Source: Cephaloticoccus sp.
GTDB lineage: Bacteria > Verrucomicrobiota > Verrucomicrobiia > Opitutales > Opitutaceae
Length of the DNA stretch: 37,771 nt
Assembly: GCA_021734075.1 (NCBI GenBank)
Contig: JAIPJW010000018.1
Coordinates: 1 to 37,771 of the forward strand
Reading direction: 5' to 3'
Part shown: in pieces, positions 1 to 37,771 of the stretch
Layout of the letters: each line of letters opens with the position of its first letter
Position numbering within the stretch: position 1 is the stretch's first letter
Made by a program: the position numbers and the translations under genes
The notes under the pieces: generated by a model
Databases searched by the model: none
Told to the model about the DNA's origin: nothing
What the model saw: only the letters and a program-made list of their open reading frames with translations

Positions 1-11
1 GGGATTTCCAT

Positions 12-88
12 TGTAGGGCGAGGTCTCCGAACCCCGCCTTCGAATAGCCAAGGGCCGTCAAGGCGGGGTTCGGAGACCCCGCCCTACA
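12..88. repeat. GC-rich inverted repeat, dispersed intergenic type
   Basis: Two 29-base arms at 12-40 and 60-88 are reverse complements with a single mismatch and are separated by a 19-base spacer. The core reads TCTCCGAACCCCGCC. A transcript would fold into a long hairpin. It lies just upstream of the gene at 144. A degenerate element with similar ends (aaggcggg and ccccgccct) lies at 8449-8500, so this is probably a dispersed palindromic repeat family. It could also act as a terminator for a gene left of the window, but no U-run follows it. Confidence 0.8.
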
Positions 89-143
89 TTTTTACTCCAA
101 ATACCCTCAACACCTGATATTTATCCCCAACCTTCCCGCATCC

Positions 144-1046
144 ATGAACTACAAAATCGGAGTCCTCGGCGACGACGCCAAAACCGAATTCATCCTCGTC
201 AACGCCGAGGGCAAAATCCGCGGCCAAGCCACCACCATCGCTTGTAATCCCGACATCTTTCTCGATCAGGACACGATTCGTTCGGTGCTGCTGGAAAAGC
301 TGGCCGACCTCGCCGCCCGGGCCAAGGCGGAGCAGCCCGGCGCGAAGATCGTGCACACCGCCCTGTGCATGCCCGGCAGCCCCGGCTTTTGGACCGGCAT
401 CGTCGCCCGGTTGCACGATTTCAGCCCGGCGAGTGCCCACCCCAATTTCATTCCCGCGCTCGAACTGGCGACCAAGGGCAAAGCCGGCCTCCTGATCGAT
501 TGCGGCGGGCTCCGCTCCCTGGTGGCCGCGCGTGACCGGGACCTCGCCGTGCACTACGCCGGAAATCTCGGCTGCCGTCTCAACGACCCCGGCAGCAACT
601 ACAACATCGGTTGCCAGGCCCTCACCTGCGCTCTCGCGGAACTCCAGGGCTGGTCCGAGCCCTCCGACTTTGGCCGCGCCATCTGCGCCGCCATGAAATC
701 CTCCGACCCCGTGCTGCTCACCACCAAATTGGATGGACCCTCCATTACGAATCAGCAGATTGCCGATCTGGCCGCGGTGGTCATTGATTTGGCCTCGGCC
801 GGAGATGACGTGGCCGAGACCGTCATCCACAATTCAGTCAGCGAGATTGCCGATCTGGCTGCCACCGTGCGGGAAAGTCTGTTTGGCGAGGAGGCCAACG
901 TCCCGGTCGGCCTGCACGGTCGCATCCTGCAAAGCGTGCCGATCCGTGAAACCTTGCAGGAAGTGCTCGGGGCCAAGACCCGGTTTGTCCCCGTCACCGA
1001 GTCACCCACCGAAGGCCTCCGTCAATTGCTCGTGCGGCTCCAGTAG
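144..1046 (+). CDS. BadF/BadG/BcrA/BcrD-type (ASKHA) kinase-like protein, degenerate
   Basis: This 300-residue protein has the length and layout of the BadF/BcrA ATPase family, which includes N-acetylglucosamine kinase-like sugar kinases. Visible landmarks are an N-terminal beta strand (MNYKIGVLGDD), a central GSNYNIGCQALT that matches the G-S-x-x-x-x-I-G stretch of the family, and a C-terminal ESPTEGLRQLL. The N-terminal phosphate-binding motif, normally DGGGTKT, reads GDDAKTE and has lost its glycines. Kinase activity is therefore doubtful. The protein is probably cytoplasmic, because no signal peptide or membrane segment is seen. It stands alone in front of a tRNA gene. The family assignment is moderately sure; the function is not. 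Confidence 0.6.
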   Translation: MNYKIGVLGDDAKTEFILVNAEGKIRGQATTIACNPDIFLDQDTIRSVLLEKLADLAARAKAEQPGAKIVHTALCMPGSPGFWTGIVARLHDFSPASAHPNFIPALELATKGKAGLLIDCGGLRSLVAARDRDLAVHYAGNLGCRLNDPGSNYNIGCQALTCALAELQGWSEPSDFGRAICAAMKSSDPVLLTTKLDGPSITNQQIADLAAVVIDLASAGDDVAETVIHNSVSEIADLAATVRESLFGEEANVPVGLHGRILQSVPIRETLQEVLGAKTRFVPVTESPTEGLRQLLVRLQ

Positions 1047-1086
1047 TCGGCTAGTCTTTTAGGACCAACCTGCTGCGTTTGCGCAA

Positions 1087-1115
1087 TTGACTCGACCCTT
1101 CCTCCGACATGACAA
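1087..1115 (+). promoter_or_regulatory. Possible sigma70 promoter for the tRNA gene
   Basis: A TTGACT hexamer at 1087-1092 is a good -35 match. The -10 candidate 17 bases downstream (TGACAA at 1110-1115) is weak. The position, about 20-40 bases before the mature tRNA 5' end, is right for a tRNA promoter. The call rests mainly on the -35 box. Confidence 0.3.
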
Positions 1116-1132
1116 ATCTACCCTCAATTTTC

Positions 1133-1208
1133 GGGCTGGTAGCTCAACGGTTAGAGCAGAGGACTCATAATCCTTTGGTTGCGGGTTCGAATCCCGCCCG
1201 GCCCACCA
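1133..1208 (+). tRNA. tRNA with CAU anticodon (elongator Met, or Ile2)
   Basis: A full cloverleaf can be drawn. The acceptor stem is 1133-1139 with 1198-1204 and has one G-U pair. The D stem is GCTC 1142-1145 with GAGC 1154-1157. The anticodon stem is 1159-1163 with 1171-1175, the loop is CTCATAA and the anticodon CAT is at 1166-1168. The variable loop has 5 bases. The T stem GCGGG/CCCGC flanks TTCGAAT. The discriminator is A at 1205, and CCA is encoded at 1206-1208. The G1-C72 pair argues against initiator tRNA. Elongator Met and lysidine-modified Ile2 cannot be separated by eye. The DNA downstream holds insertion-sequence relics and a truncated gene, as is common next to tRNA integration sites. 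Confidence 0.93.
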
Positions 1209-1242
1209 TCCTACGCCAAGGCTACGGATGGCACGTGTCGAT

Positions 1243-1314
1243 GGAACCAGTAATTGGCCGCTTTGGCCAACTACTGCTTCCAATCAGGGGGTGGCCAACT
1301 ACTGCTTCCAATTC
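1243..1314 (+). repeat. Cluster of 17-bp repeats resembling transposon-end sites
   Basis: The motif GGCCAACTACTGCTTCC occurs twice in direct orientation, at about 1265-1281 and 1293-1309. A related inverted copy (GGAACCAGTAATTGGCC) is at 1243-1259. The same motif recurs at 10301-10347 in this window. Multiple short repeats of this kind are typical of IS21-type transposon ends, but no transposase gene is present here. The cluster is therefore read as a relic. The 1209-1497 stretch holds nothing else recognisable. Confidence 0.5.
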
Positions 1315-1497
1315 TGCAAGTGTATTGTATGCAGCACCCTAAGAATCAAAGACTCTGACGTAAGGATTTTTCAGGATCCATAGACATAGTGTTGGAGATG
1401 CTCGACGGCCAGTTTCCTGAAATCGTTTTCTGAAAATCTCATTGTTCCACTCCATTCTATCAGCCGAGGAAGTGTGCGCTTACCGTCAGTGCAGAAA

Positions 1498-2439
1498 TCA
1501 GAAAGGCGGCATCCTAAAGAGCCGACCGCTGTCGTCCTTGTCGTGCAAGATCCGGACAACCTCGGCATCCGAAAAATTTGCTTTCTGGTCCTCATCGTCC
1601 CGCGGGATGTCATCCTCGATGACCGTCATAATGTATTGGAGTCCAAATTCTGCACAAAGTTGGCGGACGAGTTGCAGCCAGCGTAGCTTGCGCCGGTTAT
1701 CGAGCGTTTCCAGGGCGCCGTCGTGATAGACAAAGTGGTAAAAAGGTTCCAGAGCATATACCGCAAGCACACCCAGATCGAAGGCCATGCAAAGGAATTT
1801 CTGGTAGGTCGTGCCTTCGGCTTCACTGGTATGCTCCGTATTAGTGACATTTGAAAAGTCCGCGTGGAACTCCAAGTTGCCCGCGTCATTCTGCTTGATC
1901 CAGATTTCCGCAGGCCGGTCCAGAACCTCCCGCACAATGTTAGCGAAACGCACCCGAATCGCTTTGTAACGCTCAGAACCCTCCCGAGTCATTTCTCCAA
2001 TTTTGAATGCCGTGGATTCCAGTTTCGTCGCCAACTCTGCGATGGCCTTATTCATCGTCAGGAGGTGATCTGCTTCACGGAATTTTATCCTCAGTCCTTC
2101 CAGGCCAGCTCGATCTTCATCCAATCCCTTTTGCAGTAGCTTATACTTGCTGAGCGATGAGCCATGCCTGATGGTCGACAGCAATTCTTTGCGCCGATCA
2201 CTCTGCTGCTGGTGCCGGGCCACAGCATTGTTGAGTGCTCCCTCCAGTGAGACTACCCGCTCATTCAGGTGGCCCTTTCTTTCCGACTGAATTTTTCGAT
2301 TGAAGTCCACTAAGTTTTCATAGCCCTGTTTGATCTGGTCGGGGAAGCTGATGCGTGCTTCCTCGAATATCTGTTTGATCTCCTCGACATTAAACTGGAT
2401 GTCGTAACTTAGTCCCTTGCGTGCCTGTTCCATCTTCGT
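1498..2439 (-). pseudogene. DUF2326-type SMC/ABC-like protein, 5'-truncated
   Basis: About 310 residues resemble the C-terminal half of DUF2326 proteins. These are coiled-coil ABC/SMC-like ATPases, some of which belong to predicted three-component (ABC-3C) defence systems. From the N-terminal side it reads VEEIKQIFEEARISFPDQIK, then charged heptad-rich coiled coil. A globular C-terminus follows with FYHFVYHDGALETLDNRRK, which matches the conserved H-D-G region of the family. The first part, which should carry the Walker A P-loop, is missing. Homology stops at about 2436-2440, just before the plus-strand gene at 2452. The open frame continues to 2550 only as antisense of that gene. A methionine at 2433 could start a short product, but it would lack the ATPase head. 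The base composition is AT-richer than its neighbours, which suggests transferred DNA. Confidence 0.65.
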
Positions 2440-2451
2440 AGAAAAAACACA

Positions 2452-5340
2452 ATGCCATGTATTTCTAAACTTAAGCTGTTTATCGCCGGAGTCCTGCAAC
2501 TGCTGGCAATCGCGCCCGGCTATGCAGAGAATCCCGGGCACAAGATCCAATCGGTCTTCTTCCCATCAACCGTCGTAAGGTCTATTCAGGCCAACGCCGC
2601 GGCGAGCACTTGGGGCCAAGCCCAGGCGCAGCGGTGTATTGAATCCGCCCAACTTTGGCTCGACATGTCGGACGATGAGCTCTGGGCCGCCATGTTCAGC
2701 GCCAATATCCAGCGTTCGCATCATGTGCTGTCCAACGGCTCATGCCCTGCCTGCAAGGAGGGTGTCCCCATGAATTCATGGAAGATCGATGCGCTGCACC
2801 GCCCGTGGAAAGTCACTTGTCCGCACTGCGAGGAGGTTTTCCCCAAGAATGATTTTGCGGCATTTTATCGCTCGGGGCTGGATCCGCACGGTATCTTCAC
2901 CCCCGACCGGGCTGACCGTTCGTTGCTCTTCAACCCGGAGCATGCCGGAATCGAAGATGCGCAGCGCAGCTTTGGAGTCGATGACGGCACGGGCTACCAT
3001 GATGGCACGCAGCGCTGGTATTTCATCGGCGCCTACTTGGTGCATGGACAATGGAAACAGATGGTCATGCAGGGTATTCGCACGTTGGCCGCTGCCTATG
3101 TCATGACCGGCGATCGGGTCTACGCGCGCAAGGCCGCGATCATGCTCGACCGCGTGGCCGACCTATACCCGTCCTTTGATTTCCTGAGCCAGGGGCTGTC
3201 CTATGAGCGGGCTGACCCCATCGTGGGCGCAGGCATGGTCACCGTCTGGCACGATGCGTGCCGCGAAAGCATGGAACTGGCACTGGCCTACGACATGATA
3301 TTCCCTGCCATGGCTGATGATAAGGAACTAGTGGAGTTTCTCGCCACAAAGGCCAGTGCGCACCGACTGGAAAATTCCAAGCGCAACTTCGCCGACATTC
3401 AGCGCAACATTGAAGACCGGATCCTGCGTCAAGTGATGCGGCAGCCGGACCGGATCCTCAGCAATTATCCCACCACGGAAGTCACTCTGGTCATCAACCA
3501 AGCCATCCTCGGCTGGCCGGGAAATCGCGAACAGCTTGAGGAATCCCTACGGGCCATGCTTGAAAAGGCCACCTCCGTCGATGGCCTGAGCGGTGAAAAG
3601 GGGTTGGCGAGCTACGGCACCTTTGCCCCGCGCACCGTGGCCAGTGTGCTTTCCCTCTTTGATCGGCTGGCGCCGGATTTGTTGCCCACCTTGGTCAACC
3701 GAGTGCCTACTCTGCAGCAGTTGTTCCGCTTTCATGTGGATACCTGGCTGGGTGAAATCTACTACCCGAAGATCGGCGACGCCGGCGCTTTCGGCATAAG
3801 GGACCTGAGCTACGCCGGGGCGAGCTTTAGCAAAGTCGGATATGACCCAGTGCAGGGCGGCTTCCCTTTTGTCTCGGATTTCTCCCTCTTCTGGAAACTG
3901 CATGAAATCACGGGCGACCCGACTTACGTGAAGCTGCTCTACCGGGCCAACGCCAATGAGCTGACGGACCTTCCTTTTGACCTGTTGTCCGCCAATCCCG
4001 ACCAATTCCGTCAGGCCGTGGCGGCGGTCATGAGGGACCAGGGCACGTCCCTGAGTGTGACCGCGGTGAACAAGGAAGCGTGGTGTCTGGCAATCCTGCG
4101 CAGCGGCACCGGAGCCACCAGCCGCGGGGTGTGGCTGGACTACGATATCGGCGGCAACCATGGCCGCGGCGATGCGATGAATATCGGCCTCTTTGCGCAT
4201 GGCCTTGAGCTTCTATCCGGCCGGGGATATCCCCCAGTGCAGTTTGGGGGCTGGCATTCACCCCGCGCCAATTGGTATAAGATGACCGCCGCGCACAATA
4301 CGGTCGTGGTGGACGGGAAAAACCAATTCGCCCGCTTCGGCCAGCCCGAGACCGAGCCGCTGCAGGTGCAGCTCAATCCCCTGAAGGGTCAGGTGCGCGG
4401 CCAGACGACCGCCTGGGCCAACGGGGCGAAAGTGCAACTGATCCGCGCGTCCGGCCCGGAGCTGGTGCAGAGCACCGCGCTCCGGCAATACGAACGATCG
4501 CTGCTGCTGGTCGAGCTCTCGCCGGAGGACAGTTACGTGCTGGATGTTTTCCGGGTGACCGGAGGCCGGGACCACGCCAAGTTCCTCCACGGCTATTTTG
4601 GCGATGCGACCGCCACCGGGCTCGAATTGCAGCCCATGGCGGATTTCGGGCATGGCACCCAAATGCGGAACTTTCGTGGCGGCTCCCCGCTTCCGGGCTG
4701 GCAGGTCGATTGGAAGGCCGACGATCGCTACGGTTACCTGCCAATCGGCACGGAGGTGCACCTGCGCTACACCGACCTGACCTGGCACGCGCAAGCGGCC
4801 CTGGCCGAAAGCTGGCTGATGTATCACGCCGCCGGTGATAACCGGGAAGCGTGGGTGCCCAGCCTGCTGGTGCGCCGTCAAACGGCAACGGCGCAATCAT
4901 TGTCGTCGACCTTCGTCGCTCTGCTGGAGCCGTATGCCGGTCGGTCCAAGCTCAAGGCCATCACCCGGCTGGCGCTGCAAACGGCAGCGGGCGGAGATGC
5001 CGGGGACTCCCATGTTGCCGTCGCAGTGGAGCAGGCAGACGGCAAGACCGACCTGCTGGTTGCCTCCGCGGATTTTCCGCCCGACGCAACCGACCGCGTG
5101 CTGGTGCAACCCGAATGGAGCTTCGCCACGGACGCCGAATTCTGCATGGTCCGCCGTGATCCGGCCGGTATGATCATGCACCTGCTCATTAGCCAGGGAT
5201 CATTTCTTAAATGCGGCGGAGTGAACGTGGAAATCGAACGGGACACGGTCCTGTTCGAGGCGGCGGTGCGGGACGGAAAAGTGGTGATCCTGCACGGCGC
5301 GGCTCAGATTTTGAGCATGGGCGGCTTGGCTCAGCAATGA
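2452..5340 (+). CDS. Exported heparinase II/III-like polysaccharide lyase family protein
   Basis: The protein has 962 residues. Residues 1-25 form a clear Sec signal peptide (hydrophobic core LFIAGVLQLLAIAPGYA), so it acts in the periplasm or outside. Residues 98-126 hold two CxxC pairs (C98/C101 and C123/C126), likely a small zinc-binding module. A helical, toroid-like central part follows. From about residue 560 a beta-sandwich of heparinase II/III type appears, with DIGGNHGRGDAMN and later TAAHNTVVVDGKNQ, the usual family landmarks. Substrates of this family are uronic-acid polysaccharides; the exact one cannot be read here. The start lies at the break point of the truncated DUF2326 gene, and no good ribosome binding site is visible. 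The gene converges on a second heparinase-like gene 34 bp downstream. Confidence 0.8.
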   Translation: MPCISKLKLFIAGVLQLLAIAPGYAENPGHKIQSVFFPSTVVRSIQANAAASTWGQAQAQRCIESAQLWLDMSDDELWAAMFSANIQRSHHVLSNGSCPACKEGVPMNSWKIDALHRPWKVTCPHCEEVFPKNDFAAFYRSGLDPHGIFTPDRADRSLLFNPEHAGIEDAQRSFGVDDGTGYHDGTQRWYFIGAYLVHGQWKQMVMQGIRTLAAAYVMTGDRVYARKAAIMLDRVADLYPSFDFLSQGLSYERADPIVGAGMVTVWHDACRESMELALAYDMIFPAMADDKELVEFLATKASAHRLENSKRNFADIQRNIEDRILRQVMRQPDRILSNYPTTEVTLVINQAILGWPGNREQLEESLRAMLEKATSVDGLSGEKGLASYGTFAPRTVASVLSLFDRLAPDLLPTLVNRVPTLQQLFRFHVDTWLGEIYYPKIGDAGAFGIRDLSYAGASFSKVGYDPVQGGFPFVSDFSLFWKLHEITGDPTYVKLLYRANANELTDLPFDLLSANPDQFRQAVAAVMRDQGTSLSVTAVNKEAWCLAILRSGTGATSRGVWLDYDIGGNHGRGDAMNIGLFAHGLELLSGRGYPPVQFGGWHSPRANWYKMTAAHNTVVVDGKNQFARFGQPETEPLQVQLNPLKGQVRGQTTAWANGAKVQLIRASGPELVQSTALRQYERSLLLVELSPEDSYVLDVFRVTGGRDHAKFLHGYFGDATATGLELQPMADFGHGTQMRNFRGGSPLPGWQVDWKADDRYGYLPIGTEVHLRYTDLTWHAQAALAESWLMYHAAGDNREAWVPSLLVRRQTATAQSLSSTFVALLEPYAGRSKLKAITRLALQTAAGGDAGDSHVAVAVEQADGKTDLLVASADFPPDATDRVLVQPEWSFATDAEFCMVRRDPAGMIMHLLISQGSFLKCGGVNVEIERDTVLFEAAVRDGKVVILHGAAQILSMGGLAQQ

Positions 5341-5374
5341 GGCTCACTGCCTCGCAACCGGCGGCGCCAAACCC

Positions 5375-7402
5375 TCAGCTGAGGCTGACATTAAACGCGG
5401 GATAGTCATCCGCGAGGGTGATTCCCACCGAGATATTCCGACCCTGAGGGCTGGCGGTCAGCACCCAGCCGTCAGTCGTGGCGGTGAGTTCCATCGGCGG
5501 CACCGGCTCGTGCTGCTGCAAAGCGATCATGGCGGTGATTATGCAGCTCTCACCGGCAGCCTCGGCGGCAACATCCAGAAAGGGGAAAACTCCGTGCGCC
5601 GCCGGCACTGGAAAGGAATCGCGGGTGAGCCGGACCCCCGAAGCCGCCGCACAGACCCCCGCGAGCCTGGCTTTGGGTCGCTGGAAGAGAAACCTTGCTC
5701 CGTCGAACTCGATTCCGCCCTGCTTGTCCTCGTTTTCCACAAACCAGCGCGCCTTGAATATGACAGGGCGAATTTTGGTGCGCATGGTATCAACCACCAG
5801 CAGCAGCTTGATCCCGGGAACACAGAGCAGGGTGCGGTTAACCGCCGCAATGTTTTGATCCACGAGTGCATACGCCGGAGTCGCATCACTTGTCACGATG
5901 GCGTAATGCTCCGTGGTGACCTCACGCACGACCTTGGCCTGGGCCCGTGATGGATTGGTGCCCTCGGTGCCGTCGTGATACTGGTGCCCTTGGCCGTCGA
6001 TCAGGACGGTGTTGTGGGCCGGCGACGTCCTCAGACTCCAAGCCGGATTTAGGTTGTCATAGGGCGGGTGCCAGTTGTCCACTAGGAGGTTTTCCTCATG
6101 GCATTTCATAATCACGCTGTTGCGATCGGCGTGCTCGTGGTTGGCCGGACCTCCGCTGCGAATGGCGGTGACAAAATCGCCAGAGGCAAATCCCGTGGTA
6201 ATGACCACCCAGCCGATGTCGTAATGGCGGTAGAACCATGATCCGGCGGGCTTAGCGGGCTCGATCTCAGGATTGAAATACACGGCGGCGAACATCGGCT
6301 CCCTGATAGGACGCAACAACCCGGCATATTGGGCCTGCGGGTCCTCAAACCTGCGGGCGATCCAGAAGGCCAGATCGGAAGTGTAGCCGTCACCGCCATC
6401 GCCAAAATTGACGTGCCCCTCGGGGTGCTGGGCACTGGGCATGCGCGTCATCAAGAAGTAGTCCATCAGACCCTTCCAGTTGATCTGGTCTGACCAGTCC
6501 TCCGTCGTGTGCCGGCGCTGAACATGGAGAAAATGCACCAGTTCAAGCGCGCTATAATTGCAGTAACTCGTGCCTTCTGCATAGCTGCCATCCCGAGCGA
6601 ACGAGCCCTTGATATCATCAAAACCCGCCTTCAACACTTTCCACCATTCGGGACCGCGGGGATGCCGGCCGAGCATGAAAACCGCTCCGAGGCCCAGAGC
6701 ACTCAAGGGCACCGCATGCAGGTTGGTCCCTGCTAGGATCCACGGCCATCTCCGCAGATCCCGGTTGGGTTCCTCCAACAAGGTGGCATCGGGATCAAAG
6801 CTCCAGCCCACCACGTCTTCCTTGTGCAGCATGCCCCAGCAGCTGCGGTAGCAGGGCTCGATGCCTTTGTCCGGTAACTGCCGCATCACCTCCTGCCGCA
6901 TCTCCACAGGCAGCAGTTCCTCGATCCATTCATACGCCAGCACGACTGATTGAGTGGCCAGTGGCGCCCGCTGCAGGCCAATCACATCCTTTCCCGCTTC
7001 CAGAAAATAGTCCCATTTCCTGAACTGCAGCAGCCTTTGTAGGGCCAGCTTTGCATTCCCGCCCCGGTCTGCGCGGCCAGTAATGACATAGATGAATGCA
7101 TCACGCTGCAAAATATTGCAGACTCTGGGCAGGTGGCGCAGCTGATCGTTGAAGTCGACGTCGGTTTCAAGGAAACGAACGTCATCAGACACATCGGCAT
7201 TGAGCTGTTTTGCCCAGGCCTCACTGAACATCGGCAAGCTGAGCCGGCGTCGAATTTCTGGAATGTCCTCCGGGGCAAAGAAGAGATTGCGCCGGCCGCT
7301 CCTGGCGGGTGACTGGTTTTGGCCCTTCAGCATCGCGGTCCCTATAAGCATGAATCCAGCTGCCAGCCCGGAACGCACCAAAAATTGTTTTCTGGAAAGC
7401 AT
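5375..7402 (-). CDS. Second heparinase II/III-like protein, exported
   Basis: With a start at 7402 the protein has 675 residues. This start is preferred because it begins a signal-like N-terminus (MLSRKQFLVRSGLAAGF, then a hydrophobic stretch) and has GGAG about 11 bases upstream. The frame is open further, to 7657, but that extension is polar and unconvincing. The SRKQFL box resembles a Tat motif with Arg-Lys in place of twin Arg, so Sec and Tat export are both possible. The central part is helical (GSYAEGTSYCNYSALELVHF). The C-terminal lyase domain shows GGPANHEHADRNS and SPAHNTVLIDGQG, the family histidine and HNTV landmarks. It faces the first heparinase-like gene tail to tail. The two differ clearly in length and N-terminus, so they are not a recent duplication. 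Confidence 0.8.
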   Translation of the reverse strand: MLSRKQFLVRSGLAAGFMLIGTAMLKGQNQSPARSGRRNLFFAPEDIPEIRRRLSLPMFSEAWAKQLNADVSDDVRFLETDVDFNDQLRHLPRVCNILQRDAFIYVITGRADRGGNAKLALQRLLQFRKWDYFLEAGKDVIGLQRAPLATQSVVLAYEWIEELLPVEMRQEVMRQLPDKGIEPCYRSCWGMLHKEDVVGWSFDPDATLLEEPNRDLRRWPWILAGTNLHAVPLSALGLGAVFMLGRHPRGPEWWKVLKAGFDDIKGSFARDGSYAEGTSYCNYSALELVHFLHVQRRHTTEDWSDQINWKGLMDYFLMTRMPSAQHPEGHVNFGDGGDGYTSDLAFWIARRFEDPQAQYAGLLRPIREPMFAAVYFNPEIEPAKPAGSWFYRHYDIGWVVITTGFASGDFVTAIRSGGPANHEHADRNSVIMKCHEENLLVDNWHPPYDNLNPAWSLRTSPAHNTVLIDGQGHQYHDGTEGTNPSRAQAKVVREVTTEHYAIVTSDATPAYALVDQNIAAVNRTLLCVPGIKLLLVVDTMRTKIRPVIFKARWFVENEDKQGGIEFDGARFLFQRPKARLAGVCAAASGVRLTRDSFPVPAAHGVFPFLDVAAEAAGESCIITAMIALQQHEPVPPMELTATTDGWVLTASPQGRNISVGITLADDYPAFNVSLS

Positions 7403-7643
7403 GTGCAAGGAATCTCCGGAGCTTTGGGTGGTTCGGCAGGACATTAGCTTGGCACCTCGCTGGTTGACTGAGCGTGCCAATTCCATCCTGGGCGTCCAGA
7501 TCAATGTGCGATCTATCGGCCGACAAACAGCCTGTTCGCGTTCCCGGGGCTTGCTGCCGCCTGACTCATCCATACGGCCCGGCATCGACAATATCCGCTT
7601 GATTGGCTGGGCATTGCTGCTGATAAACGTGCGACAAAAACCA

Positions 7644-8366
7644 ATGTCCGGCCCCACCTATTTCGAAGACTTCAACGCTGGTCCCGGCGGCTGGCTGGGC
7701 TGGATGGCTGGCGGGGGAGGGCCACGGGCGCTTGAGATTCACGATAGTAGCGCCACGGTGCGCTCGCCATGGGGCGTGGACATTAATCATGCTCCGCCGG
7801 GCGCAGGTTATCTGCACTTGCTCTACGTCTTGTTCACGGAGCCCGCCGACTCACCACGGCATGTGCAATTCGAGTCCTTGGCCGGAATCTCCCGGTTTGC
7901 CCGGGGCGACTACCCGCGGAATTTTCTAAACTCCCGCCTGTCGGTCAGGGTGCGCGGCCAGCTTGCGGCCCGCGGTGCCCAGTTGCTGCTGCTGATCCAA
8001 GCCCAGGTAGGCGAGATCCGGACCAACTATGTTCTCAGTGGTCAGCCCATCAGTATCCGGCCGGAATGGACCGAGACTACCTTGCGTCTTTCGGCCGACC
8101 CCGGCCAATGGACTTGCTTGGGAACGCGGGGCCCCGGGGCCGACTGCGCCTGCTACGGAGAAGCTCCGGTTGAGGGGGCATTGCAGAATCTGAATGTTAA
8201 CCTGATCCTGGTCCTCTTTCCCCTGCGGATCGAACCCCTCGCGGCTTTGCCTGACCCGACGGACGTCCACCGGCTCCGTGCGGGCATTGATTATCCGATT
8301 GACCGACAGTATCTGCCCAGCGGCGAAGTGTCGTTGGATTGGGTCAAGTTCGAATATGCAGAGTGA
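7644..8366 (+). CDS. Uncharacterised beta-rich protein beside heparinase genes
   Basis: The 240-residue product starts at the first methionine that follows plausible sequence (MSGPTYFEDFNAG). The open frame begins much earlier, but that part is antisense to the heparinase-like gene. The protein is rich in short beta strands, aromatic residues and glycine. It reads like a lectin- or concanavalin-like carbohydrate-binding sandwich (FEDFNAGPGGWLGWMAGG near the start, LDWVKFEYAE at the end). No signal peptide, catalytic motif or named family is recognised. It is divergent from the second heparinase-like gene, with 241 bp between starts, which suggests a shared control region and a common glycan substrate. 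Its function is unknown; glycan binding is an inference. Confidence 0.6.
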   Translation: MSGPTYFEDFNAGPGGWLGWMAGGGGPRALEIHDSSATVRSPWGVDINHAPPGAGYLHLLYVLFTEPADSPRHVQFESLAGISRFARGDYPRNFLNSRLSVRVRGQLAARGAQLLLLIQAQVGEIRTNYVLSGQPISIRPEWTETTLRLSADPGQWTCLGTRGPGADCACYGEAPVEGALQNLNVNLILVLFPLRIEPLAALPDPTDVHRLRAGIDYPIDRQYLPSGEVSLDWVKFEYAE

Positions 8367-8448
8367 AGGCAGGACTTCATCTCGATATATCCAAGCCCTG
8401 CAATCGGATACCTGCCCATTGAAGGCCCCTCCGGGGATGCGGTACTTC

Positions 8449-8504
8449 AAGGCGGGTGACACCTGTCCTTTTTGGACTCCGCGAAGGAGGAGCCCCGCCC
8501 TGCC
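8449..8504. repeat. Degenerate GC-rich palindromic element with hairpin
   Basis: The element starts with aaggcggg and ends with ccccgccctgcc, like the inverted repeat at 12-88. It contains a small hairpin (CTCC at 8477-8480 with GGAG at 8486-8489 and loop GCGAA). It lies between two converging reading frames that end at 8366 and 8515, so it may also end transcription in both directions. A run of five T at 8469-8473 precedes the hairpin on the plus strand and would read as an A-run before it; on the minus strand it becomes A, so neither strand has a classic U-tail. Confidence 0.45.
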
Positions 8505-8514
8505 CATCAAGCTA

Positions 8515-9155
8515 TCAGTTCAGCCGGTAAATCCGCCTGGCATTGCCCGTACCAATGGTTGCCTGCTCGTGGTCGCTCAATGCTCCCAGCAGCTCCGCGG
8601 TCGCCTCGAACCACACCTGCAGGTTCGGACTCATCGGCCAGTCAGTGCCCCAGAGCATCCGCTCGGGATGGAAGCACTCCAAGCAGTGTGCGAAATACGG
8701 TCGCACCTGCGGCGAGAGGGGCAGCTTTGGGTTGGCCAGGCTGCCGAGGCCGGAGAACTTGCAGACGACATTCGGCCGTGCGGCGAGCTGCTTGATCCCT
8801 TCACTCCAGGCCTCGAACTCCCCGCCGGCGACGTCCGGTGCCCCGGCGTGGTCGAGCACGAACTGCGTCTGCGGACACTCCGTCACTAGCGCCGTGACCA
8901 GCGGCAACTGCCGCGGACGTACGCACAGGTCGAAAGTGAGTTCCCGTGCCGCCAGCAGGCGCAGGTTCTCCGCCAGAATCGGTGACTGCAGCACGGAGTC
9001 TGGCTGCGTGAACAGAACGCGCCGCAGTCCGCGCACCCGCGCCTCGCCCGCCAGGCGATCCAGCTGCGCTGGGAAATCCGGCCGTTCTAGCGCCGCCCCG
9101 GTTACGATCGCGAGTAATGGCGGTTCACCCCGGTCGCGGTTGGCCAACCGGAAAC
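8515..9155 (-). pseudogene. Amidohydrolase-2 (fuconolactonase-like) C-terminal remnant
   Basis: About 210 residues match the C-terminal two thirds of the amidohydrolase_2 (TIM-barrel metal hydrolase) family, close to L-fuconolactonase and related lactonases. Visible landmarks are LTFDLCVRPRQLPLV, TQFVLDHAGAPDV, VVCKFSGLGSL, and RMLWGTDWPMS, which holds the conserved GTDWP aspartate. The N-terminal part with the HxH metal site is missing. Homology is lost upstream of RLANRDRGEPP, at about 9150. The frame then continues only as antisense of the truncated hydrolase on the other strand. The usual family length is near 280 residues. A complete enzyme would open sugar lactones; this copy should be inactive. 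Confidence 0.75.
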
Positions 9156-10177
9156 TCGTCTGGACGAAGGGATATGGATACGCGGACAAAGAGCATGCGC
9201 TGCCGTTTACCCCAAGCACGATCATGAACATCGGATCGATCAGCAAGACGATCACTGGCGCAGCATTGATGCGCGCGGTTCAAGACGGGAAACTCTCGCT
9301 CGACGAAGATATCAACAAATATCTGCCGTTCAAAGTGGCCAATCCAGCCTTCCCGAACGAACCAATCACGCTGAGACAGCTGGCGACGCACACCTCAAGC
9401 ATTACAGACCGCGGTTCGGTCTACGCGGGCGCATATCACTTCGGTCGCGATGCCCCAGAGACCCTCGGGGACTACTTAAAGGACTACTTTGCACTGGACG
9501 GGAAAAACTACTCGAAGGAGAATTTCCTGAACACCAAGCCTGGCACACATCGCGAATACTCGAACATCGCGGCCGGGCTGGCTGGCTACATCGTTGAAGT
9601 AGCCGTAGGCGAGAAGTTCAACTTGTATACGAAGCGGACGATCTTTACGCCCCTAAAGATGGACAGCACTGGCTGGTTGATGTCCGAGGTCGATTTGGCG
9701 AAACACTCGAACCTGTATCTCGCACAGGGGCTCGCCGTGCCCATTCAACTCTATGGGCTTAGCACCTATCCAGACGGAGGCCTGCGGACTTCCGTCCGGG
9801 ATCTTTCAAGATTCTTCATCGCTTTGTTAAACGATGGCACTTACGAAGACGGGCGCATCCTTGATAGGAAATCTGTCGAAGAAATGCTCAGGTTCCAGTT
9901 TGGTGCCACGAACAAACCAGATAACGTGAAACTAAGCGGCGAGGGGTCTTTGAACTCCGGAATCTTTTGGGCCACGAAAGAAGCCCTTACAAGGATCGGC
10001 CACAATGGAGCAGATCCCGGCCTGGTCACGATGATGCTCTCGGATGTCGACAAACAGATAGGGGTGATTTTGTTCGTAAACACCGCGACACGCCCGGAGG
10101 ACGGTGAGGTCTACGGGGCCATCTTCGATGAACTTTGGAAACTTGGCGTGGAACTGAAGGGCGTTCGGGCGAACTAG
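9150..10177 (+). pseudogene. Serine beta-lactamase-family hydrolase, N-terminus missing
   Basis: About 340 residues match the beta-lactamase (class C / penicillin-binding-like esterase) family. It begins abruptly with RKLVWTKGYGYAD, normally about 50-80 residues into such proteins. It then has SISK (the SxxK nucleophile motif) in IGSISKTITGAALMR, YSN (the YxN motif) in HREYSNIAAGLAGY, and HNG near the C-terminus in place of KTG. No start codon fits: the open frame upstream is antisense to the amidohydrolase remnant, and the next methionine falls just before the active-site serine. The original protein would have carried a signal peptide; none is left. The local base composition is AT-richer than its surroundings. 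Activity is unlikely. Most such proteins are esterases or peptidases, so resistance should not be inferred. Confidence 0.75.
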
Positions 10178-10298
10178 GAACCTCCCGGGTTCTGATATCA
10201 ACCAGCTCCGGTCATTCATCAATCTACAGCTCTACATGGAGGGAACCTTGCGGATTAGCTATGCAACCTTACTCTCCGACGGCATAAATCCAGCATTT

Positions 10299-10405
10299 TT
10301 GGCCAACTTATGGTTCCGATCTGTGATTTCGGCCAACTACTGGTTCCTTTTTGGAAAACTGCGTATTTTGCCACCTTGCTAGACTTGGCCAGCGTGTGGT
10401 TCAAC
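10299..10405 (+). repeat. Second cluster of transposon-end-like repeats
   Basis: Direct copies of the motif seen at 1243-1314 occur at 10301-10317 (GGCCAACTTATGGTTCC) and 10331-10347 (GGCCAACTACTGGTTCC). A weaker third copy is at about 10387-10403 (GGCCAGCGTGTGGTTCA). No transposase is nearby. The rest of the 311-bp stretch between the genes ending at 10177 and 10489 holds nothing recognisable. All copies point the same way as the main pair near 1.27 kb, so the two clusters are not simply the inverted ends of one element. Confidence 0.5.
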
Positions 10406-10488
10406 CGTCGGCACATACAGGTTCAATCGACATTTGGGTCTACAACAAAAGATGGGAGAAAGGGGCCATAACCCGCCGGGTTCGACGC

Positions 10489-11094
10489 TTATCTGCCCAG
10501 TCGTCCGCGGCGGTTTCGGTAGACCGCGCAACCCAGCACGAGGATGCCCAATAACACCGCGTAAGTTGCAGGTTCGGGCACGGCGGTTGCAGTCCACGTA
10601 ACCGTGTAAGCTCCCGACCCCAATACCCCGCCATTGGAGATTTCGGTTTCGTCAAAACCCAGATCCGCGAGATTGCTCCCCACAAAAGTGAGTGTGCCGC
10701 TCAACTGGGTCCCGGCTAAATACCCAAAACTCGCAAATATATAATTTGCGTTAAAGCCCCAGGAATCTCCCGTGTGGTTGCTTATTGTCGCATTTGTCCA
10801 CGGCACAGGATCACTTAAGGTTGTATTCAATATCAGGGAGTAAGTTAGGTTCTGAGCTCTGATCCCATCCGTGGATAAGGAAAGTAGGGGTCCATCATTG
10901 TAGCTTGAACCGGAAAAAGTATTCCAAGCTCCCGCGTAGGTCGCTGTGGTGGTGTCGGTCCCGGGATCGTAAACAAAATCCAGCGTGAATTGTGCCCGGG
11001 CGGTTGGTGCGAGCCAGAGTGAAACCAGCAACAAGATCACCGGAATGCTGTATTTCTGGGCAACGGACTGACGTGATGCGGATGTGATTTTCAT
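10489..11094 (-). CDS. PEP-CTERM sorting domain surface protein
   Basis: With a start at 11094 the protein has 201 residues. AGGA lies a few bases upstream of that start. An N-terminal signal peptide (VILLLVSLWLAPTARAQ) is followed by a Ser/Thr/Asn-rich beta-strand domain. The C-terminus is textbook PEP-CTERM: VPEPATYAVLLG, a hydrophobic helix (ILVLGCAVY) and a basic tail (RNRRGR). Such proteins are exported and processed by an exosortase, often in species that make exopolysaccharide; no exosortase gene lies in this window. The central domain is not recognised. The open frame extends upstream to 11259 without the features of a real N-terminus. A palindrome-rich region about 300 bp upstream may control it. 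Confidence 0.85.
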   Translation of the reverse strand: MKITSASRQSVAQKYSIPVILLLVSLWLAPTARAQFTLDFVYDPGTDTTTATYAGAWNTFSGSSYNDGPLLSLSTDGIRAQNLTYSLILNTTLSDPVPWTNATISNHTGDSWGFNANYIFASFGYLAGTQLSGTLTFVGSNLADLGFDETEISNGGVLGSGAYTVTWTATAVPEPATYAVLLGILVLGCAVYRNRRGRLGR

Positions 11095-11128
11095 GGGGAT
11101 CCTGGGATGGATGATAACCTTGGAGTCA

Positions 11129-11148
11129 GGCATTTCACCGGAAATGCC
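11129..11148 (-). promoter_or_regulatory. Hairpin in the leader of the PEP-CTERM gene
   Basis: GGCATTT and AAATGCC form a perfect 7-bp stem with a 6-base loop, about 35 bases before the start codon at 11094. It could affect translation or transcript stability. No known riboswitch fold was recognised around it. Confidence 0.35.
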
Positions 11149-11406
11149 AGAAAGTGTGAGGGCCAACCCTTTAGCCCACGTGGTTGCGGTGGAGCGACCG
11201 AGAGTAGCATAACTGCCTGATAAAACAGTGATTTCCGCGCGTTGGGCTCCAAATACCAAGGGTCGAGGACTGCGACCTGACCGACGGCAAACCTAATTCC
11301 CGAAACTGGACCAAACCCGATATCGCCCACCCGAACTGCGGGGATTCCAAGGGACTCTTTTGTAATGGAGGCAAAACCATCGACGGGGAGACCGGATTTT
11401 GACAGT

Positions 11407-11469
11407 AAGATTATCTTATATACTCTGTGCATCAACTCAAGATTATCTACTTGTAAAATCGAGTTTTAC
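11407..11469. promoter_or_regulatory. Palindromic candidate operators upstream of PEP-CTERM gene
   Basis: The 520-bp gap 11095-11614 contains no convincing gene. Within it the near-palindrome AAGATTATCTT lies at 11407-11417. A second copy with one change (AAGATTATCTA) is at 11439-11449, 32 bases away, close to three helical turns. Directly after it, GTAAAA 11453-11458 and TTTTAC 11464-11469 form a perfect inverted repeat around TCGAG. The block is AT-rich in GC-rich surroundings and lies about 315-375 bp upstream of the PEP-CTERM start, so a long leader or a distant activator site is possible. Confidence 0.4.
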
Positions 11470-11614
11470 CCCAGTCTAAAACCCAACGATTGGCCCCCGG
11501 CATGGAGTTTTCCTTAGGTCGCGTGGGCGCTCCGCGCTTTCGCCAAACAGCCATGGCTACCTTCAAGGCATGTGCCCCGAGGCCCACCGCCGGACTCTTA
11601 ACGTCCCCAAAACA

Positions 11615-12280
11615 TCAGGCCGGCAACGGCCCCGTCATTTGCTGCCGGTAGATCGCCCGGACTCCAACGGTGTCCGCAGTGAACGCCACGCCGTCGAGAA
11701 ACGTCAGCCAGCCCGCCTCCTCATACCGGACCTCCAGCAGCATTTCGCGCAACAGGATGATGTTCCAGTCGTGCGAAACGTGCAGGTCGAGGCGCCGGCC
11801 TCCGCCCGTGGGCTCCCGCAACCGCGCCGCCACGAAATCCGTCTGACGGGCGGCGATTGCCCGGGGCGACCGGACCACTGTGGCCGGTATTTTCTCTTCC
11901 ACCCAGAGCCGCACAAAAGCGTCGCCGTGGCGCACGGAAAGGCGGCCCGACTCGACCAGATCGAGAATGTAATCGACCCCGATCTCCTCACGTGCACCGA
12001 CCAACTCGACCGCGAGCCCCGCCGCCGTGGCCCCTTGCGCGATGCCGGCCGCCGTTTGCCCACAACGTTTGACCGGACTGTGAAACAGCCGCACCCGGTC
12101 AAAACCAGTCAGGCGGGAGCCGAACTCCACCGCGGCCTTCGCCCCTTCCGGCGTGAGCTCGGCCAGCGTGGGCTCCGACGGGTTGGCGATGGGATGCCGC
12201 GCGGCGTGCCGCATGACGGCGGCCACCGCCGGTGCAGCAGACAACCCCGCGATGGTTTCGAGTAATTCATGACCCTGCAT
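11615..12280 (-). CDS. Histidine phosphatase superfamily protein
   Basis: The 221-residue protein carries RHAARHP at residues 24-30. This fits the RHGxRxP active-site motif of branch-2 histidine (acid) phosphatases, with Ala in place of Gly. SHD at residues 169-171 matches the C-terminal HD motif. Between them are LTPEGAKAAVEFG and FHSPVKRCGQTA, which fit the usual L-T-x-x-G and S-x-x-x-R-x-x-x-T stretches. It is short for a classical acid phosphatase or phytase (about 400 residues) and has no signal peptide, so it probably acts in the cytoplasm on an unknown phosphate ester. It lies 78 bp from the acetyltransferase gene upstream on the same strand, so the two may be co-transcribed. Superfamily membership is sure; substrate is not. 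Confidence 0.8.
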   Translation of the reverse strand: MQGHELLETIAGLSAAPAVAAVMRHAARHPIANPSEPTLAELTPEGAKAAVEFGSRLTGFDRVRLFHSPVKRCGQTAAGIAQGATAAGLAVELVGAREEIGVDYILDLVESGRLSVRHGDAFVRLWVEEKIPATVVRSPRAIAARQTDFVAARLREPTGGGRRLDLHVSHDWNIILLREMLLEVRYEEAGWLTFLDGVAFTADTVGVRAIYRQQMTGPLPA

Positions 12281-12358
12281 GCTTACCTTGATGCCGCAGT
12301 TGCCTCCGCGCGGTCAAGCCGGGTGCTGCAAGCAAGCACCCTCATGGTTGCACGAACT

Positions 12359-12865
12359 TTACTTCAGCGGCTTGGTCATGAAGATCGCCTCACCCGCGCC
12401 GGGTTGGAGGGCGTAGCGCTTGAAACCCGCGGCCACATAGGTGCGCAGTGCGCGGTCGTTTTGATCCAGGACTTCCAACGTAAGTTTGCAGCAACCAAGT
12501 TCGCGCGCCTTTGTCTCGACGGCTTCCAGCAGTCCACGACCGACCCCACGTCCACGATGCGTCGGGACAACGGCAACGTCATGCAGATTGATGAGCGGCT
12601 TGGCGGCAAAGGTGGAAAAACCGAGAAAGCACACGGCCACGCCAACCGGCGTGTCCCCGTCAAAGGCCAGAAAAATGAGGGTCGCGGGATGCTGACGCAG
12701 GCCCGGGATCAGGCGGGCGCAAACCTCGGCCGAAAGCGGCTTACCGTCGCCCATCGGATCGCGGGAGTAGGCATCGACCATGGCCAGCACCGCGTTTTGA
12801 TGATCCGCGTTGGCGAGATCGGCCTGCACATAGCGAAGAGAGGAATCGTCTGGGGAGTTCTGCAC
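12359..12865 (-). CDS. GNAT family N-acetyltransferase
   Basis: The 168-residue protein has the GNAT fold order. LIFLAFDGDTPVGVAVCFLG is followed by the strand LINLHDVAVVPTHRGRGVGRGLLEAV, whose R-x-x-G-x-G loop binds acetyl-CoA. Then come CCKLTLEVLDQNDRALRTYV and AAGFKRY, typical of motif B. It would transfer an acetyl group to an amine; the substrate cannot be read. It is cytoplasmic and sits upstream of the histidine-phosphatase-like gene on the same strand with a 78-bp gap. Confidence 0.88.
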   Translation of the reverse strand: MQNSPDDSSLRYVQADLANADHQNAVLAMVDAYSRDPMGDGKPLSAEVCARLIPGLRQHPATLIFLAFDGDTPVGVAVCFLGFSTFAAKPLINLHDVAVVPTHRGRGVGRGLLEAVETKARELGCCKLTLEVLDQNDRALRTYVAAGFKRYALQPGAGEAIFMTKPLK

Positions 12866-12969
12866 GCGAAGCCTAGGAAAGACACGCCCCGCCCCATCCG
12901 TCGACGCCGAATTGCTTACTGTCGGTGAGTCGGCTGAAAGCGATAAGCAGAAACCAGATGACTTCCTGC

Positions 12970-13239
12970 TTACAGCTTTCCACTTTGCTCCGTTTTCGAG
13001 GAGTTGGTGCTGCCTTCAGCCAGCTCGGGCGTGTCACGACACAACGCGCAGTGCTGACCTCGGCGGGAATGATAAATCCGTGCGCTGATGAAAATCACGG
13101 TCGAGACACCGGCCCAAATGGCACTCTCTGCCACCACTCGCTCCAGTGACCGGCCTTTCACCAGCCCCACGACAAACAGCATCGCGAAAATACCGAGCAA
13201 CACGACGAAGAAGCGCTTAATCCAAAAGGAGGGTTGCAT
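12970..13239 (-). CDS. Small two-helix membrane protein
   Basis: With a start at 13239 (MQPSFWIKRFF) the product has 89 residues. Two hydrophobic helices are clear: FFVVLLGIFAMLFVVGLV at about 9-26 and AIWAGVSTVIFISARIY at about 38-54. A polar C-terminal tail contains a CALC pair (C-x-x-C). The loop between the helices is short and charged. No family is recognised. The frame is open 18 codons further upstream, but that part is proline-rich and lacks a better start. No Shine-Dalgarno sequence is seen. It is probably a real inner-membrane protein of unknown function. Confidence 0.55.
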   Translation of the reverse strand: MQPSFWIKRFFVVLLGIFAMLFVVGLVKGRSLERVVAESAIWAGVSTVIFISARIYHSRRGQHCALCRDTPELAEGSTNSSKTEQSGKL

Positions 13240-13589
13240 AAAAATAATCTTATCGGGGGGAGTTGGGTTGGGGAAAAAGAGGGAGCAAAACAAGAGGGCG
13301 CTTGTTCCGGGAGAAACGGGTTAATCCCAGAGCAACCAGAACGCTGTGGACGCCGACGGTGGTTATCACGAGTGCCACAAAAGAGAAATGGGAGAAAATT
13401 GGCATGCAATAGATATGAGCCACGTAGCCGCTGGATATTCCGTGATGTTTTTCCTCATTTTCGGGAGTGAACGCGGATAAAAAGAAACCCGTGGCAAAAC
13501 CGGCACGCCTCGCACCAGAGGCCAAGGATTCCACGCGGAAAGAACCGCCGTGATACCCTGCCCCAAGGGGCCCCGGTTCAATCGGCCTT

Positions 13590-13805
13590 GCGTCAGCGTT
13601 CAGCTTGCTCCCTGTTCTTCGTCAGCCCTCAGCTTTGCTCCTTCACCTGCCCAAGGGCCTGTCCGCCGAAGCCCTGTGTAAGTTGAACGGTGCGAAGGCG
13701 GGCACCCGGTTCAGTCGGCTCTTCGAGCCACCGTCTTCGCCGGCGCCATCTCCGCTCCTCGCTTGCCACGCCGTAGGCTTGGCGAAGGCGGGCCCTTCGT
13801 CAGGT
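13590..13805. repeat. Dispersed-repeat-like intergenic block
   Basis: The 632-bp gap 13240-13871 has no convincing gene. Its right part holds imperfect direct repeats (TTCAGCTTGCTCC near 13599 and CTCAGCTTTGCTCC near 13628). GC-rich inverted motifs follow, such as CCGCCGAAGCC near 13669, GCGAAGGCGGGC near 13693 and again near 13784, and GCCGTAGGCTTGGC near 13772. Such blocks resemble the short palindromic repeats common between genes in Opitutaceae-like genomes. The left part (13240-13590) shows nothing clear. Confidence 0.4.
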
Positions 13806-13871
13806 TTCAGGTTTTCTGCACTCCCCCCTCCGATCTTGTCTGGGCCGCGGGGTCGCAGCTAGGTTGCCCGC

Positions 13872-14549
13872 ATGTCCGTCTCGCCCCCGTCTGCCCAACC
13901 CACACCCCGGCGCAAAATCATTTGCGCGGACGCGATTGCTTGGATGAAGACCCGCGGCCGGATTGACGGCGCCTGTGCGGTCACCTCGCTGCCCGACGTG
14001 TCCGAGATCGGCAAAACGCTGCCGGTGTGGCGCGAATGGTTTCTTGGTGCCGTGCGCCTTGTGGTGGACGCCGTGCCTGCTGACAGTGCGGCCTTGTTTT
14101 TCCAGTCTGACATCAAGCGCGACGGCGTCTGGATCGACAAGGGCGCGATGGTCATTCGTGCCGCCGAGGACGCGGGAGCGCACGTGCTGTTTCACAAGAT
14201 CATCTGCCGGCGACCACCGGGAACGCTCACCCAAGGCCGGCCCGGGTTCACCCACCTGATCGCGGTTTCGCGGGCGATGCAATGTCCCGCCACTCTGCCG
14301 ATTCCCGATGTCATCGACGATGCGGGTAGGAGTCTCTGGATCCGTGCGACCGGGGTGCGCGCCACGGCTCATGCCGTGCGCTTTGCGCGGGACCAGGTGG
14401 GCGCGCAGTTGATCTTCGATCCCTTCTGCGGAGTCGGCACGATCCCCGCCGTGGCCAACGCGCTCGGGCTCGACGCCCTCGGCATCGAACTGGCCCGGAA
14501 ACGCTGCGAGTTGTCCAGCCAGCAAACCGTGACTCCCGCGGACCTCTAA
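13872..14549 (+). CDS. SAM-dependent methyltransferase of DNA-methylase (N4/N6) fold
   Basis: The 225-residue protein has the circularly permuted order of beta-class amino-methyltransferases. IICADAIAWM and then TSLPDVSEIG (residues 38-47) stand where the catalytic (D/N/S)PP(Y/F/W) motif IV is expected, read here as SLPD. WFLGAVRLVVDAVP and LFFQSDIKRDGVWIDKG follow. The SAM-binding motif I, DPFCGVGTIPAVANALG, and GLDALGIELARKRC come near the C-terminus. The enzyme should methylate an amino group in a nucleic acid or protein. The TSLPD form is unlike standard DNA methylases and belongs to an uncharacterised family. There is no restriction enzyme nearby, so this is not an obvious restriction-modification system. 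Its 3' end overlaps a small convergent gene. Confidence 0.75.
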   Translation: MSVSPPSAQPTPRRKIICADAIAWMKTRGRIDGACAVTSLPDVSEIGKTLPVWREWFLGAVRLVVDAVPADSAALFFQSDIKRDGVWIDKGAMVIRAAEDAGAHVLFHKIICRRPPGTLTQGRPGFTHLIAVSRAMQCPATLPIPDVIDDAGRSLWIRATGVRATAHAVRFARDQVGAQLIFDPFCGVGTIPAVANALGLDALGIELARKRCELSSQQTVTPADL

Positions 14550-14689
14550 CCGCAGTCGCGCAGGATTTGCCGCAGCCCTGCCTCATAACGGGGCAGGTTT
14601 TTGCGGGTGAGATGAAGCTCGGTGCGATCCACCATGCGCGGGAACAGTATGTCCGCGTAGGAGGCGGGTTTCTCGCTTGGGGTCATCAT
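14546..14689 (-). CDS. Small 47-residue protein, unknown function
   Basis: A short minus-strand frame starts with two methionines (MMTPSEKPASYADILFPR) and ends QILRDCG at a TAG that overlaps the stop of the methyltransferase gene on the other strand. The composition is protein-like, charged and probably helical (ELHLTRKNLPRYEAGLRQIL). It fills the gap between the methyltransferase and rhomboid genes. It lies 43 bp downstream of the rhomboid gene on the same strand and could be its operon partner. No Shine-Dalgarno sequence or known family was recognised. Confidence 0.45.
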   Translation of the reverse strand: MMTPSEKPASYADILFPRMVDRTELHLTRKNLPRYEAGLRQILRDCG

Positions 14690-14732
14690 AGCAAGAGACG
14701 GCACATTCATCGTCTTGCGCAAGAGCCTATGC

Positions 14733-15503
14733 TTACCATTTACCTTCGGCCTTCGGGTTCTCCCAAACCGGGCCCCGGCTGCGTTTGCGCCAGAGGAGCA
14801 TCAGGAGAAAGCCGATCGCGGCACCGCCGAGGTGCGCAAAATGAGCGATGCTGCCACCGAAGAGGGAAAACCCGGTGACGCCGGAAAACAGGTCGAGCAG
14901 CAGCAGACCCGGGGTGAAGTATTTCGCCGCGATCGGGACCGGCACAAACATCAGCGCGAGTTTCGCGTTGGGATGCAAAAACCCGAAGGCCACCAAAAGC
15001 CCGTAGATCGCCCCGGAGGCCCCGAGCATCGGACCGCCGTAAACCCGGTAGAGGTCGACCAGCGTCGCGGTGACCGCCGGCTCGAGCGATCCCGGTTCCA
15101 TGCCGGTCCTCAGCGATGTGCTGATGACCGAGGGCGTCAGCCCCGCCGCCACCAGTTGTTCGTGGAGGCTGCGGTATTCCTGCCAGTTGACGCCCGTCTG
15201 GATCAGTGCTGCACCGACACCGCAGACAAAATAAAACAGCAAAAAGCGCGGCGCGCCCCACTCCCGCTCCAGAATTCCTCCGAATGACACGAGTGCGAAC
15301 ATGTTGAAAAAGATGTGACCCGGGCTCCCGTGCAGGAACATATACGTCACCAACTGCCACAGGCCAAAATTGTCGTTGGTCGGATACCAAAGCGCGCCGG
15401 CCGTGATAAACCGTTCGGCCCCGTTGGGCAGCAGGACCCCCGCGACAAACACGATGATGTTCACGGTCAACAGGACGGCGACCGCGCGGGGCATACGATT
15501 CAT
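14733..15503 (-). CDS. Rhomboid family intramembrane serine protease
   Basis: The 256-residue protein has at least six membrane helices and the rhomboid landmarks. FLHGSPGHIFFNM carries H58, H63 and N67 (oxyanion region). GASGAIYG carries the nucleophile S163. AHFAHLGG carries the catalytic His224. It would cleave membrane proteins within or near the bilayer of the inner membrane. A roughly 50-residue polar segment (about 107-157) is inserted before the GASG helix and is longer than in E. coli GlpG. It lies 73 bp downstream of the exported ParB-like gene on the same strand, so read-through from that operon is possible, although the roles look unrelated. Confidence 0.92.
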   Translation of the reverse strand: MNRMPRAVAVLLTVNIIVFVAGVLLPNGAERFITAGALWYPTNDNFGLWQLVTYMFLHGSPGHIFFNMFALVSFGGILEREWGAPRFLLFYFVCGVGAALIQTGVNWQEYRSLHEQLVAAGLTPSVISTSLRTGMEPGSLEPAVTATLVDLYRVYGGPMLGASGAIYGLLVAFGFLHPNAKLALMFVPVPIAAKYFTPGLLLLDLFSGVTGFSLFGGSIAHFAHLGGAAIGFLLMLLWRKRSRGPVWENPKAEGKW

Positions 15504-15576
15504 CGGGCTAAGGTTACGATCCGCCCAAGCTTCGCAACTCCGGAAGACGACGGGACAAGCCCCGACACAAACTTCG

Positions 15577-16302
15577 TTAGCGCTGCGGGTCCTTGTAACC
15601 GGGCAACGTCGCCGCGGCTGGACTGTGGGCCAGCGTCAGGGCTTCCTGCAGGGCGCGGGCAAAATCAGCCTCATCCGCATCGTTCCATGTGATGCGGGTG
15701 CGGAAAAATTCCGCCCAGTAAAATTCCTGGAAGAATATCGCCGGGGGTTTGATTTCCTCGAATCCGCCGGCCTCCATCACAGCCCATGCCAGCCCGCGAT
15801 AACTATCGGGCTTCATGTCAACAAGCGAGGCGGGCAACTCAGACGGATGACGATGTTGGCCTGAGGAATCGTTCAAGAAGGTGTAACCCTGCTTTTGCAT
15901 CCGGACCCAAAACTCTGCGTCCGCCACATCGGACCAGTTGGCCAGGATGTGGCCGTAGACGGTCTTGTCGGGCTGGGCACAGGCAATGAGCGCGCTGATG
16001 GTGTGATGGCCATCCGTCAGGTAAGGGAGGCCGCCCGGTCCGATCACTACCGGCACATCCTTCTTCTGCAAATAGGCGGTGACTGCAGCGGGGGACATGC
16101 CATCGAACTTTGTCCGCTTGTGCTCGATCTCACGCTGCCCCACGGAAAATTGCGTGGGGTGCAACCTCAAGGCGTCGATGGTGTAGGCCGCGCCGGCCAC
16201 CATGCCCGGTCGAAACGACTCATAGGCCGTCGTCGCGCGAGCCACGCCACTGGCGACGAAGCCCACCAAGACAAACACCGACAACAAGCGGAACCGTTTC
16301 AT
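15577..16302 (-). CDS. Exported ParB/Srx-fold protein (ParBc_2-like) in a phytase operon
   Basis: The 241-residue protein starts with a signal peptide (LLSVFVLVGFVASGVARA). It then carries the ParBc_2-type core: IDALRLHPTQFSVGQREIEH, IPV-like strand DVPVVIGPGGLPYLTDGHH at 82-100, and TISALIACA. The DGHH motif at residues 97-100 is the nucleotide- or phosphate-handling signature of the ParB/sulfiredoxin superfamily, also seen in the serine kinase SerK. The export signal and lack of a DNA-binding helix-turn-helix exclude a role in chromosome partition. The gene follows the phytase gene by 22 bp in the same operon as a TonB-dependent receptor. A role in phosphate-ester chemistry in the periplasm is inferred; it could also be a nuclease, as the old family name suggests. 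Confidence 0.75.
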   Translation of the reverse strand: MKRFRLLSVFVLVGFVASGVARATTAYESFRPGMVAGAAYTIDALRLHPTQFSVGQREIEHKRTKFDGMSPAAVTAYLQKKDVPVVIGPGGLPYLTDGHHTISALIACAQPDKTVYGHILANWSDVADAEFWVRMQKQGYTFLNDSSGQHRHPSELPASLVDMKPDSYRGLAWAVMEAGGFEEIKPPAIFFQEFYWAEFFRTRITWNDADEADFARALQEALTLAHSPAAATLPGYKDPQR

Positions 16303-16324
16303 AAAATCGAATGATTCAGATCGT

Positions 16325-17389
16325 TTATTTTTTAAGGGAAATCACGCGGGCAAGATCGTCCCAGGCATAATACTGAAACGTGCGGTCGGTGGACATCGCG
16401 ACGAACAATCCGCCGTGAAATCCCGGCAGGGCCACATGGGTCACCTCGTTGCCATCGCTCTCCCGGGTGGACAGGCGCACCGCCGTGATCAGGGGATGCT
16501 CGTGCGGCCGACCGGGCAGGCCTTCGCGGGGAAAGACCCGGAAAGTGTCCGCCTGTTGGTTGGAAACCAAAATATAACCCGTGCCGGGTCCGGATTGATA
16601 GATCGAGATGCCCTCCAGATCACTCGCGAAGCCCTTGGTGCCGAAGAGTGCCAGCTCCGTGTTCGCATCGGCTGCATCCGGATCCGCGTGATACTTGTGC
16701 ACGCCTAATTGTTCGTCGCTGTAGTAGACATAACCCAATTCGCTGTCGACCGCGATGGCCTCGATCTCCTTGCGCCCGCTGTAATGGCCGAAGGCGCGCA
16801 CCTTGGTCATGCTCACCTTGCCCATGCCGTCATCAGCCAACCGATACTGCCAGAGATAGCCCTCGGCCGGACCCGACTTGCCCCCGACCACGGCAAAGAT
16901 CGCCTGATCGGAAGGCCGCGTGTAAAGGGCGATGCCCATCGGCGCCCGGGTCATATCGCCATCGAACACCGTCAGGTTGCCGTTGTCCATTGGCGCGAGA
17001 TCAGGCAGGCGAAAAATCCGCAGGCGCTGCGCTTCGCGCTCCGTCACCACTGCGATGTCGGTAGGGCGGCCGTCCAGCATCAAGCCGTAGGCGACGTCGA
17101 CATTGTTGGGCCGGCGCAGATCCGCAACCTTGCCAACCACTTTGCCGGTCAGATCAAAGGCGTAAAGGGCCCCCGCGGAATCCTTGTCGGTCCCGAGCAC
17201 GAGACTTTTCGCCGGATCGGCCCGATTGACCCAGATTGCCGGGTCATCCGTGTCGTGGTCGACCGGCGCTGTCACCACCCGGGGAATGAGCGCCTCGACC
17301 GGGGCATCCCGATCGGGTGCCACCCCCTTGGAACAGCCCGGAGCAATCAGGGCAAGGGGCAGAAGCAGACGGCAATATGCAGGCAGCAT
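16325..17389 (-). CDS. Beta-propeller phytase (3-phytase type), lipoprotein
   Basis: The 354-residue protein matches the beta-propeller (BPP, alkaline) phytases. Landmarks are DHDTDDPAIWVN, LGTDKDSAGALYAFDL, RRPNNVDVAYG, EIEAIAVDSELGYVYYSDEQ and ASDLEGISIYQ, which hold the acidic calcium-binding residues of the six-bladed propeller. A lipobox (LALIAPGC, Cys19) points to an outer-membrane or periplasmic lipoprotein. The enzyme removes phosphates from inositol hexakisphosphate with calcium. It starts 25 bp after the TonB-dependent receptor gene and is followed after 22 bp by the exported ParB-like gene, so the three are one operon. Pairing of such phytases with TonB-dependent receptors is known from alphaproteobacteria. 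The assignment is very likely. Confidence 0.92.
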   Translation of the reverse strand: MLPAYCRLLLPLALIAPGCSKGVAPDRDAPVEALIPRVVTAPVDHDTDDPAIWVNRADPAKSLVLGTDKDSAGALYAFDLTGKVVGKVADLRRPNNVDVAYGLMLDGRPTDIAVVTEREAQRLRIFRLPDLAPMDNGNLTVFDGDMTRAPMGIALYTRPSDQAIFAVVGGKSGPAEGYLWQYRLADDGMGKVSMTKVRAFGHYSGRKEIEAIAVDSELGYVYYSDEQLGVHKYHADPDAADANTELALFGTKGFASDLEGISIYQSGPGTGYILVSNQQADTFRVFPREGLPGRPHEHPLITAVRLSTRESDGNEVTHVALPGFHGGLFVAMSTDRTFQYYAWDDLARVISLKK

Positions 17390-17414
17390 GGATATTCAGG
17401 TTAACGGCAGGTCG

Positions 17415-20189
17415 TCACAGTTTCCAGCTTACGCCGAAGTTGGAGGTCCAGCCGTATTCCTCAAATTGCACCAGGCGGGGGCCCTGGTTCGCTGGTGACT
17501 TGAAGTAGACGCGGAAGGGTTCGTTGGTGATGTTCACGAATTCCACATAACCCTCGATGTTCTTGGAGAACCGGTAGCGCATCGTGAAATCGAGCTGCTG
17601 GAAATCGTCGACCCAGCGGTCCTCATAACGGTTGCCGCCAATGGGCTCGTCCTCACGCAGTCGCTCACTGCGAAAATTGAGCGCGAGCCGGGCAAAGAAG
17701 CCACCCGCTTCATAAGTGAAGCCCAGGTTGCCGATGCGATCCGACTGGCCGATGAAGGGCAGGTTCTCTCCCGGGCGCGTGGGATAGGATGCTTCTGAAT
17801 CGCTGAGGGTGAGATTGGCCAAAAGCCCCAACCCGTCGAAAGGCGCGGGCAGCATGCGCAACTGTTGCTGGTAGGAAAGCTCGAGTCCCTTGATCTTGCC
17901 GTCGCTGCCGTTGCGGAAAGTGGTCAGGTCGTAGGTCGGCAAGGGCACATAGCCGCCGGGAAGTCTGATCTGGTAGGAGAAATTATCGATTTCCTTCAGG
18001 AAAACCCCGGCCGAGACCAGACCGAGTGAGGGTAGGTAATACTCCACTGACGCATCCCAATTGCGTGCAGTCAGTGCCTCCAGGGCGGGATTACCCTGGG
18101 TGACCTCGGCATCGTCGTGATTGATGCCGGTGAACGCGGCGCTCTCGCCGAAGGACGGGCGGGCCAGCGAGTTGGACCAGGAAGCGCGCAGCACAAGATT
18201 TTCGCTGGCATTGTGGCGCAGATAGACGCCCGGCAGCCAGCTGGTGTAGTTGCGCGAGACCTTGTTTCGGCCGGTGACAACCTCATTGGCGATGTCGAGT
18301 TCGTTGCCGGTGGTGTCAAACTTGGTGCGCTCCACGCGGGTGCCGGCAATCAACGTGGTGGCACCAAGCTTCACCGTGCCCATGATGTAGGCCGCGAGCA
18401 CATCCTCGTTGGAGACCCAATCCTCTAGCTCGCTGTCCTCAAAGATGCGATCACCCGAAAAAGCGGAGAAATTGCCGAAGAAAGCCTCGCTGGCCCGGTC
18501 GCCATCCACCCGCGGCACCTTGGTGAAGGGATAATCCCCGTTGTCCGCCGCCAAGCTGGCAAAGGTGAAACTCGCCGGCGCCGAATCCAGTTCGTAAACC
18601 TCGACCTCCTTGTCCTTCTGCTTGGCCCGATACATCACCCCGAATTTGAGCGTGGTGGGGTTGGCGTGATTGAGATCGATCTTCGCATTGAAACCCGCAT
18701 CGAACTCATCCTCGTTGCCCGTGTCGTTGCTGTAGTCGATCCGCTGGTAATCGTAGGTGGTCGGATCGTTGATGTCGCCGCCGGCTAGTTGCTCCAATTG
18801 CAACGCATAAGGGCCGTGCATGGTGTAGCGGAAGGAACCGTCGCGGGTGTTGTGGCGGAAACGCACAGAAGATTCGCCAGGATTCTTCTCCTTGCCGCGC
18901 GACCAGGCCAGCTGGCCGTCCACATCCCATTCCCCGATGCGGGCTTCGCCCCCGGCGAGCAGGGCGAAAAGCTCCTGATCCTTTTCGCGCAGCCGCACGT
19001 CCCGGCGCCAGCGGCGTTGTTTATTGAAGGTCGCCGAGTTGGCGTCAGCCGCAATCAGTGTGCCCTCGGTGAAATCAAACACGGAGCGGTTCCGATATTC
19101 GTTGTCGGTGAATCGATTGTAGGTGGAACGCAGAAACAGATGCGTCTCCTCGGCCGGCTTGCTCTCGAGCGCCACGGTCGCCCCGTAGCGTTTGCGCTCG
19201 ATCTGGTAATCCCGAAAATTCATCGCCTCGAGCACGTAGTAATCCTGGTTGTCGGTCGGGGAATTTTCTAGGGCGTATCCGTCCTCCTCAAAATTGGCGG
19301 AACCAAACTTGCGCTTCTGCCAGGTCGGCGCGATCAGAATACCGAAAGTGCCGTCCTTGCTCAGGGTCGAGTAACTCGCGTTGAATTTCTGGCCCATTTC
19401 ACCTGTGATGTTCGAATAGATGCCCCGGACATTCAGGCTCGCTTCCGTGCCCTCGCTGTCGAACGGACTCTTGGTCTTGATGTTCACCTGACCGCCCAGC
19501 CCCTCCCCGTCCATGTCGGGCGTGGCGACCTTGGTGACCTCGACGCTGGCAAGCGCGTCGGAGGGAATGACATCGAGCGCGATGCCCCGGTCGCCTTCCT
19601 CCGGACTGGCCAACTTGGCGCCGTTGAGTGTCACGGAATTTAGGGCGTAGTTGACGCCGCGAACGATGATGTAGCGACCCTCGCCCTGATCGCGGTAGAG
19701 CGCCAGACCCGGCACCCGTTGCAAGGCCTCGGCCGCGTTTTCATCGGGGAAATTTCCAATTTCATCGGAAGCCACGATGTTGCGCAGCGTATCGGAAGCG
19801 CGCTGCTGATTGATGGCCCGGGCGGTGCCCACCAGGGCGCCTTCGATGACAAATTTTTCCATTTCCACCATATCACCACCAAAGGCGGCATTCGCCGTGG
19901 CAGTGCTTCCAACGGTGACCGTCACGGTCTTCGCCATGCCGGGATACCCGACGTAGTTGTAACCCAGGGTTTGTTCACCGGCCGGCACGTTGTAGAACAC
20001 ATAACTGCCATCGCGATCCGTATAGGATTCGAGTGCGGTATTGGCGATGGTCACGCGGGCGCCGGCCAGCGGCAGTTTCGTGCTGCCGTCGGACACGCGG
20101 CCCGCAACGGTGCCGGTGGTCTGGGCCTGCAAGGTTGGAAGTAACAGCAGACTGGTGATTAATAGAAGGATGTAATGCAGTCGTTTCAT
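17415..20189 (-). CDS. TonB-dependent receptor, likely for inositol phosphates
   Basis: With a start at 20189 (MKRLHYILLLITSLLLL, signal peptide ending near QAQ) the protein has 924 residues. Residues 26-100 form a carboxypeptidase-regulatory-like beta domain (GTVAGRVSDGSTKLPLAGARV). A plug domain follows (NFPDENAAEALQRVPGLAL and GRYIIVRGVNYALNSVTLNG). The 22-strand barrel begins near VTKVATPDMDGEGLGGQV, as in the Xanthomonas/Caulobacter type of TonB receptors. The last residues, NFGVSWKL, are a typical barrel end. It moves a ligand across the outer membrane using TonB energy. The ligand is inferred from the downstream phytase. The open frame extends to 20642, but that part lacks a signal peptide and is not used. 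Confidence 0.92.
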   Translation of the reverse strand: MKRLHYILLLITSLLLLPTLQAQTTGTVAGRVSDGSTKLPLAGARVTIANTALESYTDRDGSYVFYNVPAGEQTLGYNYVGYPGMAKTVTVTVGSTATANAAFGGDMVEMEKFVIEGALVGTARAINQQRASDTLRNIVASDEIGNFPDENAAEALQRVPGLALYRDQGEGRYIIVRGVNYALNSVTLNGAKLASPEEGDRGIALDVIPSDALASVEVTKVATPDMDGEGLGGQVNIKTKSPFDSEGTEASLNVRGIYSNITGEMGQKFNASYSTLSKDGTFGILIAPTWQKRKFGSANFEEDGYALENSPTDNQDYYVLEAMNFRDYQIERKRYGATVALESKPAEETHLFLRSTYNRFTDNEYRNRSVFDFTEGTLIAADANSATFNKQRRWRRDVRLREKDQELFALLAGGEARIGEWDVDGQLAWSRGKEKNPGESSVRFRHNTRDGSFRYTMHGPYALQLEQLAGGDINDPTTYDYQRIDYSNDTGNEDEFDAGFNAKIDLNHANPTTLKFGVMYRAKQKDKEVEVYELDSAPASFTFASLAADNGDYPFTKVPRVDGDRASEAFFGNFSAFSGDRIFEDSELEDWVSNEDVLAAYIMGTVKLGATTLIAGTRVERTKFDTTGNELDIANEVVTGRNKVSRNYTSWLPGVYLRHNASENLVLRASWSNSLARPSFGESAAFTGINHDDAEVTQGNPALEALTARNWDASVEYYLPSLGLVSAGVFLKEIDNFSYQIRLPGGYVPLPTYDLTTFRNGSDGKIKGLELSYQQQLRMLPAPFDGLGLLANLTLSDSEASYPTRPGENLPFIGQSDRIGNLGFTYEAGGFFARLALNFRSERLREDEPIGGNRYEDRWVDDFQQLDFTMRYRFSKNIEGYVEFVNITNEPFRVYFKSPANQGPRLVQFEEYGWTSNFGVSWKL

Positions 20190-20583
20190 GGTCGGTTTGG
20201 TATGTGGTTGGCGGCGCGCCTTCGCGCCGTAAAGCCGACCGTGCACGAGCTGGCAAAACTCCGTCAAGACGCTCAGCCCGGAGTCACAGGAGTTTAACCC
20301 GCTCGTAATCCATCCGTCACCAATCCGAATAAACCGCCAAACATGAGAGCGCTTTTCCCCGAAGCAGATTAATTTTACGATAACGTGGCACCGACCGTGG
20401 AGATGATGGTTTTTCCCAGCGAGGGGGGTGTCGTTCCTGCCTTCCCAGCTCGTCGCCGTGACGTAGAGCCTGAGCACAAATAATTGCCGCAAACTGGCGC
20501 GATCCGCCAAAAATCCCGTTGGCCAATTTTCCCGCTGCCTAGCTATAAAACAGCGCCGAGCCCACCATCCAACTTGAGCCTCC
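20190..20583. other. Divergent intergenic region with GC-rich leader hairpin
   Basis: This 394-bp gap separates the TonB receptor (minus) from the SGNH hydrolase (plus) and must hold both promoters. GGCGCG 20213-20218 and CGCGCC 20223-20228 form a tight hairpin about 24 bases before the receptor start. TATAAA at 20544-20549 is a plausible -10 box for the plus-strand gene; TTGGCC at 20519-20524 is a weak -35 with an overlong spacer. No clear Pho box was found, although phosphate control of the phytase operon would be expected. Confidence 0.4.
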
Positions 20584-21621
20584 ATGAGCACGCCTTCGGC
20601 GACGAGCAGCACCTTGACCACCGAGAGCCAGTGCGAAAGCATGGCAGACCATTCTCAATCCATGCGCCTGATCGGTGAATCCCTGGTTTTTATCGGAGCA
20701 GAGGCTTCGCTTCTGGCTTTAATCCCCGCCCCCAAGGCAGATCTGCGTTTACGCAGCACCTACGAATCGGGACCCACGACAATCGACTACACGGAGGGGC
20801 TCGATTATCGGTTCGATGCCGCGGCCGGAACCCTTACCCGACTCCCCGGTTCGCGTCTGCCTGACTTCCGCACCAATGTGCTCCACGGTCGCGAGGATTT
20901 CGATCACACGCAGTTTCCGGGTTATGGCAATCTGCCGTTCTTTGCCTACGCCGACTATACGGCCGAAACCGCAATCCACTGGCCGCAGCCGGTTGCTGAC
21001 GCGCAATCCCTGACGGCCACGCGACGCAAATTGGCCGCGGGACTGCCGTTCACCCTCGTGGCCTACGGCGACAGCATCACATTTGGGAGCGAGGCCAGTG
21101 CGCCCCACCTCGTTTTCTGGCAACGCTGGGCCGACGCCTTGCAGGCCAGGCATCCAACCGCACGCATCAAAACGGTGAATGCCGCCACCGGCGGGGACAC
21201 GACCACGCAGGGCCTGGAGCGACTCAACGAAAAAATCCTGCCGCAGCAGCCCGATCTCGTGCTGATCGGTTTCGGTATGAATGACCACAACCGCGACAGT
21301 GTGCCCCTGTTGCGGTTCAAGACCCAGCTGACGGAAATCGTGACCCGCATTCACGAACGGACGGGCGCGGAGACCCTGCTCTATTCCACCTTTCCCCCGA
21401 ATCCCAATTGGCGACATGGCTCACACCAGATGGCGGCCTACGCCCGCGCCACCGCGGAGGTTGCCGCGGCCACCGGCAGCGCGTTCGTCGATGTGTATGC
21501 CGCGTGGCAAATCTTCGCCGCCCGCAAGCGGCCCGAGGACTTGCTGGCCAACAATATCAACCACCCGAACGATTTCGGGCATTGGCTTTATTACGAAGCG
21601 CTGGAGGAGCTGAAACTGTGA
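20584..21621 (+). CDS. SGNH/GDSL family esterase
   Basis: The 345-residue protein has an N-terminal beta-sandwich (about 28-145) and a C-terminal SGNH hydrolase domain. Block I is AYGDSITFG with nucleophile S164. Block II is ATGGDTTTQG, block III is GFGMNDHN with N233, and block V is NHPNDFGH with D330 and H333. Two-domain proteins of this type are often carbohydrate esterases that remove acetyl or similar groups from glycans. No convincing signal peptide is seen, although the start is uncertain: methionines at residues 20 and 27 are also possible. It is divergent from the TonB receptor and converges on the dioxygenase-like gene with 20 bp between stops. Confidence 0.85.
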   Translation: MSTPSATSSTLTTESQCESMADHSQSMRLIGESLVFIGAEASLLALIPAPKADLRLRSTYESGPTTIDYTEGLDYRFDAAAGTLTRLPGSRLPDFRTNVLHGREDFDHTQFPGYGNLPFFAYADYTAETAIHWPQPVADAQSLTATRRKLAAGLPFTLVAYGDSITFGSEASAPHLVFWQRWADALQARHPTARIKTVNAATGGDTTTQGLERLNEKILPQQPDLVLIGFGMNDHNRDSVPLLRFKTQLTEIVTRIHERTGAETLLYSTFPPNPNWRHGSHQMAAYARATAEVAAATGSAFVDVYAAWQIFAARKRPEDLLANNINHPNDFGHWLYYEALEELKL

Positions 21622-21641
21622 GGTCGCGTTGAACTCCGGAA

Positions 21642-22427
21642 CTACAGCTTGCCCGCGGCGAGCATCTCCTTGGTGAGTTCTTCCTGATATTTTCTGACCG
21701 CGGCCTCGTCTTCCCGCGCGCGGGCGGAGTAATAGATGAAGCCCAACGCCTGCCGGCTGCGGGTCGTGGATCGGTTGGCGTCGGCGCGATGAATCGTGAG
21801 CGCATGGTGCACCAGCAGGTCGCCGGGCCGGGCGATCATGCAGACTTCGGCGGCCCGGTCCTCGTCGCCATAGTCCGTGATGCCCTGCGAGAAACCTAGG
21901 GTGCCCGTCTTGCCGTGCGGGCGCACTCCGCGACGGTGCGACCCGTTGATGTAGCGCACACAGCCGTTCTCTTCGTCCACGTCCTCGAGTGCGAGCCACA
22001 TGGTCATCCCCTCGATCGGGGTCAGCTTCGCATAATACCCGTCCTGATGCGGGGGCGTGGGTTGGCCGATACCGGGTGGCTTGTTGAAATACTGCATGTT
22101 GCGGCCGACCACCGGACGCCCGAGCAGAAACTCGGCGAGGGCAAAGAAGCGGCTCTTGAGATAGAGCTGCTCGAAGAAATCGTCGTGTTGATACAGACGG
22201 ATTAGCTGCTTGAGCGATGTCTTGTCCGCCTTGTCCTCGTAAAAGACGTCGGCGACCGGCATGGTCGGCACGACCTCGGCGATCACTCGCCGGAGACATC
22301 CATGAATCATCGCGACCTCGTCCGTGTTGATGAAACCGGGGATGCGTGCATAGCCCAGTTCATCAAACTGCTGTTTATAATCCGCCGGGAAGGCTGTGGG
22401 GTCAGGGGGTTTGATGCCAAATGCCAT
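21642..22427 (-). CDS. Phytanoyl-CoA dioxygenase (PhyH) family protein
   Basis: With a start at 22427 (MAFGIKPPDP) the protein has 261 residues. It carries the iron(II)/2-oxoglutarate dioxygenase triad: H127 and D129 in PPHQDGYY, and H213 in ALTIHRADANRS with a nearby arginine for 2-oxoglutarate. MWLALEDVDEENGCVRYINGSHRRG is typical of the family. It would hydroxylate or oxidatively demethylate a small molecule in the cytoplasm. The gene is divergent from an FAD oxidoreductase with 146 bp between starts, so shared control and a shared pathway are likely. The substrate cannot be read; phytanoyl-CoA itself is unlikely in this setting. Confidence 0.87.
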   Translation of the reverse strand: MAFGIKPPDPTAFPADYKQQFDELGYARIPGFINTDEVAMIHGCLRRVIAEVVPTMPVADVFYEDKADKTSLKQLIRLYQHDDFFEQLYLKSRFFALAEFLLGRPVVGRNMQYFNKPPGIGQPTPPHQDGYYAKLTPIEGMTMWLALEDVDEENGCVRYINGSHRRGVRPHGKTGTLGFSQGITDYGDEDRAAEVCMIARPGDLLVHHALTIHRADANRSTTRSRQALGFIYYSARAREDEAAVRKYQEELTKEMLAAGKL

Positions 22428-22573
22428 GGGATTAAAAGCTCTGATCGGAGATTCACTCACCGAGCAGCATCCCCAGACATACCCTAAGCCCGGCTGCACC
22501 GCAATCGATTGATTCGCGCAACGCTTGATGGTTGTGCCGTGGTGTGACTACGCCAAGCTACTTCCAATTCCCC
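22428..22573. promoter_or_regulatory. Divergent promoter region with perfect 10-bp palindrome
   Basis: The 146-bp region lies between the dioxygenase-like gene (minus) and the FAD oxidoreductase gene (plus). It contains the perfect palindrome CAATCGATTG at 22502-22511, near its middle, a fair position for an operator that serves both genes. No clear -35/-10 pairs were seen. Confidence 0.35.
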
Positions 22574-24031
22574 ATGGCAGTTACCCATTTCGATCTCCTC
22601 GTTGTTGGCGCCGGTTCCGGCGGATTCGGGGCGGCGTTGGCTGCGGCCCGGCTGGGGGTTAAAGTGTTGCTCGTCGAAAAAAGCGACTGGCTAGGAGGCA
22701 ATGCCACACGCTGCGGAGTCAACGTGTGGGAAACCGGGGTCGGCGGCACCGGCATCCCGTTCGATCTCTATCGGCGGCTGGCAAAAATTCCCCAGGCCAT
22801 TGGCATCTATTCAATCAACCGCCACATCTGTTGGGATGACCCGGCCAAGGGCCCCGTGTTTCCCGGCGGTGAAATGCTCATCGACCCGACCAAACGCTAT
22901 CTCGACTCGCTGACCCAATTTGGCGCACCCGAAATCTACGGCGAACGCATTTTCCGCCAAACCCACTGGCATGGGGTGCCTTTCGAGCCTGAGATTTATG
23001 CGGCCGAAATGGAAAAAATGCTGACCGAAACCAGTTGCTGCACTGTGTGGAGCAACACGGGATGCGTGAAGGTGGAAATCGATGAACGCCGCATTCGCCG
23101 TCTGACGCTTAGCAGCGGCCACGCCGTCACGGCCGATTTTTATGTCGATGCCACGGCCGATATCGTCGTCGCCCGAAAGGCGGGATGCGCCACCTCGCTC
23201 GGGCAGGAACCGCGATTGCGGCACGACGAACCCAGCGCGCCGCGCGAACCCAACGACCGGCTCAATGGCGCCACGTTGATCTATCGGGTCACGCGCACTG
23301 ATCAGCCCGGTATCGAACCCTTGCCCCCGGAAATCCCGGCCACTTGCTGGTGGGACGGGCAATTTCCGGCGGCCGCATGCACCCAATATCCCAACGGCGA
23401 TTTCAACATCAACTCACTGCCCACGATGCAAGGTCGGGAGATGATCGAATTGGGATATCTCAAGGCCTACGACGAATGCCGGCGCCGCATTCGGGCACAC
23501 TGGCATCATACGCAAACGGTGTTTCCCGAGTTCCAGGCCTACCGCATGGTTTGGGTGGCGCCCGGGCTCGGGGTGCGCGAAGGACCGCGTTTGTTGGGAC
23601 GATACGTGCTCACGGAACACGATCTTGACCGTGGGCTGACCGGCCAAACACACGACGACATCATCACGATTGCCGATCACTGCAAGGACACCCACGGCGC
23701 CGACACGGGGCACCGTGACAGCAATCTCAAACAGCCCTACGGGGTGCCCTTTCGCTGCCTGCTACCGCGCGAAATTGACAACCTCGCCATCGCCTGTCGC
23801 GGCGCGAGTTTCTCCTCCATTGCCGCCTCCAGCTGCCGGCTGTCGCGCACGATGATGCAACTCGGCCAAGCCGCCGGCACCGCGGCTGCGATTGCGAAGG
23901 AAAAACTGCTCTCCTCTTTCGCCGAGGTTCCGCCCCCGGACCTGCAAACCAGCCTCACGCAACAACACGTCGAACTCACCTGGCCGCGCTCGCCGGAATT
24001 GCTCGCCTGGCTGCAAAACGAGGACGCGTGA
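22574..24031 (+). CDS. FAD-dependent oxidoreductase (FAD_oxidored family)
   Basis: With a start at 22574 (MAVTHFDLLVVGAG) the protein has 485 residues. The Rossmann FAD site is VVGAGSGGFGAALAAARLG followed by VLLVEKSDWLGGNAT, as in succinate-dehydrogenase-like flavoproteins of the FAD_oxidored (PF12831) type. A second nucleotide-fold stretch is ADFYVDATADIVVARKAG. Near the C-terminus, FSSIAASSCRLSRTMMQLGQAAGTAAA is the typical flavin-binding end. The substrate is unknown. Related proteins are often found near glycosidases and sulfatases in Planctomycetes and Verrucomicrobia. It is divergent from a dioxygenase-like gene, and a two-step oxidation shared by the pair is a reasonable guess. Confidence 0.87.
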   Translation: MAVTHFDLLVVGAGSGGFGAALAAARLGVKVLLVEKSDWLGGNATRCGVNVWETGVGGTGIPFDLYRRLAKIPQAIGIYSINRHICWDDPAKGPVFPGGEMLIDPTKRYLDSLTQFGAPEIYGERIFRQTHWHGVPFEPEIYAAEMEKMLTETSCCTVWSNTGCVKVEIDERRIRRLTLSSGHAVTADFYVDATADIVVARKAGCATSLGQEPRLRHDEPSAPREPNDRLNGATLIYRVTRTDQPGIEPLPPEIPATCWWDGQFPAAACTQYPNGDFNINSLPTMQGREMIELGYLKAYDECRRRIRAHWHHTQTVFPEFQAYRMVWVAPGLGVREGPRLLGRYVLTEHDLDRGLTGQTHDDIITIADHCKDTHGADTGHRDSNLKQPYGVPFRCLLPREIDNLAIACRGASFSSIAASSCRLSRTMMQLGQAAGTAAAIAKEKLLSSFAEVPPPDLQTSLTQQHVELTWPRSPELLAWLQNEDA

Positions 24032-24046
24032 GCTGGGTTCGCAACC

Positions 24047-24125
24047 ACTAATGGACACTGATTCACACGAATTAGAACCGAGTTCTGGGCCTTATGATCT
24101 TGGCGTCCTTGGCGGTGATTTCTTG
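24047..24125. repeat. Possible dispersed repeat remnant
   Basis: The 172-bp gap 24032-24203 contains TAATGGACACTGATTCACA at about 24049 followed by CTTGGCGTCCTTGGCGGTGA at about 24100. Phrases of this kind recur between genes in related genomes, so this is read as a repeat remnant. No second copy is present in this window, so the call rests on recall, not on comparison. Confidence 0.3.
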
Positions 24126-24203
24126 CCTGAATATCCCGAACGGCACTGCCCCAATTCTGATGCGGACTTGGCAAGCCCGGTCATCGTTGGCACATAACTC
24201 GTC

Positions 24204-25517
24204 ATGCAAGACTATGTGGGCTGGTTGATCGGCGGGGTGATTGCCTGTGGCCTCTGCCTGTGGGGCAACCTGAGGGAACTGCGCCGACGGCGTCTGCTTA
24301 CGGATACGCCCACCTCCAAGGCACTCGGGGTCTTCATCGGTATGTCCGAACTCAAGGGCACGGCCGAGGCCGAACAACCCTTGACCAGCTTTCTGGCCGA
24401 ATTGCCCAATGTGATCTACAACTGGTGCGTCGAGGAATCGTGGTCCCGGATCGTCACCGAGACCTACACCGACAAGGATGGCAAATCCCGCACGCGCACG
24501 CGGCGGGAAAACGGCTGGACCACGGTCGCCCAAGGCGGCGACAGTATTCCGTTTTACCTGCAGGACGACACCGGGGTGGTGCTCGTCCGGCCCGAGGGAG
24601 CCAAGCTGGAGTTGACGGGATTTTTCGCCCAGACCGTGGGTCGCGGTGATCCGCTATATTACGCCAAGGCCCCGCGGACAGCGGTGCCCCACTCGGACGG
24701 CCGACGGCGGTTCATCGAACAGGGCATCCCGTTGCACGCCCCACTTTACGTGATCGGTCCGGCACGGGAGCGCACTGATGTGGTCGCCCCCGAAATCGCC
24801 GCGAACCGGGAGGCGGAGATCTTTCTCATCTCCACCCGCGGCGAAGACAAGGTGCAGGCAACCATGGGACGTTGGGCGTGGTTTTGGGGTCTGCTGGGTT
24901 TGCTGATCGTCTGCCTCCCGCTGCTGATGATGGTGGCGGGACGACAGTATTTGATCCCGGTGAAATTGTTGGCCTGGGTGGGATTGCCACCGCTCACTTA
25001 TGCCCTGCTCTGGGGCCTCGGTTGGGTCTGGATGGTGTTCAACCAAGTCGTCGGACTGCGGCAACGGGTGCGGCAGGGTTGGTCATTGATCGAGGTGCAA
25101 TTGCAGCGCCGCCACGATCTCATACCGCGGCTGGCCGCCGGGCTGAGCGGACTCAGCGCCCACGAAAAAGAGGTGCAAACCGCGGTCACTCAACTGCGCC
25201 TCCAATACGAGGCCACGGCCCCCGGGGCCGCCGGGCCGGATTTCGCCGGTCTCGCCGGCACGTTGCGCGTGGTGGCGGAACGTTATCCCGCCATCACCGC
25301 CCAGGCGGGATTTGCGAACCTGCAGAAAGAGTTGGTGGAGACCGAGCAACGCATCGCCCTCGCCCGGTCCTACTACAACGATATCGCCACCTACTTTGCC
25401 AACCGCCTTGAAATCATCCCCGACCGATGGGTGGCTGCCCTGGTCCAGATGAAGCCCGAGCCACTTTTTCGCGCCGACGACTTCGAACGCGCTCCGGTGA
25501 CGGTGAAATTCGCCTGA
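24204..25517 (+). CDS. GIDE-LemA fusion membrane protein
   Basis: The 437-residue protein begins with a membrane helix (VGWLIGGVIACGLCLW, about 5-20). Residues about 40-215 form a domain like that of E3 ligase GIDE/MUL1 (FIGMSELKGTAEAEQPLTSF at the start). Two more membrane helices follow (about 226-247 and 257-280). The C-terminal 150 residues are LemA-like: FNQVVGLRQRVRQGWSLIEV, LQRRHDLIPRLAAGL and RSYYNDIATYFANRLEIIP. LemA proteins are helical-bundle membrane proteins of unclear role; bacterial GIDE domains lack the RING finger and have no proven ligase activity. The protein stands alone, with non-coding gaps on both sides. Confidence 0.8.
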   Translation: MQDYVGWLIGGVIACGLCLWGNLRELRRRRLLTDTPTSKALGVFIGMSELKGTAEAEQPLTSFLAELPNVIYNWCVEESWSRIVTETYTDKDGKSRTRTRRENGWTTVAQGGDSIPFYLQDDTGVVLVRPEGAKLELTGFFAQTVGRGDPLYYAKAPRTAVPHSDGRRRFIEQGIPLHAPLYVIGPARERTDVVAPEIAANREAEIFLISTRGEDKVQATMGRWAWFWGLLGLLIVCLPLLMMVAGRQYLIPVKLLAWVGLPPLTYALLWGLGWVWMVFNQVVGLRQRVRQGWSLIEVQLQRRHDLIPRLAAGLSGLSAHEKEVQTAVTQLRLQYEATAPGAAGPDFAGLAGTLRVVAERYPAITAQAGFANLQKELVETEQRIALARSYYNDIATYFANRLEIIPDRWVAALVQMKPEPLFRADDFERAPVTVKFA

Positions 25518-25700
25518 CCCCCATCATGTGGCACCTACCGCCTAATACGTTACAAATTGGATAGCGGCAGATCAGCCCCATGGATTCCGCCATGGACCGT
25601 TGGCCAAAATCCGGACCGCACCCAGGGAAACCCCGGGCTGATCCAGCGGGTCATCATTCCATCTTGCGCCAGGCTGACTCCGTTGATCTGCGCTCAATTT

Positions 25701-26801
25701 TCATCTCTTGGGATGCAGGGCGCGGAGCAGGAAGTCCAGGCCCGCGTCGGCACGATTGAACTCGTGGGTCCCGGGAAATACCTTGAGGCGAAACCGGCCG
25801 GCTTCGCCGACGTCATGGTAAAGCCGACGCAGCTTGGCGGCTTCAACGCGGGCCCCGGCCGGTGAGAACAATTCGTCCTTGTCCCCCACCTCGAGCCAGA
25901 GCGGACGTGGACAGATAAGGGCACCCAGTTCGGCATCGAGAAACGAGCGGGCCGCACCGGCTGCCACGGCCGGCGGCAGCGGATAGGCGTGACGATCATT
26001 GAAATAGCACGAGGAGAGCACCGCCTTGATGCGGGTGTCCAAGGCGGCGGCATACAGGCCGAAACAACCGCCGTAGGAAAGTCCCGCAAGCCCCACCGTC
26101 GTATCGCGCAACTCCGGCAATTCGAGCGCGGCGTCGAGCGCGCGACGCAGCGTCAGCGTTTGCAAGGCGGGACTGGATCCGCCGAGGAGTTGGAGGCGTG
26201 CGTCGAGTTTTTCCAGCGAACAAGCGGGCTCGGCGCTGGTGTTCCACATCGGCAGCTGGGGCACGAGAACCGCGCAATCACGCCGCCGCAATCGGGCAAC
26301 AATGTCGCTGTAGTTCGTCGTGCTACGCCCCAACCCGGAGATCATTTCCACCAACCCGAGCCCGCCGTGCTGGGCAATGACCAGTGGGACGGGGCGCTGG
26401 GCTCGGGGGAGAAACAACAACGTAAACGCAGCATAACCGCCCGTGACTCCAAAGCGCCCAAGCCTAATATCGCCATCTTTATCGCGGCCAATTTGCCACC
26501 ACTGCGATTTCACCCTGGCCGGGGTTCCGCCCACGAGCGGCCAGCCCAACAGAGCCTTGAGCCGTGCGGTCGCAGTTTTTTGCCACGCCCCCAGCTCGCG
26601 GGACGACGGCCAACGGGCACCGCGATCAGCGTCAACTGCCACGCGCAAACTGGACAATTCCTGCTCCAGCGACTTCACGAGCTGGCGACGTTCCCTCGCC
26701 AGGCGGGAGGCCGCGCGCGCGGAAAGGACGATGGGTTGGCTGGGGCTCACAAGTAAAATGCTCGGCGCTTCGACAGAGTTGGGTCCGACCACAGACCGCA
26801 A
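25701..26801 (-). CDS. Alpha/beta hydrolase (acetyl-xylan-esterase-like)
   Basis: The 366-residue protein has the alpha/beta-hydrolase order. VPLVIAQHGGLG holds the oxyanion HGG. Nucleophile S242 is in GLAGLSYGGCFG. An acid is in VGDKDELF (D309 or its neighbour), and His346 is in FPGTHEFN. The N-terminal 100 residues are helical and charged (ARERRQLVKSLEQELSSLRV). This layout matches large esterases of the acetyl xylan esterase / ABHD-like group. No signal peptide is seen. The start is uncertain: the annotated methionine leaves only 47 bp to the divergent dioxygenase-like gene. The substrate is unknown, perhaps an acylated sugar. Confidence 0.82.
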   Translation of the reverse strand: MRSVVGPNSVEAPSILLVSPSQPIVLSARAASRLARERRQLVKSLEQELSSLRVAVDADRGARWPSSRELGAWQKTATARLKALLGWPLVGGTPARVKSQWWQIGRDKDGDIRLGRFGVTGGYAAFTLLFLPRAQRPVPLVIAQHGGLGLVEMISGLGRSTTNYSDIVARLRRRDCAVLVPQLPMWNTSAEPACSLEKLDARLQLLGGSSPALQTLTLRRALDAALELPELRDTTVGLAGLSYGGCFGLYAAALDTRIKAVLSSCYFNDRHAYPLPPAVAAGAARSFLDAELGALICPRPLWLEVGDKDELFSPAGARVEAAKLRRLYHDVGEAGRFRLKVFPGTHEFNRADAGLDFLLRALHPKR

Positions 26802-26848
26802 TGTATTTTTCTTGGTAAGGTGCCACCGCCGTCCTACGAGTTTGGGCC

Positions 26849-27691
26849 ATGCCCAACACCCCGACCAAGGAAGAACGCGACCTGAGCTTTGCCCCCACCG
26901 TCAACGAGTCGCCGCTGCGGCTGACCCGGGAGCAGATTGCCTTCTACAACACGCAGGGCTACGTCGCGCCGTTCCGGGCCTACAACCAGACGGAGGCCGA
27001 TGCCAACCGCACCTACTTCGACGACCTGCTGCACAAGGTGCAGACGCAGCGGCCCGACCTGGACGCCTATTCGGTCAACGGATTCCAAATCTGTTGCCAG
27101 GGGCTCTATGACATCGTGATGAACCCCACCATTCTCGATCATGTGCAAGACATCATCGGGCCGGACATCATCTGCTGGGGCACTCATTTTTTCTGCAAGC
27201 AACCGCACGATCCCCGCAAGGTGGCCTGGCACCAGGATGCCTCCTACTGGCCCTTCACGCCGGCGCGCACCGTCACTGTGTGGCTGGCGATCGACGATGC
27301 GGATCAGGAAAACGCCGCGATGAAATTCCTGCCCAGCACCCACAATCGCGGGCATTTGAAGTGGCGCGATGTGACCGGTCCGGCCGTGCTGAATCAGGAA
27401 ATCGAGGGCACCGACCAGATGGGCGAGCCGGTCTATGATGAACTGAAGGCCGGCGAATTCTCCCTGCATGCCGACATGCTCGCCCACGGTTCGGACCCCA
27501 ACAGTTCGACCCGCCGCCGCTGTGGCCTTACCCTGCGTTACTGCCCACCCAGCGTCAGGAAATTGAATCCAGCCTGGGGTCAGGGTGCGATCCTGTGTCG
27601 CGGGGCCGATCCGGACAACAACTGGGTGCACAATCCGCGTCCGCCGGGCGAGGATGTCACCGTGATGGTCAAGCGCATCGGCGCGAACTAA
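26849..27691 (+). CDS. Second phytanoyl-CoA dioxygenase (PhyH) family protein
   Basis: The 280-residue protein carries the 2-oxoglutarate dioxygenase triad: H128 and D130 in VAWHQDASYWP, and H213 in LHADMLAHGSDPNSS, followed by TRRRCGLTLRYCPP with the 2-oxoglutarate arginine. VTVWLAIDDADQENAAMKFLPSTH is typical. It is only distantly like the dioxygenase at 21642-22427, so it probably has a different substrate. The WHQDASYWP form is common among PhyH proteins that act on small amines and quaternary compounds. It is divergent from the alpha/beta hydrolase. Its stop codon overlaps the stop of the converging metallophosphoesterase gene by 4 bp. Confidence 0.88.
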   Translation: MPNTPTKEERDLSFAPTVNESPLRLTREQIAFYNTQGYVAPFRAYNQTEADANRTYFDDLLHKVQTQRPDLDAYSVNGFQICCQGLYDIVMNPTILDHVQDIIGPDIICWGTHFFCKQPHDPRKVAWHQDASYWPFTPARTVTVWLAIDDADQENAAMKFLPSTHNRGHLKWRDVTGPAVLNQEIEGTDQMGEPVYDELKAGEFSLHADMLAHGSDPNSSTRRRCGLTLRYCPPSVRKLNPAWGQGAILCRGADPDNNWVHNPRPPGEDVTVMVKRIGAN

Positions 27692-28416
27692 GCGGTCCCG
27701 GCAAAAGGCACAAAGGTGCGGGTCAATTGGCCCGCCGGGGTTCCGTCGACCACCCAATAACCCTTGGTCGGCGAGTCGTCATGGTTTTTGCGCACCCGGG
27801 AAACACACACATTGGTCACGAGTTCAATGGTGCCGCGCCAATGGCTGGTCCGACCATGATAGTGACCGGAAAAAATTGTTCGCACATTCAGCCCCGTGAG
27901 TCGATCCAGCACCTGTTGGGCGTTGCGCGGACAAAATTCCACCTCGCTGGCCAGGGGGAAATGTGTGGCGACCACGGTAGGTGCGTCGTGATCAAGCCCG
28001 GGGATCGTCTCGTCGAGCCAGTTCAGAGTATCGCGCGCAATCATGACCTCCTCATATTTGGCTCCTTCCGTGGTATCGATCACCACGAACTGCCAGCCCT
28101 TGATCGTGAACGTGTAGTTGCGCCGGCCGGGAAACACGGCCTCGAACCACCCGTCCACTGGCGACAGATCGAGATCATGATTACCCGGGGTGAAATACAG
28201 GGGCAGGCCCGATGATTTCGCGAGACGGGCCATGGTCTCCAAACTTTCGCGCTTGCCGGCGTCGGCCAGGTCACCCAGGCAGAAACAAAAATCCGCGCCC
28301 GCGGTTTGCGCCACCTGGCGAAACAGTGCCTCCATCCATGGATCGCAGCGCTCGTCCCGGTGGTGAAAATCCTGGAGCACCACGAAGCGGATGCGGCCGG
28401 CAGGGACGAGCGACAT
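27688..28416 (-). CDS. Calcineurin-like metallophosphoesterase
   Basis: With a start at 28416 (MSLVPAGRIRFVVLQD) the protein has 242 residues; an upstream methionine at 28464 is less likely. It has all metal motifs of the family in order: DFHH (D16, H18), CLGDLAD (D49), PGNHD (N79, H80), VVATHFPL and GHYHG. It would hydrolyse a phosphomono- or diester with two metal ions. No signal peptide is seen, so it is probably cytoplasmic. The 3' end overlaps that of the second dioxygenase-like gene. The substrate cannot be read from the sequence. Confidence 0.88.
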   Translation of the reverse strand: MSLVPAGRIRFVVLQDFHHRDERCDPWMEALFRQVAQTAGADFCFCLGDLADAGKRESLETMARLAKSSGLPLYFTPGNHDLDLSPVDGWFEAVFPGRRNYTFTIKGWQFVVIDTTEGAKYEEVMIARDTLNWLDETIPGLDHDAPTVVATHFPLASEVEFCPRNAQQVLDRLTGLNVRTIFSGHYHGRTSHWRGTIELVTNVCVSRVRKNHDDSPTKGYWVVDGTPAGQLTRTFVPFAGTA

Positions 28417-28618
28417 GCCCCGATAGCATGCAACCTCCGCTTCCGGGGCAAGCCCGGGGAACAACGCCTACAACTCAGAAACATGGCTCTGCTATTCACA
28501 TTATCACACCACTGGTAATCGCGGGATACGGCAAAGACAGGTTGTCCTGAACCGTATTCCCTGTTGGCAATGGATCCGATCGGAAGTCCCGGCAATAAAT
28601 CAACCAACCCTGCACCTC

Positions 28619-29389
28619 ATGGCCACGATACTCGACCGCTTCAGCCTTGCTGGAAAAATCGCGCTGGTCACCGGCGGGGCGCGCGGCATCGGCCAGGACT
28701 GCGCCCTGGCCCTGGCGGAAGCCGGGGCGGACGTGGCCGTGCTCGACCTGCCCGGTTCGGCCGTCGCATCAGTCGCCGCCGATATTCGCGCCCGGGGCCG
28801 ACGGGCGCTGCCGCTCGAGGGTGATGTGACGCAAAGCGCGCAAGTGGATGCGCTCATCACCCAAGTAGTGGAGGAAATGGGCGGACTCGACATTGTGTTC
28901 AACAATGCGGGGATCTGCGTGAACCGGCCGGCAGAGGATATGAGCGACGAGGAATGGCTGCGGGTCGTCAACGTGGACCTGAATGCAGTCTTCTACGTCG
29001 CGCGCGCGGCCGGTAGGGCCATGATCGCCCGGGGCCGGGGTGGCCGCATCATCAACACCGCCTCGATGTCCGCGCAAATTGTCAATCACCCGCAAAACCA
29101 ATGCGCCTACAACGCCGCCAAGGCCGGCGTGGTGCAATTGACCCGTTCGCTCGCCACCGAGTGGGCGCCGCACCAGATCACCGTCAACTCCATCAGTCCC
29201 GGCTACACCGCCACCGCCATGGCGATGAAGGTGGTGGAACTGCATCCCGGCTGGATCAAGGACACCCCCATGCAGCGCCTGGCGACCCCGGAGGAAATCG
29301 CCCCGGCGGTGGTCTTCCTCGCGTCCCCCGGCGCCAGCTTCATCACCGGTCACGACCTCGTGATCGACGGCGGCTTCACCTGCTGGTGA
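28619..29389 (+). CDS. Short-chain dehydrogenase/reductase (sugar/polyol type)
   Basis: The 256-residue protein is a classical SDR. The NAD(P) site is TGGARGIG (residues 18-25), an acidic D43 follows the second strand (VLDLPG), which favours NAD, NNAG is at 95-98, and the catalytic set is S151, Y164 and K168 (YNAAK). The C-terminus DLVIDGGFTCW is typical. Nearest recognisable relatives oxidise sugars or polyols. The gene lies beside the sulfatase/glycosidase locus and converges on its first minus-strand operon with 10 bp between stops. A role in oxidising a released sugar is inferred from this position. Confidence 0.88.
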   Translation: MATILDRFSLAGKIALVTGGARGIGQDCALALAEAGADVAVLDLPGSAVASVAADIRARGRRALPLEGDVTQSAQVDALITQVVEEMGGLDIVFNNAGICVNRPAEDMSDEEWLRVVNVDLNAVFYVARAAGRAMIARGRGGRIINTASMSAQIVNHPQNQCAYNAAKAGVVQLTRSLATEWAPHQITVNSISPGYTATAMAMKVVELHPGWIKDTPMQRLATPEEIAPAVVFLASPGASFITGHDLVIDGGFTCW

Positions 29390-29399
29390 ACGATCCGCA

Positions 29400-30797
29400 T
29401 TATTGAGGCGGAACCACCTTTTCCGCAACCGGCACCAGCGGTGGATCCACCACATGGACGGAAGCGGTGTCCCGCCAATCCATTGCCGCCGCCACGGCCC
29501 GCAAGCGCCCGACTTCCGACGGATATTCGGCCGCAACGTCGTGCTGCTCGGCCGGATCGTTCAACAAATCAAACAGCATTCCGGTCCGGGGTTCGTCACC
29601 GGTTTCCAACCCGGGATAATCGCTCGGGTGATACTGTTTGCCCGGGGCAATGATCGTGGTGCCGTCGTGCGGTTTGCGTTCCGTGTAGGGAGCGCCGGGG
29701 GGCAACGATTTAGGCGCCCAGGGTGTTTGCAGGTGCAATTTCCAGCGGGCATCCCGCACGGTCATCGTGCCGCGATCCGTCTGGCCAAATATGTAGTCCG
29801 AGCCGCGACTCGACTTCTCACCCCGCATCAGTGGCAGCAAATCGCAGGCGTCGATCACCCGGTCATCCGGCCGGGAAATCCGGGCCGCCGCCAGGGCGGT
29901 GCTGAACAGGTCCACCGTGACGGCGGGCGCGGCAACCACCCGGCCCGCCGGGATTTCACCCGGCCACCACGCCAGCATCGGCACACGGTGCCCCCCCTCG
30001 AAGGTGCTGGCTTTCATGCCGCGCAGCCCGCCGGTGCTCCCGCCAAACCACGGTCCATGATCACTGGTGAACAGCACGAGCGTATTTGCCGCGCGTCCGC
30101 TTTCCCGCAAATGGTCGAGCAGCGCGCCGATGCTGGCATCAAGTTCGGTCACGGTGTCACCATAAAGACCGGCGCCGGATTTGCCGGCAAAGGCGGGGGA
30201 AACCGACAGCGGCTTGTGGGGCGCGGCGGGCGCGTAGTGGAGATAAAACGGCTGCTGGCGCGGGCGCGTCATGTATGCAAGGCACGCCTCCGTGTAACGT
30301 TGCGCCAGCGTCGTCTGATCAACCGGGTATTCCTTTCTCTCCGTGCCTTCGATCAGTTCGACCGGGCGCATGTCATTGCTATACGGTATGCCGAAATACT
30401 CATCAAAACCGCGATGGGTTGGCAGATATTCCGGACGGCAGTGTCCCAGATGCCATTTGCCGATCATCGCCGTCGCATAACCTGCCGACCGGAACATGTC
30501 CGCCAGGGTTAGTTCCGTTTCCGGCAAAGCCATCCGGTGGTTGCGCGCCTTGCCATCGGGCGTGGGATTCTCCACCAGGGCGCAGCGGAGGGGGTAGCGT
30601 CCGGTCATCAGCGCCGCCCGTGCCGGGGCACAGTAGGGGGTTGGGGAATTGCACTGGGTAAACCGTGCCCCTTCCGCGGCCATGCGGTCGAGGTTGGGGG
30701 TGACGCAGTGCTTCTGGCCGTAGCAGCCGAGATCCCCGTAACCCAGATCATCCGCCATGATGACGATGACGTTCGGTCGCGCCGCGTTTGCATTCAT
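29400..30797 (-). CDS. S1-type sulfatase (arylsulfatase A-like), cytoplasmic form
   Basis: The 465-residue protein is a type I sulfatase. The N-terminal metal site is VIMADDLGYGDLG. The formylglycine motif is CAPAR at C56-R60 in PYCAPARAALMTGRYP. MIGKWHLG and FTSDHGPWFGG complete the set, with substrate-binding Lys/His and the DH metal ligand. The active Cys must be converted to formylglycine by an FGE enzyme, which is not in this window. No signal peptide precedes the catalytic domain, unusual for polysaccharide sulfatases. Its ATG overlaps the stop of the GHL6-type gene (ATGA), so it is the third gene of a minus-strand operon. The sulfated substrate is likely a sugar. Confidence 0.9.
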   Translation of the reverse strand: MNANAARPNVIVIMADDLGYGDLGCYGQKHCVTPNLDRMAAEGARFTQCNSPTPYCAPARAALMTGRYPLRCALVENPTPDGKARNHRMALPETELTLADMFRSAGYATAMIGKWHLGHCRPEYLPTHRGFDEYFGIPYSNDMRPVELIEGTERKEYPVDQTTLAQRYTEACLAYMTRPRQQPFYLHYAPAAPHKPLSVSPAFAGKSGAGLYGDTVTELDASIGALLDHLRESGRAANTLVLFTSDHGPWFGGSTGGLRGMKASTFEGGHRVPMLAWWPGEIPAGRVVAAPAVTVDLFSTALAAARISRPDDRVIDACDLLPLMRGEKSSRGSDYIFGQTDRGTMTVRDARWKLHLQTPWAPKSLPPGAPYTERKPHDGTTIIAPGKQYHPSDYPGLETGDEPRTGMLFDLLNDPAEQHDVAAEYPSEVGRLRAVAAAMDWRDTASVHVVDPPLVPVAEKVVPPQ

Positions 30798-32821
30798 TGG
30801 TCCGACTCCTTGAAAAATCCCGGCACCCGCAACAGCAACCGGCCGCGGCCCTTCAGCAAAAACCCGGCGTCGCCGGATTTCGGCAAGGGTGTCCCCGTTT
30901 GGGCGTCGATGACGGCATCCACGGCCCGATCAAAACCCAGCACCTCGTCGGCAAAATTCATGCGCTCGGCGATAACATCGATGTGCAGTGCCTTTCGCAC
31001 CGGCACATAATGCAGCAGGGTGAGCAAGAGGTCGTTGTCCTGACGGCGCGGCACGCTGAGCACCGTGGTCGGCAACTGCGCGCCGGCCATCGGCGGACCA
31101 ATCAAGGCCTGCAGCAACCGCTGCCATACGGCGGCAATGACCAGCCCGCCCGATTCACGGTAATCACGAAAAACCGGCTCCGCGATGCAAGCCCAGCGTT
31201 CCGCCAGCACCACGGCCGGTCCGCTCGCCTCACCGGGTCGCGGGGGGGACTGGAAGTGCGAACAAAACCGCACGTCAGTGCGTTCGAAATATTGTTCATG
31301 CTGCCAGGCCACCACGCGGGCGTCACCGTATGCCGTGATGGCCGGACCCCGGCGGTAGATCACCCGGTCAACCCCCGCCCAATCCGGGGCAAAGTCGGGT
31401 TCAACCTGCCAGTAGACCGGTTGACTGGTTGTTGCCCCCGAGCGTCGCAAAGGCAAAAAATCGAGGGCCCAGTTTCCGGCCTCAACATATCCCGCCGCAC
31501 CGGAGAGCAGCAGTTTGCCGCCGCCGGCATGATACGCGCGCAGTTTCGCGCCCAATGCCGCGGTGATCGGAGTCGTGTCAGGCAGCACCACCAAATCGAA
31601 TGCCCTGAAATCCGACGCATCATCGAGCACCGCACAGTCGTAATGCGTCTCCTCGCACAACATCACGGCGCCGGACTCCGACCGTGCGGTCATTTTTTCA
31701 TCCATGCCCGGGATTCCAGCCAGCAGCACGCCCACCTGGGGACACGCCGTGGTGTTTTCGTAGAAAAACTCGGCGGCTTTGACTCCGGCATAGACCTCCT
31801 TGATCAAGGCATAGGCCCCCCGATCCAGTCGACCCGTTGGATGCATCTGGTCGCCGACCTCCATCAAGCCACCCAGGGCCTGGGCGCGGAAACATTCAAA
31901 CTCCAATGCCGGCACCGGTTTGATCCCGCCAAAATCACCCCACGATTTTTGAAACCGGCCGGTCTGTCCGGTCCAGGGTTTTCCGAGTCGGGCAATCTGT
32001 CGGGCCAGCTTGGGAAAGTGGTGGTAGCCCCAATGGCCGGTCGGTAGTGACTCGACCTCGAAGTGTGTCTGCTGTGCGGCCCGCCCATGGATACTATAAC
32101 GGCTGTCCACATAACAAAAGCTGCCGGTATTGTAGAATATCGAAGCTGCGGGTGACCGGTCCCGAACGAACGCCGTCAGCCGGGCCGATACCTCGTTTTG
32201 CGCCAGCACGCGAAATTTCACATAACTGGCGTGGCTCCGATCCAGCAACCCGTGCCGGGCCCGGAACCGCTGGCTCACCGGGCTCCAACAACAACCCGGG
32301 GCGTAGGAAAGGATATCAAAAAAAATCCCGTCGACGTCATAGCTGGCGAACAGTTCACCCACATGTGTCTCCACAAAGTCCAGGTATTCGGGTTGCAGCC
32401 AGTTGACGTAACGCCAGCCCCCGGGATCAATCACCCCGTCCTCGCGACGGTTTTTTACCTGCGCAATGGCTCCGTCCGGGTCGAGTTGGAGCCAGTCACG
32501 GTGCCGGTCTGCCGTCCATTCATCCCACGCCAGGGTTGTGTAGATGGGACAACGGATATTGCGCCGGTGCAGCGCCTCGATCTGCTCGCCCAGCAAATCC
32601 CGCCCTCCCAGGCCGGGATGCATCTCGCCCACCCTGGTCGGATAATAGCACAGCCCGTGATGGCAGCGGGCAAAGATCGTGATCGAGTTGATGCCGGCAT
32701 CGGCGACGGTGGCGGCGAATTCCTCCGCATCGAAATTCGTCGCCACGCCAGCGATCAGCGCAGAAGTGTGGAAATCGAGATGCACCTGGCGGGTGCGGTT
32801 GAGATCATAAATGGCAGCCAT
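30794..32821 (-). CDS. GHL6-type glycoside hydrolase (GH151/alpha-L-fucosidase-like?)
   Basis: The 675-residue protein has an N-terminal TIM-barrel-like part that matches hypothetical glycosyl hydrolase 6 (GHL6). Landmarks are INSITIFARCHHGLCYYPT, GEMHPGL, RDLLGEQIEALHRRNIRCPI and YDVDGIFFDILSYAPG, where the D-x-x-F-F-D stretch is a candidate active-site strand. From about residue 370 a Rossmann-like part resembles the trimerisation domain of GH42 enzymes (AFDLVVLPDTTPIT, YHAGGGKLLLSG). This architecture is close to GH151 alpha-L-fucosidases, but that link is from memory. No signal peptide is seen. It sits between two sulfatases: 20 bp after the upstream one, and overlapping the downstream one by 4 bp. 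Confidence 0.7.
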   Translation of the reverse strand: MAAIYDLNRTRQVHLDFHTSALIAGVATNFDAEEFAATVADAGINSITIFARCHHGLCYYPTRVGEMHPGLGGRDLLGEQIEALHRRNIRCPIYTTLAWDEWTADRHRDWLQLDPDGAIAQVKNRREDGVIDPGGWRYVNWLQPEYLDFVETHVGELFASYDVDGIFFDILSYAPGCCWSPVSQRFRARHGLLDRSHASYVKFRVLAQNEVSARLTAFVRDRSPAASIFYNTGSFCYVDSRYSIHGRAAQQTHFEVESLPTGHWGYHHFPKLARQIARLGKPWTGQTGRFQKSWGDFGGIKPVPALEFECFRAQALGGLMEVGDQMHPTGRLDRGAYALIKEVYAGVKAAEFFYENTTACPQVGVLLAGIPGMDEKMTARSESGAVMLCEETHYDCAVLDDASDFRAFDLVVLPDTTPITAALGAKLRAYHAGGGKLLLSGAAGYVEAGNWALDFLPLRRSGATTSQPVYWQVEPDFAPDWAGVDRVIYRRGPAITAYGDARVVAWQHEQYFERTDVRFCSHFQSPPRPGEASGPAVVLAERWACIAEPVFRDYRESGGLVIAAVWQRLLQALIGPPMAGAQLPTTVLSVPRRQDNDLLLTLLHYVPVRKALHIDVIAERMNFADEVLGFDRAVDAVIDAQTGTPLPKSGDAGFLLKGRGRLLLRVPGFFKESDQ

Positions 32822-32841
32822 GGGTAATTGGCATGGGTTGC

Positions 32842-34317
32842 TCAGGGCTGGCCCGGCGGGTCCAGCAGCTTGAGCGCCTGCGGCCCGAGTTCATCGTTCA
32901 CTTCCTGCAGACGGGCGCGCAAACGCAGACGCATGGCGCAAGCCCGGGCATACACCGAAGGATCATCAATCCGGTTGTGCAATTCGGCCGGATCCGTGGC
33001 CAAATCATAAAGCTCATCCGTATCGGAGGGGTTGAAGACATATTTCCAATTCTGATGCCAAAGGATACGCTCCAGGAACATCACGCGATGGCCGTGGTCC
33101 TGCGCCAGCATGTCATCACGCCAGTCGGGCGGGGTCTCACCCCGTAGCAGCGGTCCCAGGTCACGACCGTGCACGGCCGCCAAATCCGTGCCCGCAACCG
33201 CACAGAAAGTCGGAGCCAGGTCAATCAGACTGACCCATTCGGTGCACACCCGCCCGCGGATGGCCGCCGCCGCGTGCGGGGGTTTGATGACCAACGGAAT
33301 CCGATACAGCTCCTCATGCGCCAACCCGCCCTTGTCGAACATGCCCCCGTGTATGCCGATGGATTCCCCGTGATCCGAGGCGAACACAATCAAGGTGTCG
33401 TCATAAATCCCCCGTTCCCTCAAGCCATCCAGTAGGCGACCGATTTCGTGGTCCACCATGGCCGCTTGCGCGTAGTATCGCGCAATGACCCGGGCCCAAT
33501 CCGGCCACGCCGTGCTCGCCGCACCCGGAAAGATTTTCTCCTGAAACCGGCGATGCCATTGCGGCCGGTGCCGCAGGTCATCACGAAAGCTCGGCCACTC
33601 GGGAATGTCCCCCGGGTTGTAAAGATCCTTGAAATCCTCCGTCGGCAGGTAGGGGGCATGCGGCTCCCAAAAATGGCAGCCGATGAAAAAAGGTGCATCG
33701 CCCGCCGCAAAGTCGTCCAACTGTGCGAGCACCTGCTCCGTTACAAAATGGCAGGGGGATGAACGGATGTCCCCCTCGGCCCAACCGCTGGTGTTGCCGC
33801 CACTCCGGGTGGGATCGCCCCCTTCGGCGGAAAATTCGAAGTGCGGGCGCGGTTGCGGCAGCCCGTGCTCCTGCAGATAATGGAGAAAGGTCGGATCGCT
33901 GCGTATGCCCCCGTAATCAGGGAGACTGAATCCGGTGAATCCCGCCTCGGTGGCAGTGCGGGTCAGGCCGGCATGCCACTTGCCCTGGTGCCCCAACCGA
34001 TAACCGGCCGCCGCCAATTTCCCGGGGAAAAGGGTCAATCCGCGGCCACAGGCCGTTTCATCCCAGCGCGAAAAAACACCGGTGTTGAAGCGCACACCGT
34101 GCGCATGCGGATAAAGTCCGGTCAACAGACTGGCCCGGGCAGGGGTGCAGAGCGCACTGGGGGTGCAGGCATGGTCAAACCGGATACCATCGGCCGCCAA
34201 GGCATCGATCCGCGGCGACCGGGCGACGGGAGCCCCGTAGCAGGAAAGCGTGTGCAAGGCCTGCTGATCGGTCATGATCAAGAGGATCGATGGGGGCGAT
34301 GCAGGAATCCGGGGCAT
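32842..34317 (-). CDS. S1-type sulfatase, first gene of minus-strand operon
   Basis: With a start at 34317 (MPRIPASPPSILLIMTDQQ), preceded by AGGA at a good distance, the protein has 491 residues. It carries the S1 sulfatase set: ILLIMTDQQA, the formylglycine motif CTPAR (C57-R61) in LCTPARASLLTG, HQGKWHAG, FFIGCHFWEPHAPY and FASDHGESIG. The C-terminal subdomain ends ELYDLATDPAELHNRIDD, usual for the family. No signal peptide is seen, although the frame is open 31 codons upstream, where a short hydrophobic stretch (MFLIVLLG) is too weak for a signal. It should remove sulfate from a glycan or monosaccharide. It heads the operon with the GHL6-type glycosidase and a second sulfatase. Confidence 0.9.
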   Translation of the reverse strand: MPRIPASPPSILLIMTDQQALHTLSCYGAPVARSPRIDALAADGIRFDHACTPSALCTPARASLLTGLYPHAHGVRFNTGVFSRWDETACGRGLTLFPGKLAAAGYRLGHQGKWHAGLTRTATEAGFTGFSLPDYGGIRSDPTFLHYLQEHGLPQPRPHFEFSAEGGDPTRSGGNTSGWAEGDIRSSPCHFVTEQVLAQLDDFAAGDAPFFIGCHFWEPHAPYLPTEDFKDLYNPGDIPEWPSFRDDLRHRPQWHRRFQEKIFPGAASTAWPDWARVIARYYAQAAMVDHEIGRLLDGLRERGIYDDTLIVFASDHGESIGIHGGMFDKGGLAHEELYRIPLVIKPPHAAAAIRGRVCTEWVSLIDLAPTFCAVAGTDLAAVHGRDLGPLLRGETPPDWRDDMLAQDHGHRVMFLERILWHQNWKYVFNPSDTDELYDLATDPAELHNRIDDPSVYARACAMRLRLRARLQEVNDELGPQALKLLDPPGQP

Positions 34318-34438
34318 GGAATCCTGATAAACTGTCGCGTTATCCTGACCAAGCAAGACTATAAGAAACATGCTTGTTTTCGTATCGGAATATCTAAAAA
34401 CTTGTTTCAATTAAGTTTCATTTACCTAACCCAACCGC
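34318..34438. promoter_or_regulatory. Divergent promoter/operator of the sulfatase-mannosidase locus
   Basis: This 121-bp AT-rich region separates two operons that read outward. AAACATGCTTGTTT at 34366-34379 is an inverted repeat with one mismatched pair, a shape common for LacI- or GntR-type operators. GTTTCA occurs twice, at 34404-34409 and 34415-34420, 11 bases apart, one helical turn, close to the start of the plus-strand gene. No regulator gene lies in the window, so control from elsewhere is assumed. Confidence 0.45.
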
Positions 34439-36886
34439 ATGGCTCCAAGACGCACGCTTCATTTGATTGGACAGGCCCATCTCGATCCGGTCTGGCTTTG
34501 GCCCTGGCGGGACGGGTGTTCGGAAGCACTCACCACCATCCAATCCGCGATCAACTTTCTGGAGACGGAGCCCGACTTTTGCTTCACGCGGTCGTCCTCG
34601 GAAATTTATCGCTGGGTGCAACAGGCCGACCCCCGCCTCTTCTCAAGGGTCAAGCATTTCGTGGCGGAGGGACGTTGGGAAATTGTCGGCGGTTGGATCG
34701 AGCAACCGGACTGCAATCTGCCATCGACCGAGAGTTTCGTGCGTCAAAGTCTTTACGGTAAAAGCTATTTCGAAAACGAATTTAGCGTCGACGTGAAGAT
34801 CGGCTACAATGTCGACTCGTTCGGCCATGCGGCCGGTCTCCCGCTGCTACTCGCGGGCGCAGGTTACACCCACTACGTTTTCATGCGACCGCAGAACTGG
34901 GAGCGCGAGTTGCCCACGCTGTTCTGGTGGGAAGGCCCGGACAAGTCTCGCGTGCTCTGTTGGCGCCTGCCGCAAAACTACGGCCAGGCCCCTGATGCCG
35001 GGACTGATCATTTTGAGACGGAGGTGCGTCAGGCCGCCGAGGTGGGTTTCGCGCCCGGCATGTCGCATGGCATGTTCTTCTATGGGGTCGGCAATCACGG
35101 CGGGGGTCCGACCCGGCGCCAAATCGAGCGGATCCGACAACTCCAGGCCGACCCCACCCTGCCGGAAATCCGCTTGAGCACGGTGGGCCGATTCTTTGCC
35201 GCCATCGCCGCCGATCCCGCCCTGGCCAAGGTGCCGACTTTGCGGGGCGACCTGAACAAGCACGCCCCCGGCTGCTACTCGGCCCATGGCATGATCAAAC
35301 GCGAAACCCGGCGCGCGGAACGCCGTCTGGTGCAGGCTGAAACCATCACCACGGCAGTCCGGCTGGCCACGGGCGCCACATTCCCGGCTGCGCCTCTGCA
35401 ACGGCCCTGGGAGCACCTGCTCTTCAACCAGTTTCACGATATCATGGGCGGCACCTGCACGGCCTCGAATGATGCATCCATTCGAGATCGCTTTGGTGCG
35501 ACAACCCATGCCGCAGACGAAATTGCCACCCTGGCGCTGCATCGTCTGGCCCGGGCGGTGGACCTGACAACCGTGCCCGAGGGAGCGCTCTTCCTGTGGA
35601 ATCCGCTGCCGTGGCCGCGTCAGGTCCAGGTGGAGTTTGACACTTTTGCGGCGCCCAATGGCGGGGCCCCCCTGACCCGACTCGTGGCCCCGGATGGCAA
35701 AGAAACCCATCCCATTTATTGGACCACGCCAGAACCCTGCTTCGGACCCATGAACTCACCCTGGAGCAAGTTGAATGCCCTGGTGCCACTCCCGGCCTGC
35801 GGTTATCGGGTTTTCACCCTCGACCGTGCCGACTGTCCCCCAGGCCTGCCCCCGCTTGTGCCCAATTTTTCCGTGGCGGGAATGCAGCCCGGCATCCATT
35901 TGCCCCTGGCCGGTGCCGGGCCGGAGCTCCCGGCTCCACTGATCAGTTTTTCCGTCTGGCAGGATACCGGAGATACCTGGGGACACCGGCTAAAGGGTTA
36001 CGACGAATGCCTGGGGGTGCCGGATCTTAATGACACGAAGGTGCTGGTCGAAAATCCCACGCAACGGTGTGTGCGCCAACGCGCCTGGTGGAACAAATCC
36101 GAATTGATCATCCACTATCGCCAACACGTGCATCAGCCGGGCATTGAAATTTCCGTGCGGGTCAATTGGCAGGAGTGCCGACAGATTCTGCGGCTGGAAG
36201 TGCGCACGCCGCTGGCCGACGTCAGGTCCTGTGCGGCCGGCCCGGCGTGCACCGTGCAACGATCCTCCGACCGCGGGGAAGAACCCGCCAGTGATTGGGT
36301 GGCCATCGAAGGCCAACGCCCCGACGGGCAAACCCATTCCGTCCAACTCGTGACCGACGGGGGCCTGAGCTACAACACCAGCGGGGGAGACCTGCAGGCG
36401 ATCATCGTGCGTTCCGCCTACTACGCACACCATCAGCCCAAGTTTCCCCGCGATGCCCCGGCCAACCCGCTGCTTGACCAGGGCTGGCAGGAAAGCCGGT
36501 TTTGGATCCGGTCCGCCCCCGGCGGGGTGGGCGCACTCCTGCCGCACCGCTATGCGGCTGAAGTGCTCAATCCGGTCGAACGGGTTTACGACAGCGCGCA
36601 CCCCGGCCCGCTTCCCCGGGAAGCCTCCCTCTTCTCCCTCTGGCCGGAAACCGTCATGCTCACCGCCTGCAAACCGGCCGAGGATGGTGACGGGTGGATC
36701 GTGCGTTTGCAGGAAACCGCCAGCCGGGACACGCGGTGTGAACTGCGCGCCATGCTGGGCGATCCACGCTCATGGCAACTCAACCTTGCCGCCGGCTCAC
36801 TCAGCACCATCCGGCTGCCATTTGCCGGCAACAAACCCGCCACTATCTGCGACCTGCTGGAAAATCCCGCCCCCTCAATCATATGA
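34439..36886 (+). CDS. GH38 alpha-mannosidase
   Basis: The 815-residue protein is a GH38 retaining alpha-mannosidase. HLDPVWLW near the start holds zinc ligands H14 and D16. GYNVDSFGHA holds the nucleophile D126. FHDIMGGTC (H333, D334) closes the zinc site. The helical middle domain and long beta-sandwich C-terminus have the usual order and length. No signal peptide is present, as in cytoplasmic bacterial GH38 enzymes that trim imported mannosides. Its TGA stop overlaps the ATG of the following sulfatase (ATGA), so the two are translationally coupled. The neighbours suggest that the mannose units are sulfated or linked to sulfated sugars. Confidence 0.93.
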   Translation: MAPRRTLHLIGQAHLDPVWLWPWRDGCSEALTTIQSAINFLETEPDFCFTRSSSEIYRWVQQADPRLFSRVKHFVAEGRWEIVGGWIEQPDCNLPSTESFVRQSLYGKSYFENEFSVDVKIGYNVDSFGHAAGLPLLLAGAGYTHYVFMRPQNWERELPTLFWWEGPDKSRVLCWRLPQNYGQAPDAGTDHFETEVRQAAEVGFAPGMSHGMFFYGVGNHGGGPTRRQIERIRQLQADPTLPEIRLSTVGRFFAAIAADPALAKVPTLRGDLNKHAPGCYSAHGMIKRETRRAERRLVQAETITTAVRLATGATFPAAPLQRPWEHLLFNQFHDIMGGTCTASNDASIRDRFGATTHAADEIATLALHRLARAVDLTTVPEGALFLWNPLPWPRQVQVEFDTFAAPNGGAPLTRLVAPDGKETHPIYWTTPEPCFGPMNSPWSKLNALVPLPACGYRVFTLDRADCPPGLPPLVPNFSVAGMQPGIHLPLAGAGPELPAPLISFSVWQDTGDTWGHRLKGYDECLGVPDLNDTKVLVENPTQRCVRQRAWWNKSELIIHYRQHVHQPGIEISVRVNWQECRQILRLEVRTPLADVRSCAAGPACTVQRSSDRGEEPASDWVAIEGQRPDGQTHSVQLVTDGGLSYNTSGGDLQAIIVRSAYYAHHQPKFPRDAPANPLLDQGWQESRFWIRSAPGGVGALLPHRYAAEVLNPVERVYDSAHPGPLPREASLFSLWPETVMLTACKPAEDGDGWIVRLQETASRDTRCELRAMLGDPRSWQLNLAAGSLSTIRLPFAGNKPATICDLLENPAPSII

Positions 36887-37771
36887 AGAAAAGACCGAAC
36901 ATCCTGCTCATCACCACCGATCAACATCGCTGGGATCATCTCAGCCACCAGGGCACTCCCGGGATCAGCACCCCGCACCTGGATCGTTTGGCCCGGGAAG
37001 GCGTGCACTTCAATCGAGCTTACACGCCGTCTCCCCTCTGCGTTCCCTGCCGGGTGTCCCTGTTGACCGGGCAATATCCTTCCTCACATCATGCCTATTC
37101 GATCGGCATGAGTGTGGATCCCTTCCCCACCTGCACGCTACCGGGCGTATTGGGGGCAGAGGGTTACCGCACCAAGATCATCGGGAAGACTCACTTTGTC
37201 AGTCGCGTGGATGAGGCCAAACACATGGCCGGCGGGCAGAACCCCGCACCCGACTTCTTCCGTCATTGGCATGGACCATACGCGGGCTTCGAGGAAATTT
37301 CCGCTTCAACCGGACACAACATACACAACGATCCCGACATGCACTACAAGGTGTTCCTCGAGGATGCGGGGGTGGATTACAAACCGTGGTTTCACGCCGG
37401 CCGGCCCGACTACGACCACCACTGGGCCGGAGTCTGGGATATCCCGGAGGAATACCACGACACCCACTGGGTTGGGATGGAAACGGAAAACTATATCCAG
37501 CAGAGATCCGGCCACGACGAGCCATGGTTTTGCTGGGCGAGTTTTCAGGATCCGCACGAACCTTTCGTGTGCCCCGAACCGTGGTTCTCCGCAGTCGATA
37601 CTGATGCGTTGCAGCTCTATGAGGATCACCGCGAAGGTGAGTTCAACGATCGGCCCGGCATTTACAAACGGATGCTTACCCGGGATTTCAAACCCTACAA
37701 CGAAGGCATGGGGGTGCCCTGCTCGTTCGGGGTGCCCGCAATCTCCAAGCGGGGCAAGACCGCGTTGCAGG
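36883..37771 (+). CDS. S1-type sulfatase, 3' end beyond window
   Basis: The gene starts at the ATG that overlaps the mannosidase stop and stays open to the window end (296 residues visible). NILLITTDQHRWDHL is the N-terminal metal site. The formylglycine motif is CVPCR (C53-R57) in SPLCVPCRVSLLTGQYP. IIGKTHFVSR follows where K and H bind substrate. FCWASFQDPHEPF matches the family F-x-D-P-H-x-P stretch. The DHG metal motif should come later but is not reached in the visible part. No signal peptide is seen. It is the third sulfatase of the locus and the partner of the GH38 mannosidase, so sulfated mannose is a likely substrate. Confidence 0.92.
   Translation, partial: MKKRPNILLITTDQHRWDHLSHQGTPGISTPHLDRLAREGVHFNRAYTPSPLCVPCRVSLLTGQYPSSHHAYSIGMSVDPFPTCTLPGVLGAEGYRTKIIGKTHFVSRVDEAKHMAGGQNPAPDFFRHWHGPYAGFEEISASTGHNIHNDPDMHYKVFLEDAGVDYKPWFHAGRPDYDHHWAGVWDIPEEYHDTHWVGMETENYIQQRSGHDEPWFCWASFQDPHEPFVCPEPWFSAVDTDALQLYEDHREGEFNDRPGIYKRMLTRDFKPYNEGMGVPCSFGVPAISKRGKTALQ

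Follow-up and report, generated by a model that had tools for sequence, protein, structure and literature searches.

The ParBc_2 domain (Pfam: PF08857) is very likely a functional partner of beta-propeller phytase (Pfam: PF02333). Both domains are part of a single polypeptide in eight other Verrucomicrobia genomes, and in the window, i.e. the 37,771-nucleotide stretch of Cephaloticoccus sp. DNA analysed here, they are encoded by neighbouring genes behind a TonB-dependent receptor. The preliminary description proposed a functional tie of the exported ParBc_2 protein to the phytase, with a putative activity as phosphotransferase, phosphatase or inositol-phosphate binder. The tie is supported by the eight fusions, by fusions of ParBc_2 to pyrophosphatase and by the phosphate-starvation exoproteome in the sections of PMC5082522 covered here.

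The gene cluster in the window

The receptor (924 aa, 17415-20189), the phytase (354 aa, 16325-17389) and the ParBc_2 protein (241 aa, 15577-16302) are all encoded on the minus strand and lie in this order, and the coordinates confirm the gaps of 25 bp (17390-17414) and 22 bp (16303-16324) given earlier. The 3.53 Mb assembly has a single member of each family, and two given genes would be adjacent by chance in fewer than 1 in 1,000 genomes, at an estimated gene number of roughly 3,000. A promoter/terminator scan found one promoter-like site, compared with 1.6 in shuffles, and 11 terminator-like sites, mostly within genes, compared with 5.4.

The receptor matches TIGR01782 (E 4.3e-161) and consists of a carboxypeptidase-regulatory-like N-terminus (PF13715), a plug (PF07715) and a barrel (PF00593); plug and barrel agree with its first identification as a TonB-dependent receptor. 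Its reading frame stays open farther upstream, up to an ATG at 20642.

The second gene had been described as a beta-propeller phytase lipoprotein. The phytase part is clear from Pfam (PF02333, E 1.1e-36, 127.1 bits against a cut-off of 21) and from phmmer matches to 1cvm, 1qlg, 1poo and 3amr (best E 2e-28), while the lipoprotein part is a possible reading of a loose lipobox, IAPGC, judged by eye at the N-terminus. The protein is a divergent member of its family. Using what we take to be the active-site list of 1cvm, with a presumed +28 numbering, residues D55, D56, K76, N99, N100, D102, R122, K179, E211, E227, D258, E260 and D314 are kept, K77, R104, Y159 and E180 are altered, and D308 falls in a gap. 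TonB-dependent receptors and beta-propeller phytases are a known pairing. Of the 27 phytase-only Opitutaceae loci fetched, 16 have a receptor directly upstream of the PF02333 gene. The open-access literature searched gave no confirmation of the pairing, on which the covered sections of PMC9414882 are silent.

The third gene encodes a ParBc_2 protein (PF08857, E 1.9e-46, 158.5 bits against a gathering cut-off of 23.6). No second Pfam family was found in it at E up to 0.1, which bears out the claimed absence of a DNA-binding domain. The protein starts with a probable type I signal peptide (residues 1-23, 16234-16302, minus strand), as also claimed, judging from inspection of the sequence and from a simple rule on hydrophobicity; the cleavage site, between ARA and TT, was placed by eye. 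The same rule is passed by 24 of 27 ParBc_2 rows. The failures are L131 (G524a), Aeromonas L057 and Serratia L052, the latter two probably because no Gln is allowed in the core. For comparison, the rule is passed by 18 of 23 phytase-only rows and by none of 13 chosen short proteobacterial ParBc_2 rows. With PF08857 as the sole family found, no DNA-binding domain and a signal-peptide-like start, the protein does not fit a canonical ParB of DNA segregation.

The DGHH motif noted earlier is present at residues 97-100 (16003-16014, minus strand), at the start of a helix spanning residues 99-107 in the AlphaFold2 model (mean pLDDT 92.9). D97, H99, H100, R169 and E193 are invariant in all 22 aligned rows, four fusions among them, and the first three also in 13/13 rows of a more diverse alignment.

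Fusions, distribution and phosphorus links

The fusion loci counted are L026, L027, L028, L040, L041, L124, L125 and L126; L124 and L125 sit on contigs equal in length to those of L037 and L039 and are not counted a second time. In L027, the one fusion of the eight given to Pfam, both domains score. A signal-peptide-like start precedes ParBc_2 in all eight, in two of them only from an internal Met, and a receptor lies directly upstream in all seven that could be tested (L041 ends with its contig). No mention of a fusion of ParBc_2 to phytase or to pyrophosphatase was found in the open-access literature searched.

Trees reject a clade of the window genes with the fusions (AU p 0.00083 for ParBc_2 and 2.1e-5 for the phytase), and the gene order of the fusions differs from that of the window. 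On this evidence, ParBc_2 and phytase probably came together on two or more occasions. Gene order and trees also disfavour fission of an ancestral fusion as the origin of the window genes, and an ancestral linkage of ParBc_2 and phytase with later losses is conceivable. A single origin of the fusions is compatible with the trees (AU p 0.44 and 0.27), and we therefore make no case for multiple fusion events within Opitutaceae. A genome of the same genus, G497, has a receptor-phytase pair homologous to that of the window (73% over 3,987 nt), with its ParBc_2 gene on a different contig. There, ParBc_2 is flanked by an M14 peptidase gene, of which no counterpart was found in the window's genome in a search run without a positive control.

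ParBc_2 is present in only 14 of 200 Opitutaceae genomes and phytase in 54, so phytases usually work without ParBc_2. Six of the 14 genomes gave no match to phytase. The two genes occur together with only a modest enrichment (Fisher p 0.013 one-sided and 0.024 two-sided, relatedness ignored), and where both genes are present they are fused or adjacent in 7/8 genomes. In a wider set of 52 ParBc_2 loci, searched with the window phytase as query over up to 8 kb on each side (several contigs being shorter), four have a phytase match, all of them fusions. The fetched stretches from outside Opitutaceae contain no phytase beside ParBc_2. A conserved neighbourhood, as anticipated in the preliminary description, is thus seen inside Opitutaceae but not in the stretches fetched from outside it. 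Among sampled Pseudomonadota, PF08857 scores above its cut-off in 38 of 349.

Other links to phosphorus come from outside the phytase loci. In Vibrionaceae, ParBc_2 is fused to a family I inorganic pyrophosphatase in four of 29 phmmer matches, and Pfam confirms the fusion on one of these four (L234) and on a plasmid copy (L019). In the covered sections of PMC5082522, a Pfam08857 lipoprotein is secreted by phosphate-starved Pseudomonas fluorescens SBW25; a UshA-like function is suggested for it, and it is also termed a putative nuclease.

The phytase gene of one locus (G080) is followed at a distance of 18 bp by a third gene, which encodes a calcineurin-like phosphoesterase. We count this placement in favour of phosphorus scavenging and its rarity against it, as such a gene follows the phytase on the same strand in one of 27 phytase-only loci (a relative in L149 lies on the opposite strand).

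No convincing Pho box was found upstream of the window cluster, where the best site has 10/14 matches and is equalled by 16% of shuffles, nor in any of the 49 upstream regions scanned (14 receptor operons, 11 stand-alone Opitutales/planctomycete-type ParBc_2 genes, 19 gamma-/betaproteobacterial genes and five pyrophosphatase fusions). The scoring used an E. coli-type consensus with mononucleotide shuffles as control. The score of a single region, L054, is equalled by only 1% of shuffles, and four of the 14 receptor upstream regions score at 6-9% of shuffles, at differing positions.

A proposed role in phosphorus scavenging

From the computed gene cluster, fusions, signal-peptide-like starts, family fold and conserved residues we infer the catalysis, substrate and envelope location of the proteins. 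We suggest that the cluster could be a unit for scavenging organic phosphorus outside the cytoplasm, in which (i) the receptor would import a phosphorylated ligand or product, (ii) the phytase would strip phosphates and (iii) the ParBc_2 protein would be its working partner in the same compartment. Beta-propeller phytases stall at lower inositol phosphates, before full breakdown. ParBc_2 may itself be a phosphohydrolase that is exported and uses its conserved Asp-x-His-His, Arg and Glu residues on the phosphate esters that the phytase leaves, possibly these lower inositol phosphates, so that more phosphate would be freed. Such a unit, with ParBc_2 as a putative phosphohydrolase finishing the leftovers, is the best explanation, though a tentative one; against it we count the sparse co-occurrence, the lack of a convincing Pho box and a sole close fold match without a stated function. 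That exported ParBc_2 proteins are a new class of putative phosphate-ester hydrolases on the ParB/sulfiredoxin fold, repeatedly paired with or fused to phosphorus-releasing enzymes and extending phytate breakdown, is possible but rather doubtful.

The main rival, somewhat less probable still, is that ParBc_2 does not catalyse but binds phosphate esters and holds the substrate near the hydrolase, by analogy perhaps with the carbohydrate-binding modules of glycosidases. Its fusion to two unrelated phosphate-releasing enzymes, beta-propeller phytase and family I pyrophosphatase, would fit such a module, as would the altered ligand-region positions of the window phytase relative to 1cvm (by the site list used above) and the binding of CTP, ATP or GTP by ParB-fold members in the covered part of PMC12704722. 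However, many ParBc_2 members with a signal peptide stand alone, and in our judgement the five invariant residues would suit catalysis.

Nucleotide binding by the fold is also consistent with an exported UshA-like hydrolase of nucleotides or pyrophosphate bonds whose product can feed its partner enzyme within a general phosphorus-scavenging kit. A UshA-like function is suggested by the authors of PMC5082522 in the sections covered, and a PPi-releasing partner would suit the pyrophosphatase fusion. We consider it unlikely, as it does not by itself explain the phytase fusion in eight genomes. An extracellular nuclease that frees phosphate-rich nucleotides from nucleic acid, in line with the Pfam description 'Putative ParB-like nuclease' and the label in the same sections of PMC5082522, is highly unlikely: no DNA-binding domain was found, the best structural match (2hwj) has no stated function, and phytase and pyrophosphatase, to which it is fused, have small phosphate compounds as substrates. 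Finally, chance is untenable for the ParBc_2-phytase link because of the fusions in relatives, and a ParBc_2 insertion behind the receptor-phytase pair without functional meaning is extremely improbable in the window, even with the G497 pair lacking ParBc_2 beside it and most fetched ParBc_2 loci lacking a phytase match.

Returning to the phosphohydrolase as finishing partner, phytate is a large store of organic phosphorus in soils. As beta-propeller phytases stop early, such a partner would be of importance to the phosphorus cycle and to the use of phytase in feed. ParBc_2 is found in many genomes, with one clear solved relative and no demonstrated function in the literature searched; with its fusions to phytase and pyrophosphatase it gains a role that can be tested directly, and this neglected family probably helps cells to scavenge phosphorus outside the cytoplasm. 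If true, this would take the ParB/Srx fold beyond the nucleotide switches of the cytoplasm and into extracytoplasmic phosphate metabolism.

Comparison with known systems

The best Foldseek match of the ParBc_2 model is 2hwj (Atu1540; E 1.3e-17, TM 0.87 by target length, 35% identity), which belongs to the same family and has the same fold. Among solved structures searched with the A3 profile it alone stands out, the other seven having E 0.07-0.48. However, by the rule given above no signal peptide is present in the 13 chosen short proteobacterial members that resemble 2hwj, while the window protein looks exported. In two of ten plasmid regions viewed, the gene for such a short ParBc_2 protein and one for a SulP anion transporter overlap.

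The next matches are weak, with poor rmsd: ParB 7bm8 (E 0.019), SerK 5x0j (E 0.032), SbnI 5uje (E 0.10) and Srx 1yzs (E 0.21). The free serine kinases SerK and SbnI, the ParB CTPase and sulfiredoxin are cytoplasmic nucleotide users, whereas the window protein looks exported and the DNA-binding part of ParB is missing. Even with E values of up to 10 allowed, the A3 profile matches no SerK chain. A SerK-like kinase role was set aside as unlikely, because outside the cytoplasm there should be no ATP pool. The survey of the ParB-CTPase fold in PMC12704722 describes, in the part covered, a PF02195 search, while the window protein is PF08857; its main text has no ParBc_2, phytase, pyrophosphatase, signal peptide, secreted or Atu1540.

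The SBW25 lipoprotein is likened to the window protein by its family label, since in both a ParBc_2 domain is exported and linked to the supply of phosphorus. It has no link to a phytase, and the known phytase of SBW25 is without sign of PhoBR control, in the covered sections of PMC5082522.

With the usual pairs of receptor and beta-propeller phytase (1cvm, 1poo, 3amr) the window shares the PF02333 domain and the receptor directly upstream. It differs in that an exported ParBc_2 protein is added as the third gene, while in the relatives ParBc_2 has become the N-terminal half of the phytase chain.

The window cluster and its phytase

The three genes of the cluster are all found on the minus strand: the TonB-dependent receptor at 17415–20189, the phytase (PF02333) at 16325–17389 and the ParBc_2 protein (PF08857) at 15577–16302, with gaps of 25 bp between receptor and phytase and 22 bp between phytase and ParBc_2. 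The positions in the preliminary description are correct, and the names are backed by Pfam and NCBIfam. The whole assembly (3.53 Mb, 212 contigs) contains one ParBc_2 match and one phytase match, both being the genes of this cluster. No phosphorus-related function is obvious among the seven Pfam-named flanking genes at 10489–25517, i.e., a PEP-CTERM protein (10489–11259), an N6/N4 methylase-like protein (13872–14549), a rhomboid (14733–15503), a GDSL lipase (20584–21621), a PhyH dioxygenase (21642–22499), an FAD oxidoreductase (22532–24031) and a LemA/GIDE protein (24204–25517).

The window phytase is divergent, scoring 127 bits compared with 306 for the best match in the order sample and 379 in the family sample. 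Of the presumed functional positions of the phytase structure 1cvm that were checked, the window protein retains 13, has a different residue at four and has an alignment gap at one. The protein could be either a phytase or a phosphatase of phytase-like type, so phytate is a presumed substrate. Elsewhere, a 696-aa Opitutaceae protein contains two phytase stretches in tandem (L138:1329-3419, genome G571), and three genomes have exported-looking proteins of 409–430 aa with similar N-termini and no Pfam match near a phytase (L027:8946-10175, L028:4775-6061, L033:2451-3743).

Fusion and linkage in Opitutaceae

Several results count against the link. ParBc_2 is rare among the relatives of the window: the order sample has it in 3 of 177 genomes, and the overlapping phylum sample has it in 7 of 387. 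In Pseudomonadota, PF08857 matches occur in 40 of 349 genomes (38 above the cut-off), and in the Pseudomonas genus sample in 2 of 25. Among 200 Opitutaceae genomes, 14 carry ParBc_2, 54 phytase and eight both, leaving six of the 14 without a phytase match. The co-occurrence is modestly enriched (Fisher one-sided p 0.013, two-sided 0.024, relatedness ignored).

Linkage is a stronger signal of non-chance association than co-occurrence. Six of the eight genomes (G318, G328, G418, G605, G647, G661) have both domains in a single open frame; in the window they are neighbouring genes, and in G497 the ParBc_2 gene is on a different contig from the receptor-phytase pair. A separate contig scan added the fusions L040 and L041, giving eight fusion genomes, as L037 and L039 from that scan lie on contigs equal in length to those of G605 and G647 and were not counted a second time. 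Pfam identifies both domains in fusion L027 (ParBc_2 2.9e-46, Phytase 3.2e-37), while the other seven were called by phmmer with the window proteins as queries. A signal-peptide-like start precedes ParBc_2 in all eight, for two only from an internal methionine, and a receptor is directly upstream in 7/7 testable cases, a count outside which L041 falls since it starts 112 bases from a contig end.

The conserved neighbourhood whose absence the preliminary description named as a refutation is seen within Opitutaceae, where the domains are fused or adjacent in seven of the eight genomes with both. In the contig scan, only four of 52 loci, all fusions and none outside this family, had a phytase match within the fetched stretch; the query was the window phytase, several contigs were short, and a remote phytase could escape. 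The receptor is directly upstream of the phytase at 16 of 27 fetched phytase-only Opitutaceae loci, mostly drawn from the better-scoring phytase places of the family sample, which makes the receptor-phytase pair the usual unit, with ParBc_2 added to it. One of the 27 (G080) has a same-strand calcineurin-like phosphoesterase (L032:6228-7160) in third place, 18 bp past the phytase; a relative at L149 is on the opposite strand.

Trees and a probable independent origin

The window clusters with G497 and G652 in the ParBc_2 tree (support 100/98) and with G497 in the phytase tree (100/99), outside a 16-row clade containing all fusions; the placement of the long row L030 is unsure. The receptor-phytase pair of G497 aligns with window positions 16355–20322 (73% over 3,987 nt). 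Forcing the window and the fusions into a single clade is rejected (AU p 0.00083 for ParBc_2 and 2.1e-5 for phytase); a clade of fusions alone is not (0.44 and 0.27). The order is also reversed, phytase before ParBc_2 in the window and ParBc_2 before phytase in the fusions. From the rejected clade and the differing order, we infer that ParBc_2 and phytase were joined at least twice, with an ancestral linkage followed by losses as a possible alternative.

Proposed function of the exported-looking ParBc_2 protein

The AlphaFold2 model of the window ParBc_2 (22 sequences, mean pLDDT 92.9) has 2hwj, a ParBc_2-family structure, as its best Foldseek match (E 1.3e-17), followed by ParB, SerK, SbnI and Srx at E 0.02–0.2 with poor superposition. 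The model of fusion L037 (pLDDT 84.4, pTM 0.65, relative placement of the halves unreliable) matches the phytases 1poo, 1qlg and 3amr, and separately 2hwj. Invariant in 22/22 aligned ParBc_2 rows are P49, T50, Q51, G55, D97, H99, H100, L105, F131, W132, M135, L143, L156, P157, R169, E193, F194, W196, A197 and G235. In the model, the DGHH loop (residues 97–100) forms a helix start, where the phosphate-binding loops of the ParB/Srx fold likewise lie, and the conserved polar residues likely sit at a phosphate site.

ParBc_2 is also fused to another phosphorus enzyme. A Vibrio pelagius plasmid encodes a fusion with a family I inorganic pyrophosphatase (L019:5992-7536, PF00719 2.2e-34). In Vibrionaceae, ParBc_2 is present in 27 of 121 genomes, and 4 of the 29 matches have a C-terminal part akin to that of L019 by phmmer (L160, L162, L163, L164; larger stretches L233–L236); L234, the single one tested with Pfam, matches PF00719 at 2.8e-35. 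By eye, these pyrophosphatase fusions have signal-peptide-like N-terminal stretches. Other contexts were also observed. On Ensifer and Sphingomonas plasmids, in two of ten plasmid regions viewed, a ParBc_2 gene whose product lacks a signal peptide shares a few bases with the 3' end of a gene for a SulP anion transporter (L016:4391-6585, 4 bp; L017:4311-6567, 8 bp). A 725-aa ParBc_2 protein (L004:106-2283) also resembles an autotransporter-type repeat and a PEP-CTERM tail, in both cases weakly and with scores below the cut-off, and a 750-aa frame (L218:1497-3749), whose called start may be too early, has ParBc_2 close to the C-terminus after ~450 residues without a Pfam match.

It is very probable that ParBc_2 is a functional partner of the phytase. 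Its export in the same chain as phytase in relatives, the conserved polar residues and the pyrophosphatase fusions of other relatives make a partner acting on phosphate esters the best reading. Tentatively, ParBc_2 would by hydrolysis carry the phytase products further. A binding module is a less likely alternative, and a nucleotide or pyrophosphate hydrolase a slightly less likely one still.

According to PMC5082522, phosphorus-starved P. fluorescens SBW25 secretes a Pfam08857 lipoprotein, for which the authors suggest a UshA-like role; they also report no evidence for PhoBR regulation of the phytases in the studied strains. A Pho-box scan gave no support for phosphate regulation here, with an E. 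coli-type consensus that may not suit Opitutaceae. Searches of the open-access literature and term look-ups in the ParB-CTPase fold survey (PMC12704722) turned up neither ParBc_2-phytase nor ParBc_2-pyrophosphatase fusions. The component families are already known, while the fused architecture appears to be new, and with it the functional clue that it offers for exported ParBc_2.
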